Positions 1-64,000 of a stretch of DNA of 64,000 nt are shown here, in pieces. Source of the DNA: Gammaproteobacteria bacterium. GTDB lineage: Bacteria; Pseudomonadota; Gammaproteobacteria; GRL18. Positions within the stretch are counted from its first letter, which is position 1. Every line of letters begins with the position of its first letter. The DNA lies in assembly GCA_016744995.1 (NCBI GenBank), contig JADGDG010000001.1, positions 598,011 to 662,010 of the forward strand. Reading direction: 5' to 3'. Both the position numbers and the translations under genes were made by a program. The notes under the pieces were generated by a model. That model had not been told where the DNA came from. It saw only the letters and a program-made list of their open reading frames with translations, and searched no databases.

Positions 1-1
1 G

Positions 2-367
2 AATGAAATCAATAAAGCATCAATAACAGAAGCAGAACGTTTATTGACTACACAAAATAAGTCTTTTTGTTTATATATGATTGGCATCAACAATATTCAT
101 AACAATAAACGTCTTATAGCACCTCAACATTGTGGTGAAACAGTCAGTTCAGAAAGTCTTAAAACACCCAATACAATGGCCAGTCTTGTTAAAAAAATAT
201 TTTTTTCACCACCAAAAGACAGTGATGGCGATGGTATTTATGATCAACATGATCAATGTCCTGGAACAAAAAAAGAGACCTTAATCACATGGAATGGATG
301 TCCCAGAAATAGTAAAACCAGCAATCCTCGTTATCTGATCCTAAGCAGTCATTCTGAAACTGACTAA
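2..367 (+). CDS. C-terminal end of a surface protein with a thrombospondin type-3-like repeat (5' end outside window)
   Basis: The frame is open from the first bases of the window, so only the last 121 residues are present. The readable part has a Cys-containing stretch followed by an Asp-rich calcium-binding-like repeat (DSDGDGIYDQHDQCPGT), the type-3 repeat that usually links an N-terminal domain to an OmpA-type peptidoglycan-binding domain in outer membrane proteins. Here the protein stops about 30 residues after the repeat, so no OmpA domain follows. The stop codon abuts the next reading frame, and the next gene's chosen start lies 36 bases downstream, so it may share a transcript with the polysaccharide export genes. 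Surface location is inferred from the repeat type; the exact family cannot be fixed from this fragment. Confidence 0.6.
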   Translation, partial: NEINKASITEAERLLTTQNKSFCLYMIGINNIHNNKRLIAPQHCGETVSSESLKTPNTMASLVKKIFFSPPKDSDGDGIYDQHDQCPGTKKETLITWNGCPRNSKTSNPRYLILSSHSETD

Positions 368-403
368 ATGATGCCTTTAAAAAGAAGAAAAGAGAACAAG
401 AAC

Positions 404-3241
404 ATGAAAAAATCAAATATTATAAATCTTATCTCAGGCTCAATATTAATTTCGAGTCTTTTATTAAGTATTAATGTACAGTCTGCTGAACCACTCCCCC
501 TACTTGATTCATTATCTCTGGAGCAGCAAAAAATCTATCATCGGGCATCTCCATCCGGGCAGGATTTACAACCAGTATCACCCGAAGTTTCTCAACCTGT
601 ATCAACATTAGATACAGTAAGAATATTAAATTCAATACCCTCTGAACTTGAGAAAAATATTGCTGAAAAATTAACAACCATTTCTTTAGAAGAAAAAATT
701 CAAAAACAGGTTATTCAACCAAGGCTTGAACAATTTGGTTACGATCTTTTCAGCAATGTACCCACTACCTTTGTTCCTGTCACCAATATTCCTGTACCGC
801 CCGATTATACAATTGGCCCGGGAGATGCCATTGTGGTCCAGCTTTATGGGAAAACAAATGTCGAATACAAACTAATTGTCACCAGAGAAGGCAAGATACT
901 GGTGCCAAATATCGGTCCCGTTTTAGTCTCAGGACTGAGTTTCCAGGAAGTCAAAGAAAACCTGAAGAGTAAATTTGAAAAACAAATCTTTGGCACCCGG
1001 GCAGCCATTACAATAGGAGAAATAAGAACCATCAATATAATGATTGTTGGTGATGTGGTTAACCCCGGTCGCTATACAATTTCCGGACTCACTAATTTAA
1101 TGAATGCCCTATTAGTCAGCGGCGGTGTTAAACGTACTGGCAGCCTGAGAAATATTCAGCTTAAACGCAATGGCAAGATTATTTCCCACTTTGATTTGTA
1201 CAATGTATTACTTCATGGAAATACCCGTTCTGATACAAAACTGGCTCATGGTGATGTCATTTTTGTTCCTGCTATTGGTCAGACTGTCGGTGTCGGTGGT
1301 GATGTGCAGCGACCTGCTATTTATGAGTTTAAAGGTCAGGCTACTTTTTCAGAAATAATTAAACTGGCAGGTGGTTTGTTACCAACAGCATCATTAGAAT
1401 CATCACATATTGAGCGTATAAAAAATGGTCAATACCATACCCTTATCAGTCTGTCTGAAGTAACTAATAATGTACAGAATATTCGTATCAAGTCCGGAGA
1501 TCTTATCAGAATTTTCCCTGTAAAAGATTTAATTGATGATGTGATCCTGTTAAGTGGACATGCAACACAACCTGGCGGCTATCAATTTAAAAACAATATG
1601 CGGCTATCTGACATTCTCACATCATCAGCACAACTACAGCATAATGCCGATACACAATTTGCTATTTTGCGTCGGGAATTACGCCAGCAGCGCCGCATTG
1701 AATCCCGATATATTGATTTACAAAAAGTATTAAATAAACCTGGTTCTAAAGCCGATCTGAAATTAAAGCGCAGGGATGAAATCATTCTTTTTAATTTATC
1801 AGAAAACCGTGAAAAAAGAGTTTCCCGACTGGTTCATGATCTACGAGTTCAAAGCACACCTGAACACCCACCTATGGTTTTCAGCATCAAAGGTTATGTT
1901 AGAAACACCGGAACATTCCCCTTGCAATATGCAGCCCGTTTACTCGATATTTTAAAAGTTGCTGGCGGCATACAAGCTGGAACTGATTTAGCTTATGTAT
2001 TAATAGCCAGAAAAAAATATCCTGACAATAAACTTGAATTGTTCTCTCTGGATCTTAAAAAATCAAAAAAACACCCTTCCTCTGAGTGGAATCCGATTAT
2101 TCATCCTGAGGATATAATTTATATTTTTAACTCTAAAATGAATCGTGCAAAACTCATTGAATCTCACATTCAACAACTACAACAAGAAACTCCCTATGGT
2201 TCAGTAACACCTATTGTTTCTATTGATGGAAAAATTAACCACAAGGGAAACTACCCTCTTGAACCTGGAATGCGTGTTGCTCAATTAATTAAAGCAGCCG
2301 GTGGACTTAATGAATCATCCTATGGTATCAGTGCAGAGTTAACACGTTATAAAGTAATTGATGGACAACATCAAATTGCTGAACATCAATATATTGATCT
2401 TGATAAATTATTAAATAGCGATACTCAATCAAATATTATTCTTCAGGCTCACGACCACCTGACTATTCATAAAAAACCACAATGGCAGGATAAGAAATTT
2501 ATTGAACTTCTTGGTCAGGTTCGTTTTCCAGGAAAATATCCTATTAATAACAACGAAACTCTATGTAGTGTACTGCAGCGCGCCGGTGGTCTGACTAATA
2601 AAGCCTATCCCTTTGGCTCCGTGTTTACACGTCTTAGTGTTCAGAAAAAACAGCAACAATCCTTAGACAGAGTACAGGGAGAATTTGATGATTTATTGGT
2701 CAAATTACACTTGTCACCCTCTACAAATAATAATGAAAAAATGCCTGCTGATGAAGCAATGTACGAAATAAATTCAGTCATTAAACAATTAAAAACAGCA
2801 AAAGCATCAGGAAGAATGACAATTAATATGGATAAAATACGTCTATGTGATGAAGAGGCTGACATCTTGCTGGAAAACGGTGATCAATTAAACGTACCCG
2901 AGCTGGCTTATGAAATGTCTGTTTTTGGTGAAGTCTATCATTCTACAACCCATGTCTATAACAAAAATTATGGTAGTCAGGATTATATTGACCTCAGTGG
3001 TGGTGCAACCAAACTGGCCAATAATGCTCATGCTTACGTTATTCAGGCAAATGGTGAAGTCCTTTCTGTTCGTAAAAACAGCTGGTTTGGAACATGGAAA
3101 AATATTGAGCTCAAACCAGGTGCCAGCATTTATGTCCCAATTGAAATTGACCGAAGCAATAACAGGGAAACCTTACAAAGTTGGACACAAATTATCTTTC
3201 GCATGACCTTATCTGCTGCAGGTATGTCAGCCTTTTTATAA
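404..3241 (+). CDS. Large SLBB-domain polysaccharide export protein (Wza-like)
   Basis: This is a 945-residue periplasmic/outer-membrane export protein of the Wza superfamily, expected to form or feed the channel that exports capsule or exopolysaccharide. The ATG at 404 is chosen over 368 because it opens directly on a signal peptide (MKKSNIINLISGSILISSLL, cleavage near VQSA-EP). A Poly_export domain begins near residue 130 (PDYTIGPGDAIVVQLYG). I count about seven SLBB-like units after it, each with a pattern like PGxY followed by Lxx(A/S)GG. The protein is more than twice the length of E. coli Wza (about 380 residues), owing to the repeated SLBB units. It heads the run wzz-like, wzx-like, sulfotransferase on the same strand, which supports a role in polysaccharide export. 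Confidence 0.88.
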   Translation: MKKSNIINLISGSILISSLLLSINVQSAEPLPLLDSLSLEQQKIYHRASPSGQDLQPVSPEVSQPVSTLDTVRILNSIPSELEKNIAEKLTTISLEEKIQKQVIQPRLEQFGYDLFSNVPTTFVPVTNIPVPPDYTIGPGDAIVVQLYGKTNVEYKLIVTREGKILVPNIGPVLVSGLSFQEVKENLKSKFEKQIFGTRAAITIGEIRTINIMIVGDVVNPGRYTISGLTNLMNALLVSGGVKRTGSLRNIQLKRNGKIISHFDLYNVLLHGNTRSDTKLAHGDVIFVPAIGQTVGVGGDVQRPAIYEFKGQATFSEIIKLAGGLLPTASLESSHIERIKNGQYHTLISLSEVTNNVQNIRIKSGDLIRIFPVKDLIDDVILLSGHATQPGGYQFKNNMRLSDILTSSAQLQHNADTQFAILRRELRQQRRIESRYIDLQKVLNKPGSKADLKLKRRDEIILFNLSENREKRVSRLVHDLRVQSTPEHPPMVFSIKGYVRNTGTFPLQYAARLLDILKVAGGIQAGTDLAYVLIARKKYPDNKLELFSLDLKKSKKHPSSEWNPIIHPEDIIYIFNSKMNRAKLIESHIQQLQQETPYGSVTPIVSIDGKINHKGNYPLEPGMRVAQLIKAAGGLNESSYGISAELTRYKVIDGQHQIAEHQYIDLDKLLNSDTQSNIILQAHDHLTIHKKPQWQDKKFIELLGQVRFPGKYPINNNETLCSVLQRAGGLTNKAYPFGSVFTRLSVQKKQQQSLDRVQGEFDDLLVKLHLSPSTNNNEKMPADEAMYEINSVIKQLKTAKASGRMTINMDKIRLCDEEADILLENGDQLNVPELAYEMSVFGEVYHSTTHVYNKNYGSQDYIDLSGGATKLANNAHAYVIQANGEVLSVRKNSWFGTWKNIELKPGASIYVPIEIDRSNNRETLQSWTQIIFRMTLSAAGMSAFL

Positions 3242-3252
3242 AAACTGGAATT

Positions 3253-4194
3253 ATGATGTCAGAAATTAATAATCAAAATAATGACAACAATGTGATGTCA
3301 GGCATTATTGATGAGGAAATTGACCTTCTCGAATATGTCACGAAGATTTTAAATAATAAATATAGAATTTTCATTATTTCAATTTTCAGTGCAGTCATTG
3401 TGTATGGACTCACTCATTTTATGCCAGTTAAATACGAGTCTTTTGCACGCCTGGCAATGGTTGAGATTAATGAATTAGGGGGCGTCTCACCGGATAATCG
3501 ACGAGCCCCTGAAGCAATTACTTTGGTTGAACAAGATTTTATAACTCAAACAATCAATGATAATCATCAGGACAGGGTAATTGCTCGAATGCGTTCCAGT
3601 AAATTTACTTTGAAATTTATTAAAGACAATGAATTGCTACCCGTTATCTTTAATAAAAATTGGGACAAAGAAAGAAAACAATGGAAGGCTGATTTTGAAC
3701 CCAACTTAACATTGGCATCTGAAAAATTCAAACAAGAAATTTGCCGTATTCATCGCTACGAAGAAAATAATTTAATGATAGTCACCATAAAGTTAGGTGA
3801 TCCTCAACTTGCAGCAGTTATCGCAAATAAGTTTGTTAAGAATTTTAATCTATACCGTCGTACTTCAGACATGAATAGTGCCGACAAAAAAATTGCTTTC
3901 TTACGTAAAACACTGGAACAAACTGATTTTTTAGAAATGCAAAAATCTCTGTATCGGTTAATTGAAGCACAATTAGTTATAAAAATGCTCGCCAGCAGTA
4001 AAGAACAATATGCAGTAGAAATCCTTGACCCGGCAATCCCATCACTTTATAAATCAAGTCCGGCAAAAAAGAAGGTTACTGTTCTCACCTTTATCGGTGT
4101 TTTTATGCTTTGCATCATAATTATAATTGGTCAGGTTGTTTTTAAACGAATTAATGCATCAATAAGACTCTATAGGAAGAACCATAATGCCTGA
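3253..4194 (+). CDS. Chain-length determinant (Wzz-family) protein
   Basis: This is a Wzz-type inner membrane protein expected to set polysaccharide chain length or couple synthesis to the Wza-like exporter upstream. The start is placed at the ATG of a tandem ATGATG at 3253/3256, 11 bases after the exporter gene. Residues about 20-30 (EEIDLLEYVTKILNNK) match the usual Wzz N-terminus. A first membrane helix follows (residues about 35-55), then a periplasmic domain rich in charged helices, and a second helix near the C-terminus (VLTFIGVFMLCIIIIIGQVV). Its 313 residues are typical of Wzz and lack the C-terminal tyrosine kinase domain found in Wzc. The end overlaps the next gene by 8 bases, indicating one operon. 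Confidence 0.85.
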   Translation: MMSEINNQNNDNNVMSGIIDEEIDLLEYVTKILNNKYRIFIISIFSAVIVYGLTHFMPVKYESFARLAMVEINELGGVSPDNRRAPEAITLVEQDFITQTINDNHQDRVIARMRSSKFTLKFIKDNELLPVIFNKNWDKERKQWKADFEPNLTLASEKFKQEICRIHRYEENNLMIVTIKLGDPQLAAVIANKFVKNFNLYRRTSDMNSADKKIAFLRKTLEQTDFLEMQKSLYRLIEAQLVIKMLASSKEQYAVEILDPAIPSLYKSSPAKKKVTVLTFIGVFMLCIIIIIGQVVFKRINASIRLYRKNHNA

Positions 4195-5569
4195 GTATGA
4201 ACTTAAAATTAACTCACTGAAGCTAAATAAAGTCATCACTTCAAATAAATCTCAACGAGTATTTTTTGCTCTATTTTATCGAGGTATTGGTGTATTACTT
4301 CAATTTTCTGTCAATATTGTTATTGGTCAATTGTTTGGTGCGAGAGGAATGGGCATTTATCATATCTATTCAACCTGGATGGTCATGCTTGCTGATATAA
4401 CAAGTCTTGGCTTACCGGTTTATACTATGCGAAAAATTTCTGCTTATAAAAATAAACAACAATATCAGCACATCAAATTAGTATTAAACCAATATCTACT
4501 TTTGGGCCTGTTTTCATGTCTGATTGTTGCAACTCCTTTCATTTTTAATTCTCATGTGTTTTCAGAGTTTTTTCTTCAAGACATTGAAAATGCTTATATC
4601 CTTAAATACGCAGCCATAGCAGCAGTCCTGTTTTTGTCTATCCGTATAATTTCTGAAGCCCTTAAGGCTATTGGTTTTACCAATTTTGGTATTCTTTCTG
4701 AATCAGCCGCATTACCCTTTGGGATCCTGCTCACTATTGCCATATTTTATCAATTTTCAGCTGCTCTAAATACAGAAACATTATTGCTAATCCATATTTC
4801 AAATCTAATAGTGGTTGTCATATTTTTGTATTTTATCTGGTCAAAGCAGATCAAGGAAAAAATTAAGCAATGCATATTAGCTCCTCAGCAGATTAAAAGC
4901 CCCTATAGTTTAAGTTTAAGTTTAAGTTTAAGTTTAAATCGCTCCATGCTCTTCATATGGTGTACCATGATTATTAATATCTGGTTTACAAATTTACCTG
5001 TTTTTGTTTTACCTCAGCTTGCAAGCACTGAAGAAATTGGTTTGTTTGGTGCTGCGTTTCGCCTGGTCATGTTATCCACAACGATTTTGGTCAGTTTATC
5101 CGCATTATTTGGGCCTCGATTTGTCAGTTCTTTCAAAAACAATGATATTCAATCTCTGAAGCAGGAATTGCATCATTCTCAATGGTATTCACTGGCAGCC
5201 TATTTACCCTTTTTTATATTCTTTGTTATTTTTCCAGAAACAATTTTATCAGTCTTTGGTGAAGAATTTATTCAGGCAAAAGATATTCTTCTGATCCTGG
5301 CCATTGCTCAATTAATTAATTCAGCAACGGGTTTGGTCGGTTATTTTCTGATCATGATCCATTATGAAAAAAAGGAATTACTAATACTACTTTTTTCATT
5401 TTTTATTATGCTGCCATTAATGGTAATTCTCGGTAACACTTATGGCATTCTGGGTGTAACCATTGCCTATGCCATAGGGATTGCAATTAAAAACATCTCA
5501 TCATTAATTTTCGCACTTTATGTGTTGGAACAATTGAACAACAGAGGTAGTCACAATGAAGCAACTTGA
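4187..5569 (+). CDS. Polysaccharide flippase (Wzx/MATE-like)
   Basis: This 460-residue polytopic membrane protein has about 12-14 hydrophobic helices and the N-terminal pattern of polysaccharide transporters (GIGVLLQFSVNIVIGQLFGARGMGIYHI). It is expected to flip lipid-linked repeat units across the inner membrane. It overlaps the wzz-like gene by 8 bases and the following sulfotransferase by 14 bases. A hexanucleotide microsatellite lies inside the gene (4907-4936) and encodes five Ser-Leu pairs within a cytoplasmic or interfacial loop. The family call is confident; the substrate is unknown. Confidence 0.85.
   Translation: MPEYELKINSLKLNKVITSNKSQRVFFALFYRGIGVLLQFSVNIVIGQLFGARGMGIYHIYSTWMVMLADITSLGLPVYTMRKISAYKNKQQYQHIKLVLNQYLLLGLFSCLIVATPFIFNSHVFSEFFLQDIENAYILKYAAIAAVLFLSIRIISEALKAIGFTNFGILSESAALPFGILLTIAIFYQFSAALNTETLLLIHISNLIVVVIFLYFIWSKQIKEKIKQCILAPQQIKSPYSLSLSLSLSLNRSMLFIWCTMIINIWFTNLPVFVLPQLASTEEIGLFGAAFRLVMLSTTILVSLSALFGPRFVSSFKNNDIQSLKQELHHSQWYSLAAYLPFFIFFVIFPETILSVFGEEFIQAKDILLILAIAQLINSATGLVGYFLIMIHYEKKELLILLFSFFIMLPLMVILGNTYGILGVTIAYAIGIAIKNISSLIFALYVLEQLNNRGSHNEAT
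4907..4936 (+). repeat. In-frame hexanucleotide tandem repeat (AGTTTA)x5 inside the flippase gene
   Basis: Five exact copies of AGTTTA are in frame with the flippase gene and encode (Ser-Leu)5. Because the unit is two codons, slippage would add or remove dipeptides without causing a frameshift. Confidence 0.95.
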
Positions 5570-6482
5570 TTTTATTATAATAGGCGCACAAAAATCAGCC
5601 ACCACATCATTATTCAAATATCTCATTGAGCATCCTGACATTCATATGCCCAGTGACAAAGAAGCCCCTTTTTTTAGTGATTCAAAGCTTTATAAAAACG
5701 GTTGGCAGCAATTCACACAGCAATATTTTAAAGATATACCTGAAAATAAACTCTGGGGCACAGCCACGCCTCAATATATGGGTGATCCCAGAGCCGCTCA
5801 AAGAATTGCAAAGCAAAACCCAAATGCACGTCTGATTGCTATTTTACGCAATCCAATTGATCGTACTTATTCACATTACACAATGTCCGTTCGTCGTGAA
5901 ATAGAAACAAGAGATTTTGATAAAACAATCAATGATTTGCTAAATATTGAACATCTGGAAAAATATCGCAGGGAAACTCCGCCAGAACATGAACACGGTT
6001 ATACTGAATCAAAAAATAAAGACAATAATTTTTACTGTGTCTGGAGTGAGTATGGTCGAATTTTATCGCAATACAGAGAATATTTTCCTGCCGATCAGTT
6101 GTTAGTTTTATATATGGATGAATTGATGAACGATCCACAAAGCAGTCTTGATAAAGTAATCCATTTTCTTGGATTCAAAGCTTCATTTTCTCCTGACAAT
6201 TTAGGTAAAAAATATCATCAGGGAGGTAATCAAGTCATTATCCCGAATACCTGGAAAGAAATAATCAAACAAAATTTAATTTTTCGTTTTTTCTGGGATC
6301 GTATGCCATCACGAACACGTAAGAATATCAACTATTGGTATGAGCAATTTAATATACGTAAAAACAAAGAAATACAAGAGCCATCAAAAAATGCACGGAA
6401 ATTATTAAGTAAACATTTTTCATCTGATATTAAACAATTGGAATATTTAACTCATTCAGCCGTACCATGGTCTGAGTTTTAA
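5556..6482 (+). CDS. PAPS-dependent sulfotransferase
   Basis: This 308-residue cytoplasmic enzyme is predicted to transfer sulfate from PAPS to a carbohydrate. The N-terminal 5'-phosphosulfate loop is clear (IIGAQKSATTSLF, residues about 8-20), and the 3'-phosphate-binding segment follows (LRNPIDRTYSHY, near residues 95-106). Both are diagnostic of the heparan-sulfate/NodH-type sulfotransferase fold. The gene starts at an ATG that overlaps the flippase gene by 14 bases, preceded by AGAGG. As the last gene of the export operon it suggests the exported polysaccharide is sulfated. The acceptor cannot be told from the sequence. Confidence 0.88.
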   Translation: MKQLDFIIIGAQKSATTSLFKYLIEHPDIHMPSDKEAPFFSDSKLYKNGWQQFTQQYFKDIPENKLWGTATPQYMGDPRAAQRIAKQNPNARLIAILRNPIDRTYSHYTMSVRREIETRDFDKTINDLLNIEHLEKYRRETPPEHEHGYTESKNKDNNFYCVWSEYGRILSQYREYFPADQLLVLYMDELMNDPQSSLDKVIHFLGFKASFSPDNLGKKYHQGGNQVIIPNTWKEIIKQNLIFRFFWDRMPSRTRKNINYWYEQFNIRKNKEIQEPSKNARKLLSKHFSSDIKQLEYLTHSAVPWSEF

Positions 6483-6511
6483 AAATAGTTGTTTGTTTTT
6501 AGCAGTTTGAG

Positions 6512-6555
6512 TTATTTATTCTTTTCTTATCAATAAACAAGAAAAGAATAAATAA
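6512..6555 (+). terminator. Long AT-rich hairpin after the polysaccharide operon
   Basis: There is a perfect 17-bp inverted repeat (TTATTTATTCTTTTCTT and its complement) with a 10-base loop, starting about 30 bases after the sulfotransferase stop. No T-run follows, so intrinsic termination is not certain; the hairpin may protect the mRNA 3' end. A second, smaller stem (6658-6678, AACACTA/TAGTGTT) is followed by TTTTTTT and is a weak terminator candidate. Nothing else recognisable lies in 6483-6785. Confidence 0.5.
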
Positions 6556-6785
6556 GAAATCATAATAACGATTATATTAAGAGTCCTGTGCCTTTGTCGA
6601 ATGAAAGCACATTATTATATTGTGATTAAAGAATTAAATATCAATTTACTTTATAAAAACACTACTTTTAATAGTGTTATTAAAGTATTTTTTTGAATTA
6701 AAAAATCTTCAAATTAAATGACAAATTAACAAATACATCCTATTATTAAATAATAATAGTGACTTAATTATTAAGGATTACACTT

Positions 6786-7862
6786 TTGCCTTTTGCCCCA
6801 ATCACACTAATAGAAAAACCTGCAATTCTCATTGTTGATGATCGAAAAGCAAATATTCTTGCTTTGGAATCACTATTGGAAATTTGTGATGCCCAAATTT
6901 ATACAGCTTCTTCAGGAAATGAAGCATTGTCATTATTACTTGAACAATCTTTTTCTCTGGTGTTACTCGATGTGCAAATGCCTGGCATGGACGGCTTTGA
7001 AGTGGCAGAGATTATGCGTAGTAATCCACAAACCCAGTCAATCCCTATCATTTTTATTACAGCGATTAATACCGAAAAAGACCATATTTTTAAAGGTTAT
7101 GAATCAGGTGCAGTTGACTATCTGACAAAACCTATTGAGCCTGTTGTATTGAATAGTAAAGTTAATGTGTTTTTAGAATTATGGACTGAAAAAACCAAAC
7201 TTGTATCTGCACTTGCAGATCTTGAAAAAGCCAATGAAAAAATCAAGTTACAACATGATAATTTACAGGAACTGGCTATTCGTGATCATCTGACTGGACT
7301 TTTCCATCGACGCTGGTTTGATGAAGTCAGTATCAAAGAAGTAGCTCATTCGCTTCGACATAATATTCATTTATCAATTGCAATGATTGATATCGATTAT
7401 TTTAAGAAGGTCAATGATTCATATGGTCATAGTTCTGGAGATTTAGTGCTGATTGAGGTTGCCAAGATCCTTCTTGAGAGTATCCGTGAGGATGATACTT
7501 TATTTCGTTTTGGTGGAGAGGAGTTTGTCATTCTCTTTCCTCAAACCTACCATGCAGCTGCTGTTGATACCTGTGAACGTATTCGCCTTAATATTAAGAA
7601 ACACACATTCATTGATAAAAAAATTAATCTTAAATTAAGTGTTAGTATTGGTATCGCTGAGCTGCTTGAACTTGATGAACCAATTGTCAAAAATCTTATT
7701 GAGGAAGCAGATAAACAATTGTATCTGGCAAAAAATAATGGCCGTGATCAGGTAAGTTCCAGTTTACTGAAGACAGCACCTATTATGACACATAATTCAC
7801 CTTCTCAAAATAATACTGATACTAATAATTCAGAAAAAAGAGTCAGAAAAAATGCTGGATAA
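6786..7862 (+). CDS. Response regulator diguanylate cyclase (REC-GGDEF)
   Basis: This is a 358-residue two-domain protein. The receiver domain (residues about 12-130) has the acidic pair at D18/D19, the phospho-acceptor near D62 (LLDVQMPGMDG) and the conserved Lys in LTKP. A coiled linker leads to a GGDEF domain whose active site is GGEEF, with an RxxD product-inhibition site (REDD) just before it, so it should make c-di-GMP. The start is a TTG at 6786 preceded by AAGGA at good spacing; no ATG fits better. Its receiver is very similar to that of the REC-PAS-GGDEF-EAL protein at 12242, pointing to duplication. The hybrid kinase immediately downstream is the obvious candidate partner. Confidence 0.9.
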   Translation: MPFAPITLIEKPAILIVDDRKANILALESLLEICDAQIYTASSGNEALSLLLEQSFSLVLLDVQMPGMDGFEVAEIMRSNPQTQSIPIIFITAINTEKDHIFKGYESGAVDYLTKPIEPVVLNSKVNVFLELWTEKTKLVSALADLEKANEKIKLQHDNLQELAIRDHLTGLFHRRWFDEVSIKEVAHSLRHNIHLSIAMIDIDYFKKVNDSYGHSSGDLVLIEVAKILLESIREDDTLFRFGGEEFVILFPQTYHAAAVDTCERIRLNIKKHTFIDKKINLKLSVSIGIAELLELDEPIVKNLIEEADKQLYLAKNNGRDQVSSSLLKTAPIMTHNSPSQNNTDTNNSEKRVRKNAG

Positions 7863-7912
7863 ATCTCTGCTTTCAATATCACATATTCTATTGATGATTG
7901 AGAATAAATGTA

Positions 7913-10900
7913 ATGTTTAGTCTAAATCTTTCTACTATTTTTACTGGAATATCTCGACAACTTTTGATTTGGTTTTTGCTCATTTCAATAATTCCTCTCA
8001 GTATCGTCAGCTGGGTGAGTTATCAGAGTGCACGTGAACAACTATTTGACAGCACAAGACAAACTCTTTTGAATGTTGCAGAAGTTCAAACTCTCTTTAT
8101 ACAGACCAGCTTTGATAGAATTACGCTTGATCTGGATGAGGTTGCAGATTGGCAGAGTACCAGTCATTTCCTGAGCTCACTCCATTTAGCCTATCAAGCA
8201 AATTTAAAAAATAAAAATCACTCACTAAAAGATTTTACACGCAGCTATTCCTGGCAAAAAATTGTAACTGAATACTCATCCGATCTCATTGGTTTTGTTA
8301 ATGCTTATCGTTATTATGATGCTTTCTTAATTGATCCTGAAGGCAACATACTTTTTACTACTCTCGGAGAAAACGATGTTGGAATAAATCTTTATAATGG
8401 CAAATTATCACAGAGTAAATTTGCTCAGGCCGCTCAACAATCATATCTCTCAGGTCGCCCCGTATTTTCTGATCTGGAATTCTATTCACCTTCTAATAAT
8501 AGACTATCAGGTTTTTTTATTAACCCTGTTCTTGATAAAGAGACTGGTGATAAAATTGGCCTGGTTGCCTTTCAAATTACAGCAGAAACACTTGATCAAT
8601 TATTGACTAAGGAAATTAAATTTGGAAAAACTGGAAAGCGCTATTTAATTGGAGCGGATCAAACTCTTCGCATTGGCAATATTGCCAGTGATATTCATTC
8701 TGTATTAAATAAAAAAATCAAGACACTGCAAACCAATCGCTGGTATCGTCAATATGTTGAAGCTGATATTCATCAAGAAGCAATGGTTGATAAAACAATG
8801 CTTGATGAAACAAGGGTTGGTAAAATAAAGGCTGATGAAACAATATCAATATACCCCGGTCATGATGATACTGAAGTACTTGGGATCCACAGTAATATTG
8901 ATATTCTTGATGTTTCCTGGGGGTACATTGCAGAGATTAGTGTTGACGAGGCTTTTGCCTCATCCAATGCTCTGGCACGACTGATGATAATGATGGTTCT
9001 TTTTAACGTATTTGTGGTGCTCATCCTTTCATTGTCAGTAACCCGCAAAATCGTTAATCCCATTGCGACAATTGCCCTTGCTTTAACTAAAGTCGGTAAA
9101 GGTCAATTCCCGCAGCTGAAACTCCAGGCTGCTCATGAATTAGGACAATTGATCAGTGGTTTTAACCATATGATTTGGAATCTTCAGGAATCAAAGCAGA
9201 TAACTGAAGAAAACCTCTGGATTCATGAAGGACATAGCCAGCTAAAAGATGAAATGCTGAGTGATCAAACTATGACGGAACTGGCTCGAAACTGCATTAC
9301 TTTCCTATGTCATTATTTAGATGCTCAGATTGGTGCTTTTTATACTGTGCGTGATAAAGAAATAAAGTTAACGGGTCGTTATGCTTTGCATGCAGGTAAG
9401 GAGACGCAAAGTGAAATGTCCATAGGGGAAGGCCTGGTTGGACAAGCGGCTCTTGAAAAGAAGATGTTGAACCTTACAGATATTCCTGCTGATTATCTGA
9501 CCATAAGTTCAGGACTGGGAAGTTGTTCCCCACAGACCATTACAATCATTCCTTTGATGCATGATAATCGAGTTGTTGCATTGCTTGAATTTGGTCATAA
9601 AGCTGTTTTTTCAAAACTTCAGAAAAGGCTGATTGAACTGGTGGAACCAACAATTGCAATTTCTGTGCAAAGTGCTTTATCAAGAGAGCAAACAAAAGCC
9701 TTGCTGATCCAGACGCAAACTCAAGCTGAAGCATTGCAGGTTCAGGAAGAAGAGCTCAGGGACAGTAATACTCAACTTGAGCAACAAGCAGATAATTTGC
9801 GGCATTCAGAAGAAATTTTACGTAAAAACCAGGTTGAACTGGAGGACAGAAATAATCAACTTCAGGCTCAGCAGGAACAACTACGGGTAGCTAACGAAGA
9901 ACTTGAGGACAAAGCCGGGGAGTTAAAAACCTCCCATGATATCGTGGAAATAAAAAATCAGAAGCTTGAGCAGATTGGTTTTGAGCTGGAGCAGCGAGCT
10001 GAAGAATTAGCTTTATCCAGTCGTTATAAATCTGAATTTTTAGCTAATATGTCACATGAACTGCGTACACCACTCAATAGTTTGCTTATCCTGGCCAAAT
10101 TACTGGCAGATAATAAAAACGGCAATTTAACTGAACAACAGTTAGAATTTTCTCGAACCATCCATGATTCAGGTAGTGATTTGCTTGAGCTGATTAATGA
10201 CATTCTGGATCTTTCCAAAATTGAATCAGGAAAAATGGAAGTTAATATTGAAGCCATTCATCTTGAGGATTTTATCAGCAGTTTCAAATCAAAATTCCAA
10301 CACATGGCTGATGATAAGGGAATTCAATTTGAAATCCAGTTTAGTGATGCACCGGCACAATGGCGAACAGATGGCCAGAAACTGGGGCAAATTATTAAAA
10401 ATTTGCTCTCAAATGCCTTTAAATTTACTCAACATGGTCAGATTATATTACGTATAACTTCAGCTTTACCTGATGTACATTTTATTAATAGTAATTTGGC
10501 TACTGAAACAACACTGGCATTTTCGGTAATAGATAGTGGTCTTGGTATTCCGCTAGACAAGCAAAAAAGCATCTTTGAGGCGTTTCAACAAGCTGATGGA
10601 ACAACCAGCCGCCAGTTTGGCGGCACAGGACTGGGTTTATCTATCTCAAGGGAATTAGCCCGATTAATTGGCGGGGAAATTAAGCTTAAGAGTGAAATGG
10701 GTCAGGGCAGTACTTTTACGCTCTATATTCCTAAAGAGTTGATACTGGAACTACCGGTTCAAACTATAGAAACCCCAGTTGCACCACGAGCTCTGAGCCA
10801 ATCCTCGATAAAAACACAGACCTATTTACCTGTTAGCAATGAACTTGAAAAAAACCATAAACAATCGTATCAAGCTTCTGAAAATCAGGAAGTAACGCCT

Positions 10901-12136
10901 CAGGAAAAAGCCCTGACTTCATCCGTAATACCAGATGATCGACATGATATACAAGCGGGTGATCGTTCACTGCTTATTATTGAAGATGATGCCCGTTTTG
11001 CTTTAATTTTGGCCAATACCGCAAGAGAAAGAGGCTTTAAGGTATTGGTTGCTGCAGATGGTGAGGCAGGTCTGCACTTTGCTGATTATTACCAGCCCAG
11101 TGGAATTATTCTCGATATTGGCCTGCCTAAAATGGACGGCTGGCAGGTTATGTCACACCTTAAAGAGCAATCTAAAACCCGTCATATTCCTGTACATTTT
11201 ATGTCTGCTCATGATGATCAGTCATTGAATGCGATGAAAAATGGTGCAATTGGTTTTCTTACCAAGCCCGTTAGCATGGAGGGCATGGAGCAGGCATTCG
11301 GACGTATAGAACACATTATTGATCGCCCTGTAAAACAACTACTCCTGGTAGAAGATGATCCGGTTCAACTTAAAAGTATGCAGGCATTAATTGGTAATAA
11401 TGATGTCAAAACCATCACTGCAGAATCTGGTGCCAAAGCAATAGAGCTGCTTGCCAGTCAAGATTTTGATTGTATTGTTCTGGATTGTGGTTTACCTGAT
11501 ATGAGTGGTCTTGAATTATTGGAAACCTTGCGTGCAAAGGTAGAATACAAGCAAATTCCACTAATTATTTATACTGGAAAAGATTTGTCACCTAAAGAAC
11601 AGGCTGTGCTGGATAAATACGCCCAGAGCATTATTATTAAAGATGTTCGTTCCCCGGAAAGACTATTGGATGATACCACCTTATTCCTGCACCGGGTGGA
11701 GTCAAACCTTCCCAAAGAGCGACAACGGACAATTCGTATGCTGCATGACCGGGAATCTATTTTTGAACAACGCCAGGTACTGGTGGTTGATGATGATATG
11801 CGCAATGTCTTTGCCCTGTCTGCTGCTTTGCAGGAAAAAAATATGATTGTTCTGGTGGCAAAAAACGGCAGGGAAGCATTAGAGAAACTTGAAAATAATC
11901 CTGACACGGCTATTGTTTTAATGGATATTATGATGCCGGAAATGGATGGTTATGAAGCCAGTCAGAAAATTCGTGAACAATCTTGTTTTAACGACTTACC
12001 TATTATTGCTTTAACCGCCAAGGCTATGAAAGGTGATCGGGCTAAATGTATTGCAGCGGGTGCTAGTGATTATCTGGCAAAACCAGTCGATATTGAGAAG
12101 CTCCTGTCAATGATGCGAGTGTGGTTGTATCGCTGA
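7913..12136 (+). CDS. Membrane hybrid histidine kinase: Cache-HAMP-GAF-HisKA-HATPase-REC-REC-REC
   Basis: This 1,407-residue sensor kinase starts at the ATG at 7913. It has a first membrane helix (about 14-36), a large periplasmic Cache-like domain, a second helix near 355-377 and a HAMP segment. A GAF-like domain (about 460-590) and a long glutamine/glutamate-rich coiled coil follow. The kinase core has the H-box SHELRTPLNS (His near 714), G1 VIDSGLGIP and G2 GGTGLGLSIS. Three receivers follow, with acceptor Asp in LDIGLP (about 1067), LDCGLP (about 1192) and MDIMMPEMDGY (about 1337). The layout resembles bacterial 'super' hybrid kinases that integrate several inputs. It lies between two REC-GGDEF-type genes and upstream of CheR/CheB, so its output may be c-di-GMP control. 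Confidence 0.9.
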   Translation: MFSLNLSTIFTGISRQLLIWFLLISIIPLSIVSWVSYQSAREQLFDSTRQTLLNVAEVQTLFIQTSFDRITLDLDEVADWQSTSHFLSSLHLAYQANLKNKNHSLKDFTRSYSWQKIVTEYSSDLIGFVNAYRYYDAFLIDPEGNILFTTLGENDVGINLYNGKLSQSKFAQAAQQSYLSGRPVFSDLEFYSPSNNRLSGFFINPVLDKETGDKIGLVAFQITAETLDQLLTKEIKFGKTGKRYLIGADQTLRIGNIASDIHSVLNKKIKTLQTNRWYRQYVEADIHQEAMVDKTMLDETRVGKIKADETISIYPGHDDTEVLGIHSNIDILDVSWGYIAEISVDEAFASSNALARLMIMMVLFNVFVVLILSLSVTRKIVNPIATIALALTKVGKGQFPQLKLQAAHELGQLISGFNHMIWNLQESKQITEENLWIHEGHSQLKDEMLSDQTMTELARNCITFLCHYLDAQIGAFYTVRDKEIKLTGRYALHAGKETQSEMSIGEGLVGQAALEKKMLNLTDIPADYLTISSGLGSCSPQTITIIPLMHDNRVVALLEFGHKAVFSKLQKRLIELVEPTIAISVQSALSREQTKALLIQTQTQAEALQVQEEELRDSNTQLEQQADNLRHSEEILRKNQVELEDRNNQLQAQQEQLRVANEELEDKAGELKTSHDIVEIKNQKLEQIGFELEQRAEELALSSRYKSEFLANMSHELRTPLNSLLILAKLLADNKNGNLTEQQLEFSRTIHDSGSDLLELINDILDLSKIESGKMEVNIEAIHLEDFISSFKSKFQHMADDKGIQFEIQFSDAPAQWRTDGQKLGQIIKNLLSNAFKFTQHGQIILRITSALPDVHFINSNLATETTLAFSVIDSGLGIPLDKQKSIFEAFQQADGTTSRQFGGTGLGLSISRELARLIGGEIKLKSEMGQGSTFTLYIPKELILELPVQTIETPVAPRALSQSSIKTQTYLPVSNELEKNHKQSYQASENQEVTPQEKALTSSVIPDDRHDIQAGDRSLLIIEDDARFALILANTARERGFKVLVAADGEAGLHFADYYQPSGIILDIGLPKMDGWQVMSHLKEQSKTRHIPVHFMSAHDDQSLNAMKNGAIGFLTKPVSMEGMEQAFGRIEHIIDRPVKQLLLVEDDPVQLKSMQALIGNNDVKTITAESGAKAIELLASQDFDCIVLDCGLPDMSGLELLETLRAKVEYKQIPLIIYTGKDLSPKEQAVLDKYAQSIIIKDVRSPERLLDDTTLFLHRVESNLPKERQRTIRMLHDRESIFEQRQVLVVDDDMRNVFALSAALQEKNMIVLVAKNGREALEKLENNPDTAIVLMDIMMPEMDGYEASQKIREQSCFNDLPIIALTAKAMKGDRAKCIAAGASDYLAKPVDIEKLLSMMRVWLYR

Positions 12137-12152
12137 GTGGTTGTATTGCTGA
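12121..12152 (+). repeat. 16-bp tandem duplication spanning the kinase stop codon
   Basis: GTGGTTGTATCGCTGA (12121-12136) is followed at once by a copy with one mismatch (12137-12152). The first copy ends in the gene's own TGA, so the second lies just outside the coding region. Confidence 0.9.
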
Positions 12153-12241
12153 GTAATTGTTACTTGCAGCTGCCCTTTTTTTGACAAAATAACATGGTAT
12201 TACTTCAAAATAATAATAATTAAAAAACTACATAAAACATT

Positions 12242-14422
12242 ATGATAAAAAACAAACCAAAAATTTTGATAGTTGATGATCAAAAAGCCAATTTACTGGC
12301 TTTGAATGCCTTACTGACTGAGCTTGATGCAAATGTGCTGCAGGCCAGTTCAGGCAATGAAGCTCTGTTTGAATCACTCAATCATGATTTTGCTCTAGTG
12401 CTTCTGGATGTACAGATGCCTGTTATGGATGGTTTTGAAGTCGCTGAAATCATGAGGAGTAACAATAAAACCAAACATGTCCCTATAATTTTTTTGACCG
12501 CCATCAGTAAAGAGAAAAAAAATGTGTTCAAAGGTTATGAAAGCGGTGCAGTCGATTACTTATTTAAACCACTAGAGCCCGATATATTGTTGAGCAAGGT
12601 CAGAGTTTTTTTAGAGTTGTATCAACAAAAAATGGAACTCTTTCAGCAAAAAGAAACACTTCAGGAAATGGTGCTAAAAATTGAGGCTAATAATCAGCAG
12701 CTGTTAAATGAAATCAGTGAACGGATCGGGGTTGAACGCCAGTTGAGAATATTGTCTCAAGCCATTGAGCAGAGCCCTGTGTCAGTTATAATTACTGACA
12801 CGGATAATAAAATTGAATTTGTTAACAGTAAATTTGAGCAAGTCACTGGGTATACTCAAGCGGAAGCACAAGGCCGGGCACTTTGTTTTTTAAAATCTGC
12901 AAGCACTCCTGGTTTTGTTGTTGATAAGATACGTCAGAGCGTACATGAAGGGAATATCTGGAGAGGTGAATTGTGCAGTGTTAAGAAAAATGGCAAGCAA
13001 TTCTGGGAATATCTTTCAATTTCACCCATAAGATCAAAAGATGGAAAAATCACTAATTACTTGTCTGTTCAGGAAGACATTACTCAACGAAAAGAGTATG
13101 AAGAAGCATTGTTACACAAAACAAATTATGATGATGTTACTAATCTACCAAATCGAATTTTAGCTCTTGATCGTCTTATTCAAGAATCAGCCAGAGTATT
13201 GCGAACTGATATCAAAATCGCTGTATTATATATTGATCTGGATGATTTTAAAAAAATTAATGATTCTCTTGGACATCATGCTGGCGATCAAATATTAGTT
13301 GAAGCTGCTGAGCGTTTGAAGTCATTTACTCGAAAAGGCGATACTCTTGCTCGATTAGGTGGTGATGAATTTATTATTGTATTAATTGATGTGGATACTG
13401 AAGCAAGTGTTGAGAAATTTGCCCAAAAAGTCCTTAAAACATTTTCAACACCTTTTTCTATTGAGGGAAAAATGATAGTAGTCACCACGAGCATTGGTAT
13501 TACCTTTGCTCCAGATGATGCAGTCGAACCTCGTATATTGATGCAAAATGCTGAACAGGCTATGTATCAGGTCAAAGAGCGTGGCGGTAATGACTTTAGT
13601 TTTTTTACTCTAGAAATCAATAAACGACTCAAACAACGTCTTACTTTAGAAACCCAGCTGCGTAATGCCCTGGCTAATAATGAACTGCAAGTCCATTATC
13701 AACCCATTCAGGATGTTAAAACTGGAAAACTCATTGGCGCTGAAGCTTTGGCTCGCTGGTATAATCCTGAATTAGGGCATGTGTCACCAGAACAGTTTAT
13801 ACCCATCGCAGAATCTACTGATATTATTCATGAATTGGGTTCCTGGGTTATGAGTCAGGCCGCTACCGAGGCTTTGAAGTGGCAGCAGGAATTTGGCTTA
13901 TCCTTGAGAGTTGCAGTTAATGTTTCATCTCGTCAGTTTGCCAAATATAATCTTGCTGATTCTGTTTTGCAGTTACTTCAGCAAACGGGTATTTTACCTG
14001 AAATGCTTGAGTTGGAAATTACAGAAGGCTTACTAATGCAAACAGATGAATCAATTATTTCTGTTTTGAGTGAGTTAAGAGGTATGGGCGTACGTCTCTC
14101 AATTGATGATTTTGGAACAGGCTATTCCTCCTTGAGTTATCTTAAACGTTTTCCAATCAATACCCTTAAAATTGATCGGGCTTTTATTCAAAACCTCACT
14201 ATTGATCGTGAAGATTCGGTATTGGTCAAAGCAATCATTGCCATGGCCCATGGTTTGGGAATGGAAGTCATTGCCGAAGGAGTTGAAGAAGTAGAGCAGC
14301 TTGAGTTTATAAAACGATATGATTGTAATCTGGTTCAGGGATATTATTTTAGTAAAGCCCTGCCTGCTGATGAATTTTCAGCCTATATCAGCCATGTGAT
14401 TAAAAGTTCAGGTGAGGTATGA
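12242..14422 (+). CDS. c-di-GMP response regulator REC-PAS-GGDEF-EAL
   Basis: This 726-residue cytoplasmic protein has a receiver (1-125, D12/D13 pair and acceptor D56), then a coiled linker and a PAS domain (about 170-290) with the usual PAC ending (DITQRKEYEEALLH). The GGDEF domain (about 295-455) has an intact GGDEF motif and an RKGD inhibition site. The EAL domain (about 470-715) has GAEALARW, IDDFGTGYSS and a C-terminal EGVEE motif. Both the synthase and the phosphodiesterase motifs look intact, so the net activity cannot be predicted. The stop overlaps the start of cheR by 4 bases (ATGA), tying c-di-GMP control to the methyltransferase gene. Confidence 0.92.
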   Translation: MIKNKPKILIVDDQKANLLALNALLTELDANVLQASSGNEALFESLNHDFALVLLDVQMPVMDGFEVAEIMRSNNKTKHVPIIFLTAISKEKKNVFKGYESGAVDYLFKPLEPDILLSKVRVFLELYQQKMELFQQKETLQEMVLKIEANNQQLLNEISERIGVERQLRILSQAIEQSPVSVIITDTDNKIEFVNSKFEQVTGYTQAEAQGRALCFLKSASTPGFVVDKIRQSVHEGNIWRGELCSVKKNGKQFWEYLSISPIRSKDGKITNYLSVQEDITQRKEYEEALLHKTNYDDVTNLPNRILALDRLIQESARVLRTDIKIAVLYIDLDDFKKINDSLGHHAGDQILVEAAERLKSFTRKGDTLARLGGDEFIIVLIDVDTEASVEKFAQKVLKTFSTPFSIEGKMIVVTTSIGITFAPDDAVEPRILMQNAEQAMYQVKERGGNDFSFFTLEINKRLKQRLTLETQLRNALANNELQVHYQPIQDVKTGKLIGAEALARWYNPELGHVSPEQFIPIAESTDIIHELGSWVMSQAATEALKWQQEFGLSLRVAVNVSSRQFAKYNLADSVLQLLQQTGILPEMLELEITEGLLMQTDESIISVLSELRGMGVRLSIDDFGTGYSSLSYLKRFPINTLKIDRAFIQNLTIDREDSVLVKAIIAMAHGLGMEVIAEGVEEVEQLEFIKRYDCNLVQGYYFSKALPADEFSAYISHVIKSSGEV

Positions 14423-15249
14423 ACGAAGAATCAGCAGAAATTGAACAGTTATTTTCCAGCCTGCTTGAGACTTATGGTTATGATTTTCGCCATTATGCTT
14501 ATGAATCCGCACGAAGACGTGTATTACAGCGAGTTCAACATGAAGATCTGAGTTCAATTTCTCAATTACAGCAGCTTATATTAAAAGATGAAAATATTGC
14601 CGATACCCTGCTTCGGGATTTATCCATTAATGTCACAGAAATGTTCCGTGATCCACCTTTTTATCGTGAATTACGTCAGCAAATTCTGCCACATTTAAAA
14701 CAACAAGAACATATAAAAATCTGGCATGCTGGCTGTGCAACCGGAGAAGAAGTTTATTCAATGGCTATAATGCTGACTGAAATGGGCCTGTACTCAAAAA
14801 GCCAATTATTTGCTACTGACTTTAATAATAGCGTACTTGATAAGGCAAAACACGGAGCATTCCCTATTCAAAAAATGCGTTCTTATGTGCAAAATTATCA
14901 AAAATCTGGTGGTGATCAGCCATTTTCTGATTACTATCATGCAAATTATTCAGCTGCCATTATGGCAGAATCACTGAAAAAAAATATTCTTTTTTCTCAT
15001 CATAATTTGACTATTGATCAACCCTTTGGGGATATGAATATGATTGTTTGTCGCAATGTTATTATTTATTTTAATCGTAAATTACAGGAACATGTATTGC
15101 AATTATTTTATGATAGTTTAGGTAATGGCGGCTTTCTTTGCCTGGGATCTCATGAAAGTTTGATCTTAAGTCATTTAAAAAATGAATTTGAGATTGTTTC
15201 ATCTGAATATAAAATTTATAGAAAACTCAGTCATTCTAAGCATGGGTAA
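14419..15249 (+). CDS. cheR: CheR-type protein-glutamate methyltransferase
   Basis: This 276-residue SAM-dependent methyltransferase has the CheR N-terminal helical domain and the catalytic domain with the SAM loop (WHAGCATGEEVYS). The downstream motif DMNMIVCRNVIIYFN is typical of CheR. There is no C-terminal TPR extension. It overlaps the preceding REC-PAS-GGDEF-EAL gene by 4 bases and is followed 15 bases later by a CheB-like gene. No methyl-accepting chemoreceptor is encoded in the window, so the substrate may be a distant receptor or a non-chemotaxis protein of this signalling island. Confidence 0.92.
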   Translation: MNEESAEIEQLFSSLLETYGYDFRHYAYESARRRVLQRVQHEDLSSISQLQQLILKDENIADTLLRDLSINVTEMFRDPPFYRELRQQILPHLKQQEHIKIWHAGCATGEEVYSMAIMLTEMGLYSKSQLFATDFNNSVLDKAKHGAFPIQKMRSYVQNYQKSGGDQPFSDYYHANYSAAIMAESLKKNILFSHHNLTIDQPFGDMNMIVCRNVIIYFNRKLQEHVLQLFYDSLGNGGFLCLGSHESLILSHLKNEFEIVSSEYKIYRKLSHSKHG

Positions 15250-15264
15250 TAGTAAAAATTTAAA

Positions 15265-15849
15265 ATGAAAAATGACATCATTCAATTAATTGTTATTGGC
15301 ACTTCTCAGGGAGGATTTCAAGCTTTAGCAAAACTATTGCTGCCTCTACCCTGTGATTTTCCAATTCCCATTTTAGTCGTCAGACACCAGGGTGCAAAAG
15401 CAAACAACTATGTTGTTGAAACATTAAATAAAGAATGCCAGCTTGAGATCAATCTTGCTCATGATAAGGAAAAACCCCGTCAGGGATGTGTTTACTTCGC
15501 TCCCCCTAATCAACATTTATTGATTTCAGCTAATGGTAGTATGCAATTATCAAGTGGGAAAAAAGTGAATTTTTCACGACCGGCTATTGACCCTTTATTT
15601 CAATCAGCAGCCAAAGCTTTAAATTCCAGCTTACTGGCAATAGTTCTGACGGGTGCAAATGATGATGGGGCTGAGGGTGTAAAAGCAGTAAAGAAACAAG
15701 GCGGCCGGGTTATGGTTCAAGATCCAGAATCTGCAGAAGCTGATACGATGCCAAAAGCAGCTATGGCAGCAGTAGAAGCTGATTATGTGATCTGGGGTGA
15801 TCAGATCGGACCTTTTCTCTGGCAACAACAAATGGACGGCTGGCCTTAG
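15265..15849 (+). CDS. CheB-type methylesterase, catalytic domain only
   Basis: This 194-residue protein matches the CheB catalytic domain. The nucleophile Ser lies in GTSQGG (near residue 12), the His in VRHQG (near residue 42) and the catalytic Asp in LTGANDDGAEG (near residue 130). The phospho-receiver domain that normally holds CheB in check is absent, so its activity is expected to be controlled some other way or to be constitutive. It follows cheR by 15 bases and precedes a solute-binding protein by about 50 bases. Confidence 0.88.
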   Translation: MKNDIIQLIVIGTSQGGFQALAKLLLPLPCDFPIPILVVRHQGAKANNYVVETLNKECQLEINLAHDKEKPRQGCVYFAPPNQHLLISANGSMQLSSGKKVNFSRPAIDPLFQSAAKALNSSLLAIVLTGANDDGAEGVKAVKKQGGRVMVQDPESAEADTMPKAAMAAVEADYVIWGDQIGPFLWQQQMDGWP

Positions 15850-15897
15850 GGGCCGGTTATCAGATTTAAACATTAATCTATCTAGAGGAAAATAACC

Positions 15898-17022
15898 ATG
15901 AATAATCTGAATAATACCTTCCTGCCATTTATAGCTCTCTTAAGCTGTATGTTTACCACAGCTATAAATGTTCATGCTCTGGATAGTACAAATGATTCTG
16001 CTTCAACTCACAGACAAACAATTAAAGCTTTGTACATTCCTTTAGCCGATCATTATGCCGCACTGGTTGCTTATGAGCGCTATCGGGATGAGATGATCGA
16101 GGCTGATTTTCAGATAGAGCAGATGAAAAACTGGGATCTATTACGAGCTTATTTTCAATCAGGTGATGTGGATATGGCCTATGTTATGAGTCCTCTTGCT
16201 ATGGATATGTTTAATGAAGCCCCTCATTTTCGTTGGATTGGTTTAATGCATCGAGACGGTAATGCCCTGGCAATTAATGATTTGATCCGTGATAAAATTG
16301 ATTTGCCTGCTCAGCGAAAAGATCGCAAACCTGATCAGCAGGTTGCTGAAGCTCTTAAAAGCATCTATCAAAAAAGACATCAGCAGATTGACGTTGGCAT
16401 GCCGCACCTGCTGTCCACTCATACTGTGGTACTTTATCGTTACCTTAAAGAACATGGTTTGAAGATGAGTTTAAGGCCTTCCAATAATGCACAAGTTCGA
16501 GCTATTGCTATTGCACCACCTCGTTCTCCTGCTTTTATTAAAGGTAAAAGTAATCGTGCTCAAGCAGCGGCATTTGAACAATCATTGCCATGGGCTGATA
16601 TTGTTGAAACTGGTGGTTTTGGTCATGTTGCCTGGTACTCCAAAGATGTCATGCCCTGGAAAAATGGCCATGTTGAGTGTATTGCACTGGCAACGGATAA
16701 AGCCATTGCTGATAAACAAGCTGCTATTAAGGAAGTGATGTCATATATTCATCGTGCTGGTGATGACATTGAGCTGGCCAGAAGTTCTGGTGGTGCTGCG
16801 ATGGATGAAATTGTAAAAATTGTCCGTAAGCATATTCCTGCTCATACCCGGGAAGCTATTATCGCCAGCCTGGATCCAGAACTGCGCGTTATTAATTATA
16901 ATCATTTGAACGTCGATAAAGCAGGATTAAAACAAATTATGGATCTTGCTGTTGAAGGCGGTATACTTAAGCAGCCTGTCAACATAGAACATTTTGCTGA
17001 CACTCAGTTTGCCCACCCATGA
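15898..17022 (+). CDS. Orphan periplasmic solute-binding protein (nitrate/sulfonate/taurine-type)
   Basis: This 374-residue protein has a signal peptide (hydrophobic stretch to about residue 25, VHA-LD) and the fold signature of NrtA/SsuA-like binding proteins (a LQSGDVDMAYV-like segment early, then VRAIAIAPPRSPAF and DIVETGGFGHVAWYSKDVMPW). A strong GAGG ribosome site precedes the ATG. No ABC permease or ATPase gene is adjacent. Its neighbours are cheB, cheR and a Cache-domain hybrid kinase, so it may present a ligand to a sensor rather than to a transporter. The ligand is unknown. Confidence 0.75.
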   Translation: MNNLNNTFLPFIALLSCMFTTAINVHALDSTNDSASTHRQTIKALYIPLADHYAALVAYERYRDEMIEADFQIEQMKNWDLLRAYFQSGDVDMAYVMSPLAMDMFNEAPHFRWIGLMHRDGNALAINDLIRDKIDLPAQRKDRKPDQQVAEALKSIYQKRHQQIDVGMPHLLSTHTVVLYRYLKEHGLKMSLRPSNNAQVRAIAIAPPRSPAFIKGKSNRAQAAAFEQSLPWADIVETGGFGHVAWYSKDVMPWKNGHVECIALATDKAIADKQAAIKEVMSYIHRAGDDIELARSSGGAAMDEIVKIVRKHIPAHTREAIIASLDPELRVINYNHLNVDKAGLKQIMDLAVEGGILKQPVNIEHFADTQFAHP

Positions 17023-17403
17023 TATTTATTGGGTCAGATTGCTGGTAGACTTAAATTCAGTAACCACCATTAATCCCTTATTGACCTGTCGCCTCACCTA
17101 TCTGCAAGCATGGAAGTTGAGTAATTTCATCAGCTTCAGCATGTCATCCAAAGTTCGCTAATTCAGTCCATGGGTAGAGTGATAATGCTTGTAGTGTGGT
17201 AAAATCAGCACTATTTCATTCTACTACAATTTTCACATTAAAAGAGCTGATTCGATTGCATCATTAGTATAGAACTTTGTTCATTACTAGACTACTCTTT
17301 TAAATAGAAGAAATATCTTTTAGTGAGTGGTATTTAAGACTCTTTTTCGGTGTCCGCCATGATTTATAACACAAATACTTGAGTTTATTTGTTGGGAATT
17401 ATT
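17023..17403. other. Intergenic region, 381 bp, no recognised feature
   Basis: I see no open frame of useful length, no RNA gene and no sigma-54 motif here. The stretch is AT-rich and presumably holds the promoter of the solute-binding/sia operon, but no -35/-10 pair stands out enough to call. Confidence 0.5.
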
Positions 17404-18165
17404 ATGAATTCGTTGTTTAGAAAGCTTTTAGTAACATTTATATTTTTGTTGGCTTCACTCAATAGCTCTGCTGAAAAAAATACTTCAAAAATAACAATAA
17501 TGACAGAAGTTTACCCGCCATATAATATGAAGGTAGATGGGCAATTAAAAGGGATTTCAGTTGATGTCTTAGAAGCCATGTTGAAACTACTCAATACAGG
17601 ACAAACCAAAGATGATTTTATATTAAGCAACTGGTCACGAGCCTATTCCATGGCAGAAAAAAGAAACAATCATATGGTCTTTTCTACCACAAGGACCCCT
17701 CAAAGAGAGCCTCTTTTTAAATGGGTAGGACCTATTACAAAAACAACAATTGGTATTATTGCCCCAAAAAAGAACCATATTGTCATCAAGAACCTTGCTG
17801 ATCTTAATCAATATCGTGTGGGTACAGTCCTAAAAGATATAGGTGAGCAAATTCTATTGGCGTCAGGGGTTAATGAAAAACAATTACATTCAATCAGTGG
17901 GAAAAATGCCATTGATTTATCCTTTAAGAAAATGAAGAATAACCGAATTGACATGTTTGCTTATGAATTAAATGCTGCAAGCTATGAAGCAAAGGCAAAA
18001 GGGCATAATTTAGATGATTTCGAAGCAATTTATACCTTAAAGGAAGGTGAATTGTATTATGCGTTTAATAAAAATACCGATGATGAAATAATTATCCAGT
18101 GGCAAAATGCTTTAGATGCCGTTAAAAAAAATGGCCTTTATAAGGCCATCATTAATAAATATTGA
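17404..18165 (+). CDS. Periplasmic amino-acid-type (family 3) solute-binding protein
   Basis: This 253-residue protein has a signal peptide (MNSLFRKLLVTFIFLLASL, cleavage near SSA-EK) and the family 3 binding-protein core: MTEVYPPYNM near the mature N-terminus, GISVDVLEAML, and the segment REPLFKWVGPI. The ATG at 17404 is preferred over an upstream TTG because it begins the signal peptide. It is a paralogue of the next gene and has no ABC transporter partner in the window. With the next gene it sits just upstream of siaA, so it may be a ligand sensor for that membrane phosphatase. The ligand is unknown. Confidence 0.8.
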   Translation: MNSLFRKLLVTFIFLLASLNSSAEKNTSKITIMTEVYPPYNMKVDGQLKGISVDVLEAMLKLLNTGQTKDDFILSNWSRAYSMAEKRNNHMVFSTTRTPQREPLFKWVGPITKTTIGIIAPKKNHIVIKNLADLNQYRVGTVLKDIGEQILLASGVNEKQLHSISGKNAIDLSFKKMKNNRIDMFAYELNAASYEAKAKGHNLDDFEAIYTLKEGELYYAFNKNTDDEIIIQWQNALDAVKKNGLYKAIINKY

Positions 18166-18177
18166 GTCAACTAATAA

Positions 18178-18942
18178 ATGAACATGCAAAATTCATTCAT
18201 TCATCATGGTCACTTATTCATCTTTATCGCTTTCTTTCTGGGTATGTTGAGTTCTGCCAGCTATGCATTGCAAATTCAACCTTTAACAGAAGAATTAGCA
18301 CCATGGCAAATGAAACAAGGGAAAAAATTAGTTGGTATTAGTGTTGATATTATCAAAGAAATACAAAAAAGAATTGGTAATGACAAAGAAATAATCATGT
18401 TTCCCTGGAACAGGGCCTACAATATGACCCTAAAAAAAGAAGGTTTTTCTCTTTTTTCAACCGCTAGAAGTAAAGAAAGAGAAGCGCTTTTTAAATGGGT
18501 AGGACCTTTAGTTCCACTCAAGTTTGTTATGTATAAAAATAAAAATGATTTAAAAATCTATCATAATTTAAATGATGCTAAAAGTGTGGCTGCAATTGCG
18601 GTGACAAAAAATGATGTCAGTGAACAGTTTTTGCGTGATAAAGGGTTTAACAACTTACAAATTGATATTGGTAATAGTGGTCAGGAAAATATACACAGAG
18701 TGTTAAAAGGGCAGGCACAACTTTATAGCTCAGGTTATATTTCTGGTCATTATCAGATAAATGAACTTCATTTAAATGATAAAATTGTGATGACTAAAAT
18801 TCCACCTCTCTTTGAAAGTTCACTAAGTATTGCTTTCAATATTAATACCTCAGATAAGATCATCAGTTTATGGCAAAAGACTCTAGATGAAATAAAATCT
18901 GATGGTACCTATGATCGTATTTTAGAAAAATATAGGAAATAA
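18178..18942 (+). CDS. Periplasmic amino-acid-type (family 3) solute-binding protein, paralogue
   Basis: This 254-residue protein has a signal peptide (hydrophobic to about residue 30, ASYA-LQ) and the same core as its neighbour: VGISVDIIKEIQ, WNRAYNM and REALFKWVGPL. It starts 12 bases after the preceding gene. Its stop is separated by one base from the TTG start of siaA, so the two are very probably translated together. The tight link suggests it supplies a periplasmic signal to SiaA rather than serving transport. Confidence 0.8.
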   Translation: MNMQNSFIHHGHLFIFIAFFLGMLSSASYALQIQPLTEELAPWQMKQGKKLVGISVDIIKEIQKRIGNDKEIIMFPWNRAYNMTLKKEGFSLFSTARSKEREALFKWVGPLVPLKFVMYKNKNDLKIYHNLNDAKSVAAIAVTKNDVSEQFLRDKGFNNLQIDIGNSGQENIHRVLKGQAQLYSSGYISGHYQINELHLNDKIVMTKIPPLFESSLSIAFNINTSDKIISLWQKTLDEIKSDGTYDRILEKYRK

Positions 18943-18943
18943 A

Positions 18944-20653
18944 TTGCAACAAAGTATTATTTTTAAAACACTACTTGTTTTAGCCGGTGTTATTGTCTTC
19001 ATATTTATCACTTCGGGCTACCTTTTTGTCCAAAATGATAAGGAGCTGATTGAAAGGATCAGAGATTATAATCTGAATTCAGCCATAAAAGCTCTGGACT
19101 ATCGCCTTGAAATCAGCTTAAAAAACAATCAAGGTCAAATGCAGGATATGACTAATATGATTGGCAAAAATACTTCCCTGTTTTTACTTAATTTTGATAT
19201 CGATGGTTTAAAGGATAGTTTGATTTTTGATATGAAAAGAGAGGGAGTTAAGGCTATCAAGGTCTGGGACTCATCTATGAATGAATTGTTTTTATTAGCA
19301 CTTAAAGAAGACAATAAAATTATTTTTAAAAATATCTTACCTGAATATTATAATGATTATATACCACTAAAAAAATCAATTAGTCATAATGAAGATGGTG
19401 TAGAAAAAAAGATAGGAGAAATAACACTTTATTATGATGAATCATTGATTATTAATTATATCAATGAATTAAAAAAGAACACCATGGATGAAATTAATAA
19501 TTTTGATACGGCGATTAATAATAAGCTATTAGAATCCAATATTATTAAATTGTATATTGCTATTGGTTTTTTAATTACTATTTTAGTGGTCAGCACAATA
19601 CTTTTAATTATTTTTGTAAACACCCCTCTTAAGCGCTTAAAAATAGGACTGGATGATTTCTTTCTGTTTTTACAGGGAAAAAAACAAAGCCCGGAAGAAA
19701 TTATTTTAAATACTCGTGATGAATTTGGTCAGATGGCAAATTCACTCAATAAAAATATTCTGGTCAGCGCTCGACTTCACGAAGAAATCCGTGAGCTTAA
19801 TACTAATCTTGAGAAAAAGGTTGCTCATAGAACTCAGGAGCTAGCCAATATCAACAAGGAAGTCCAGGATTCAATTGATTATGCTTCAACGATACAACGC
19901 TCATTTTTAAAAAATCCTGCTATTATTAAAGAACGCTTTAATGACTCGTTAGTAATTTGGCAACCCAGAGATAAAGTAGGTGGTGATTTATATATTTTTG
20001 AGGAGACAACAGAAGGTGTATTGTTTGGCGTTGTAGACTGCACGGGTCATAGTGTACCCGGAGGTTTTATGACAATGCTGGCCGGTAGTATTATAAAAAA
20101 ACTGGCCAATGTATTATCTAATAATCCAGCCAAACTATTAAGTGAGCTTAATATTGCAATTAAGCAGCAACTCAACCAGGAAGGAAAAGATGCTTTATCC
20201 GATGATGGGCTAGATATGGGCTTATGTTTTATTAATAAAGAAAATACCATTTTAAGATATGCCGGAGCAAAAATGGATTTAATTTATTTCAAAGAGAGCC
20301 TTCAGCAGGATAAAAGCCATCAGCCTGATATTAATATAAACCCGCTGAATATCATTAAATCAAATAAGCAAAGTATCGGTTATAAACGCTCAAAATCTGA
20401 TTATGAATATACCAATCATGAAATTCATATAGAAAAATCAGAATCATTTTATTTATATTCTGATGGTATTACGGATCAGACCGGAGGCAATAAAAACTTC
20501 CCTTATGGCAATAAAAAATTTAAAAAATTATTGCTTTCTATTCAGGAAAAAACAATGGCTGAGCAGGAGACTATCATTCTTAAAACATTAAAAGAATATC
20601 AAGGGGATAATGAAAGAAGAGATGATATTACCATTATTGGATTCAAACTTTAA
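18944..20653 (+). CDS. siaA: SiaA-like membrane PP2C (SpoIIE-type) serine phosphatase
   Basis: This is a 569-residue membrane protein. A first helix (about 7-27) and a second (about 203-226) flank a periplasmic sensor region of about 170 residues. A HAMP-like segment and a coiled stalk (LNTNLEKKVAHRTQEL) lead to a SpoIIE-type PP2C domain with the metal-binding residues GGD (about 348), VDCTGHSVPGG (about 363) and YSDGITDQ (about 505). In Pseudomonas SiaA dephosphorylates SiaC to turn on the cyclase SiaD. It uses a TTG start with AGGA seven bases upstream. SiaB and SiaC genes follow directly, which supports the name. Confidence 0.88.
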   Translation: MQQSIIFKTLLVLAGVIVFIFITSGYLFVQNDKELIERIRDYNLNSAIKALDYRLEISLKNNQGQMQDMTNMIGKNTSLFLLNFDIDGLKDSLIFDMKREGVKAIKVWDSSMNELFLLALKEDNKIIFKNILPEYYNDYIPLKKSISHNEDGVEKKIGEITLYYDESLIINYINELKKNTMDEINNFDTAINNKLLESNIIKLYIAIGFLITILVVSTILLIIFVNTPLKRLKIGLDDFFLFLQGKKQSPEEIILNTRDEFGQMANSLNKNILVSARLHEEIRELNTNLEKKVAHRTQELANINKEVQDSIDYASTIQRSFLKNPAIIKERFNDSLVIWQPRDKVGGDLYIFEETTEGVLFGVVDCTGHSVPGGFMTMLAGSIIKKLANVLSNNPAKLLSELNIAIKQQLNQEGKDALSDDGLDMGLCFINKENTILRYAGAKMDLIYFKESLQQDKSHQPDININPLNIIKSNKQSIGYKRSKSDYEYTNHEIHIEKSESFYLYSDGITDQTGGNKNFPYGNKKFKKLLLSIQEKTMAEQETIILKTLKEYQGDNERRDDITIIGFKL

Positions 20654-20680
20654 AATGATAAAAATAAAGAGAAATTTATT

Positions 20681-21217
20681 GTGATTAGTTTATACAATTA
20701 CAAACAAGATTTGGAGCATGATGGCATAATTTTTAGCTTCAGCGGACCCATGAGTCATGAAATTATTGAAGGTATAGGCAGTGCCATACGGGTAAAAATA
20801 GGTGAGGGTAAAGATGGTGATCGCAAGGCGGCATTAAAAGTTTTTTCTATTTTTGTTGAGCAGGTAGAAAATGTCATTAATTATTCAGTTGAGAAAGATA
20901 CTACGGGAAGTGACATGAGCTTTGGTATCGTTGTTGTCGGAAAAAAAGATGGTTTATTTTTTATCAGTGGTGGCAATAGAATTGAAACCGAAAAACAAAA
21001 TAAGTTGGAAGACTATTTAACCAAACTGGCTGCAATGGATAAAAATGAATTGAAAATCTATTATAAAGAACGCCGTAGAGCAGAAAAAGCTGAAGAGTCA
21101 AAAGGTGCTGGAATTGGTTTTATTGAAATGGCCAGAAAATCTAGCAAGCCGCTTGAATTCAGTTTTCGGAAAATTGATGATATTCACTCATTTTTCACCA
21201 TAAAAATCAGCATTTAA
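20681..21217 (+). CDS. siaB: SiaB-family protein kinase
   Basis: This 178-residue protein of the SiaB family contains a degenerate histidine-kinase-like ATPase fold (VFSIFVEQVENVINYS as the N-box-like helix, GAGIGFIEMARKS as the ATP-lid glycine segment). The family phosphorylates SiaC on a Ser/Thr and so opposes SiaA. The gene starts at GTG (20681) 27 bases after siaA and precedes siaC by 63 bases. The identification rests on sequence pattern plus the siaA-siaB-siaC order. Confidence 0.85.
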   Translation: MISLYNYKQDLEHDGIIFSFSGPMSHEIIEGIGSAIRVKIGEGKDGDRKAALKVFSIFVEQVENVINYSVEKDTTGSDMSFGIVVVGKKDGLFFISGGNRIETEKQNKLEDYLTKLAAMDKNELKIYYKERRRAEKAEESKGAGIGFIEMARKSSKPLEFSFRKIDDIHSFFTIKISI

Positions 21218-21280
21218 CCAATGTTAACTAACATTTTAAATAACTCCTTATAGAAATCCAATCAAAAAAGAAATAATACT

Positions 21281-21664
21281 ATGGAAAATTTAGAAATATC
21301 AGCAACAAAATCATCTCCAGAAATCAACTTTAATGCCAGTAATTATACCCTTTCTATGATAGGTGAATCCTACCCTGAAAACACCTCTCAATTTTATGAG
21401 TCAATATACAAATGGTTAGATGACTGCATTGCCTCTTTAGATGATCAAGAAATGGTTTTTAATATTGAGTTAATTTATTTTAATTCCAGTAGTTCCAAAG
21501 TTCTAATGGATCTTTTTGATACATTAGAAGATGCCAGTGATGAAGGAAAAAATATTATTGTTAATTGGATTTATGATGAAGAAAATGATTCAGCCTTAGA
21601 ATATGGTGAAGAATTCGCTGAAGATATGGAAGCACTGACATTTAATCTTGTTGAAAAATCTTAA
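21281..21664 (+). CDS. siaC: SiaC-family partner-switch protein (DUF1987)
   Basis: This 127-residue DUF1987 protein is the phosphorylatable middle component of the SiaABC switch. The family's core strand and helix are visible (NIELIYFNSSSSKVLMDLF, residues about 61-78). The phospho-acceptor in Pseudomonas SiaC is a Thr at the start of this segment; here the corresponding place is a run of serines (69-72). Unphosphorylated SiaC binds and activates SiaD. It is encoded between siaB and a CheA-like kinase gene. Confidence 0.87.
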   Translation: MENLEISATKSSPEINFNASNYTLSMIGESYPENTSQFYESIYKWLDDCIASLDDQEMVFNIELIYFNSSSSKVLMDLFDTLEDASDEGKNIIVNWIYDEENDSALEYGEEFAEDMEALTFNLVEKS

Positions 21665-21695
21665 TACATAATCGTTAGTTTCGGGATGTTTTTTA

Positions 21696-23855
21696 ATGCT
21701 TAGCAGAGAAGAAAAATACATACAAGAATTTGAAAAAATTTTAAATACGGAACAAAACAATCATTCTTCTGTAGAGGAGAGTGTTTATGAAATTGATGAG
21801 AAACAACTAAAAAAATTATTAAAAGAATATAAAAGGACGTATAAACAACTCAATAAGATTATCCGAATTAGTGATAGACAACAGGAAGAATTGAATCACA
21901 AAAGTCATAAGGTTAAATCTCTTCTGGATAATGCTGATCAGGGCTTTTTATCTTTTGGTCTTGATTACATCATCGATGATGAATATTCACAAGAATGTAT
22001 TAAATTACTTGGTGATGAACTCAGTGGAAAAAACATTGCTGAGATACTCTTTCCTGATGATAAAAAAGGTCACCTATTTTTTAAAGACACCCTTGAAAGT
22101 GTGTGCAATGAAGCAAGTGATATGATCAAAGATGTCATGCTTTCATTGTTACCTAAAGAGCTCATATTAAACAGGCGCGCAATAAAAATTGATTATAAAA
22201 TATTGACTAATCATAAATTCATGCTTGTTCTGACCAATATTACTAAAGAAAAGATTCTGGAACGCAAGATCAAACAAGAGCAAGAGATCTTAAAGATGAT
22301 TGTTGCGATTGTCAGTGATCCAAAACAATTTTATGAACTTAAAGATGATTTTCTGACATTTTCAGACAACAAACTTTCATTTGTTAATAATAACTTATCA
22401 TTCCCTACCAATTTAAGTGAAATTTATCGTGACATACACACATTCAAAGGTAGTTTTGCACAAATACGGATGCAGGCTTGTGTAAAAAAACTGCATGTAT
22501 TAGAAACAAACTTATCCAGCTTAAAGATTGGTGGTCAACATGCCAATGAGGAACTGACGCAATTATTGGAGCAATCTGATTTTCATGCATGGATAGAAAA
22601 AGATTTAGAGATTATAAAAAAAATATTAGGTGAAGATTTTTTTGAAAAACAACATAAGCTTGTTGTTGATGATAAGTTTATGGTTAATATTGAAGATAAA
22701 ATAACACATTTACTGCATTCAGATAATCAACATGTAACAACCTATGAAAATATATTAAGTGAAATTAATAAAGCCAAAGGAATGACCATCCATCAAGCAC
22801 TTTCAAGTTATCCTAAATTGTGTATGGAAACCGCTGAAAGTTTAGAAAAAAATATTTATGAATTTAAGATAAGTGGTGGTGATGAAATTTTAATGCCGCT
22901 ACATTTTAAACCTTTTTTTAAATCATTAGTTCATGTTTTTAGAAATGCAATTGATCATGGCATTGAAGATTTAGAAACCAGGCTAGAAGCAGGTAAAAGT
23001 GAAATTGGCTTGATTTCTTGTCATGTTGAAGATCACTCTGAATACATTAAAATAATCATTACCGATGATGGTGCCGGTGTCAATATAGACAATCTTAAAC
23101 AAAAACTATTATCAGCAGAGATTGTTACTCAGACAAAACTCTCCAATCTGTCTGAAAAAGAAGTTCTGGAATTTATTTTTTATGAAGGTCTTTCGACCAA
23201 TGATGTTGTCAATGAGTTATCTGGTCGTGGCATTGGCATGAATGCGGTTAAAATAGAAGTTGAAAAATTATCAGGAAGTATTGAAGTTGAAAGTCAATTA
23301 GGCAAGGGAACCAGTGTCAGCTTAAAAATTCCAATTGCAATTTATGGTAATTTAATTAACATTGCTTCTAATACACAGGATAATATTACTATTGAATACA
23401 TTTTGTCACCGATAGTGAACAGGGTAACAACTTATTTACAAAGTGATATGAATATTAATTTAAATAAAAAAGCAAAATTTACTTACACAACTATTGATAA
23501 AGTTGTGTTAAAGCAATTTACCTCCTATATTCATATCAGTGGTTTAGTCGAGGTCTCTATTTGCATGAGTTATGATCTCTTTCTGCTGGATGAACTTTTA
23601 GAAGAATTCAATCAGGGGGAACCTATTGATGATGATGAATTACCAGATTATAGAAAAAGTGTTTCAATGGAAGTGCTTAACATTATTGTTGGCAACGCAC
23701 TTTTTAATCCCTATGATAAAACCATATTAGAAATCACATCACCATTCATTACCGAGTATGATGAATTATGCTCCCATAATATTAATGAAAAAATTGCTCA
23801 TGTCATAATTGATACAGAATTTGGCGAAATGCAGCTTCTGGTTGGCCGATTTTAA
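21696..23855 (+). CDS. CheA-like histidine kinase with internal Hpt and C-terminal CheX-like domain, no CheW domain
   Basis: This is a 719-residue soluble kinase. It has an N-terminal coiled coil (about 30-75), a PAS-like region (about 70-190) and an Hpt-type helix with the phospho-acceptor His248 (DIHTFKGSFA). The CheA-type ATPase has an N-box (HVFRNAIDHGIE), G1 (DDGAGV) and G2 (GRGIGMNAV). Instead of the CheW-like domain that ends CheA, residues about 565-719 resemble CheX/CheC-type phosphatases (a helix like SVSMEVLNIIVGNAL). It lies between siaC and two single-receiver genes, the likely phosphate acceptors. The CheX assignment is by pattern only and moderately sure. Confidence 0.78.
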   Translation: MLSREEKYIQEFEKILNTEQNNHSSVEESVYEIDEKQLKKLLKEYKRTYKQLNKIIRISDRQQEELNHKSHKVKSLLDNADQGFLSFGLDYIIDDEYSQECIKLLGDELSGKNIAEILFPDDKKGHLFFKDTLESVCNEASDMIKDVMLSLLPKELILNRRAIKIDYKILTNHKFMLVLTNITKEKILERKIKQEQEILKMIVAIVSDPKQFYELKDDFLTFSDNKLSFVNNNLSFPTNLSEIYRDIHTFKGSFAQIRMQACVKKLHVLETNLSSLKIGGQHANEELTQLLEQSDFHAWIEKDLEIIKKILGEDFFEKQHKLVVDDKFMVNIEDKITHLLHSDNQHVTTYENILSEINKAKGMTIHQALSSYPKLCMETAESLEKNIYEFKISGGDEILMPLHFKPFFKSLVHVFRNAIDHGIEDLETRLEAGKSEIGLISCHVEDHSEYIKIIITDDGAGVNIDNLKQKLLSAEIVTQTKLSNLSEKEVLEFIFYEGLSTNDVVNELSGRGIGMNAVKIEVEKLSGSIEVESQLGKGTSVSLKIPIAIYGNLINIASNTQDNITIEYILSPIVNRVTTYLQSDMNINLNKKAKFTYTTIDKVVLKQFTSYIHISGLVEVSICMSYDLFLLDELLEEFNQGEPIDDDELPDYRKSVSMEVLNIIVGNALFNPYDKTILEITSPFITEYDELCSHNINEKIAHVIIDTEFGEMQLLVGRF

Positions 23856-23864
23856 GGGTGTTTT

Positions 23865-24287
23865 ATGAATAAAGAGACTGATAGTAAAATTTTAAAAATA
23901 TTAATTGTCGATGATTCTCTTATCATGAGAAAAAATCTGGCAAGAAACTTAAAAGTTCTTGGCCATGAAATCATTGCAGAAGCGGAAGATGGCCATATAA
24001 GTATCAACTTATATGAATCCTTAAAACCTGATCTGGTGACAATGGATATTACCATGCCGGGTATGGATGGTATTACTGCGGTAAAAAAAATAAAAGGAAT
24101 TGATGCTGAAACAAATATTATTATGGTGACCTCACATGGACAGGAGGCTATGGTGATGGATGCCTTGAAATCTGGAGCTAAAGGCTATATGTTGAAGCCA
24201 GTGACACCCGATAAATTAAGGGAAGCAATCGGTAGAATTTTCCCTGAACTTGCAGGAACGGTTGAAGAGGAATTGATGGATGAATAA
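23865..24287 (+). CDS. Single-domain response regulator (CheY-like)
   Basis: This 140-residue receiver has the acidic pair in VDDS, acceptor Asp in VTMDITMPGMDG, the Thr/Ser switch in MVTSHGQE and the Lys in MLKP. It starts 10 bases after the CheA-like gene, which makes that kinase the likely phosphodonor. A tail rich in Glu follows the domain. It is closely similar to the next gene, including the exact VTMDITMP and MVTSHGQE motifs, so the two are a tandem duplication. Confidence 0.92.
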   Translation: MNKETDSKILKILIVDDSLIMRKNLARNLKVLGHEIIAEAEDGHISINLYESLKPDLVTMDITMPGMDGITAVKKIKGIDAETNIIMVTSHGQEAMVMDALKSGAKGYMLKPVTPDKLREAIGRIFPELAGTVEEELMDE

Positions 24288-24329
24288 TTCAGTACTCAAC
24301 TCAGTAAAAGCTTTATATCAGGAGTTACA

Positions 24330-24740
24330 ATGTTAAATATTTTAGTTGTTGATGATTCAACAATGGCCATACGAAATATTTCTAATTATATTAAAAATAT
24401 AGGCCATAATGTTATTGGTCAGGCAAAATCTGCCTCTGAAGCAATCAAAAAATATAAGGAATTAAAACCTGATATGGTGACTATGGATATTACTATGCCT
24501 GTATTGGATGGTTTGTCCGATGGTATTTCCGCAGTTCAGGAAATCATATCTTTTGATGAAACTGCAGATATTATAATGGTGACCTCACATGGTCAGGAAA
24601 ATCTGGTTTCACAAGCATTAAAAGCAGGTGCTAAAGGTTATATTTTAAAGCCACTCAATGAAGAAAAGTTAGCCCGGACAATAGGCACAATTAATAAAAA
24701 TTATCATCAGGATATTATTGACGATGATTATTTACTTTAA
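24330..24740 (+). CDS. Single-domain response regulator (CheY-like), paralogue
   Basis: This 136-residue receiver parallels the preceding gene (VDDS, VTMDITMP, MVTSHGQE, ILKP). It differs by a short insertion just after the acceptor Asp, where VLDGLSDGIS replaces GMDGIT, lengthening the loop that changes on phosphorylation. A clear GGAG ribosome site precedes the ATG. It is followed three bases later by the cyclase gene, so it may control that cyclase. Confidence 0.92.
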   Translation: MLNILVVDDSTMAIRNISNYIKNIGHNVIGQAKSASEAIKKYKELKPDMVTMDITMPVLDGLSDGISAVQEIISFDETADIIMVTSHGQENLVSQALKAGAKGYILKPLNEEKLARTIGTINKNYHQDIIDDDYLL

Positions 24741-24742
24741 TT

Positions 24743-25771
24743 ATGACAAATAGAGACATTTTAAATATGGATGACTCAAACAATAATGCAGATAAAAATG
24801 TAGGAAATAATGCTATTAATAAATTTATCAGCATTGATATTTTAAACAGCTCATCTTTATTTTCGGTCAAAATTGTTGATTTAGATACCTTTGAAGTAAC
24901 CTATGCTAATCAGTCAATGAAGGCCATTATGGCTGATGAAAAAGCAAAAAATTGCTGGGAGGCCGTATATGCACAAAGTTCTCCCTGCATGTGGTGTAAG
25001 GTACATGAGCTATTGAATCAAAAAAAGAATGGTAATGACAATGATTCAGTTACTTATGAACATTTTAATGAAGTAGCTAATAAATGGTATCAAATTCAGG
25101 AAAAAATTCTGACCATTGAGAATAATAAAAAATTATTAATCACTTTTGCTCTGGACATCAGCATGCAAAAGGAAACACAGAGCCAGCTTATTAATTCACA
25201 TGTTCAACTGAGTTTCCAGACAAAAGCCTTAAAAGAAGCAAAAGAAAAGTTAAAAGAACAAGCAAGTCATGATTATTTAACCAATCTTTATAATCGAAGA
25301 TATTTTCAGCATCTTTCACAAGATTTAATTAGCATCGCAAAGAGAGAAGCAATAGAACTCAGTATTATTATGCTTGATATTGATTGCTTTAAGATGGTAA
25401 ATGATACTTATGGACATAGTACCGGGGATCAGGTACTTAAACATCTGGCTGCTATATTAAACAAGCATACCCGTGAAAGTGATATTGTTGCAAGAATCGG
25501 TGGTGAGGAATTTGCCATTTTATTATTACACGCGGATGAAAACAGAGCAGCAGAAATTGCAGAAAAACTGAGGGCATCGGTTGAAACACAGCCTGTTAAA
25601 ATTAATGAAAACACGGAGATCCCATTCACTATCAGCTTAGGTGTTGCCTCTGTTGATGTTGAAAATGATCTTAATATCGATGCATGCTTGAATAAGTCAG
25701 ATGCAGCACTTTATGATGCAAAAAATTCAGGCCGAAACAAAATGATTGTTTATTCACCTCATATTAAATAG
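24743..25771 (+). CDS. PAS-GGDEF diguanylate cyclase, candidate SiaD
   Basis: This 342-residue protein has an N-terminal PAS-like domain (about 30-140) containing a CxxC pair (SPCMWCK), a coiled linker and a GGDEF domain with an intact GGEEF motif and an RESD inhibition site. It should make c-di-GMP. In Pseudomonas the sia operon ends with the cyclase siaD; here the cyclase also ends the operon but is separated from siaC by three genes. That position makes it the likely SiaC target. The CxxC in the PAS could bind a metal or respond to redox, which is inference. Confidence 0.85.
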   Translation: MTNRDILNMDDSNNNADKNVGNNAINKFISIDILNSSSLFSVKIVDLDTFEVTYANQSMKAIMADEKAKNCWEAVYAQSSPCMWCKVHELLNQKKNGNDNDSVTYEHFNEVANKWYQIQEKILTIENNKKLLITFALDISMQKETQSQLINSHVQLSFQTKALKEAKEKLKEQASHDYLTNLYNRRYFQHLSQDLISIAKREAIELSIIMLDIDCFKMVNDTYGHSTGDQVLKHLAAILNKHTRESDIVARIGGEEFAILLLHADENRAAEIAEKLRASVETQPVKINENTEIPFTISLGVASVDVENDLNIDACLNKSDAALYDAKNSGRNKMIVYSPHIK

Positions 25772-25915
25772 TTTTTTATTGCAAAACTCAGATCACTAAG
25801 AGTATTCTGAGACAAGTAGAGCATCTATTCCTGAGCTATAAATTGAAAACATCATCAAATCTCCCACCTTTTTCATAGTATCAAATAAGATAGTAACTGA
25901 ATAATTTGTGCCTTC

Positions 25916-25943
25916 TTGTTATATCAATAATTAGGCTTATAAT
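25916..25943 (+). promoter_or_regulatory. Sigma-70-type promoter for the DUF3365 gene
   Basis: TTGTTA and TATAAT are separated by 16 bases, ending 45 bases before the GTG start at 25989. It is a near-consensus pair in the right place and orientation. Confidence 0.6.
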
Positions 25944-25988
25944 TAATTTAAGCTTATCGTACACAACAATCTATGGGAGTATTAAATT

Positions 25989-26603
25989 GTGAAAGCAATA
26001 ATTTTTATTTTATTTAGTTTCTATTCTGTATTTGCATTTGCATCTGAAGAAACATTGAGTGACTTAAATCTAGTTAAATTAACCCCTGATGAAGAAAATT
26101 CTATTGTTAGTCTTGGTAAAAAAGCATCCGATCAGGTGTCACAAAAACTGATGAAAACCATGCTGGCGGACATTAAATCTGTGGGAATTGCTGAAGCTGC
26201 TCGTGGCTGGAGTAAATCAGTAACAATCATTAATGATATTGCTGACTCTTTTGAACTGGGTATGACTATTCGGCGGCCAACCTATCAATATAGAAATCCC
26301 ATCAATAAGCCCGATACTATGGATAAGCTTGCTTTAGATTTTTTCTTAAGCGATGAATCAGAAAACAAACAATATTTTGCGCGTAAGATAGTTGAAAAAG
26401 ACAATAATCGTTATGTCTATTATCAGCCAATGTATGTTACTCAAAAATGTCTATTATGCCATAGCAGCAATATGTCGGAGGATGTTAAAAAAGTCCTTGA
26501 GGAAAAATATCCCGATGACCACTCCAACAATCTGAAACTTGCGGCTTTAAGAGCAGCAATTCGTGTTGAGTTGCCTGAATCTGCCATTAAATCAGGGCAG
26601 TAA
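25989..26603 (+). CDS. Periplasmic DUF3365 (Tll0287-like) c-type haem protein
   Basis: This 204-residue protein has a signal peptide (KAIIFILFSFYSVFAFA) and one haem-binding CxxCH motif (QKCLLCHSS, near residue 155). The preceding region (RRPTYQYRNPINKP, then KIVEKDNNRYVYYQPM) is typical of the DUF3365 sensor-like haem domain. It starts at GTG with a GGAG-like site upstream. The family is thought to sense redox state or ligands; no kinase is fused here. Its 3' end overlaps the convergent HxlR gene by 12 bases. Confidence 0.82.
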   Translation: MKAIIFILFSFYSVFAFASEETLSDLNLVKLTPDEENSIVSLGKKASDQVSQKLMKTMLADIKSVGIAEAARGWSKSVTIINDIADSFELGMTIRRPTYQYRNPINKPDTMDKLALDFFLSDESENKQYFARKIVEKDNNRYVYYQPMYVTQKCLLCHSSNMSEDVKKVLEEKYPDDHSNNLKLAALRAAIRVELPESAIKSGQ

Positions 26604-26918
26604 ATGGGTTTTCCCCCAATCTTTAAGAGCCAGCATGATAGGCAGCAGGCTGTCAGCAAGTTCTGTTAGTGAATATTCAACCTTAGGGGGTACTTGAGGG
26701 AAAACTTTTCGATGGACAAGACCATCCCTTTCCAGCTCGCGTAGCTGGTTGGTCAACATACGCTGAGTTACCTGTGGCAACAGGCGGGAAAGCTCATTAA
26801 AGCGTTTAGCTCCGTCCATAAGACGAAACATAATCACGACTTTCCATTTTCCCTGTATTAATGCAAGAGATGCCTCTATGGGACATTTGGTAAAATCTTT
26901 ATGGGTTTGTTTTTGCAT
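26592..26918 (-). CDS. HxlR-family winged-helix transcriptional regulator
   Basis: This 108-residue DNA-binding protein has the HxlR hallmarks: CPIEASLALIQGKWKVVIMF at the N-terminus, RFNELSRLLPQVTQRMLTNQLREL as the recognition helix region, and VEYSLTELADSLLP near the end. The single Cys in KCPIE is the one used for redox sensing in related regulators (QorR, HypR types). It is divergent from the beta-propeller gene at 27050 with about 130 bases between starts, so it probably controls that gene. Confidence 0.92.
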   Translation of the reverse strand: MQKQTHKDFTKCPIEASLALIQGKWKVVIMFRLMDGAKRFNELSRLLPQVTQRMLTNQLRELERDGLVHRKVFPQVPPKVEYSLTELADSLLPIMLALKDWGKTHLLP

Positions 26919-27049
26919 AGCATCTCTCTGTAGACATTTAATCAGAGCCTAAAAAATAAACTAAGGTACATATTTGTGAGATTTAAAGGGTCCCAATTAG
27001 GATTGATATCTTGCATCAAGCATTTCCAAATATATCAGGAGAATTATAC

Positions 27050-28066
27050 ATGAAGGCAGGAATAAAGCGACACATGCTCTGGTTTATAGTATTAGCTTGT
27101 ATTCTTTCAAATCAAGTGATGGCAGAATCAATCACTCTTGGCGGTACTCAGTTAAAATATATTAGTATTAAAAAAGCAGCATTATATCCTGAAAGCTTAA
27201 AATACAACCCAAAAACCAATAAATTTCTTGTTGGCTCGTTTCGAGATGGTGGGGTCTATGAAATTGATCAGGATGGTCACTATCAGCGCTTTATAAATGA
27301 TAAGCGCTTAATTTCAACCCTGGGCATTTGGGTAGATGAACAACGCAATCGCTTATTAGCTGTCAGTGGCGATCTTGGCTCAAGCATAAAAGCTTACCCC
27401 AAAGGAATCAAAAAATTAGCCGCTTTGGGCATTTATGATTTATCCACAGGTAAAGCTCTGCACTTTGTAAATTTAGGCGATCTATTGCCGCAAGATCCTC
27501 ATTTGGCAAATGGCCTGACTATCGATTCTACTGGAAATGCCTATGTTACTGATAGTTTTGCTCCTGTTATTTATAAAATTAATGTTAAGGGAGAAGCGAG
27601 TATTTTTTTGCAAAGTGATCGTTTTAAGGGAAAGGGAATTAACCTTAATGGAATTGTTTTTCATCCTGATGGTTATTTAATTGCAGCTATGAAAAGCACC
27701 GGGATCCTATTTAAAATCCCTCTGACAGAGCCAGACAGTTTCTCTGAAATTAAACTGGGAAAAAAATTATTTGGCTCAGATGGAGTAACCTTGCTTAATA
27801 ATAATAATTTACTGATTGTTGCTAACCGAGCATCAGGCGTTAACAATGAAAAAGCATTTATTATTAAAAGTGATGATCATTGGCAAACAGCAGCTCTTGT
27901 TGATGAATACCCTCTTGGCAATGTTTATCCCACTACGGGGGTTGTCAGGCAAGGCAAAATTTATGTACTCCACAGCTCTCTAAATGTATTGGTGAAAGCA
28001 AAGAAAGAAAACAAAAATAATTTAACCCAGCGTGCAACAATACAGCAAATTGGGACAATAGAATGA
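27050..28066 (+). CDS. Exported SMP-30/gluconolactonase-like beta-propeller protein
   Basis: This 338-residue protein has a signal peptide (KRHMLWFIVLACILSNQVMA-ES) and repeated propeller blades (PESLKYNPKTNKFLVGSF, NGLTIDSTGNAYVTDS, LNGIVFHPDGYLIAA). The ATG at 27050 is preferred over an upstream TTG because AGGAG lies at ideal spacing. It resembles the SMP-30/strictosidine synthase-like group, usually metal-dependent lactonases, but a catalytic set cannot be assigned by eye. The divergent HxlR gene is the likely regulator. Confidence 0.78.
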   Translation: MKAGIKRHMLWFIVLACILSNQVMAESITLGGTQLKYISIKKAALYPESLKYNPKTNKFLVGSFRDGGVYEIDQDGHYQRFINDKRLISTLGIWVDEQRNRLLAVSGDLGSSIKAYPKGIKKLAALGIYDLSTGKALHFVNLGDLLPQDPHLANGLTIDSTGNAYVTDSFAPVIYKINVKGEASIFLQSDRFKGKGINLNGIVFHPDGYLIAAMKSTGILFKIPLTEPDSFSEIKLGKKLFGSDGVTLLNNNNLLIVANRASGVNNEKAFIIKSDDHWQTAALVDEYPLGNVYPTTGVVRQGKIYVLHSSLNVLVKAKKENKNNLTQRATIQQIGTIE

Positions 28067-28092
28067 GCACTTAAGAATTATTGTTTATTTGC

Positions 28093-28731
28093 TCAGGCTA
28101 CTTGTTTTTTTACTTCAGCTGTCTCAAGCAAGCTTACACCTATGTTTTTCATTTCTTCTTCACCCTTTGGGTACAATTGTGAAACAGCATCATTGACTAA
28201 AACAACCCGAAAATCTCGCTCACTTGCTTCATAAATACTTGTTCTTGGGCAATTTGGATAATTGCAGCCTGAAAACACTAAAGTATCCACTTCACGCTGC
28301 TGTAGAAACTCTTCAAGCGGCGTTTTGTAAAAAGCTCCCCATCTAGGTTTATACATGACATATTCATTGTTACCAATTTGTTGTAAATTACCTGATAAAA
28401 GCTCATTGGCATCAAGTCTTGTTGATTCATCAGGTTTTATCGCCTCAACTAACTCTGCCCCATCAGATCCTGGGGAAACCATTTCATTTCCTTCTTCTAT
28501 GAGCTGCCTTCGACACAAATCAACATTTGAGCCATCACCAAGATACAATCGGACAACATGGACAATAAGTAGTTCTTTTTTTCTATAGACTTCTAAAAGT
28601 TGAGCCATATTCGGTATAACTTCTCTTGTTCCAGCAATCTGTGCTGGTGCATCATTCAAAGTAAAATCATTTTGTGTATCAATGGTGATCAGCGCAGATT
28701 TTTTAAATCGAGGATTAGTATATTTACACAT
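28093..28731 (-). CDS. Isochorismatase-family cysteine hydrolase
   Basis: This 212-residue cytoplasmic enzyme has the family's catalytic triad in order: Asp in TIDTQNDF (near residue 18), Lys in YKPRWGAF (near residue 128) and Cys in FSGCNYPNCPRTS (near residue 154). Relatives hydrolyse isochorismate, nicotinamide or similar amides; the substrate here is not evident. It converges on the beta-propeller gene with about 26 bases between stops. Confidence 0.88.
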   Translation of the reverse strand: MCKYTNPRFKKSALITIDTQNDFTLNDAPAQIAGTREVIPNMAQLLEVYRKKELLIVHVVRLYLGDGSNVDLCRRQLIEEGNEMVSPGSDGAELVEAIKPDESTRLDANELLSGNLQQIGNNEYVMYKPRWGAFYKTPLEEFLQQREVDTLVFSGCNYPNCPRTSIYEASERDFRVVLVNDAVSQLYPKGEEEMKNIGVSLLETAEVKKQVA

Positions 28732-29134
28732 TTTTAACTTTTACTTATTAAATTCATTTTTAATGACTCAGTTTTTCCTGAGTCTGAAAGGTATAATACA
28801 ACTAAATAATCTTAAGGCTTATTTAAAATTTATGCAAAGGTGGAGACTATTTCATCTTTGCATTTAGTTTTATATAGTGTTAGGGTTTTATTTTTTAGCG
28901 TATTATTAGTCTAAAGTTTCGAGTAACAACTCACCCTTGATCGAACTCTATTTACTCAATGTTATTTAACAATTTGTTTACCGCAAGTTGATTTGAAGTA
29001 TTATTCATAAATCATGCCCGAAGGTATTGAATAGTATTCTGAACCCACTAAGATCAAAGAGATTAAAAAACCTCGAGAGATGCAGCTCTTAAAAATATTA
29101 AATTCTTTATAGTTTATGGCGGAGAAGATCTAAA
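28732..29134. other. Intergenic region with a small hairpin and a TATAAT box
   Basis: In this 403-bp gap between divergent genes I see a perfect 7-bp stem (28765-28784, GACTCAG/CTGAGTC, 6-base loop) and a TATAAT at 28792-28797 on the + strand without a convincing -35. No other feature stands out. A GGAG-like site just precedes the CYTH gene. Confidence 0.5.
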
Positions 29135-29605
29135 ATGCCTTTTGAAATTGAAAAAAAATTCCTGGTAGCCGGTGATACTTTTAAGCAGGATGCTGAAAAA
29201 CAAGTGCATATTGTGCAAGGCTATCTTTCAACAGTACCCGAACGTACTGTCCGTGTTCGCATTAAAGATGATACCGGATATCTAACCATTAAGGGTAAAA
29301 GCAATGAATCTGGTGCTTCTCGCTATGAATGGGAAAAAGAAATCAATATCAACGAAGCGAAAGAGTTGCTGGAAATTTGTGAAGCGGGAGTTATTGACAA
29401 AACTCGTTTTTTAGTAACATCCGGTGCACATACTTTTGAAGTGGATGAGTTCTATGGTGACAATCAAGGACTGGTAGTTGCAGAAGTTGAACTTGACTCA
29501 GAAGATGAAGCCTTTGAGAAACCAAAGTGGATCACTGAAGAAGTAACCGGACAAAATAAATACTATAATGCCATGTTGATGCAAAACCCATATAAAAATT
29601 GGTAA
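29135..29605 (+). CDS. CYTH-domain protein (triphosphate tunnel metalloenzyme)
   Basis: This 156-residue protein begins with the signature ExExK (EIEKKFLV) and continues with strands rich in Arg/Lys/Glu (VQGYLSTVPERTVRVRIKDD, LTIKGKS, YEWEKEI), as in CYTH/TTM enzymes. Relatives hydrolyse inorganic triphosphate or, in class IV, make cAMP. Size and sequence favour a small bacterial triphosphatase-like TTM. The gene stands alone between two unrelated transcription units. Confidence 0.9.
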   Translation: MPFEIEKKFLVAGDTFKQDAEKQVHIVQGYLSTVPERTVRVRIKDDTGYLTIKGKSNESGASRYEWEKEININEAKELLEICEAGVIDKTRFLVTSGAHTFEVDEFYGDNQGLVVAEVELDSEDEAFEKPKWITEEVTGQNKYYNAMLMQNPYKNW

Positions 29606-29654
29606 TGAAGTAAATAAATTAGTTCCTGGCTTTAATATTCAGAAACCAGAGCTC

Positions 29655-29762
29655 ATGAGTATTGCTCCCACATCTATATCAGATCAGCATGAGAAACTAT
29701 ATATCTTTGTTAAATTTGATCAGATGCATAATGAAAAACTGAACGCCTGCCTGGATTATTAA
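29655..29762 (+). CDS. Possible 35-codon small ORF or gene remnant
   Basis: An ATG at 29655 opens a 35-codon frame (MSIAPTSISDQHEKLYIFVK at its start) ending 16 bases before the transporter ATG. The same frame is open back to near the end of the CYTH gene without a usable start, which could mean a decayed gene. There is no strong ribosome site. I do not recognise it and keep it only as a low-confidence candidate. Confidence 0.22.
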   Translation: MSIAPTSISDQHEKLYIFVKFDQMHNEKLNACLDY

Positions 29763-29777
29763 CTTGAGCCTTTGAAT

Positions 29778-31577
29778 ATGAAAACATTAACAGATAAAGC
29801 GCTGATAAATAAAGCAACCGGTTTTGTCATCCTGTTACTCCTTTTTACCTGGGCTGCCTGGTCATCGGCGGCGGCCATTCCGGCAACTTTACCCAAAGAC
29901 ACCAGCATTAACTGGTTTCAGCTTGGCATGGGTTTGTTTGGCGGGCTTGCCTTATTTCTCGCTGGTCTGGATATGCTTTCTGAAGGCCTGAAAAAAGCCG
30001 CTGGTGAGACATTAAAGCTATTGCTTTCAAAGCTGACAACCAACCGTTTTATGGGTACCATCACCGGCGCCTTTGTGACTGGTGTACTTAATTCATCCTC
30101 TGTGACCACTGTTCTTGTGGTCAGTTTTATTACCGCAGGAACAATGACTCTCAGCCAATCCGTTGGTGTGATCATGGGAGCCAATATCGGCAGTACAGTC
30201 ACAGCACAATTATTAGCCTTTAATTTATCTGCTTATGCGCTGTTACCAATAGCAGTTGGTTTTTTTATGAGCTTTACTGCCAAACAGGAGAAAGTGGAAT
30301 ATTACGGCATGATGCTCATGGGAATTGGTCTGGTATTTTTTGGTATGGGGATCATGAGTGATGCCATGATACCGCTGCGCTCCTACGAACCCTTTATTGA
30401 ATTTTTAAAATCAATGGAAAGTCCAATTATTGGCTTGCTTGCCGGGGCAATCTTTACCGGTCTGGTGCAATCTTCTGCTGCAACTGTTGGTATTGCCATT
30501 GCGATGGCCAGTGAGGGCTTATTGAGTCTCCCTGCAGGCATTGCCCTTGCTCTGGGGGCCAATATTGGTACCTGTGTCACGGTGATGCTGGCAGCAATCG
30601 GTAAACCCGTTGAAGCAAAGCGTGCAGCGATTGTTCATGTGATGTTTAATGTAATGGGGGCTTTATTATGGCTCATGTTTATCCCGCAGCTGGCTGAAAT
30701 AGCCGTCATAATATCACCAGGAGCTGCCGAGATAAGTAATTCAGATCAGGCCAGTCTTATCCCACGGCAAATTGCCAATGCAAATACTTTATTCAATATT
30801 ATTAATACAATTTTATTTATTGGGTTTACCGGATGGTTCGCTCAATTAGCTATCCGGCTGGCACCAGCAGCTCCTGAAAAAACAGATACACTTATTGAAG
30901 CAAAATATTTATATGAAGATTCTATTGAGTCACCAACTCTGGCTCTTGAAGAAACTCGTATGGAACTTAATCGAATGGGGGGGCTAATCTATGAGATGTT
31001 GCTTGATTTACGCCCCGCTATAGAAAATCATGATCGTGAACAACTTAAATCTATTATTTTAACCAGTGATAAAGTAAATCAACTGGAATCTTTAATCTTT
31101 AAGTTTCTCAGTAAAATACGAAAAGAAGATCTAACGGAAAAAGAAAGCATGGATCACCATGCATTAATGACCGCAACCATTAATTTAAGAAACCTCTCCG
31201 AAGTTATAAAAGCAGACATGGTTGAAGTGATATCATTCTTTATAGCAAATAATCATAGAGCCAGTGATATTACTCGAGAATTATTTCAGGAATTCTATCA
31301 GGATATTTGCCAGACTGTTAAAAGTGCCATCAAAGCAATTGGAGAAAATGATCCACAGGCGGCAGAATTTGTGATGAATAAAAAAACAACTATGAAACGA
31401 TATGTTAATAAAATATTAACAAGAAAATCAAGCAATCTTGGCAGTCAGGTGACAAGCTATATAAAAATGGCTCACATGGAAATTAGTCTTATGCAAAATA
31501 TGTATCAGCTTTATTTCTTTTCAAATCGAGTTGCAGAAGTTGTTATTCCTGAAGAAGTGACCAGAAGCAACGAATAA
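29778..31577 (+). CDS. Na/Pi cotransporter family protein with PhoU-like tail
   Basis: This 599-residue inner membrane protein starts at the ATG at 29778; an in-frame TTG lies 6 bases upstream. Paired transport repeats contain the family motifs GANIGSTVTAQL (about 135) and GANIGTCVTVML (about 260), each preceded by a Ser-rich QSS/NSS segment. About 8-9 membrane helices are visible. The last 200 residues form a helical PhoU-like domain (MNRMGGLIYEMLLDLRPAI onward). It is predicted to take up phosphate with sodium. It is not obviously in an operon with its neighbours. Confidence 0.9.
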   Translation: MKTLTDKALINKATGFVILLLLFTWAAWSSAAAIPATLPKDTSINWFQLGMGLFGGLALFLAGLDMLSEGLKKAAGETLKLLLSKLTTNRFMGTITGAFVTGVLNSSSVTTVLVVSFITAGTMTLSQSVGVIMGANIGSTVTAQLLAFNLSAYALLPIAVGFFMSFTAKQEKVEYYGMMLMGIGLVFFGMGIMSDAMIPLRSYEPFIEFLKSMESPIIGLLAGAIFTGLVQSSAATVGIAIAMASEGLLSLPAGIALALGANIGTCVTVMLAAIGKPVEAKRAAIVHVMFNVMGALLWLMFIPQLAEIAVIISPGAAEISNSDQASLIPRQIANANTLFNIINTILFIGFTGWFAQLAIRLAPAAPEKTDTLIEAKYLYEDSIESPTLALEETRMELNRMGGLIYEMLLDLRPAIENHDREQLKSIILTSDKVNQLESLIFKFLSKIRKEDLTEKESMDHHALMTATINLRNLSEVIKADMVEVISFFIANNHRASDITRELFQEFYQDICQTVKSAIKAIGENDPQAAEFVMNKKTTMKRYVNKILTRKSSNLGSQVTSYIKMAHMEISLMQNMYQLYFFSNRVAEVVIPEEVTRSNE

Positions 31578-31676
31578 CCTAGAGCATATGAACGGGTAAT
31601 TTTTAGTATAAAAGTAATATTTTAAGTGTTACCATTGCCTTAACTTTATTAAAATTAAGTACCTCTAGCATATGAA
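31577..31676 (+). repeat. Imperfect 16-bp direct repeats flanking the gap before the efflux adaptor
   Basis: ACCTAGAGCATATGAA (31577-31592) and ACCTCTAGCATATGAA (31661-31676) match at 14 of 16 positions and lie 84 bases apart. The second copy contains the adaptor gene's start codon. Confidence 0.75.
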
Positions 31677-32814
31677 ATTATCCTGTAAAATATTGCTGCT
31701 ATTTTTTTTTGTAGTACATATCTCTGCCTGTAGCGACAAACCACCAGTAAAAAAACAATCTAAACCTGTTGAAGTTGTCACTTACATTGTCAAATCCCAT
31801 GATACTCCAGTTGCATTTGAATTTGTCGGTAAGACAGCCAGTTCTCGTAAAGTGGAAATACGCTCAAGAGTAGAAGGTTTTCTTGAAAAACGCTTGTATA
31901 AGGAAGGCTCATTCGTCGATAAAGGAACGCTTTTATTTCAAATGGATAAAAAACCATTTGAGGCAAAGCTGAACGCAGCTAAAGCAGAAATGGCACAACA
32001 ACAAGCTCGTACGGAAACCGCCCAGATTAATCTTAATCGAGTTCGCCCACTGGTTAAGAAAAAAGCAGTTGCACAAAAAGAACTGGATGATGCTTTGGGT
32101 AATTATCGAGCCTCAGCTGCATCAGTGGAGATTGCTAAATCCAATGTTATTCAGGCTGAGCTGGATTTAGGTTATACCAATATTTATTCACCCGTTAATG
32201 GCCTGACTAGTTTCGCGATTCAACAGGAAGGTGCTTATATCGGTATGGGTTCCCAGGGCTTATTAACTTATGTGGCCCAAATTGAACCAATGCGAATTGA
32301 ATTCAGTGTTTCAGAAAACCAGTTATTAAAAGCTCGCTCCTCAGAGCGGGCTGGTTTATTGAAAATGCCTGATAATCATAATTTTGAAGTCGAAATTATA
32401 TTCAGTGACGGCAGTATTTATCCACATTCAGGAAAAATTACTTTCGCTGATGCTTCACTCAATGAAAAAACCGGAACCTTTCTGATGAGGGCCGAGGTCG
32501 CCAACCCAAATTCTACTTTAAGACCGGGGCAGTTTGTTCGAGCCAGAATCAAAGGCGCTATAAGGCCTGATGCTATTCTTGTGCCTAAAACTGCAGTTCA
32601 ACAGGGTGCCAAAGGGAGTTTTGTCTGGGTTGTTAATACACAGAATAAGGCAGAATTCAGACCAGTCACAACAGGTGCCTGGGACGGCGATCAATGGTTT
32701 ATTAATGAGGGCTTAAAAAGCGGAGAAAAAGTAGTTGCTACCGGTGGTATAAAAGTAAGAGCAGGTGTACAGCTTTCAGCAGCAAGCAAAAAAGATCCCG
32801 CGGCTCAAAAATGA
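31672..32814 (+). CDS. RND efflux periplasmic adaptor (membrane fusion lipoprotein)
   Basis: This 380-residue lipoprotein has a signal with the lipobox ISAC (Cys near residue 20). It shows the adaptor order: beta-barrel/lipoyl half (VEIRSRVEGFLEKRLYKEGSFVDKG), an alpha-hairpin (AEMAQQQARTETAQINLNRV), the second lipoyl half and a C-terminal beta-barrel and membrane-proximal domain (FVRARIKG, VVATGGIKVRAG). It links the inner membrane pump to the outer membrane channel. The pump and channel genes follow directly, so this is a complete tripartite system. Confidence 0.92.
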   Translation: MKLSCKILLLFFFVVHISACSDKPPVKKQSKPVEVVTYIVKSHDTPVAFEFVGKTASSRKVEIRSRVEGFLEKRLYKEGSFVDKGTLLFQMDKKPFEAKLNAAKAEMAQQQARTETAQINLNRVRPLVKKKAVAQKELDDALGNYRASAASVEIAKSNVIQAELDLGYTNIYSPVNGLTSFAIQQEGAYIGMGSQGLLTYVAQIEPMRIEFSVSENQLLKARSSERAGLLKMPDNHNFEVEIIFSDGSIYPHSGKITFADASLNEKTGTFLMRAEVANPNSTLRPGQFVRARIKGAIRPDAILVPKTAVQQGAKGSFVWVVNTQNKAEFRPVTTGAWDGDQWFINEGLKSGEKVVATGGIKVRAGVQLSAASKKDPAAQK

Positions 32815-32851
32815 CATTAATTATAATTACCTCTGTGGATAACCTGATTTT

Positions 32852-35800
32852 ATGATTTCTCATATCTTTATAAAACGCCCTGTTCTGGCAACAGTGCTGT
32901 CCATTATTATTGTCATTGCCGGATTAGTTTCACTTGCTTCACTCCCCATTACCCAATACCCGGAAATCACACCAGTTCAGGTAACGGTGAGCGCCAGTTA
33001 TCCTGGTGCTGATGCAGATACTGTGGCGAATAGTGTTGCCGGCCCTATTGAAACAAAAGTAAACGGTGTGGACAATATGTTGTATATGAGCTCAAGCAGC
33101 TCAGCAACAGGACAAATGAGTCTGACTATTTACTTTGAAATTGGTACTGATCCTGATACTGCAGAAGTTCAGGTCAATAACCGTGTGAATCAGGCGCTGC
33201 CCTTATTGCCTGATGTGGTACAAAATACAGGAGTTACTGTTCAGAAACGCTCATCCGGTATTTTAATGCTTATTGGTTTATTCTCTCCTGATGGGCGTTA
33301 TGATGAGAAGTTCATTGGTAATTATGCTGATCTCTATGTACTTGATGAAATTAAGCGGGTTCAGGGTGCTAATCAGGCTAGTGTGATGGGTTTTCCTGAT
33401 TTAGCCATGCGCTTATGGCTGCAGCCTGATCGAATGGCCGGCCTGGGACTGACTGCCAAAGATATTCAATCTGCGGTCAGTGCACAAAATCAACAATTTG
33501 GTGTTGGCAGCCTTGGTCAGGCACCGACAAATGATCCAGTGACCATGACTTTTCCTGTCATTACTGAAGGTCGTTTTTCTACTGCAGAGCAATTTGAAGA
33601 AATTATTCTTAAGTCAGAACAGGAAGGTACGGCTATTGTTCGTCTCAAAGATGTCGGACGAGCAGAGGAAGGCCTGAAAACTTATCTGCTTCGTTCAAAT
33701 TTGAATGGCAAAGCCTCTAGTTTTATTGCTGTTTATCAGCAACCTGATTCCAATGCGGTTGATGTTTCTAAAAATGTCAGAGCACTTATGGAAAGGCTCA
33801 AAAAAGGCTTTCCTGAAGGCATCGATTATACTGTCTCTCTGGATACCACCCAGTTTGTTCAAGCCTCAATTGATGAAGTGGTTGAAACACTTATTATTGC
33901 TATTATTCTCGTGATTTTAGTGACCTATTTGTTTTTACAAAATTTCAATGCCACATTGATCCCGACTATTGCAATTCTGGTGTCAGTCATTGGAACTTTT
34001 GTGGGTATGATAGCGCTTGGCTTTTCAATTAATCTTTTGACTCTGTTTGGTTTAGTACTCGCCATAGGTATTGTCTGTGATGATGCGATTGTTGTTGTTG
34101 AAAATGTTGAACGAAATATGGCCGAGCACAAAATGGCACCTCGTGAAGCAACTCTGGCTGCAATGAAAGAAGTCACTGGACCTGTGATTGCAACCTCTTT
34201 AGTTTTAATTGCTGTTTTTGTCCCTGTTGCATTTATGAGTGGCACCACTGGCGTTTTATACAAACAATTTGCCATTACCATTGCAATTTCAGTGGCTATT
34301 TCCAGTTTTATTGCATTGACTCTGACTCCTGCAATGTCTGCTTTATTATTAAAACCAAGAGAAGAAGCAACACGCGGGCCTTTTGGCTGGTTTAATCGAG
34401 CCATGAATCGCTTAATCAAAACTTATACACTGGGTGTCTCAGCAACCATGCGTCGTCTGGTCATCTCATTAACGCTTCTGGGTGCCATGCTTTACGGCAT
34501 GGTTTTTCTATTCCAATCCATTCCTACCAGTTTTGTCCCTGAGGAAGATCAGGGCTTCATGTTTGCAGTGATTATTATGCCTGATGGTGCGAGTCTGGAT
34601 CGTTCAGAAGAAATAACCAATCAGGTGGCCCAAATTTTCTCTGAACACCCCGCTGTTAAAGATTTCTCAGCACTCTCAGGATACAGTCTTATTGATGGCC
34701 AGTTTAAAACAAATACAGGAACGGTATTTGTCTCTTTAAAAGATTTTAAATTGCGACAAGATCCTTCATTATCAGCAGAAGCATTAATGAAATATGTCAC
34801 TCCCCGTCTAAGAAAAATTAAAGAAGGCATTGTTATCCCTATTAACCCGCCCGCCATACCCGGTTTAGGTGCTCAGGGTGGATTTGAATTCTGGCTGCAA
34901 AACCGAGGTCAGGGTGGTGTATCCTATTTATCAGAAATGACCAAAGAATTTATTTCAAAAGCAAGCCAGGAAGAACAACTTACTCGACTGAACACCACTA
35001 TTAATGCCCAATCACGACAGTTAATGACCTATGTTGATCGAGCTAAGGCTGAAACTCTTGGTGTGCCGATAGAGGATATTTATGCCTCATTACAAACATT
35101 ATTCGGCTCACTTTATGTCAGTCAATACAATAAAAATGGACGGATCTGGCAGGTTATTTTGCAGGCTGAACCACAATTTCGCTCAAAACCCGAAGACATA
35201 CAAAATATTTTTGTTCGTCAAAAAGACGGTGAAATGGTGCCACTGTCCTCATTGGTGACAACTGAATATGTTTCCGGGCCTGATTTAGTTTCCCGTTTTA
35301 ATGGCTTTATTGCCGCTAAAATTACCGGTGATGCGGGTTCAGGATTTAGTTCAGGCGACGCCATTAATCAAATGGAAAGCGTTTCAGAGCAATTACTGCC
35401 TGATGGCTTTAGTTATGCATGGTCTGGACAGGCATATGAAGAGAAAAAAGCCGGCAGCACATCGACTATCATTTTTGCTTTTGCTCTGGTCATGGTGTTC
35501 CTTATTCTAGCCGCTCAATATGAACAATGGGCGCTGCCTCTGGCAGTTGTCACTGCGGTTCCTTTTGGAATTTTTGGTGCTCTGGTCGCAGTATGGGGCA
35601 GAGATATGCAAAATGATGTGTACTTTCAAATTGGCCTGGTGACACTGATCGGTTTATCGGCCAAAAATGCCATTTTAATCGTTGAATTTGCCGAGCTGAA
35701 ATATAAAGAAGGCCTAAGTGCTTTTGATGCGGCATTAAATGCTGCAGCACTACGCTTAAGACCCATCTTAATGACTTCCTTTTCATTCATTTTAGGCTCC

Positions 35801-36001
35801 ATGCCATTGGTTTTAGCCAGTGGTGCCGGCGCCAATGCACGCCACTCAATTGGCACCGGCATTATTGGCGGCATGATTGCTGCAACTTCTTTGGCGTTAT
35901 TTTTTGTACCTCTTTTTTATTATCTGATCACTGCAGGAAAAGAGCGACTCGCAAAGAGGAAAAGTAGTCCATCAATTCAAGAAATAGAGAATAAATCATG
36001 A
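32852..36001 (+). CDS. RND multidrug efflux permease (HAE1 family)
   Basis: This 1,049-residue proton-driven inner membrane transporter starts FIKRPVLATVLSIIIVIAGL, has two large periplasmic loops and twelve membrane helices. The helix 4 proton relay pair is present (IGIVCDDAIVVVENVERNM). Length and motifs (PGADADTVANSVAGPIE, GLSAKNAILIVEFA, RLRPILMTSFSFILG) match AcrB/MexB-type pumps. The end overlaps the outer membrane factor gene by 4 bases. The substrate range cannot be predicted. Confidence 0.95.
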   Translation: MISHIFIKRPVLATVLSIIIVIAGLVSLASLPITQYPEITPVQVTVSASYPGADADTVANSVAGPIETKVNGVDNMLYMSSSSSATGQMSLTIYFEIGTDPDTAEVQVNNRVNQALPLLPDVVQNTGVTVQKRSSGILMLIGLFSPDGRYDEKFIGNYADLYVLDEIKRVQGANQASVMGFPDLAMRLWLQPDRMAGLGLTAKDIQSAVSAQNQQFGVGSLGQAPTNDPVTMTFPVITEGRFSTAEQFEEIILKSEQEGTAIVRLKDVGRAEEGLKTYLLRSNLNGKASSFIAVYQQPDSNAVDVSKNVRALMERLKKGFPEGIDYTVSLDTTQFVQASIDEVVETLIIAIILVILVTYLFLQNFNATLIPTIAILVSVIGTFVGMIALGFSINLLTLFGLVLAIGIVCDDAIVVVENVERNMAEHKMAPREATLAAMKEVTGPVIATSLVLIAVFVPVAFMSGTTGVLYKQFAITIAISVAISSFIALTLTPAMSALLLKPREEATRGPFGWFNRAMNRLIKTYTLGVSATMRRLVISLTLLGAMLYGMVFLFQSIPTSFVPEEDQGFMFAVIIMPDGASLDRSEEITNQVAQIFSEHPAVKDFSALSGYSLIDGQFKTNTGTVFVSLKDFKLRQDPSLSAEALMKYVTPRLRKIKEGIVIPINPPAIPGLGAQGGFEFWLQNRGQGGVSYLSEMTKEFISKASQEEQLTRLNTTINAQSRQLMTYVDRAKAETLGVPIEDIYASLQTLFGSLYVSQYNKNGRIWQVILQAEPQFRSKPEDIQNIFVRQKDGEMVPLSSLVTTEYVSGPDLVSRFNGFIAAKITGDAGSGFSSGDAINQMESVSEQLLPDGFSYAWSGQAYEEKKAGSTSTIIFAFALVMVFLILAAQYEQWALPLAVVTAVPFGIFGALVAVWGRDMQNDVYFQIGLVTLIGLSAKNAILIVEFAELKYKEGLSAFDAALNAAALRLRPILMTSFSFILGSMPLVLASGAGANARHSIGTGIIGGMIAATSLALFFVPLFYYLITAGKERLAKRKSSPSIQEIENKS

Positions 36002-37500
36002 TACCAGGCAATTTTAAAAATAAATTATTGTTAGTATCCATAACCTTTCTTATCCTTTCAGGATGCACTATTGTTGGCCCTGATTATAAAAAACCTGAAT
36101 TAGAACTACCTGATAACTGGCGTATTGAACCTGATAATTCAGCTGCTATTGTTGAACTGCAATGGTGGAAAAACTTTAATGATCCCGTGCTCAATGAACT
36201 GATTATAACGGCACTACATAACAACCAGGATATCAGAATTGCTGCCGCACGAGTGACTGAGTATGCGGCACGAGTTGATATTGTGCGAGCAGGTTTTTAC
36301 CCTCAGATTGGCTATAGTGGTAATGCCAATCGTAATCAGCTTTCAAGAGAAACATTTAATGCCTCATCTTCAGGTTCAAGAGTTTATAATTCCTTTAGTG
36401 CAGGTTTAAACGTTGGTTGGGAGCTTGATTTTTGGGGTAAAATCGCACGTACTACTGAGGCAGCAAGAGCTGATTTACTGGCTGAAGAGGCCGCCAGACA
36501 AGTGGTTATTCTTACTTTAGTTTCTTCTGTTGCCTCTAGTTACTCACAGTTACTCAATCTGGACAAACAGCTGAAAACTGCCGAAGATACTGTTAGTCGA
36601 CGCAAAGCAACGGTCGATTTATTTAAAGTAAAGTTTGCCGGAGGTGTTATTTCTGAACTGGAAGTGGCGCAAATCCAATCCGAATATGAATTTGCAAGAG
36701 TCCGCATTCCAGTGATTGAACGTCAAGCTGCCTTATTAGAAAATGCTTTATCAGTTCTGCTGGGACAAAATCCTCATGACATTATCAGGAAAAAACAAAC
36801 TAATGATTTAACTTTGCCAAAAATCCCTTCAGGCATTCCTGCAAAAATATTAGAACAAAGACCTGATATTCAACTGGCTGAAAATAATTTAATTGCTGCC
36901 AATGCCCGTATTGGTGTTGCTAAGGCAGCCTATTTTCCAAACATTTCATTAACTGGTTTGCTGGGTTACTCCAGTGATTCACTCTCTAGCCTACTCAATA
37001 GTTCAGCCAATGTCTGGTCTGCTGGAGGCGATTTATTAGGCCCAATTTTTTCAGGTGGTGCTATTGATGCACAATTCAGGGTTTCTGAAGCAGAGCAACA
37101 AAGAGCCTTAGCTCAATACAGGAAAGCCATTCAAACAGCATTACAGGAAGTTAATGATGCATTGATCTCTGTACAAAAACTCCAGGAAGAATACCAGGCA
37201 CAAGAACGACAGGTGGCAGCATTAAACAATTATATGCACTTTGCTCATATTCGCTACAATGATGGTTATGTGAGTTATATCGAAGTATTAGACTCAGAAA
37301 GAAGTTTGTTTGATGCTGAGCTTGAATTGATAAAAAAACAAAGTGATGTTTTTGTAGCACTTATTTCAGTTTATAAATCAATGGGGGGGAGCTGGATTGT
37401 TAAAGCTGAAGATATTGCCGATAAAGTTGATTTCCCTGAAGCTCAGGAAGCCGACAAATCTTTCCCATTAATAACTTTACCTAGTGCTTTTTCAGATTAA
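35998..37500 (+). CDS. RND efflux outer membrane channel lipoprotein (NodT/OprM family)
   Basis: This 500-residue outer membrane factor has a lipoprotein signal (FLILSGC, Cys near residue 22) followed by VGPDYKKPELELPDNWR, the usual N-terminus of the NodT family. The internal repeat of helix/strand units is visible (EARPDIQLAENNLIAANARIGVAKAAYFP-type segment, here EQRPDIQLAENNLIAANAR). It forms the trimeric exit duct for the adaptor and permease encoded just upstream. It ends with an unusual 30-residue acidic/hydrophobic tail. Confidence 0.93.
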   Translation: MIPGNFKNKLLLVSITFLILSGCTIVGPDYKKPELELPDNWRIEPDNSAAIVELQWWKNFNDPVLNELIITALHNNQDIRIAAARVTEYAARVDIVRAGFYPQIGYSGNANRNQLSRETFNASSSGSRVYNSFSAGLNVGWELDFWGKIARTTEAARADLLAEEAARQVVILTLVSSVASSYSQLLNLDKQLKTAEDTVSRRKATVDLFKVKFAGGVISELEVAQIQSEYEFARVRIPVIERQAALLENALSVLLGQNPHDIIRKKQTNDLTLPKIPSGIPAKILEQRPDIQLAENNLIAANARIGVAKAAYFPNISLTGLLGYSSDSLSSLLNSSANVWSAGGDLLGPIFSGGAIDAQFRVSEAEQQRALAQYRKAIQTALQEVNDALISVQKLQEEYQAQERQVAALNNYMHFAHIRYNDGYVSYIEVLDSERSLFDAELELIKKQSDVFVALISVYKSMGGSWIVKAEDIADKVDFPEAQEADKSFPLITLPSAFSD

Positions 37501-37512
37501 TAAGAAATCAAC

Positions 37513-37544
37513 CTGAGTAAGCCAACAAAACAAAGGTTACTCAG
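37513..37544. terminator. Candidate bidirectional terminator between convergent genes
   Basis: An 8-bp stem (CTGAGTAA/TTACTCAG), extended by two CG pairs after a one-base bulge, sits between the stops of the outer membrane channel gene and the oppositely oriented O-antigen-ligase-like gene. No clear T-run follows on either side, so efficiency is uncertain. Confidence 0.45.
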
Positions 37545-37571
37545 TATTCATTGCTGAATCAGAAGTAATAA

Positions 37572-38795
37572 TTATCTCTCAAGGCACCTCTCTTCTGCCT
37601 GGTAACATGCCGTCAGGCCCATTACAATCGATGCCGTTGTTAAACCCTGCATATAAGCCAGACCAGGATTAAGAATAAGGTTAATGGTCATGGCCGTTAT
37701 CCAGATCAGCAATGCCCAGATCAGTGGATTATGTTCCTGATACCGATGTCGATAATACCAGTTGGCTCGAATTAAACGTTTAAAAAGAAAGAAATTAAAG
37801 AAAACATATAAAAACGCACCAGTAAATCCATATTTAAATGTAATGCCAATAATCCCAAGATCAGAAGGAAAGAATTTTGGGCCAAAAATATCCTGATAGT
37901 TTTTTCCAAAATTGCTCCCCTGACCATAACCTAAAATTGGATATTTATAAATATTTTCAATAGCAGTATTAAATGATTTTGCCCGAACTCTATCTTTATT
38001 GACAAAGTTTTCAATTAAAATACCACTAACCAGTATGATGACACTCAATGCAATGGGTGCAACAAGAAGTAATATATTGATCCGCTTTGGACGGCTGAAC
38101 AAAAAGGGATAAACCATCATTGCCAGAGCCAGGGTTGCCATTTGCGAGCGTGCTTTAATTAGAAACCAGATATAGCTGACAATACATAACACGAGGAACC
38201 ATAAACATTTTTTTAGCAATGGTTTTTTTTGAAATAAGTACATACAGATATATAAAGTTATTATAAATAATGCAAAAGTGGGTGGTTTTAAACGATAACC
38301 TCGCCATTCATCGTATGTGATCAAATATTCCATATAACCATCTGATGAGAAGAATGCAGCCTGAAGATCAATACGAAAATAATGAAACAGATAATTAAAT
38401 ATAATAATAACAAGGCTGATCATCAAGATCCGTTCCAGCCTTTTAACTGGATAGCCTGATTTACAAACGAAATAAATTGCAGGGGCCAGAAAGACAATTA
38501 AAAATTCTCTGGTGGCAAAAAAACTCAGCATTGTCGGCGTATCTGAATACACTGAAAATGTAATGGATGCGATGCCCATTGTATACAAAACTAAAAGTGG
38601 AGCACTCCAAAACCACCAGGCCCAACGTTCTTTTTGACCTGACATTGCCACTTTAATTGCTGCATAAAGAAACAGCCCCAATGTGAGTGCAATGCCTATT
38701 TCCTGAAAACGATTATTCAGGAAATATTTTCCACCTTGAAAGCCTGCAAAAAAAATGAGAATAAATGTTACATCAATGATGTTTTTTATTTTCAT
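37572..38795 (-). CDS. O-antigen ligase/polymerase-like membrane protein (Wzy_C-type)
   Basis: This 407-residue polytopic protein has about 10-12 helices and the large periplasmic loop motif of the O-antigen ligase family (NIYKYPILGYGQGSN, near residue 290). It is expected either to polymerise repeat units or to ligate polysaccharide to a lipid acceptor. The ATG at 38795 is chosen; a GTG nine bases upstream is also possible, and neither has a strong ribosome site. The upstream gene on the same strand encodes a glycosyltransferase, so the pair belongs to polysaccharide synthesis. Polymerase and ligase cannot be told apart here. Confidence 0.8.
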   Translation of the reverse strand: MKIKNIIDVTFILIFFAGFQGGKYFLNNRFQEIGIALTLGLFLYAAIKVAMSGQKERWAWWFWSAPLLVLYTMGIASITFSVYSDTPTMLSFFATREFLIVFLAPAIYFVCKSGYPVKRLERILMISLVIIIFNYLFHYFRIDLQAAFFSSDGYMEYLITYDEWRGYRLKPPTFALFIITLYICMYLFQKKPLLKKCLWFLVLCIVSYIWFLIKARSQMATLALAMMVYPFLFSRPKRINILLLVAPIALSVIILVSGILIENFVNKDRVRAKSFNTAIENIYKYPILGYGQGSNFGKNYQDIFGPKFFPSDLGIIGITFKYGFTGAFLYVFFNFFLFKRLIRANWYYRHRYQEHNPLIWALLIWITAMTINLILNPGLAYMQGLTTASIVMGLTACYQAEERCLER

Positions 38796-38857
38796 AGAGA
38801 TCACACAAAATATTCTGAGACAGCATAACTTTTTTAATCATTAACTATACTCCAGAT

Positions 38858-39898
38858 TTAATGACTTATAGTATTTTTCCCAAATAAAATCTGAGCAATT
38901 AACTTCACTTTATCCCACTGACCACGACGGGCACGATTTAAAAGTTGTAAGATTGTCGTTAGATAAGCTGTTAAAATTGCCTCTGGAAAATATCGACGAG
39001 TCAATTTTAATTTATTTCTGAACAGATAAAAATCAGACAATAGTGATGATTGACGCTCACCACTCGGAGATCCGATACTACTGCCTTCTTTATGATAGAC
39101 TTTGGCACTCGGTGCATAACAAAGTGCATAAGTACCATTATTTCGTATACACCAGTCAATCTCTTCATAGTAAAGAAAGTAACTTTCTTCCATAAGCCCT
39201 ATTTCATGTAAAAAATTCTTTGGCAACAAGCAGGATGCCCCGGTAATATAGTCAAGTTGGCTTTCATAATAGGAATGGTCAATTACATCAGAGGTTGACT
39301 GACCTCTCCCATAAGTCGTAGTAGCATTGCCTGTCCACTTGTTGTATCCATTTCCTCCAAGAGCCTGAACAATTTCTGGATTGTCATAATACAGGATCAG
39401 ACTTCCACAAAGGTTGGCTTTCGGATAATTTTTTGTATATTTAACCATCTCACTCAGGCAATTAATTTCAATAACCGTATCATTATTGAGCAGCCAGACA
39501 TAATCAAAGTCATCCTGATTTTGAGCATAACGAAGAGCAACATTGTTACCAGCCGCAAAACCAAGGTTACCCCCAGTTTTAATAATCATTAACTCAGGCT
39601 GATTTTCATCTGAGATTTTAACTGATTCAGCTGTTTTTCTATCAATAACATGAGTGTTAATTGGTTTTGCTACTGGAGATAATGTTGATGAAAAGAATGC
39701 TGATTCATTTGAAAGCATAAGTAATTCTTTACCTTGTGCCCATGCCTGTATGTGTTGAATTGAATGATCTTCAGAAGCATTATCACAGACTATAACTTTA
39801 TAATTTTCATGATCCTGATGAAAAACAGACTCAAGGCATTCAATTGTATCTTGCCAGCCATTCCAATTCAGGATAACAATATAGACTTTAGGTATCAT
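38858..39898 (-). CDS. Family 2 glycosyltransferase
   Basis: This 346-residue GT2 enzyme starts with VYIVILNWNGWQDTIECLESV, the usual nucleotide-binding beginning, and has the DxD-like acceptor region WLLNNDTVI and the catalytic-side segment YLYYEEIDWCIR (here FLYYEEIDWCIR). It resembles rhamnosyltransferase-like GT2 proteins. The ATG at 39898 is chosen because AAGGAAA lies just upstream; an earlier in-frame start would add 19 unlikely residues. A Ser/Thr-rich insertion (about 65-95) separates the first two core strands. It is followed by the O-antigen-ligase-like gene. Confidence 0.9.
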   Translation of the reverse strand: MIPKVYIVILNWNGWQDTIECLESVFHQDHENYKVIVCDNASEDHSIQHIQAWAQGKELLMLSNESAFFSSTLSPVAKPINTHVIDRKTAESVKISDENQPELMIIKTGGNLGFAAGNNVALRYAQNQDDFDYVWLLNNDTVIEINCLSEMVKYTKNYPKANLCGSLILYYDNPEIVQALGGNGYNKWTGNATTTYGRGQSTSDVIDHSYYESQLDYITGASCLLPKNFLHEIGLMEESYFLYYEEIDWCIRNNGTYALCYAPSAKVYHKEGSSIGSPSGERQSSLLSDFYLFRNKLKLTRRYFPEAILTAYLTTILQLLNRARRGQWDKVKLIAQILFGKNTISH

Positions 39899-40149
39899 GG
39901 TATTTCCTTTCTTTATTTTTAATATCACCAGGACAAAAAGCAATTCCAGCCACAAAAACTATTACTCATAAAGCATGCTCAAAGTTATATCCCGGACGAT
40001 AAATAACAACAGCTTTTTAAAATATTCCAATGTTAATGAAATAATTTATTTATAAATGCACAAGACATTCCATAACAACAATAAACATTTAGTTTCAATG
40101 AGTTATCAATGATTATCTTAGGTAATTCTCATCATATGATGGGTATTAT

Positions 40150-40162
40150 TTGCAAAATGCAA
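40150..40162 (+). promoter_or_regulatory. LuxO-type activator site (TTGCA-N3-TGCAA)
   Basis: TTGCAAAATGCAA is an exact match to the TTGCAWWWTGCAA motif recalled for Vibrio LuxO. The arms extend to ATTTGCA/TGCAAAT (40148-40164). It is centred 114 bases upstream of the -24 GG of the sigma-54 promoter at 40268. A degenerate second copy (TTGCATAATGA, 40190-40200) lies between them. Confidence 0.7.
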
Positions 40163-40267
40163 ATGCAGTATTTTGATCATCCATTTTTATTGCATAATGA
40201 CTTTTTATTGTCCAATAGTCGGCCATTTTTTTTTGACCAGCCTATATCTGCTTACATATTCACAACT

Positions 40268-40284
40268 TTGGCAGGAAATTTGCT
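40268..40284 (+). promoter_or_regulatory. Sigma-54 promoter for the small ORF/REC-REC-GGDEF operon
   Basis: TTGGCAGGAAATTTGCT has the invariant GG (40270) and GC (40282) ten bases apart and matches TGGCA-N-TTGCT well. The expected start of transcription is near 40295, giving a leader of about 100 bases before the ATG at 40395. An activator-type palindrome sits at the usual distance upstream. Confidence 0.75.
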
Positions 40285-40394
40285 CTCAGTTAAAAAGAGC
40301 CACTACATAAGATCAGCTACTGAATATATTACAATCTATTTCTGTTCAGTCACTATCTGTAGTATACAAATTAAATGAGATTCACAGGGTCACT

Positions 40395-40541
40395 ATGTCA
40401 ACGGCTAATAATGCTCAGTTTTACAAAGGTATCACAGCAAAACCCTTCACCAGTATTATTGAAGGACTTAAATTAACCTATCAATCATTTTTACAAAATA
40501 AATCATCTGATTTATTATCATATTCAAATGGAGCAGGCTAA
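40395..40541 (+). CDS. Small protein of 48 residues translationally coupled to a diguanylate cyclase
   Basis: An ATG at 40395 opens a 48-codon frame whose TAA shares its last base with the ATG of the cyclase gene (TAATG), a typical coupling arrangement. The product starts MSTANNAQFYKGITAKPFTS and continues with an amphipathic helix-like stretch; there is no signal peptide and no membrane helix. A modest AGGG site lies upstream. It is the first frame after the sigma-54 promoter at 40268. I do not recognise the family. The length is below usual gene-calling cutoffs, so it may be missed elsewhere. Confidence 0.55.
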   Translation: MSTANNAQFYKGITAKPFTSIIEGLKLTYQSFLQNKSSDLLSYSNGAG

Positions 40542-41860
40542 TGAATAAACTTATTAATTATCATGAAAAACAAGTGGAAAATAAAAGTGAAACAATTTCA
40601 GTTTTTTTCATAAATGATAATAATCAGCCATTAAATACTCTGGAAACTCAGTTAGAAGACTTTGGTTATACGGTTAATATTCTCAATTCAATTGAAGATT
40701 TTTTATCAACTATAAGTACTCTCAAGGAAGATCTGGCTTTGAATCAAAACCAGACTTTGTATTTCTTTATCAATACAATCTTTATTAACGATATGACAGT
40801 TAAGGTCATTGAATATGCAAAGCTTCATTTTGAAGATGATATTCATTTTATATATTATTCTGACAATAATAATATATCAGCTCATTTACAAGGTATTAGA
40901 AATTATGGTGAAGCATTTCTATCTACACCTCTTGAAGCTTCTGAAATAGCTGAAATCATCACCAGACAATGCAAAAAAAATAAATCACCCTATCGAATTT
41001 TATTTATTGATGACGATGAATCTATCGGCACATATTATAGAAATGTATTTAATAAAGCAGGTATAATTTGTCAACATATCAGCAATATTGATAACGTTTT
41101 AAATATTATTACAGAGTTTAAACCAGACTTGCTGTTAATTGATTATTATATGCCTGAATGTTCAGGATTTGAATTAGCGAAGATATTGAGACAACGTATC
41201 AATATTGAATTAATACCTATTGTCTATTTGTCTTCTGAAACCGATCCAGTCATTCATCTTAAATCAATTTCTGATGGTGTGGATGATTTTTTAGATAAAT
41301 CAACCAAATCATTTTTTATTATCAATAATCTGAAGAGTCGAATTAAAAGAGCTAGAAGTCTACGTTCACTCATCATGCAAGACAGTCTGACTCAACTATA
41401 TAATCATGCTATGCTTGAAGAACATCTTGATTTAGAAATTTATCGTTCATTTCGCAATTCCTCAGAATTTTGCTACGTCATGATTGATCTTGATAACTTC
41501 AAATCAATTAATGATCAGTACGGGCATATTATCGGTGATAAAGTAATAAAAACTTTATCTGTTTTTTTAAAACAAAACCTGAGACAAACTGACATCATTG
41601 GACGCTATGGTGGTGAAGAATTTGGAATTATTTTACCTGATACAACAATAGAAAAAGCTTATGCAATTATCAATACATTAAGAGAGAAATTTTCAGAAAT
41701 TATGCATTCCAGCGAATCAAAGGTATTTCTAGTTACTTTCAGTGCAGGAATTTCATCATTTCCAGAAAAAATTAACCGACTTGAAATAATAGAAGAAGCT
41801 GACCAGTATCTTTATCAAGCCAAAGATGCCGGGCGTAACCTGGTTTATCCCATAAAGTAG
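40541..41860 (+). CDS. REC(degenerate)-REC-GGDEF response regulator, diguanylate cyclase
   Basis: This 439-residue soluble protein has three parts. Residues about 18-135 look like a receiver that has lost its acidic residues (FFINDNNQPLNTL at the start, no acceptor Asp at the expected place). Residues about 148-265 form an intact receiver (FIDDDES, acceptor in LLIDYYMPECSG). The GGDEF domain has GGEEF and an RQTD inhibition site, so c-di-GMP synthesis with feedback is predicted. The start overlaps the small ORF stop by one base. The gene converges on the LuxO-like regulator, with 11 bases between stops, and has its own sigma-54 promoter. Confidence 0.9.
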   Translation: MNKLINYHEKQVENKSETISVFFINDNNQPLNTLETQLEDFGYTVNILNSIEDFLSTISTLKEDLALNQNQTLYFFINTIFINDMTVKVIEYAKLHFEDDIHFIYYSDNNNISAHLQGIRNYGEAFLSTPLEASEIAEIITRQCKKNKSPYRILFIDDDESIGTYYRNVFNKAGIICQHISNIDNVLNIITEFKPDLLLIDYYMPECSGFELAKILRQRINIELIPIVYLSSETDPVIHLKSISDGVDDFLDKSTKSFFIINNLKSRIKRARSLRSLIMQDSLTQLYNHAMLEEHLDLEIYRSFRNSSEFCYVMIDLDNFKSINDQYGHIIGDKVIKTLSVFLKQNLRQTDIIGRYGGEEFGIILPDTTIEKAYAIINTLREKFSEIMHSSESKVFLVTFSAGISSFPEKINRLEIIEEADQYLYQAKDAGRNLVYPIK

Positions 41861-41871
41861 AAGCTATAATC

Positions 41872-43278
41872 TTATAATCCACTATCTTCCCAACTTTGTT
41901 TTTTCCGATAAATGGTGGACGGGCTCACCTCAAGTCTGGCAGCAGCTTGAGGTATATTTCCGTCACATAATACTATCGCTTCATTAATGACTTTTTGTTC
42001 TACTTTCCACAGTGGAATAATTTCATTGCTTTGTTGAGTACTTGTTTTGCCAGGAACTTCAGAAACAATAGAATAATTATTAATTGGCTGGATTTTTATC
42101 TTATTCAGTGGCGGGGGTAACATTTCTGGCGTTACAATATTAGCCTGATTTAATACCACTATATTTCTTATTACATTTTGTAATTGTCTGATATTACCAG
42201 GCCAGTCATATTCTAAAATCATTTGTTCTGCTTCAAGTGAAAAAGAAGTAAATGATTTTCCTTCTTCCTGACTATAGCTTGATAAAAACTCCCTTGCAAT
42301 TTTGATCACATCATTATCACGCTCTCTCAGAGGAGGTAATTCTATAGGGATCACATGCAGGCGGTAATAAAGATCTTCTCTGAAACGACCAGCTTTTACT
42401 TCTTCAAGTGGATCACGATTGGTTGCTGAAACAAATCGGATATCACCTTCTTCAATTTTACTACTGCCTACTTTTTGAAAAGTGCCTGTCTGGATAAATC
42501 GTAATAATTTACTTTGCAATTCCAGATCCATTTCACAAATTTCATCTAAAAATAATGTCCCGTTTCTCGCCTGACTAGCCGCTCCTTCACGATCTTTTAC
42601 TGCCCCGGTAAAAGCACCTTTTGCATGCCCAAAAATTTCACTTTCCATTAGATCTTTAGGAATGGCAGCACAGTTAAGTGGAATAAAGGCATTTTTTTTC
42701 CGATTACTTTCTTTGTGAAGTGCTTCCGCACAAAGTTCTTTACCAGTACCACTCTCTCCAATAATAAAGACACTGGCTTTGCTCTTAGCAGAGCTTTCAA
42801 TCATTCGATAGACCGATTGCATACTTAATGAAGCACCAATAAAACCATGAAAATGTTCTCTGGAAAAATTTTCCTGATAAGTTTCAACCATTTGATTGAG
42901 CCTTTTATGCTTCAGTACATTTTCAACGGTGACAATCAGACGGTTAGCATCAAATGGTTTTGTTAAAAAATCAGTGGCACCCAGACGCATAGTTTCTACT
43001 GCAAGATCTAAAGAGCCATGCGCTGTAATAATAACAACCTCACATGGAAGTTGCTGCTCTGAAATTTCTTTTAAAATATCAGTGCCATGCATATCAGGTA
43101 ATTGTAAATCAAGTAAGACCACATCGGGAATATTGCTGGAGAGATAATCTAAAGCATCCTCACCGGTGTCCACAACATAAACGCTATAGTCTTGTTTCTC
43201 AAGATAACTTCGATAAACAATTGATAGAGATTCATTATCCTCAACAATTAAAATATGTATTTTTGAATTGTTTTTCAT
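41872..43278 (-). CDS. LuxO-like sigma-54-dependent response regulator
   Basis: This 468-residue activator has a receiver (acidic E13/D14, acceptor D57 in LLDLQLPDMHG), a central AAA+ domain with Walker A (GESGTGKE), the sigma-54 contact loop GAFTGA and Walker B-like NGTLFLDEI, and a C-terminal Fis-type helix-turn-helix (IPQAAARLEVSPSTIYRKKQ). The segments GASLSMQSVYRMIESSAKSK and GKELCAEALHKES are close to Vibrio LuxO. It should activate sigma-54 promoters from upstream TTGCA-type sites when phosphorylated. Three such promoters occur in this window, two of them flanking this gene. The hybrid kinase with Hpt domain at 60174 is a candidate input. Confidence 0.9.
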   Translation of the reverse strand: MKNNSKIHILIVEDNESLSIVYRSYLEKQDYSVYVVDTGEDALDYLSSNIPDVVLLDLQLPDMHGTDILKEISEQQLPCEVVIITAHGSLDLAVETMRLGATDFLTKPFDANRLIVTVENVLKHKRLNQMVETYQENFSREHFHGFIGASLSMQSVYRMIESSAKSKASVFIIGESGTGKELCAEALHKESNRKKNAFIPLNCAAIPKDLMESEIFGHAKGAFTGAVKDREGAASQARNGTLFLDEICEMDLELQSKLLRFIQTGTFQKVGSSKIEEGDIRFVSATNRDPLEEVKAGRFREDLYYRLHVIPIELPPLRERDNDVIKIAREFLSSYSQEEGKSFTSFSLEAEQMILEYDWPGNIRQLQNVIRNIVVLNQANIVTPEMLPPPLNKIKIQPINNYSIVSEVPGKTSTQQSNEIIPLWKVEQKVINEAIVLCDGNIPQAAARLEVSPSTIYRKKQSWEDSGL

Positions 43279-43462
43279 TTTTTGTACATAAATTCCTGAT
43301 TATTTAAAAAATTATAACACTACAAAATTGATATATTTGATTAAAGTGTAGTCCATGATCCAATGATTTCCCATCAAATCACTATTCATAAAGCTCAGAA
43401 GTCCCTGCAATACGAGATATGATTAATTCAGCCATTTGATTCTAATACTATACGACTTATTA

Positions 43463-43481
43463 ATTTCGCATAATGCAAAAT
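43463..43481 (+). promoter_or_regulatory. LuxO-type activator site upstream of the sugar transferase operon
   Basis: ATTTCGCATAATGCAAAAT is a 9-bp inverted repeat with one mismatch. Its core TCGCATAATGCAA matches TTGCA-N3-TGCAA at all but one position. It is centred 103 bases upstream of the -24 GG of the promoter at 43574. Confidence 0.65.
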
Positions 43482-43573
43482 AATTATTTTTATTCTGCAA
43501 AACAAAATACCAAAACTGCATTGTTTTTTTCAAAAACCTAGAATTACCTTTAAAATTCAGCAATTTAATTAAT

Positions 43574-43589
43574 AGGCACACCACTTGCA
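43574..43589 (+). promoter_or_regulatory. Sigma-54 promoter for the receiver/STAS-sugar transferase/GT4 operon
   Basis: AGGCACACCACTTGCA has GG (43575) and GC (43587) exactly ten bases apart and keeps GGCAC and TTGCA. The expected start of transcription is near 43600, about 35 bases before the ATG at 43635. The divergent gene encodes a sigma-54 activator. Confidence 0.8.
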
Positions 43590-43634
43590 TTAAGATTAGT
43601 ATCATTACAAATATTTTAAGTCGAGGATATCAAT

Positions 43635-44012
43635 ATGTGGTTTTCAACACCTTCAATTTTAGTTATTGACGATGACAGTTCCATTGGTATTTTAACTAAA
43701 GCAAGATTGAGCAGTCATGATAAATACAAAGTTGTCCTGGCAAGTAATGGTTATGACGGCATCAAATTTGCCCGAAATAATAATCCTGCACTTATTATTC
43801 TGGATTGGGTCATGCCAGGAATTAATGGCCTTGATGTTTTAAAGCAGATTAAAAGTAATCCAAATACTGCTCATATTCCTGTATTAATGTTAACAGGAAA
43901 AAATTTGATCGGAGAAATTGAGGAGGCTTTTGATGCTGGTGCAACAGACTATATAACCAAACCACTTGATCTGAAAAAGCTGAGTGCAAAGGTAAATTCG
44001 ATTTTAAATTAA
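43635..44012 (+). CDS. Single-domain response regulator (CheY-like)
   Basis: This 125-residue receiver has the acidic pair in VIDDDSS, acceptor Asp in IILDWVMPGINGLD, Thr in LMLTGK and Lys in ITKPLD. It is the first gene after a sigma-54 promoter and is followed 40 bases later by the STAS-sugar transferase gene. It has no output domain, so it would act by protein contact or as a phosphate sink. Its place ahead of a glycosyltransferase suggests post-translational control of polysaccharide synthesis, which is inference. Confidence 0.92.
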   Translation: MWFSTPSILVIDDDSSIGILTKARLSSHDKYKVVLASNGYDGIKFARNNNPALIILDWVMPGINGLDVLKQIKSNPNTAHIPVLMLTGKNLIGEIEEAFDAGATDYITKPLDLKKLSAKVNSILN

Positions 44013-44052
44013 GAGCTTACACTACATTTAAATATTATTATGGATGTTTATC

Positions 44053-45027
44053 ATGAATGCCGAAGTTAATTGGGAACAATTGCAATCCAATCATAAAAAA
44101 ATAACAAACATTGTTGTTGCCAACCGATTCAGTGCAATTGAAGCAGCTTCATTTCCAGCGCAATTTAAAAAAATTTGTACCCATAATAATAAACCATACA
44201 AAATTATACTGGATTTCTCAAAAACAAAATTCATTGACAGCAGCGGCATTGGAGCTCTTGTAAAAAGCATTAAATTAGCAAATGAATATGGTATCAAATT
44301 GCTTGTCTCTAAAACCAGCGATCAAGTTTATGCTGTTTTAAAAATGACCGGCTTAGAACAAATTCTTGTTTCAAAGCACCAGGAAATCCAAAGTGACAAG
44401 CTAAGTCTTCCTGAAACACATCCATCAGTGCACTCAAAAAGCAAACGAATTATTGACATTGTTGGTTCAATTGTTGGTCTGTTTATTACATCTATTCTGC
44501 TTATACCCATTGCCATTGCCATCAAAATAGAATCCAGTGGACCTCTTGTATTTTCTCAGACTCGACTGGGATGGCTTGGCAGTCCATTTAAAATTTATAA
44601 ATTCAGAACAATGTCTACTGATGCAGAAGCTCGTAAACATGAAATAAAAAATGAAGCAAATGGTCCTATTTTTAAATCTTCATTTGATCCACGCATCACC
44701 CGAGTTGGTCATTTTTTACGCCGAACCAGTCTTGATGAATTACCTCAATTTTGGAATGTGCTTCAAGGATCTATGAGTTTGGTCGGCACACGGCCACCAA
44801 CACCTGATGAAATTGAACAATATAACATACCTCACTGGCAGCGATTGGACGTCAAACCAGGTATTACTGGTGAATGGCAAGTCAATGGGCGCTCCTGTAT
44901 CAAAAATTTTGAAGATATTATTCAACTGGATTTAGATTACCAAAGAAAATGGAACCTTTTATATGATATCAAGCTCATTTTAAAAACAGTTATTGTTATA
45001 TTTTCCAAAGACAGTGGGGCCATATAA
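44053..45027 (+). CDS. STAS domain fused to an initiating undecaprenyl-phosphate sugar transferase
   Basis: This 324-residue protein is an unusual fusion. Residues 1 to about 110 form a STAS (anti-anti-sigma) domain with IDSSGIGAL (D62 and following Ser), the site phosphorylated by RsbW-type kinases. Residues about 130-324 are a bacterial sugar transferase of the WcaJ/PglC type: a membrane hairpin (RIIDIVGSIVGLFITSILLI), then FRTMSTDAE, RRTSLDELPQFWNVL, MSLVGTRPP and KPGITGEWQV. It should attach the first sugar phosphate to undecaprenyl phosphate at the inner membrane. The STAS domain replaces the usual N-terminal membrane/CoA-binding region. Start 44053 is chosen; 44044 is also possible. The stop shares a base with the next ATG. 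Confidence 0.9.
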   Translation: MNAEVNWEQLQSNHKKITNIVVANRFSAIEAASFPAQFKKICTHNNKPYKIILDFSKTKFIDSSGIGALVKSIKLANEYGIKLLVSKTSDQVYAVLKMTGLEQILVSKHQEIQSDKLSLPETHPSVHSKSKRIIDIVGSIVGLFITSILLIPIAIAIKIESSGPLVFSQTRLGWLGSPFKIYKFRTMSTDAEARKHEIKNEANGPIFKSSFDPRITRVGHFLRRTSLDELPQFWNVLQGSMSLVGTRPPTPDEIEQYNIPHWQRLDVKPGITGEWQVNGRSCIKNFEDIIQLDLDYQRKWNLLYDIKLILKTVIVIFSKDSGAI

Positions 45028-46331
45028 TGAAAAGTACGAATAATATTCCTATCAAAAAAGTTCTGTTTTTAACACCTGAACTCCCCTACCCTCCAGTAAG
45101 CGGTGGAAAAATGAAAAGCTGGAAATTACTGGAATTTTTGACTCAAAACTACCAGGTTTCTGTAGCTTCAATCCTCAAAGAAAATGATGAAGATCATGTA
45201 CATGATTTTATAAAACAAATACAGATTAATAATTTCTATTTCACTCCGGTTAAATGTGCCAGAGGAATCATGAATCTAATAAAAAGTTACTGGCACCAAA
45301 TACCGCTAAATATTTACAGAACTCATTCTGATTATTTTACAGCTAAAATCAAAGAGAATATTTATAACTATGATATGGTTATTATAGATCACTATGAGGT
45401 CTTTCAATATATTCCACAGGACTATAAGGGAAAGATTATCCTGCATGAACATAATGCTTATTATCTCATGTGGGATCGATATGCTAAAAACAGAGATCAT
45501 TCTTTTGCAAAACGTCTGGTTTGTTATTTTGAATCTATACGTGTCAAGAAATATGAAAAGAACGCCTGTGAACAGGCTCATCTTGTATTTGCATCCCCGA
45601 ATGATATTGACAGCCTTGAATCAATTGGTGTTAGCAGGGAAAAGTGCCGTTATACTTATCACCTTGGTGATGATAGTCAGCTAAAATTACCGGTACTAAA
45701 ATATGAAAACACACAAGAATCATTACTTTACATCGGTTCACTGGGCTGGGAGGCTAATGTCGATGGTTTACTCTGGTTTATAGGATCTGTCTGGCCTGAG
45801 TTGCTCAAACAACATCCACGACTCACTTTCAACATTGTTGGAAAAAATCCTGATCAGCGCTTGATCACTGCGGTTGAAGCCTGTCATGGGATCAAACTCA
45901 CAGGTTTTGTACAAAATTTAGAACCCTATTTTCAGCAACATCGAGTCTTTGTTGCACCACTTCGTTTTGGTGCAGGGATGAAAGTCAAAGTACTCAATGC
46001 CATGTGCAGAGGGATACCCACAGTAACAACCTCTGTCGGCAGTGAAGGTATGGAAGTCACTCATATGGAACATCTTGCTATTGCAGATGATACCAGGAGT
46101 ATGGTTGAGTCTATTCATACTTTGTTAAACAATAAGTCGGCCTGGCAGACTCTGGAGAAAAACTCCCGATCATTAGTAAAAGAAAAATACACCTGGAAGG
46201 CTCTGTTTCTATCAATGCTTAAAAACATTAATCAACTCTTAATGGAAACACATCAGCATGATACTAAAACAGAGACAAACAAGGCGGTAGATAATTTAAA
46301 AACAATTTTGAGTAAGACCACTTTATCTTGA
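45027..46331 (+). CDS. Family 4 (GT-B) glycosyltransferase
   Basis: This 434-residue GT-B enzyme opens with KVLFLTPELPYPPVSGGKMK and ends with the donor-binding half (LLYIGSLGWEANVDGLLWF, FVAPLRFGAGMKVKVLNAM, PTVTTSVGSEGMEV), typical of GT4. The start is coupled to the STAS-sugar transferase gene by a TAATG overlap, so the two enzymes probably act in sequence on the same lipid-linked glycan. The C-terminal 30 residues are polar and not conserved in type. Confidence 0.9.
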   Translation: MKSTNNIPIKKVLFLTPELPYPPVSGGKMKSWKLLEFLTQNYQVSVASILKENDEDHVHDFIKQIQINNFYFTPVKCARGIMNLIKSYWHQIPLNIYRTHSDYFTAKIKENIYNYDMVIIDHYEVFQYIPQDYKGKIILHEHNAYYLMWDRYAKNRDHSFAKRLVCYFESIRVKKYEKNACEQAHLVFASPNDIDSLESIGVSREKCRYTYHLGDDSQLKLPVLKYENTQESLLYIGSLGWEANVDGLLWFIGSVWPELLKQHPRLTFNIVGKNPDQRLITAVEACHGIKLTGFVQNLEPYFQQHRVFVAPLRFGAGMKVKVLNAMCRGIPTVTTSVGSEGMEVTHMEHLAIADDTRSMVESIHTLLNNKSAWQTLEKNSRSLVKEKYTWKALFLSMLKNINQLLMETHQHDTKTETNKAVDNLKTILSKTTLS

Positions 46332-46462
46332 ATTTGACAAACAATAGATTTAACTAATTTTTTCAGCTCGTAGAACTTATACAAATAACCATTTGTTTTT
46401 ACTAATATGAAATATTTACTGCTAAAGCGTATAATAAAATGATTGTGTTTTTATGACTTAAA

Positions 46463-49033
46463 TTAACCAGAAGTAAGTATTTTTTCAAAATCATCCTCAG
46501 CCATTGGTCGATTGAAATAATACCCCTGATATTTTTTACAGCCCATAGAATTAAGAGCCTCCAGTTCTTCTTTTGTTTCAACACCTTCCGCAATAACATT
46601 CATACCAAGGTTTGTTGCCATAAAAATAATGGTTTGAACAATTGTTTCATTGTTGCTATTAAGATGTAAATCACGCACAAATGATTGATCAATTTTTAAT
46701 TTTTCAATTGGCATTTTATTCAAATACGACAAGGAAGAATATCCCGTCCCAAAATCATCAATTGAAAAACTGATACCTAAAGATTGAAGTTGCTTTATTT
46801 TCTCAATTGTTTCATCAATATTTGCAAATAACATCCCTTCTGTAATTTCAAATTCTACTCTATAAGGATCAACTTCCGTTTCTTTAATCAGGCGAATAAC
46901 AACATCAATAAAATCACTCTGCATAAACTGCATTGGACTCACATTAATGGCGATACGTTGTAATGAGGATAATTCCGGATAACGATTATTCCAGTATTTT
47001 ATTTTCTTGAATCCAGACTCTAATACCCAGGCACCAATTTTTATAATAAAACCAGTTTCTTCTGCAATGGGAATAAATTGTTGAGGTGAGATCAAACCTT
47101 TCTCATGATGTTCCCAACGCAATAATAATTCTGCACCAATTAAGGCATTATCATAATCATATTGAGGCTGGAAAAACATTTTAAATTCATTTTTAAGCAG
47201 CGCATCCCGAAGATCATTCTCAAGTAACAAACGAACTTCTGCGGCCTCCTGCATGCTTGCATCAAAAAACCTGAAACAATCACGACCGGCATCTTTTGCT
47301 TTGTATAAAGCAATATCTGCATTTTTGAGACAATCTGATGATTGTGTCATCTCAGGAAACAAAGCAATTCCAATACTGGCTGAAGTATACAGTACATGTT
47401 GTTCAATTAAATAAGGCTCTCTGATTTTACGATTGATTTCATCTGCTTTATTTTGTAATTCTAAGGTAACTAAATTAATATCATCATCAACTTCAGGTAA
47501 AAGAATAACAAATTCATCGCCACCTAATCTTGCCACAGTATCTTCTATTCCAACGCATAAATTAAGGCGTTCTGAAACTTGAATCAATAGTTTGTCACCA
47601 ATTTTATGTCCCAATGAATCATTTATTGTTTTAAATCTATCCAAATCAATAAATATCAAACCGCCAAAATAATTATGAAGTTTACATAATGAACTCATTT
47701 GTTCTAAACGATCCATTAATAAGCGTCTATTGGGCAATCCTGTTAATGCATCATGATAGGCTTGAAATTCAATATCTTGCTCTATTTTTTTCTGCTTAGT
47801 AATATCTGTTCCAATTGAAACATATTGATAAATAACATTTTTAGCATCTAAAAATGGAACAATAGTTTGATCAAGCCATACAAATTCATTATCATTTTTT
47901 TTATCTTTTATTTCACCTCGCCATACTTTACCGACAGATATTGTTTCCCATATTTCTCTGTAAAAGCCGCTAGTATGATAGTTTGATTTAATTAAATTAT
48001 GATTTTGACCAATTATGTCATTTTTATTAATCCCAAAAGTTTCACAAAAATGTTTATTAACTTCTGAAATGATACCATTTTTATCTGTAATGCTAACAAT
48101 TGCATGTTCATCAAGCGCTTGTTTCTGGTATCCCAAATGAACTGCAATTTCTTTCATTTCATGTAACGTGTTTAATTGCATCCATAATAATTTTGCACAA
48201 TAAAAAATAAGGATAAGCGATAATAGATAAATTAATTTCTGATAATTACTTATTTGCTTTTGGTTTTCTTCAAACAAGTCTAAATAGATCGACTGTATTT
48301 CATCAATCACTTTAATAAGGCTGTTTTCAGATATTTCATTTAATGCAGTATCCACATTATAATTTCGTTCAAATATCATCTCCAGGTGAAGAATTAATAT
48401 TTTTAATTTATTATAAAATACTAATTCTTCAACATTATTTATTTTTGAATTGAAATTTTGGATGTGTGTAGAAAACAATTCTTTGTCAAAAGAGGTTGGA
48501 TTCCTCAATAAATTGATAATAAGTGTATTAAATAAAGGTAACTCAGTTGAAACAATCCATTTTAATCCATTTGATAATTGCTCTGAATCAAGCATATTAA
48601 AAAGCAAGCTTAATCGATGACTTTCATTTGAATAATACATAAAAGAATTGCGTAAAACGCCAATATTTGATTTTAGAGTATTAATCGTTTTCTCTTTACT
48701 CTTTACTTTTTTTGACAACTTGCTTTGTAATTTGTTGATATCAACATATTTGAGAGAAAAATCATTTACAAATAATGTATTAAGTTTTTTAAGTGATTTT
48801 TCAATTTTTATTAAACCATTATCCAGGTCATTATAATGACGGATAATACCAGATCTAATTAGTAAGACATCTCTATCTAATTTATTATCAAGATTTTTTA
48901 GCTCTTGTAAATTATATAAAACTTCATTATGATTTTTCTGAAAATCATTACTAATTTCTACAAAGTAAATTACACTAATCAAGCATAATAAACCTGCAAT
49001 TATAATTATGCTTTTACCTTTTGATGTCATCAT
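46463..49033 (-). CDS. Membrane PAS-GGDEF-EAL c-di-GMP protein
   Basis: This 856-residue protein has a helix at 9-27, a periplasmic helical domain of about 230 residues, a second helix near 264-282, a PAS domain (about 300-410, ending TDITKQKKIEQDIE), a GGDEF domain with intact GGDEF but no RxxD inhibition site, and an EAL domain (GAELLLRWEH, IDDFGTGYSS, AEGVETKEE). The catalytic Glu of EAL is kept although the motif reads ELL. It may switch between synthesis and breakdown. Its ATG overlaps the stop of the di-haem peroxidase gene by 4 bases, so the two are made together. Confidence 0.92.
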   Translation of the reverse strand: MMTSKGKSIIIIAGLLCLISVIYFVEISNDFQKNHNEVLYNLQELKNLDNKLDRDVLLIRSGIIRHYNDLDNGLIKIEKSLKKLNTLFVNDFSLKYVDINKLQSKLSKKVKSKEKTINTLKSNIGVLRNSFMYYSNESHRLSLLFNMLDSEQLSNGLKWIVSTELPLFNTLIINLLRNPTSFDKELFSTHIQNFNSKINNVEELVFYNKLKILILHLEMIFERNYNVDTALNEISENSLIKVIDEIQSIYLDLFEENQKQISNYQKLIYLLSLILIFYCAKLLWMQLNTLHEMKEIAVHLGYQKQALDEHAIVSITDKNGIISEVNKHFCETFGINKNDIIGQNHNLIKSNYHTSGFYREIWETISVGKVWRGEIKDKKNDNEFVWLDQTIVPFLDAKNVIYQYVSIGTDITKQKKIEQDIEFQAYHDALTGLPNRRLLMDRLEQMSSLCKLHNYFGGLIFIDLDRFKTINDSLGHKIGDKLLIQVSERLNLCVGIEDTVARLGGDEFVILLPEVDDDINLVTLELQNKADEINRKIREPYLIEQHVLYTSASIGIALFPEMTQSSDCLKNADIALYKAKDAGRDCFRFFDASMQEAAEVRLLLENDLRDALLKNEFKMFFQPQYDYDNALIGAELLLRWEHHEKGLISPQQFIPIAEETGFIIKIGAWVLESGFKKIKYWNNRYPELSSLQRIAINVSPMQFMQSDFIDVVIRLIKETEVDPYRVEFEITEGMLFANIDETIEKIKQLQSLGISFSIDDFGTGYSSLSYLNKMPIEKLKIDQSFVRDLHLNSNNETIVQTIIFMATNLGMNVIAEGVETKEELEALNSMGCKKYQGYYFNRPMAEDDFEKILTSG

Positions 49034-50034
49034 AAGGCATCTTTCATAACTAATGACTGCCCTTTATATTCACCAGTCAGAGTTTTTAGAAACATTTCCA
49101 ACTTATCAATGTGCTCATCAGGAAGAGTGGTGCCTAACTGATATATTGCCATCAATTCAATGGTTTTTTTAAGCGATTTTAAACTGCCATCATGTAAATA
49201 AGGTGCCGTAATAGCCACATTTCTTAAACTTGGAACACGAAACACAAACCGATCTTTTTCCTTCCCAGTGACATTAAACAGGCCATAATCTGCTTTTGTT
49301 ATATTTCCTCTATCTGAAAAATAATCAGCAAACAACCCAAATTTTTGAAACACATTTCCTCCAATATTAACTCCCTGATGACAGGCAATACAGCCATACT
49401 GTTTAAAATAAAGGTATCCTTCTTTCTCATCTTTAGTAATGGCTGACTCATTACCTCGCAGGTACTGATCAAATTTTGAATTAGGAGTTATTAGCGATTT
49501 TTCAAAAGTAGCAATCGAATCCAGAACAGTTTCTCTAGTGATCCCTTCTGGATAGATAGACTGGAATGTTCTTTTATAATAAACATCGGCATTTAACTTT
49601 GGTAAGACTTCGTACCAGGTAGAAGCACCATGTCTGGGATTTTTTAAATCAGCTTCAGCCTGATGTTCGAGGGTTCTAAATGCTCCTCGCCAGGTTTGCC
49701 GAAAATTATAGACACTATTAAAAATCGTAGGTGCATTAATCAGATCAGACTTTCCCTGATTTGTTATCGAACGTGCTAAACCATCATCACCACCAAGCAG
49801 AAGTTGATGGCAACTGGCACAGGCAAGTAAATTATTATGGGAGAGCTGAGGATCGTTAAATAATCGTTCTCCTAGTTTTATTTTTCGTGTATCCAGAGTT
49901 ATAGTGAGAGGAATAGGTAAAATCGGTTCATCTTTATAGCGGCTGGAGGCACTTATTGGGCTGGAAGTATCCCCAGAACAAACCCATGTTGGGAGTGTAA
50001 GCGCTATAAGCAAATAAATTAACCGCATTAACAT
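49030..50034 (-). CDS. Di-haem cytochrome c peroxidase/MauG-family protein
   Basis: This 334-residue exported protein has a signal peptide (RLIYLLIALTLPTWVCS) and two c-type haem sites (ACASCHQL near residue 77, CIACHQG near residue 217). The family motifs GERLFNDPQLS, RNVAITAPYLHDGS and a terminal helix are present. Members reduce peroxide or oxidise protein side chains in the periplasm. It overlaps by 4 bases with the gene of a membrane GGDEF-EAL protein, hinting that redox or peroxide state feeds that sensor. The start could be 50034 or 50028. Confidence 0.9.
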   Translation of the reverse strand: MLMRLIYLLIALTLPTWVCSGDTSSPISASSRYKDEPILPIPLTITLDTRKIKLGERLFNDPQLSHNNLLACASCHQLLLGGDDGLARSITNQGKSDLINAPTIFNSVYNFRQTWRGAFRTLEHQAEADLKNPRHGASTWYEVLPKLNADVYYKRTFQSIYPEGITRETVLDSIATFEKSLITPNSKFDQYLRGNESAITKDEKEGYLYFKQYGCIACHQGVNIGGNVFQKFGLFADYFSDRGNITKADYGLFNVTGKEKDRFVFRVPSLRNVAITAPYLHDGSLKSLKKTIELMAIYQLGTTLPDEHIDKLEMFLKTLTGEYKGQSLVMKDAL

Positions 50035-50474
50035 ATATAAAAAACACCATTAATAACAATTCAAACAGACATCATACTGTTAAATTATAGTCTGGTCTTT
50101 TAATAAATATAGGTTAAAAGAAAATTAACTCAGAGTATTTCTAATGAAAGATGCAAATATTAATGAAATTAGCATCAGTAATACTCTTAATATTTTAGCA
50201 ATAGTTGCTACATCGTTAGCTATTTTCTAAGCTATACCACTTTCACAATTTAAACATTTCATTCCCTTACAGAGGGGAGAGGAGAGGAGAGGAGAGCAGA
50301 AAAAACCTAAAATAAACTATCTGTCACAGAAAGCTATTTGATTATCGTACAAACAAATAATATACTCTGCTTTCATTATGATTAAACGGAGTTAATCAAT
50401 ACCCACCCCAGGAAACCAATAAAAATTGGTTTTTGCTATGATGAAACATCCTGACTTATCAATGGGAAGTACAA
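50035..50474. other. Intergenic region with a GGAGA microsatellite
   Basis: This 440-bp gap has four tandem GGAGA units (50276-50295) and presumably the promoter of the peroxidase/GGDEF-EAL pair. A 28-codon hydrophobic frame (50144-50230, +) is visible but has no ribosome site. Nothing else is recognised. Confidence 0.6.
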
Positions 50475-52925
50475 CTATTTATTAATTATATCTGCAACAA
50501 GAGGCTGTACCAGCTCACGAACTTCTTTAGCCAGCCTCAATAATGGTTTGTCATTTTTTTGTTCTATTGCCAGCCTCATTGCTGCTAAAGCTTGTAATGA
50601 AATACTGATCTCTTCATAGGCTTCCCCTGCGTCTTGCCAGAGCAACTGCCATTTCTTTAATGATGACAATAATGATGGCTCGTTCACAAAGGCACTGGCA
50701 GACTTTATAAGCGCTGTTCCTAAATACGCCAATACATCATATTCTTTAAATAAAACGAGTAGCCAGTCTATTTCCTTCTGCCAGAAAGAAGATCCTAAGC
50801 CAATAATAGAAACAAGGATATCGGTAATATTTGTCGGATAACTCCCCGCGTTCTTATCTCCCAGAATAAATGCTTCCTTAAGTGCATTATGAGCTTTTTC
50901 TCTATCCAGCAAAGTAAAGTATAACTCTGGGATAGCAAATCGGCCCATATTTTGTATATCTGAAGGTGCATTCTTTAAATCAACTAAAGTACTATAACCC
51001 TGAATTGCTTTTTCAGTATCATCTTGTTGGCTATAGGTAAGCCCCCGATTCAACAATGCCTTTGCCCTATATTCAATGGGAGCATCTTTTAAGTCAATTA
51101 AAGCACTATAATCCTGAATTCCCTTTTCAAACTTACCTTGTTGGCTATAGGTTCCACCCCGATTCAACAATGCCATTGCCCTTTGTTCAGTGGGCACATC
51201 CTCTGAATTAATTAAAGCATTATAATCCTGAATTTCCTTTTCAATCTCGCCTTGTTGGCTATAGGTAAGCCCCCGATTCAACAATGCCTTTGCCCTTTGT
51301 TCAGAGGGCACATCCTCTGAATTAATTAAAGCACCATAATCCCGAATTTCCTTTCCAATCTCACCTTGTTGGCTATAGGTAATCCCCCGATTCAACAATG
51401 CTTTTGCCCTTTTTTCAGTGGGCGTATCCTCTAAATCAATTAAAGCACTATAATCCTGAATTGCCTTTTCAGTCTCACCTTGCAGGCTATAAGCAGCACC
51501 ACGATTCAATAATGCATTCATTCTATCTTTTTTAAACTCCCCTGAAGCCAGGGGAGCATTGAGTATCTCATTACATGACTGAATAACAATTTTATAATCT
51601 TTTTCAGCAATACCTACATGCATTTCTTTTTTTATTTCTGAATGCATATCTCTTAAGATCTTTTTATCTGCCTGCAAAGCAGAAGATTTATACTGTAAAA
51701 ACAGACTATTTTCAGGATCTTTTATCAGCTTATGTTCTTTTATTTGTAATTCTTCATCTGAGAACCATGCTCGTAATAATGACACCAGTGTTTTCAGTGG
51801 TTTGCCGCGAGAATTTTTTACTTCCAGAGAAAGACGCATCAATGGTTCAGCCACTTCATAATAAGTCAGTTTGCCGCGCTTATGTGATAATACATATTTT
51901 TTCCTGGCTAAGTCTCCTAATTGTTTTGCTGCCCCACGTTCATCAATCATTGTCTGTGCTGCCAGTTCTTTGACCGGTACAGCACCTTGTATGGCGCACA
52001 TTTTCTGGATAATTTTTCCTTGCTGAGCCGGGAGTGAACGAATGCGCTCCTGAAAATAAGGTGTCAGGTCTACTACCAGATCCTGCATGGCACTGACCAG
52101 ATCATCAAAGGACTCCATGGTCAAAAAGTCCAGCAGATGAATATATAAACGATGATTGCCGCCTGCCAGATAATGTAAAGCACGCATACGGAAGCAGCCC
52201 TGAGGTGCCTTTAAAAAATCCAGTAGTTTTTGATCACCTTTTTGCGCTGCCAGTTTTCTGACCAGCTGCATGGCCTCTTCCCGGTCAAGAGGTTTTAAAT
52301 GATGGGTATCAAAGAAACCAAAAAAGGCGGCATTTCGTGATGCAATGCCGTCAAATAGTTGCTGTGAAGTTGCCAGCACCAGCGTATTTCTTTCTTCTTG
52401 TAAAAAAGACCTGAATTTCTTTTGCCCGCTGTCTTTTAAGCCACGAAATACATCACTTAGATTTTCTTTTATCAGGACAATGGTTTGATTTCCCAATTGT
52501 TCATTGATACTGTGCATAATTCGATCTGCTTTAGCATCAATATCAAGGATATTGATATCTTGTAAACACTTGTCATGGAACTGCTCTGGATAGGTTCGCA
52601 CCAGAGTGGTCAGGATGGATAACATTAAATCAAGGAAATTGGTGATAATATCATCTTCCCCCAGCCAGACAATCAGCATTTTATCCTGTAGCTCTGTCTG
52701 TGATCCTGCCTGTTGTTCCAGGCGGTTGACAATCATTGAGATCAAATGGGTTTTACCGCTTCCTCTTGGCCCGATAAACAATAAGTGTTTTTTCTGTTTA
52801 TTGAAAATACTGTCTTTGCTCCACGCCACTGATTTCTCTAATAGTTTATGGCGCTGTACAAATATTGTTTCTAAAAATTCCGGAGTATTATTACTGGGGG
52901 TAAATAAATCAGAACGCTCAATCAT
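50475..52925 (-). CDS. P-loop ATPase with winged-helix region and C-terminal TPR-like repeats
   Basis: This is an 816-residue cytoplasmic protein. The ATG at 52925 is chosen because it has a strong GGGAGGAG site and overlaps the preceding stop by 4 bases. Walker A is clear (FIGPRGSGKTHL, near residue 55). The expected Walker B strand reads IVLIKENLSD, without the usual Asp-Glu pair. A winged-helix-like region (about 300-370) follows, then a linker and five near-identical 38-residue TPR-like repeats. The layout resembles STAND-type or two-component archaeal-type ATPases that act as signalling or scaffold proteins. The function is unknown; it works with the ATPase encoded upstream, by context. 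Confidence 0.75.
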   Translation of the reverse strand: MIERSDLFTPSNNTPEFLETIFVQRHKLLEKSVAWSKDSIFNKQKKHLLFIGPRGSGKTHLISMIVNRLEQQAGSQTELQDKMLIVWLGEDDIITNFLDLMLSILTTLVRTYPEQFHDKCLQDINILDIDAKADRIMHSINEQLGNQTIVLIKENLSDVFRGLKDSGQKKFRSFLQEERNTLVLATSQQLFDGIASRNAAFFGFFDTHHLKPLDREEAMQLVRKLAAQKGDQKLLDFLKAPQGCFRMRALHYLAGGNHRLYIHLLDFLTMESFDDLVSAMQDLVVDLTPYFQERIRSLPAQQGKIIQKMCAIQGAVPVKELAAQTMIDERGAAKQLGDLARKKYVLSHKRGKLTYYEVAEPLMRLSLEVKNSRGKPLKTLVSLLRAWFSDEELQIKEHKLIKDPENSLFLQYKSSALQADKKILRDMHSEIKKEMHVGIAEKDYKIVIQSCNEILNAPLASGEFKKDRMNALLNRGAAYSLQGETEKAIQDYSALIDLEDTPTEKRAKALLNRGITYSQQGEIGKEIRDYGALINSEDVPSEQRAKALLNRGLTYSQQGEIEKEIQDYNALINSEDVPTEQRAMALLNRGGTYSQQGKFEKGIQDYSALIDLKDAPIEYRAKALLNRGLTYSQQDDTEKAIQGYSTLVDLKNAPSDIQNMGRFAIPELYFTLLDREKAHNALKEAFILGDKNAGSYPTNITDILVSIIGLGSSFWQKEIDWLLVLFKEYDVLAYLGTALIKSASAFVNEPSLLSSLKKWQLLWQDAGEAYEEISISLQALAAMRLAIEQKNDKPLLRLAKEVRELVQPLVADIINK
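50946..51515 (-). repeat. Five 114-bp tandem repeats encoding 38-residue TPR-like units
   Basis: The phrase TTGTTGGCTATAGG (+ strand) recurs at 51024, 51138, 51252 and 51366, and a variant at 51480, always exactly 114 bases apart. Each unit encodes ALLNRGxTYSQQG followed by KxIQDYxALI and an acidic linker. Exact periodicity and high identity suggest recent duplication. Confidence 0.92.
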
Positions 52926-54031
52926 AATCCAGCTCCTCCCAGTCCCTGGGCTTTGAACCACCATCGTTTTAATAATGTAAAACAAAAATAATACTGACCG
53001 TGCACATTTCTGCAGAGGTAATAATCTTTTGCTAAAGAATCCAGTAATTTAATCACTAAATCTCGACTGACAGGGAATTTTGTTTTTATCAGTTTATGAC
53101 ACTCATCTATAGAAAGTGGGGTATCTGTGGTGGCAAAAAAATCTAATAGCTGTTTAGTGATATCACTATGTGCTAATGGGCTATTGTTTTCCAGGAGTTC
53201 TGATCCGGTATAATAAGTAGCCAGCCGGGAACGAAAATGCTCCATCTCCAGTTCATTATTTGCATCAACGATTATTTCATCTATTACCTGATTCACCAGC
53301 TCCATATCAACTGGCTTCTCTGTTAATACCAGGCGGGTCACCACTCTTTCAATATAAAAGGGGACTCTGTCACACTGATTGATCATTAGCTCAATACTCT
53401 GATCCTCACTTATTTCAAGCTCTTCATTGGCTAACAGGTAAGCAGCCATTTTTTGTGCGTCTACTAATGATAAGGGCTCAAGTGGTATGGTTTTCATATC
53501 ATTAAGCGGTTCACTTGATATGTCCCGGCTTATTTCTGCCAATACATGGTGCAAACCAATAGAACCTGTAAAGATCATCCTTAAATTACTGATACTCTGG
53601 CGCAGGGAACGAAGCATATCGAGGATCTCCAGGGCACTATTATCAATAATGTCTGCCTTAAGCTCATTTTGATGGATTTTCTGCAACATATAAGGGATCT
53701 CATCCCAGAAAAAAAGGACTTGTTTATCCGTATTTTTACAAATAGTGGTCAGTGTTTTTTCCAGCAAAGGTTTCCAGTTTTTCTTTAATCCAGGAAATTT
53801 TATCTGTTTAGGTTCCATTGAGCCTAACAGACCTTTAAGTCCTTCCCATCCTTGTATTGATATTTTGTCTTTCAGATTAAGGTGTTTTGACAGGCTATTA
53901 AGAATTTTTTCTACAAATTGAAGAGGTGTAGCAATTGCTTCTACATCACTATAGATAACGATATAGTCACTATTCGGATTGTCTCTTAAGTGATTAAGTA
54001 CGGTGGTTTTCCCCATACGGCGCTCAGCCAC
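52922..54031 (-). CDS. P-loop ATPase, probably with a damaged N-terminus
   Basis: This 369-residue ATPase (archaeal-type/STAND-like) has Walker A at its very start (AERRMGKTT), Walker B as VLFFWDEIP, a following RMIFTGSIGLHHVL sensor strand and a C-terminal winged-helix-like region. The only in-frame start is a GTG that lies inside the P-loop region, so the first beta strand is missing. The lost part can be read just upstream in another frame (see 54032-54106). The gene overlaps the TPR ATPase gene by 4 bases. The product may be inactive, or the sequence may carry an error at the poly-A run. Confidence 0.65.
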   Translation of the reverse strand: MAERRMGKTTVLNHLRDNPNSDYIVIYSDVEAIATPLQFVEKILNSLSKHLNLKDKISIQGWEGLKGLLGSMEPKQIKFPGLKKNWKPLLEKTLTTICKNTDKQVLFFWDEIPYMLQKIHQNELKADIIDNSALEILDMLRSLRQSISNLRMIFTGSIGLHHVLAEISRDISSEPLNDMKTIPLEPLSLVDAQKMAAYLLANEELEISEDQSIELMINQCDRVPFYIERVVTRLVLTEKPVDMELVNQVIDEIIVDANNELEMEHFRSRLATYYTGSELLENNSPLAHSDITKQLLDFFATTDTPLSIDECHKLIKTKFPVSRDLVIKLLDSLAKDYYLCRNVHGQYYFCFTLLKRWWFKAQGLGGAGL

Positions 54032-54106
54032 AAATAATACCGACTCCTTTTCTAAAGCCTTCCATATTTATTTTACTATTTTTTTTCGCCCAAACATTTT
54101 TGACAT
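54032..54106 (-). pseudogene. Displaced N-terminal coding segment of the ATPase gene
   Basis: A good ribosome site (AAGGATGAT) precedes an ATG at 54106 that begins MSKMFGRKK, the usual opening of this ATPase type. After an 8-A run (54079-54086, T on + strand) the frame goes out of step. In the ATPase frame the sequence continues KIVK, a stop, then IWKALEKESVLFV joining the P-loop. One base fewer in the A run plus a sense codon in place of the TAA would restore one continuous protein. Confidence 0.55.
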
Positions 54107-54123
54107 TATTTATCATCCTTAAC

Positions 54124-54163
54124 ACGTACGACAAATTCATTGTACAATAGATTTATCGTACGT
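54124..54163. promoter_or_regulatory. Nested palindromes upstream of the ATPase pair
   Basis: The outer arms ACGTACGACAAA and TTTATCGTACGT match at 11 of 12 positions and enclose a perfect inner palindrome ATTGTACAAT (54139-54148). Three GTAC-centred elements in 40 bases, right upstream of the ribosome site, look like an operator. Confidence 0.5.
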
Positions 54164-54242
54164 CAAGAAAATATGGGGATTATATTGCTAAAATGGATGC
54201 GGCGGTATGCTGGCTGTTATTCATATACAGCGAATTCAATAC

Positions 54243-55043
54243 TTAACGTACAGCAACATATTGTGCTTTATTCAGACTCATTTGCTGATAAATAGTTTCA
54301 GACAGTTCCTGATTTATCTGTTGTTCCAACTGACTGGTGATAACATAGCCTAAACTTCCATCAGTCCAAAAAGAAGCATTAAATGAGTTATTCCGGAGCA
54401 TTTTACTACTGTGGTTAATCGCTGTTTCTTTTTGCGGCCAGACTCCTCTTTTTATGTATAAGGTCACTCGTTCACCCTTTTTATTTTGATACATATATTG
54501 AGCTGCCATTCGCTCTTTTGTTGAAGGCAATAAACGACCACCCACTAATTCAAACTGATATTGTCTCAGATCGGGTGCTTTAATTTGTGTTTTTAAACGC
54601 TTTGACAACCAGTTGTTCATATGTTGTTTTTTATCTGCACCCACTTCAACAGGATGTAATTTTTCAACACTATAAACACTATGAGCAAACATAGCCGGGC
54701 TTTCCAAATCTATAGCCAGAGAGTCTCCGTGAGGGGTGCTGAAATTCTCTATCTGCCAACCAGACAACGCCCCTACAACAAAAAATAATATTGATGCGGC
54801 AATAGCAAGATAATTAAATGGTTTCTGTTTACAGGTATTCAATAAATGAGGCGGGATCATTTCTTCATATATGGGCTGATACAAGCCCTTTAATGATGCC
54901 TCAATTTTCTGATACTCGGCCATTTTTTTTTGTGCCGCAGGATTATTTTTTAAACGTGCCTGAAATTTTTTTGCATTTTCTGGCGTTAATTGTTGATCAA
55001 GATAAGCCTGTATCTCTTTATCATTTATAGTATCATGCATCAC
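54243..55043 (-). CDS. Membrane anti-sigma factor
   Basis: This 266-residue protein has an N-terminal cytoplasmic helical region of the anti-sigma type (IQAYLDQQLTPENAKKFQARL, about 10-30), one membrane helix near residues 78-98 (LAIAASILFFVVGALSGW) and a periplasmic C-terminal domain. There is no zinc-binding HxxxCxxC motif. It starts 5 bases after the sigma factor gene, the standard layout for an ECF sigma/anti-sigma pair. Confidence 0.83.
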   Translation of the reverse strand: MMHDTINDKEIQAYLDQQLTPENAKKFQARLKNNPAAQKKMAEYQKIEASLKGLYQPIYEEMIPPHLLNTCKQKPFNYLAIAASILFFVVGALSGWQIENFSTPHGDSLAIDLESPAMFAHSVYSVEKLHPVEVGADKKQHMNNWLSKRLKTQIKAPDLRQYQFELVGGRLLPSTKERMAAQYMYQNKKGERVTLYIKRGVWPQKETAINHSSKMLRNNSFNASFWTDGSLGYVITSQLEQQINQELSETIYQQMSLNKAQYVAVR

Positions 55044-55047
55044 TTTC

Positions 55048-55557
55048 TCACTTTACTCTTCTTAACAGGGTAGGATTTTCTCTAAACAAGATTTGTCTCA
55101 GCTTCTCTCTGCTTCTGTGTAATCGAGACATCACAGTGCCCATAGGAACATTAAGAATTTTTGCCACCTCCTCATATGAAAAGCCTTCTAACGAGACTAA
55201 TAGCATGACTTCTTTATGTTGTATGGGCAAGTTTTCCATATGCTTTTTAAGTTGAGCAGCAAAATAATCCTGAGCAGGATCATCGACTGCAGATTCAATC
55301 GATTCATGTTCCTGAATATCTTCAAATACATATGAACTGGATTTATTAACCTGATTAATAAATAAATTATGCATAATTGTAAACAGCCATGCTCTTAGAT
55401 TTGTATTTCGCATCCATAAAGTGTGTTTTTTTAAGGCTCGCTCCAGAGTATCCTGAACCAGATCATCTGCATAACACACACTATTTGAAGTTAAGGCTGT
55501 TGCATAACGACGTAAACTGGGAATATATTCAATTAATTTTGTTTCAAATTTTTTCAT
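55048..55557 (-). CDS. ECF-family RNA polymerase sigma factor
   Basis: This 169-residue protein has region 2 (YADDLVQDTLERALKK, WLFTIMHNLFIN) and region 4 (LPIQHKEVMLLVSLEGFSYEEVAKILNVPMGTVMSRLHRSREKL) and nothing else, as in ECF sigma factors. An AGAGG site precedes the ATG. The anti-sigma gene follows 4 bases later. The cytochrome P460 gene lies just upstream on the same strand and could belong to its regulon. Confidence 0.93.
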   Translation of the reverse strand: MKKFETKLIEYIPSLRRYATALTSNSVCYADDLVQDTLERALKKHTLWMRNTNLRAWLFTIMHNLFINQVNKSSSYVFEDIQEHESIESAVDDPAQDYFAAQLKKHMENLPIQHKEVMLLVSLEGFSYEEVAKILNVPMGTVMSRLHRSREKLRQILFRENPTLLRRVK

Positions 55558-55598
55558 TACTGCCTCTGTCAGCAGTCAAATAAGACAATTTATCTGTC

Positions 55599-55633
55599 AT
55601 TGAATACCCGCTGTTCATAAATGGGTATTCAAT
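55599..55633 (-). promoter_or_regulatory. Inverted repeat upstream of the ECF sigma gene
   Basis: ATTGAATACCC and GGGTATTCAAT form a perfect 11-bp inverted repeat with a 13-base loop, between the P460 stop and the sigma start. There is no T-run on the - strand, so an operator or attenuator is as likely as a terminator. Confidence 0.5.
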
Positions 55634-55669
55634 ACACATAAGTTAAAGAAATTATATTTACTTCAGGAG

Positions 55670-56173
55670 CTAAGGTAAACTCACAGGTGTTGTGTAAACA
55701 TAATCTCTGTCTTTTACTGGTGTATGACAAGCAAAGCATTCCAGAGTAAATTGCTCATTATTACCATATGGCTTTTGATCCAGACCTAACCAACGAGCAT
55801 ATCCCCAACCACCCGTTGCAGCATATTTTTCACTGTCTTTGAACATAAACTCTGCATGTATAAATTTATCAGGTACTATAGCTTTGTTCCAATGTTCATC
55901 ATTCTTCTGCTTCCATACTAATTTACCCAGAACTGCACCAGCAGGCCAGGGATTAGTCTCATGTGCACGAGCAGCTTGAATAGCAATATCATTACCAATA
56001 ATTATACGCAGCGAATTATTATCAATACGATGTGATTGTGAAATAACCTTCCAATCTTTGTAATTTTCAGGTAGTTCAATACCATTAGGCGCTGGTTTTA
56101 CATCTGCCGAAAATGAGTTGACACTCATTAATGATACACCAATTATAGTAACCAGATAAGATAATTTTTTCAT
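55670..56173 (-). CDS. Cytochrome P460-family protein
   Basis: This 167-residue exported protein has a signal peptide (KKLSYLVTIIGVSLMSVNSFSA) and a single c-type haem site near the C-terminus (CFACHTPVKDRDYVYT). Segments such as PENYKDWKVISQSHR, RIIIGNDIAIQAAR and PDGAVLGKLVWK-like (here PAGAVLGKLVWKQK) match the P460 family, whose members oxidise hydroxylamine or handle nitric oxide and related ligands. A cross-linking Lys cannot be confirmed by eye. ATG 56173 is preferred; 56185 is in frame. The ECF sigma and anti-sigma genes follow. Confidence 0.85.
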   Translation of the reverse strand: MKKLSYLVTIIGVSLMSVNSFSADVKPAPNGIELPENYKDWKVISQSHRIDNNSLRIIIGNDIAIQAARAHETNPWPAGAVLGKLVWKQKNDEHWNKAIVPDKFIHAEFMFKDSEKYAATGGWGYARWLGLDQKPYGNNEQFTLECFACHTPVKDRDYVYTTPVSLP

Positions 56174-56459
56174 TTTTTTTCCCATTATGACAGGTGATTT
56201 TTTTCATCATAGTTCCTGTTTATTTTGTTAATTATTTGTTTGCTACACTTTATAAACAGAATAGAATTGAAATTATTCCATTTTTATTAAATAATTTTAA
56301 AAAAATGCTAATGACTTAAGACCATTTTTTTCATGGGGAAAGGGATTCAGGTAAAGAAACAGGCTGAAGATAAGTGATTCATAGCATCGGAAATCATGAA
56401 CAAGTTATTAATAGTCAAGTAGCCAAACTAAATAACTATTCCTAAATAGTACACACTGA

Positions 56460-56534
56460 GTATCAGCTTCTATTGTTTATTATGGTGTGAGTTGACGCAG
56501 TCTGAGCACAATAATAAACAATAGAAGCTGATAC
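56460..56534. repeat. Perfect 24-bp inverted repeat with 27-base centre
   Basis: GTATCAGCTTCTATTGTTTATTAT (56460-56483) is the exact complement of 56511-56534. The 27-base centre can add a further short pairing (TGTG/CACA). It lies alone in the 491-bp gap between the P460 and kinase genes, where I see no other feature and no target-site duplication. It could be a folded RNA element, a double terminator or a small mobile-element remnant. Confidence 0.9.
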
Positions 56535-56664
56535 GGTCTTTCGGTAGATAATGTTCACCATTTTAGGAGCAGTTATCCAGGATCATATGACTACTTTTGC
56601 TGATAAAGTTGTTCAGTTTAAGTTGATTTCTACAACTTAGGAAAGGCAATATTTTCTCAAGGGA

Positions 56665-57069
56665 TCAGGGATTAGGAATTAATTTTTCTAGCAGAGTTGT
56701 ATTAACACCATCAATACTCGTATAGCGCACAGAATCTGTCCATTGCTGCATAATAAACCAGCCCCGGCCACTCTCACTTTCAGCGGCAACAAGTTTTTCA
56801 GGTATTGGCTGTATCATTGTCTTCCCAGTATCTGAGATGGTAATCGTTAATTGCTTATCCTGCATCAACCATTCAATATGAACGTTATTTCCAGCTTTAT
56901 TTTCATAGGCATGTATTATGGCATTATTAACCGCTTCAACAACGCAGGTTTCCATTTGAAAACAAGCTGTATCATCCATCCTATGTTCCCGGCACAGAGC
57001 CGATATTGCAATACCAACTAATGATACACGCTCCAGAAGACTTTCAATATCAAAGGAAATGCTTTGCAT
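56665..57069 (-). CDS. RsbW-like anti-sigma/serine kinase
   Basis: This 134-residue protein of the GHKL ATPase type has the N-box ETCVVEAVNNAIIHAYEN, a G1 box ISDTGK and a G2 segment SGRGWFIMQQ, as in RsbW/SpoIIAB. Such kinases phosphorylate the Ser of STAS domains. It is the last gene of an operon that also encodes a PP2C phosphatase and a glycosyltransferase with two STAS domains, which are the likely substrates. No sigma factor gene is in this operon. Confidence 0.9.
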   Translation of the reverse strand: MQSISFDIESLLERVSLVGIAISALCREHRMDDTACFQMETCVVEAVNNAIIHAYENKAGNNVHIEWLMQDKQLTITISDTGKTMIQPIPEKLVAAESESGRGWFIMQQWTDSVRYTSIDGVNTTLLEKLIPNP

Positions 57070-57117
57070 GGGATCACTCTTTGAAAAATTACAGACATAC
57101 TCAGTTCAAATATACGT

Positions 57118-58347
57118 TCAATAGGGCTTTATTTCAACACCAAGCAAAGAGATATCATCAGCAAAAGAGTCACTCCATACCCCAAGCCCATGCCACTGCT
57201 CAACACTGGTCACAATATTATTTAGACTCTGCTTCAACGTTTGCTGACTCGATTGTTGTAGAACCGCCTGTAAACGCTGAAGTTCATAGAGTGAATCATT
57301 ATGATCACAGCACTCTGTAATACCATCTGAATAGAGCAGGAAACGGTCACCAGGATTCAAATGAAAGTTCACATTGCTATAGTGTGCATCATCAATTAAA
57401 CCCACAGGATGCCCCCCCTGCCCCAGGATATCCATGGCTCCATTCTGCCTTGCAACAATGGGATAAGGATGCCCTGCCTGACAGAGCGTTCCATCACCAG
57501 TCTGAGTATTTACAATGGCATAAACCATTGTAAAATAAATAATTTCATCATTATCATCAAGAAAGTTTTCATTCAGCAGTTGAATAATTGCAGCAGGATC
57601 TCTGAAACAGGAAGATGTATTTACATGACTGTTTTCATAATAAATAAATTCTGAACATTTTTCTGGGCACAACATCTTATTCAGATACACCGATAACATC
57701 GCCGCAGGAACCCCATGACCAGAGACGTCTATTAAATATAATGCCAGATGAACATCATCCAATGGATAAAAACCAAATAAATCACCCGCCAATTCATCTG
57801 CAGGCCTATAATCCCAGGAAATATTAACTGGCAATTCTATATTGGTTGATTTAGGCAGCAATGCCTGCTGTATTTTGACTGCGGCATTAATATCATTTTT
57901 TATTCGTTGATAGTTTTGTTTTATTTTATTATGGGCTGATTTAAGCTGATTATTTTTTTCTAATAGTTCTCGTTCCAGTTTCAGCACTCTTTGACCTGCC
58001 TTAAGACGAACCTTTAATTCTTTGGAAGAAACAGGTTTTGAAATATAATCATCAGCCCCTGATTCAAAACCAGTCACCAAATCATCATTTGAATCTTTTG
58101 CTGTAAGCAAAATAACATACACATACTGAGCACTTTCTAAATCACTCCTCACACGCTGACACAGCTCAACACCTGATAGTTTTGGCATCATCCAGTCAGT
58201 GAGCAATAAATGAATGCTTTCTGTCTGTAACACCTGCCAGGCGGCTTCACCATCAAAACAAATGACTGTTTGATGGCCCCATTTTTCCAATACATTTTTC
58301 AGGTACAAACAAACAGATTGATCATCATCAACAATTAGAATTTTCAT
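57118..58347 (-). CDS. Receiver-PP2C (SpoIIE-type) phosphatase response regulator
   Basis: This 409-residue protein has an N-terminal receiver (IVDDDQS, acceptor in LLTDWMMPKLSG near residue 52, ISKP), a coiled linker (about 125-160) and a SpoIIE-type PP2C domain with DELAGDLFGF, LIDVSGHGVPAAM and LYSDGITECCD. It is built like RsbU/RssB-type phosphatases that dephosphorylate STAS proteins when the receiver is phosphorylated. It lies between the STAS-fused glycosyltransferase and the RsbW-like kinase, completing a partner switch. Confidence 0.92.
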   Translation of the reverse strand: MKILIVDDDQSVCLYLKNVLEKWGHQTVICFDGEAAWQVLQTESIHLLLTDWMMPKLSGVELCQRVRSDLESAQYVYVILLTAKDSNDDLVTGFESGADDYISKPVSSKELKVRLKAGQRVLKLERELLEKNNQLKSAHNKIKQNYQRIKNDINAAVKIQQALLPKSTNIELPVNISWDYRPADELAGDLFGFYPLDDVHLALYLIDVSGHGVPAAMLSVYLNKMLCPEKCSEFIYYENSHVNTSSCFRDPAAIIQLLNENFLDDNDEIIYFTMVYAIVNTQTGDGTLCQAGHPYPIVARQNGAMDILGQGGHPVGLIDDAHYSNVNFHLNPGDRFLLYSDGITECCDHNDSLYELQRLQAVLQQSSQQTLKQSLNNIVTSVEQWHGLGVWSDSFADDISLLGVEIKPY

Positions 58348-58377
58348 ATTTTTTATATCCGGCGAGTGCTTCTGATA

Positions 58378-59946
58378 CTATTGATTTAATGCCAGTTTTG
58401 CATCTTTTTTACTATCATAGATATTAAAAAAATCATGCAAATTAGTTATGTCCAACAACTGACAAATCATTTCAGTGGGATTGATTAACACCATTTGTTT
58501 ATTACGCTTTTTTAGATCACGTTCCAGCTGGAAAAAAAATCGTAAACCTGTACTGTCTAAAAAAGAAAGACTGGATAAATCAAGAATACAATCACCAGAA
58601 CCCAATAATCTGATTGATTCATTAAAATCCATTAAAGAAATAGCGCTGGCATCTAAACGTCCCACCAGATGGGCAATTGTTAATTTTTCATTTTGTTCAT
58701 CAATAATAATATATTTGTTTTCATTAAAATTTTTACTTTTTTCAGGATAAAAGAGGGGTAAGGTTTCTTTACTTCCAGATTCATTGAACAAATCCCAAAC
58801 ATGAGTCAACTTCAACAAACGCACAACATCATCATTAACCAGACCAGTAGATGAAACGCTCATCTGATTTTTTTGTGCTCGTTTATACAGTCTGACCAAC
58901 ATGCCTAATGCATTTGAATCAATCATTTCAACATCAATAAAATCAAATATCAGATTTTTATATTCCAGTAAATAATTCTCCCAATTATCGATAATAATCT
59001 GCATACTTCGACTATCCAACCGTCTGGATAACTTAATCTTCACTTCATATGAATTCCAACCTTGTATGATATCACTTGGATAGGCTTTATTATCATGCAT
59101 TAAGGCTCGATTTTTTTTTCTTTGTATTAAATTAGAAAGTAATAACGGAATAGTTATGACACATAACTTAGGGATTGCAATAGCATAGCGTTTCCATAAT
59201 CTTTTGGGATCCTGCAGTATTCGATGGATCCATTCAAAACCACTTTTTTGCACCCAGACTGGCGCCCTGCTGACGTTGCCCACAATAAACTCATAGGTAC
59301 CACCAATTCCAATAGTGACAGCGGCCTTTAATTTATGGCTATTACGGTTGAACCACAGCTCTTGCTTTGGATTGCCAAAACCAACCAATAAAATATCAGG
59401 CCTTACTTTGTTTATTTTTTCCAGGATTAATTTATCCTGTTCATCAGCTGTCAGCATTTCTTCACCTTCGGTGTAAACAAAAGGAGAGTCAACACCAGCC
59501 ACATTGAGTCCAGGATATTTCTGTATTAATTTATCCGCCGCCTGTTGGCCGATATCACCACTTCCACCCAGAAAATAAACAGAGTGCCCCGTTTGAGCAA
59601 TTGTTTTTGCTAACGCAGGTACCAGGTCAGATCCAGCTACACGTGCTTGTATTGGTGCATGCAATAAACGCGATAACCAGACAATGGGCATTCCATCTGC
59701 AGTGACCAAATCTGCATTTTGTAAAATTTCTAATAATTCAGGGTGCCTGGCAGGACCGAACGGAAACCAGCTTAATGAATTCATTAAAAAATCTACATTG
59801 ACTGTCGCCACCTGTCTTGGTCGCCAGTCCAGTTGATAATCTCTTATCATAGAAAGGATATGCTGGATCGTTGAATCAAGCGAAAGATCATCAACAGGGA
59901 CACCTAAAATCATCACTTCCGGCAATTGTTCAGTCTGGTTATGCAT
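58378..59946 (-). CDS. WecG/TagA/CpsF glycosyltransferase fused to two STAS domains
   Basis: This 522-residue protein starts with a GT26 (WecG/TagA) domain of about 250 residues: LGVPVDDLSLDSTIQHIL, the catalytic region NADLVTADGMPIVW, FLGGSGDIGQQAA, VGFGNPKQELWF and GGTYEFIVGNVSRAP. A basic, hydrophobic stretch near 260-275 follows, then two STAS domains with DSNALGML (D343) and DSTGLRFF (D464), both keeping the Ser after Asp. ATG 59946 is preferred over 59961 because GTGG lies at the right spacing. The enzyme should add an N-acetylmannosaminuronate- or ManNAc-type sugar to a lipid-linked glycan. The PP2C and RsbW-like genes follow 30 and 48 bases apart. Confidence 0.9.
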   Translation of the reverse strand: MHNQTEQLPEVMILGVPVDDLSLDSTIQHILSMIRDYQLDWRPRQVATVNVDFLMNSLSWFPFGPARHPELLEILQNADLVTADGMPIVWLSRLLHAPIQARVAGSDLVPALAKTIAQTGHSVYFLGGSGDIGQQAADKLIQKYPGLNVAGVDSPFVYTEGEEMLTADEQDKLILEKINKVRPDILLVGFGNPKQELWFNRNSHKLKAAVTIGIGGTYEFIVGNVSRAPVWVQKSGFEWIHRILQDPKRLWKRYAIAIPKLCVITIPLLLSNLIQRKKNRALMHDNKAYPSDIIQGWNSYEVKIKLSRRLDSRSMQIIIDNWENYLLEYKNLIFDFIDVEMIDSNALGMLVRLYKRAQKNQMSVSSTGLVNDDVVRLLKLTHVWDLFNESGSKETLPLFYPEKSKNFNENKYIIIDEQNEKLTIAHLVGRLDASAISLMDFNESIRLLGSGDCILDLSSLSFLDSTGLRFFFQLERDLKKRNKQMVLINPTEMICQLLDITNLHDFFNIYDSKKDAKLALNQ

Positions 59947-59985
59947 ATTTTCACCACTCATTTATCTATTAAGTAATGGTATTAA

Positions 59986-60002
59986 AGCAAAGAGAGTACC
60001 AA
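59986..60002 (-). promoter_or_regulatory. Sigma-54 promoter for the WecG-STAS/PP2C/RsbW operon
   Basis: On the - strand TTGGTACTCTCTTTGCT has GG (60000-59999) and GC (59988-59987) exactly ten bases apart, with TGGYAC and TTGCT matching the consensus. The expected start of transcription is near 59975, about 30 bases before the ATG at 59946. Confidence 0.75.
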
Positions 60003-60090
60003 AGCCAACCATATACTTTAAAAACAAAGACTTAACAACAAATAGTGCTTGTATTTTATTTATTATAATGAGGGAAAATATTATAGATTC

Positions 60091-60120
60091 GCAGATTGCA
60101 AAATTCGTTTTGCAATCTGC
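60091..60120. promoter_or_regulatory. Perfect 13-bp inverted repeat carrying TTGCA/TGCAA arms
   Basis: GCAGATTGCAAAA and TTTTGCAATCTGC are exact complements around a TTCG centre. The arms contain TTGCA and TGCAA half-sites, spaced ten bases apart instead of three. The centre is about 105 bases upstream of the -24 GG of the promoter at 59986, the same distance as at the other two sigma-54 promoters. It could also act as a hairpin after the kinase gene, but no T-run follows. Confidence 0.6.
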
Positions 60121-60173
60121 TGAAGCAGAATTTAACTTCAATAAAGGTGCAAGTGTGGAAGATCATGTTAAAA

Positions 60174-63100
60174 CTAAGGGAATTTTTTTGAGAAAACAGC
60201 CATTGTTTCAGGTATAAGTTTCAATAAAGAGGCTGATAATAAAAAAACTTGCTGCTGATCATTTTCTTTACAGGCAGTATCTGCCATTTTTGCTATGGAC
60301 TGTAATTTCAGAGCACCATAAGTACCACTACTGCTTTTTAATGCATGTACTTCAGAAGCAATACCTTCAACATTTTTCTGCTCACAGGCCTGCTCAATGT
60401 TCACCAGACGCTTTTTAAGTTCTTTAAGAAAAACAGTAATCATTTCAGGAACCAGTTCCGCAGAAGTATCTTCTGCTAATTGTTGCAAAACTTTATCATC
60501 CATATAAGGTAATTCATTTAACTGTGGTACAAGCACATTGTTTTCAGCTAAAGTCACTGCTTCATCGGTAGCTGGTTTTGTGCTCAGATGATGTGCGGGT
60601 TTAAAATTTGAAACATCCTCAATTTTCTGTAATAGTTCAGCAGCCACAAATGGCTTTGAAATATAGTCATTCATGCCCGCCTGCAAACAATATTCTTTAT
60701 CTCCTTTTACAGCATTGGCAGTCATGGCAATAATTGCTATTTGAGAGACCTTGCCTGGCATTTTTCGTATGATTTTAGTTGCCTCTATCCCATCCATTAC
60801 AGGCATCATTAGATCCATTAAAATCAGATCAAAAATACGGTTACTTTCAACTGACCGGTTAATCGCGTCTATCGCCTGTTGACCATTTTTAGCAATTTCA
60901 AGTGTATGTCCTGCTTTACTTAATACCGCTTGTGCAACAATAATATTAGCTTGACTATCTTCTGCCAGTAAAATATTCAAAAGTTTAAAAGAAGCTGTTC
61001 CCTGTTCAACTTTAACTATTTCCTGTTTAGGATATTGCTGCTGATCAATATCCAGTATCAGTGTAAACCAAAACTGACTACCTGCTCCTGTTTCACTTTC
61101 CACTCCAATTTCACCACCAAGCAGGTTCACTAATTTTTTACAAATTGCCAGCCCCAGTCCCGTCCCTTCAAATCGACGATTATGCTTTTGATCAATTTGA
61201 GAAAAAACCTGAAATAATTTTGTTTGCTGTTCTTTACTTATACCGATCCCACTATCAATAATTTCAAATTTTAGCTGAATTTTTTGATCAACTTGTTTTA
61301 TCTTTTTTATCACACAACTGACCTCACCCCCTTCCGTAAATTTTAAAGCATTATTAAGCAGGTTGATGAGAATTTGTTTGATTCTTAACTTGTCTGAAAT
61401 TAAGTAACACGGAATATCACTACCAAGATGATAGTTTAGTTTATTATTTTGAGAAGCTGCCTTTTCTGAAAACATTTTAAAACAGTCTGAAAGTAAATCT
61501 TCTATTGAAAAAGTAGTTTTTTCTATTTCTAATTTATTTGCTTCAATTTTTGAAAAATCAAGAATTTCATTAATGATATGTAATAAAGACATCGCAGACT
61601 GATCAGCCGTATCAATATATTTTTGCTGCTCTTGATCAAGTGTCGTCTCTTTTAATAAGCCCAAAGTGCCTAAAATGGCATTCATCGGTGTTCTGATTTC
61701 ATGACTCATCGTTGCTAAAAAATCACTCTTCGCTTCATTCGCCAGTTCTGCCTGTTTTCGAGCAATGGTCAGTTTTTCTTCTGCCTGTTTTCGTTGTGTA
61801 ATATCAACAAAATGTGCCACATAATACATTTCATTACCATGTATATCCTGAACAGAACTAATACTCAGCCATTCTGGATAGATTTCGCCATTATTTCTTT
61901 TATTATATATTTCCCCTTCCCAATACCCTGTTTCTTTAATACTCTTCCACATTGCTTTATAAAAAGCTCTATCCTGGCGGCCAGAAGATAATATTTTTGG
62001 CGATTGTCCAATCACTTCATCTGCTGAATATCCAGTGATCTTACAAAAGGCCTTATTGACTCGAAGGATCTTAGTATTACTATCACTAATAAAAATAGCT
62101 TCATGTGCCTCAAAGGCACAAGCAGAGAGTAATAACTCATTTTGTGCATTTTCCTGTTCAGTAATATCACGAATAAACACTGCAAAATAGAGTGTTTTTC
62201 CACTTTCTATAGGTGATATGCTTAATTCAATTGGGAAAACATTTCCTTGTTTATTAATACCCTTAAATCTAAGTCGTTGATTAAATATTGTACTCTCACC
62301 TGTTTTAAGGTAGTTTTTAAAGCCATATTCATGCATGGCCCTATATTCTTCAGGGATAATTAATTCAGCCATTGATGAATTAATAGCCTCTTTTCTGCTA
62401 TAACCAAAAACTTGCTCAGCAACATGATTGTATTCAACAATAATCCCTTGAGTATTTATGCTGACTATTGCATCAAGTGATGAGGACAACACAGCTTTCA
62501 CAAAGGCTTCACTTTCACTGGCCAGTTCAGCAATTTTTTTATTGGCAGTGTTAATATTTTTTAAATCTTTATAAGAATCAGATAAACTGACCGACATCTG
62601 ATTAAATGATTCTGCTACCTGAGCGACCTCATCATGACCTTTAACCGCTACCTGATGACCAGGGCCATGCTCAGTAATTATTTCTGATGCTTTTTTTAAC
62701 TGAGATAATTGTCGTGTCAACCAGGTACCTAAAATAAATGAAAAGATAGCCACCAGAGTGACTTCGATAGAAGCAATAACAATACTCCAATGGCTGGCCT
62801 GATCCAGCACCTCACGAATTCTGGCGATTGAAAGACCTATTTCCACACGGCCATAAATATAATCAGACTCCACAATATCGGCAGAGACATCAAACACTCC
62901 ATCACTAACTTGATCAAGCGAGGCATCATTCTTATAAATCCGCTGAAGATGCTTCTTCTTACCTCCCTGAGCTAAGACTATGCCATCACCATAAATACGT
63001 GCATAGACTATATCCTCATTGGTCAGCAGATCTTTAACAAAACTTTCCAGGGAGGCCAAATCAGAAGCCAGCACCGCATCTTTACTCATGGTGGCAAAGA

Positions 63101-63242
63101 GCTTTGCCGTGGATAATGCCCGTTGGTTAATTTCTTTTTCATGGGATGTATGCAGAAAACCTAATACACTCATGATTAAGGTCAATAGTAAAATTGATTC
63201 TATCAGAGCAATACCAATAATGGTTTTAAAGCGAAAACTCAC
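60174..63242 (-). CDS. Hybrid histidine kinase: sensor-HAMP-PAS-PAS-HisKA-HATPase-REC-Hpt
   Basis: This 1,022-residue membrane kinase starts at GTG 63242 with AGGA just upstream. It has helices at about 7-29 and 155-175 around a periplasmic domain, HAMP (about 175-228), two PAS domains (ending RDITEQENAQNEL and VDITQRKQAEEKL), HisKA with SHEIRTPMNAIL (His514), HATPase (DSGIGI, FEGTGLGLAI), one receiver (LAEDSQ, acceptor D810 in LMDLMMPVMDG) and a C-terminal Hpt domain (HALKSSSGTYGA, His966). It can run a four-step phosphorelay to a separate regulator. The gene directly upstream encodes a PhnD-like binding protein, its probable ligand partner, recalling LuxP-LuxQ. Confidence 0.93.
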   Translation of the reverse strand: MSFRFKTIIGIALIESILLLTLIMSVLGFLHTSHEKEINQRALSTAKLFATMSKDAVLASDLASLESFVKDLLTNEDIVYARIYGDGIVLAQGGKKKHLQRIYKNDASLDQVSDGVFDVSADIVESDYIYGRVEIGLSIARIREVLDQASHWSIVIASIEVTLVAIFSFILGTWLTRQLSQLKKASEIITEHGPGHQVAVKGHDEVAQVAESFNQMSVSLSDSYKDLKNINTANKKIAELASESEAFVKAVLSSSLDAIVSINTQGIIVEYNHVAEQVFGYSRKEAINSSMAELIIPEEYRAMHEYGFKNYLKTGESTIFNQRLRFKGINKQGNVFPIELSISPIESGKTLYFAVFIRDITEQENAQNELLLSACAFEAHEAIFISDSNTKILRVNKAFCKITGYSADEVIGQSPKILSSGRQDRAFYKAMWKSIKETGYWEGEIYNKRNNGEIYPEWLSISSVQDIHGNEMYYVAHFVDITQRKQAEEKLTIARKQAELANEAKSDFLATMSHEIRTPMNAILGTLGLLKETTLDQEQQKYIDTADQSAMSLLHIINEILDFSKIEANKLEIEKTTFSIEDLLSDCFKMFSEKAASQNNKLNYHLGSDIPCYLISDKLRIKQILINLLNNALKFTEGGEVSCVIKKIKQVDQKIQLKFEIIDSGIGISKEQQTKLFQVFSQIDQKHNRRFEGTGLGLAICKKLVNLLGGEIGVESETGAGSQFWFTLILDIDQQQYPKQEIVKVEQGTASFKLLNILLAEDSQANIIVAQAVLSKAGHTLEIAKNGQQAIDAINRSVESNRIFDLILMDLMMPVMDGIEATKIIRKMPGKVSQIAIIAMTANAVKGDKEYCLQAGMNDYISKPFVAAELLQKIEDVSNFKPAHHLSTKPATDEAVTLAENNVLVPQLNELPYMDDKVLQQLAEDTSAELVPEMITVFLKELKKRLVNIEQACEQKNVEGIASEVHALKSSSGTYGALKLQSIAKMADTACKENDQQQVFLLSASLLKLIPETMAVFSKKFP

Positions 63243-63258
63243 AATATTATTTCCTGGA

Positions 63259-63999
63259 TTAGTTCATATTAAGCAAATCTATTTTTAAACCCCGTACATC
63301 ATCCCAGTCTTTATCATTTGCTTTCGTGATACCTTTGAGTTTTATAGATTTTAATAAGCTTTTACCTTGCTCTGTATCATTCAAATCAGCAAATGCTGCC
63401 TGAATTTTTTCAACAAGATGACTATCCATTTTGGGATGAGCAGCAAAAGCATGTGGTGTATACCCCTTACTAGTCCATAAGATTTTTAACTGCTTGCTGA
63501 TTTCCGGCAGCATATTTTTAAAAGTGCGGATCACACCACCTCCGGCCGGGTATAATCCTTTTGCGACTGCACGATAGACAGAATCATGAGAAGAGACATA
63601 TTTCTCACTGACGGGAATATTTTCTTTGGCAAAAAAAGCTCTGGGTAAAACCGTAGCAGCAAAAGCTGCTGGTGCAGGAAAAGCAAGAGTATTACCAGAA
63701 AGCTGTTTCATTTCTGTTATGTTGCTGTCTTTTTTGATCACTATAATACCTTTGATTTTTTTATCTAAAGCCTTAGCAAAAGCAATATAGCCTGGATTTT
63801 TACTATAGACTGTATAGTGATAAGGATTCATATAGGCCATATCATATTCTCCGGCAGCGACTCTTTTTTCAAAAATTGGAATATTTGGTGCGGTTCGAAA
63901 TTTAATCGTAACACCAACCTGCTTACTGATATTTTGTAATATAGGCGTCCATAACCGGGCTAATTTACTGGCGGATTGTTGTGGTACGACTGCAAATGT
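63259..63999 (-). CDS. PhnD-like phosphate/phosphonate-type periplasmic binding protein (5' end outside window)
   Basis: The frame is open to the window edge, so the signal peptide and N-terminus are not visible; 246 residues are present. Segments such as GEYDMAYMNPYHYTVYSK, LSGNTLAFPAPAAFAATV, HDSVYRAVAKGLYPAGGGVIRTF and WTSKGYTPHAFAAHP match the PhnD/PBP-like family. It ends 16 bases before the hybrid kinase GTG, so the two are in one operon. No transporter gene is adjacent, which suggests sensing rather than uptake. The ligand is unknown. Confidence 0.85.
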   Translation of the reverse strand, partial: TFAVVPQQSASKLARLWTPILQNISKQVGVTIKFRTAPNIPIFEKRVAAGEYDMAYMNPYHYTVYSKNPGYIAFAKALDKKIKGIIVIKKDSNITEMKQLSGNTLAFPAPAAFAATVLPRAFFAKENIPVSEKYVSSHDSVYRAVAKGLYPAGGGVIRTFKNMLPEISKQLKILWTSKGYTPHAFAAHPKMDSHLVEKIQAAFADLNDTEQGKSLLKSIKLKGITKANDKDWDDVRGLKIDLLNMN

Positions 64000-64000
64000 T

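Follow-up and report, generated by a model that had tools for sequence, protein, structure and literature searches.

In this study, we identified an operon that combines the parts of a partner switch with a polysaccharide glycosyltransferase in a 64,000-nucleotide stretch of a gammaproteobacterial genome (hereafter, the window). The operon lies on the minus strand (59961-56665) and encodes a WecG/TagA-family (GT26) glycosyltransferase that carries two fused STAS domains, a REC-PP2C phosphatase of the SpoIIE type, and an RsbW/SpoIIAB-like kinase, all with intact catalytic motifs. On balance, the data are best explained by a partner switch that acts at the level of the enzymes making a Wzx/Wzy-type polysaccharide, and we hold this reading with a modest preference.

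The glycosyltransferase fusion (527 aa, 59961..58378, minus strand) was assigned by Pfam (Glyco_tran_WecG, 2.8e-59; STAS, 1.6e-21, in two stretches), AF2 modeling, and Foldseek. An alternative start, the second in-frame ATG at 59946, agrees with the start of the homologues in genomes G006 and G007; the original prediction used this start, which we keep as an alternative to the longer ORF. The phosphatase (409 aa, 58347..57118, minus strand) was identified by Pfam (Response_reg, 2.6e-25; SpoIIE, 2e-38) and conserved residues, and the kinase (134 aa, 57069..56665, minus strand) by Pfam (HATPase_c_2, PF13581, 3.7e-21) and alignment with SpoIIAB (1til) and others. The three genes share one strand and are separated by gaps of 30 nt and 48 nt. 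The original prediction, made from the sequence alone, had described an operon of WecG-STAS-STAS, REC-PP2C, and RsbW-like kinase genes with a receiver domain on the phosphatase, and both points held, as the ORFs and Pfam domains were found where expected. It had also named the kinase, phosphatase, and STAS substrate as the three parts of a partner switch; all three families are present with intact motifs, and the kinase-substrate relation is inferred.

The GT26 catalytic part (residues 16-260; 59182..59916, minus strand) is supported by a motif table over 34 homologues and a profile match to the TagA structures 7mpk and 5wb4. Its conserved motifs, TVN(V)D (residues 52-58), TADG (Asp89), and RLWKRY (residues 254-259), include all WecG/TagA hallmarks: the T-x-N motif, the catalytic Asp, and the C-terminal RL..RY appendage. 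The AF2 model of the fusion protein (pLDDT 82.5, pTM 0.83) gave TagA 7n41 as the best Foldseek match (E 2.7e-13), followed by 4hyl, SpoIIAA, and RsbV. STAS1 (residues 302-397; 58771..59058, minus strand), recognized by the motif table and profile matches, most closely resembles MlaB. Its phosphosite is degenerate (DSNA in the window, DPYA in G007, and DFNA in G006) and does not meet the D-S-[ST]-G criterion. STAS2 (residues 417-521; 58399..58713, minus strand), supported by Pfam, the motif table, and alignment, has a canonical D-S-T-G phosphosite. Its predicted phosphoacceptor, Ser470 (codon 58552..58554, minus strand), is invariant in a 13-sequence alignment and aligns with Ser58 of SpoIIAA (DSSG) and Ser56 of RsbV (DSTG). 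Of the two WecG STAS domains, STAS2 alone is a likely phosphorylation target in all members, the phosphorylation itself being inferred. The REC acid pocket (D8/D9, D51, T82, and K104) and the PP2C metal-binding aspartates (D189, D207, D341, and D397/D398) of the phosphatase are conserved, as are the N-box residues E45 and N48/N49, D80-x-G82, and the G101-R-G box of the kinase in the alignment with SpoIIAB.

The second STAS-bearing enzyme is an initiating polyprenyl-phosphate sugar-1-phosphate transferase with an N-terminal STAS domain (STAS-Bac_transf; 44044..45027, plus strand; start probably 44053). A STAS-fused sugar transferase had been predicted here, and Pfam confirmed both domains (Bac_transf, 5e-65; STAS, 2.2e-11). 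Residues 133-324 align with WbaP (9s7s), the STAS domain matches TM1442, and the criterion for a monotopic phosphoglycosyl transferase, a catalytic Asp-Glu pair (SLDELPQ), is met with D231/E232 invariant. The structure model is of moderate quality (pLDDT 71.8, pTM 0.56). The predicted phosphoacceptor is Ser66 (codon 44239..44241, plus strand), in a conserved DSSG motif shared with G007 and with desulfobacterial stand-alone STAS genes. An upstream gene for a stand-alone REC protein (43635..44012, plus strand) is kept in all five congeners with the system. Searches of 359 Pseudomonadota and 291 Desulfobacteria genomes gave no further STAS-Bac_transf fusion; their matches at E≤1e-50 cover only the catalytic part.

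In Halieaceae, the cluster beside WecG-STAS-STAS holds homologues of the other EPS genes of the window. These are the genes for SLBB/Wza export, Wzz/Wzc-like, Wzx flippase, and sulfotransferase proteins (368..6482, plus strand), the Wzy/O-antigen-ligase-like and GT2 genes (37572..39955, minus strand), whose homologues adjoin WecG-STAS-STAS, an NtrC-type sigma-54 activator (41872..43278, minus strand), which shares 50-54% identity with the activator in most Halieaceae clusters, and a GT4 glycosyltransferase (45027..46331, plus strand). Because of these matches, WecG-STAS-STAS and STAS-Bac_transf likely belong to one polysaccharide pathway, which supports the one-pathway claim of the original prediction.

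The three-gene unit is kept in congeners at 54-85% identity. Since the block is conserved, the domain combination is not due to chance, and a chance overlap of domains was rejected. Across 16 congeners the two STAS fusions show identical presence and absence, both being found in the same five; the kinase adjoins the WecG fusion in all four congeners whose contig reaches that far, and both fusions share one locus in G007. The same parts recur, rearranged, in Desulfobacteria. L083 carries a single operon (HK>REC-PP2C>kinase>STAS>Bac_transf>WecG-STAS-STAS), L089 has a REC-PP2C-kinase fusion followed by BacA and WecG-STAS-STAS, and the same order (REC-PP2C-kinase, a 271-aa protein, and WecG-STAS-STAS) is present in L090. 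Kinase, STAS, and Bac_transf genes lie close to one another in L064, L126, L127, and L129. The culturable species Desulfoluna limicola is among the carriers with a linked kinase. Of 14 genomes, 9 have a kinase ≤30 kb from WecG-STAS-STAS, whereas 0.6 would be expected. This estimate treats related genomes as independent, and its baseline was built on the Pfam kinase family because an RsbW query at E≤1e-3 missed diverged kinases. No kinase was found in the stretch examined in several desulfobacterial carriers (L081, L085, L111, L112, and others), some of whose contigs are short, and no PP2C gene was found beside kinase-STAS-Bac_transf in G057, G215, G329, and G719. A search across Gammaproteobacteria (369 genomes, E≤1e-45) detected WecG-STAS-STAS only in the genus of the window; Halieaceae members, which score 1e-82 to 1e-95 and were recovered by the family search, are absent because this even draw contained none. 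A plasmid search returned WecG only, without a STAS fusion. A mobile cassette was rejected, as there is no plasmid copy and the gene order is reshuffled rather than the unit being carried intact. A genome survey of linkage had been named beforehand as a test that could refute the prediction. It showed that the fusion is not random, on the basis of the matching presence and absence in the 16 congeners, the joint locus in G007, the desulfobacterial operon, the 9 versus 0.6 co-location, and the phosphosite decay described below. What the present data establish is the architecture, the intact motifs, the linkage and co-occurrence of the parts, and the decay of the motif.

It could be argued that the kinase/phosphatase pair serves other STAS proteins and that its adjacency to WecG-STAS-STAS is incidental, as the genome has 13 STAS matches in 12 genes. 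We consider this very unlikely. The kinase is the top match among only three over-cut-off HATPase_c_2 matches in the 5.2 Mb genome, and the unit, kept as one block in congeners, reappears rearranged in Desulfobacteria.

In 13 Halieaceae and relatives, the WecG fusion is present with decayed phosphosite motifs, and no kinase or phosphatase was found in the fetched locus of these genomes. The fused STAS domains must therefore also have a role independent of the kinase and phosphorylation. One possible but less likely alternative is that the STAS domains serve as a scaffold for assembly, which joins the initiating transferase and WecG at the membrane surface, phosphorylation being secondary or only tuning assembly. 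The retention of WecG-STAS-STAS in Halieaceae and the MlaB-like character of STAS1 support this reading; MlaB is a STAS protein that acts through protein contact, and the two STAS-bearing enzymes act, as expected from their families, on consecutive lipid-linked steps. However, the Halieaceae Bac_transf proteins lack a STAS domain, which leaves no STAS-STAS pair to be held together in these bacteria. Moreover, a pure scaffold needs neither the conserved DS[ST]G sites nor the recurrent kinase/PP2C linkage of the other lineages.

Another alternative is a conventional switch, in which the kinase would act as an anti-sigma factor and the STAS enzymes as anti-anti-sigma proteins reporting enzyme occupancy to transcription through an ECF sigma factor or another sigma factor. 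The kinase is indeed RsbW/SpoIIAB-like, and an ECF sigma gene (55557-55048, minus strand) lies 1.1 kb downstream of the operon, beyond a cytochrome P460 gene. The prediction that no sigma factor is present thus holds for the operon and fails for its surroundings. In L089 and L090, the catalytic Asp of WecG is lost, with IPVG replacing TADG, as in an enzyme turned regulator, and this branch may therefore be regulatory only. Nevertheless, the gene after the kinase in G007 encodes a GT2 glycosyltransferase, not a sigma factor, and the ECF sigma gene has a possible anti-sigma partner of its own in the gene that follows it (55043-54243), which has no Pfam match. The local transcriptional control of the EPS cluster is the NtrC-type sigma-54 activator. 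The partners of SpoIIAB and RsbW are of the sigma-F/sigma-B class, not ECF. The criterion for a SigB/SigF-type switch is not met, with no sigma gene in the operon and the ECF gene lying beyond another gene and not beside the G007 kinase, and we regard this alternative as unlikely.

We propose an enzyme-level partner switch as follows. The RsbW-like kinase would phosphorylate Ser470 in STAS2 of the GT26 enzyme and probably also the STAS residue Ser66 of the initiating transferase, and the REC-PP2C phosphatase would remove these phosphates. A phosphorelay would switch the phosphatase, most likely from the neighboring pair of a hybrid histidine kinase (HAMP-PAS-PAS-HisKA-HATPase-REC-Hpt by Pfam; 60174..63242, minus strand), the inferred probable input to the REC domain, and an adjoining phosphonate-binding-type periplasmic protein (63259..63999, minus strand), whose gene runs off the window. 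The histidine kinase gene lies upstream of the module in both G000 and G012. The pair, which is conserved in G012 and G006, is found next to the WecG operon in two species and, in a third (G006), next to REC>STAS-Bac_transf. The two targets would be early enzymes of lipid-linked repeat assembly, loading the sugar-1-phosphate and then the second sugar. Their phosphorylation state would set whether they are free to associate with one another and with the membrane or remain held by the kinase, and polymer production could therefore start or stop without new transcription. The unphosphorylated form is probably active by analogy with SypE/SypA, and STAS1 may be a structural or dimerization module. 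Kinase-substrate pairing, polarity, complex formation, and the effect on enzyme activity are inferred, without biochemistry. The phospho-switch governing polysaccharide assembly that had been predicted is supported by linkage, co-occurrence, and motif decay, its chemistry remaining inferred.

The closest known systems are SypE/SypA and HmpUVW. In Vibrio fischeri, an RsbW-type kinase, a receiver, and a PP2C domain likewise control a STAS serine, and the phosphorelay-fed system acts on polysaccharide/biofilm output below transcription (PMC4517449, PMC10120452). However, SypA is a stand-alone STAS protein and SypE combines kinase, receiver, and phosphatase in one protein, whereas in the window STAS is fused to enzymes and the kinase and phosphatase are separate genes. 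The window therefore does not meet the SypE/SypA-type criterion (a stand-alone STAS and one kinase-REC-PP2C protein in a polysaccharide locus), and a fused REC-PP2C-kinase is present in the relatives L089 and L090. HmpU/HmpW/HmpV of Nostoc punctiforme (hormogonium motility, polysaccharide) is similarly a phosphatase, kinase, and STAS switch tied to polysaccharide, with an unknown target, but HmpV is a stand-alone STAS with no enzyme fusion reported (PMC8256260). The target of SypA, a single-STAS regulator of biofilm polysaccharide, is also reported to be unknown (PMC10120452, PMC11112999).

A STAS-glycosyltransferase fusion as such is already known: Anabaena all4160, required for heterocyst envelope polysaccharide (cited in PMC8256260), resembles the window WecG fusion in this respect and differs in its N-terminal STAS. 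The catalytic domains and motifs of the window enzymes are those of TagA/TarA/WecG (GT26) and WbaP-type phosphoglycosyl transferases, but the solved members that were matched lack STAS. No paper linking WecG with STAS, or STAS with undecaprenyl, emerged from the literature searches. The window also shares the kinase, STAS serine, and PP2C families with RsbW/RsbV/RsbU and SpoIIAB/SpoIIAA/SpoIIE of B. subtilis, whereas its operon lacks a sigma-F/sigma-B partner and its STAS is built into an enzyme. Pseudomonas HsbR/HsbA and Shewanella CrsR/CrsA likewise pair a REC-PP2C-kinase with a STAS protein, and the L089 REC-PP2C-HATPase_c_2 protein has the HsbR/CrsR-type domain order. HsbA, too, has an enzyme as a binding partner, namely the diguanylate cyclase HsbD (PMC6482189), but the outputs of these systems are sigma factors (RpoS, and FliA via FlgM) and c-di-GMP, not glycosyltransferases.

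With STAS fused to the initiating transferase and to GT26, and the kinase and phosphatase in the same operon, the window lineage points to the first repeat-unit assembly enzymes as a candidate target, and suggests what the orphan switches of other bacteria may act on. A bolder reading, which could as easily prove wrong as right, is a class of partner switch that has enzyme activity as its output, with STAS built into the first two repeat-assembly enzymes and stand-alone STAS regulators (SypA and HmpV) acting on the same enzymes in trans. In that case, the STAS gene beside Bac_transf in Desulfobacteria and the window lineage's fused STAS-Bac_transf would represent two forms of one device. If the proposed switch of the window lineage works as inferred, partner switching would reach beyond transcription to direct enzyme control, and polysaccharide synthesis could be shut off quickly by a simple mechanism that is open to test. 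The system occurs in culturable bacteria, such as Desulfoluna.

The gene positions and domain content given in the original prediction held for all three genes of the operon (59961-56665, minus strand), which lie on the same strand and are separated by 30 and 48 nt. In the product of the first gene (WecG-STAS-STAS), a GT26 glycosyltransferase of the WecG/TagA family precedes two STAS domains. The second product (REC-PP2C) combines a receiver with a PP2C phosphatase of the SpoIIE type, and the third is an RsbW/SpoIIAB-like protein consisting of one HATPase_c_2 domain, with profile matches to SpoIIAB (1til) and RsbW (6m36). The kinase has the N-box and G boxes expected of its family, REC-PP2C has the receiver acid pocket, phosphoacceptor and PP2C aspartates, and the WecG part has the T-x-N, TADG and RL-x-x-RY motifs. 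In a structure search, the AlphaFold2 model of WecG-STAS-STAS (pLDDT 82.5, pTM 0.83) matched TagA (7n41, E 2.7e-13) and also the anti-sigma antagonist 4hyl and SpoIIAA and RsbV structures.

The motif of the second STAS domain (STAS2) is LSFLDSTGL, in which Ser470 aligns with the sites of SpoIIAA (LSFMDSSGL) and RsbV (VSYMDSTGL) and does not vary across 13 aligned sequences from Gammaproteobacteria and Desulfoluna. Within the window genus, STAS1 has a degenerate phosphosite (DSNA, DPYA, and DFNA), and the closest structural relative of this domain is MlaB. A second enzyme, STAS-Bac_transf (44044-45027, plus strand), carries a STAS domain at its N-terminus, in which Ser66 lies within FIDSSGIG, and its catalytic part aligns with WbaP.

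In Halieaceae and one Cellvibrionaceae strain, WecG-STAS-STAS sits within a compact polysaccharide cluster with Bac_transf, GT4, Wzx, a sulfotransferase, an SLBB export protein, a Wzc-like protein, GT2, Wzy, an NtrC-type activator, and a hybrid kinase. Window proteins from 368-6482, 37572-39955, 41872-43278, and 45027-46331 are 25-54% identical to their counterparts in the eight clusters compared, over most of the protein length except for a truncated NtrC match in one cluster. Therefore, the same pathway is present in the window in dispersed form, and this homology makes it likely that the two STAS-bearing enzymes are its initiating transferase and GT26 enzyme. At one Halieaceae locus, a haem-NO-binding (HNOB) protein (L037:15382-15936) adjoins the hybrid kinase, and NO or O2 might feed into the pathway through it.

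WecG-STAS-STAS and STAS-Bac_transf occur in the identical five of 16 genus genomes (G000, G002, G006, G007, and G012). The other 11, some of them called 99-100% complete, lack the polysaccharide switch, which is thus variable within the genus. The kinase adjoins WecG-STAS-STAS/REC-PP2C in four of the five carriers; the G012 contig stops inside REC-PP2C. In G007, both modules share a single 12.8-kb contig, on which WecG-STAS-STAS, REC-PP2C, and the kinase face the oppositely oriented GT2, GT4, STAS-Bac_transf, and REC genes. Next to the WecG operon in both G000 and G012 is a histidine kinase with a periplasmic binding protein (60174-63999), and the G006 homologue of this kinase adjoins REC, STAS-Bac_transf, GT4, and GT2, in that order; both modules are therefore tied to one candidate input.

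Full-length WecG-STAS-STAS fusions were found in approximately 1 in 25 Desulfobacteria genomes (class and order surveys). Locus L083 (genome G125) has a single operon encoding a hybrid histidine kinase, REC-PP2C, HATPase_c_2 kinase, STAS (DSSG), Bac_transf, and WecG-STAS-STAS, followed by sugar-nucleotide, glycosyltransferase, and SLBB export genes. At L089, a REC-PP2C-HATPase_c_2 fusion precedes BacA (undecaprenyl pyrophosphate phosphatase) and WecG-STAS-STAS; L090 shows the same order as judged by HMM and length (546-aa REC-PP2C-kinase, 271-aa gene compared by length only, 524-aa WecG-STAS-STAS). At L064, L126, L127, and L129, a kinase lies near STAS and Bac_transf, and no PP2C was found adjoining them. 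A PF13581 kinase lies within 30 kb of WecG-STAS-STAS in 9 of 14 fusion genomes, whereas the number expected by chance, given how many kinases each genome has, its size, and where its contigs end, is 0.61 (nominal P 5e-10, ignoring relatedness of the genomes). Separately, L085:4347-6950 encodes a GT2-WecG-STAS-STAS triple fusion of 867 aa.

In the WecG-domain tree, the fused proteins form one group (34 of 35 members fused), which is compatible with a single origin of the fusion; the deep branching order is unresolved. L089 and L090 form a long branch that has lost the TADG motif. In these copies (L089:7567-9135, directly after BacA, and L090:8675-10249), the catalytic TADG is replaced by IPVG, and they may be regulators derived from an enzyme.

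Among the 34 homologues compared, D-S is kept in STAS2 by the lineages whose locus includes a kinase or has one nearby, and Desulfobacteria retain it in both STAS domains except for STAS1 of L087. At 13 Halieaceae-type loci, D-S is lost in STAS1, and STAS2 has E-S or H-S, with one D-T-S-G. No kinase or phosphatase was detected in the fetched stretches of these loci, no PF13581 kinase lies within 30 kb of WecG-STAS-STAS in Halieaceae and relatives (0 of 13; 0.33 expected), and the Bac_transf proteins, where the stretch includes one, lack STAS. A D-S-[ST]-G site that serves the kinase would be expected to decay in this way. Since the fusion persists there with a decayed site and no kinase detected nearby, it cannot be ruled out that the fused STAS domains also have a role independent of the kinase.

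The reading we favor remains the phospho-switch on polysaccharide enzymes put forward in the original prediction. The kinase and REC-PP2C would control the phosphorylation of WecG STAS2 and of the STAS domain that is fused to the initiating transferase or encoded next to it. This state would in turn govern how the first two steps in making the lipid-linked repeat are assembled or how active they are. By analogy with SypA, the active form is guessed to be the unphosphorylated one. Architecture, motif integrity, linkage, and co-occurrence are shown; substrate pairing, polarity, and effect are inferred. Polysaccharide control through a stand-alone STAS protein, its target reported as unknown, has been described for SypE/SypA of the Vibrio fischeri syp switch and HmpUVW of the Nostoc punctiforme hormogonium switch (PMC4517449, PMC10120452, PMC8256260, PMC11112999), whereas the window STAS domains are fused to a glycosyltransferase and a sugar-phosphate transferase. 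Anabaena all4160, a glycosyltransferase with an N-terminal STAS domain, is mentioned in a review (PMC8256260). A STAS-fused GT26 or Bac_transf joined to a kinase/phosphatase pair was not found in the literature searched, which left out most subscription journals. This combination is the new element; polysaccharide partner switches and one STAS-glycosyltransferase fusion were already known.

Just downstream of the kinase gene lies a 28-nt inverted repeat (56460-56534; 96% complementary, 19-nt loop) without a further copy within the window, possibly a terminator or small mobile element. Beyond it, 54243-56185 (minus strand) encodes a cytochrome P460, an ECF sigma factor, and a protein that has no Pfam hit but may be an anti-sigma factor. 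A second switch of another kind, consisting of a SpoIIE-type phosphatase, a DUF6272 protein, and a SiaC-family phosphoprotein (18944-21664, plus strand), is followed by Hpt/CheA-like, two receiver, and GGDEF proteins (21696-25771), and 18944-25771 thus constitutes a SiaABCD-like set.
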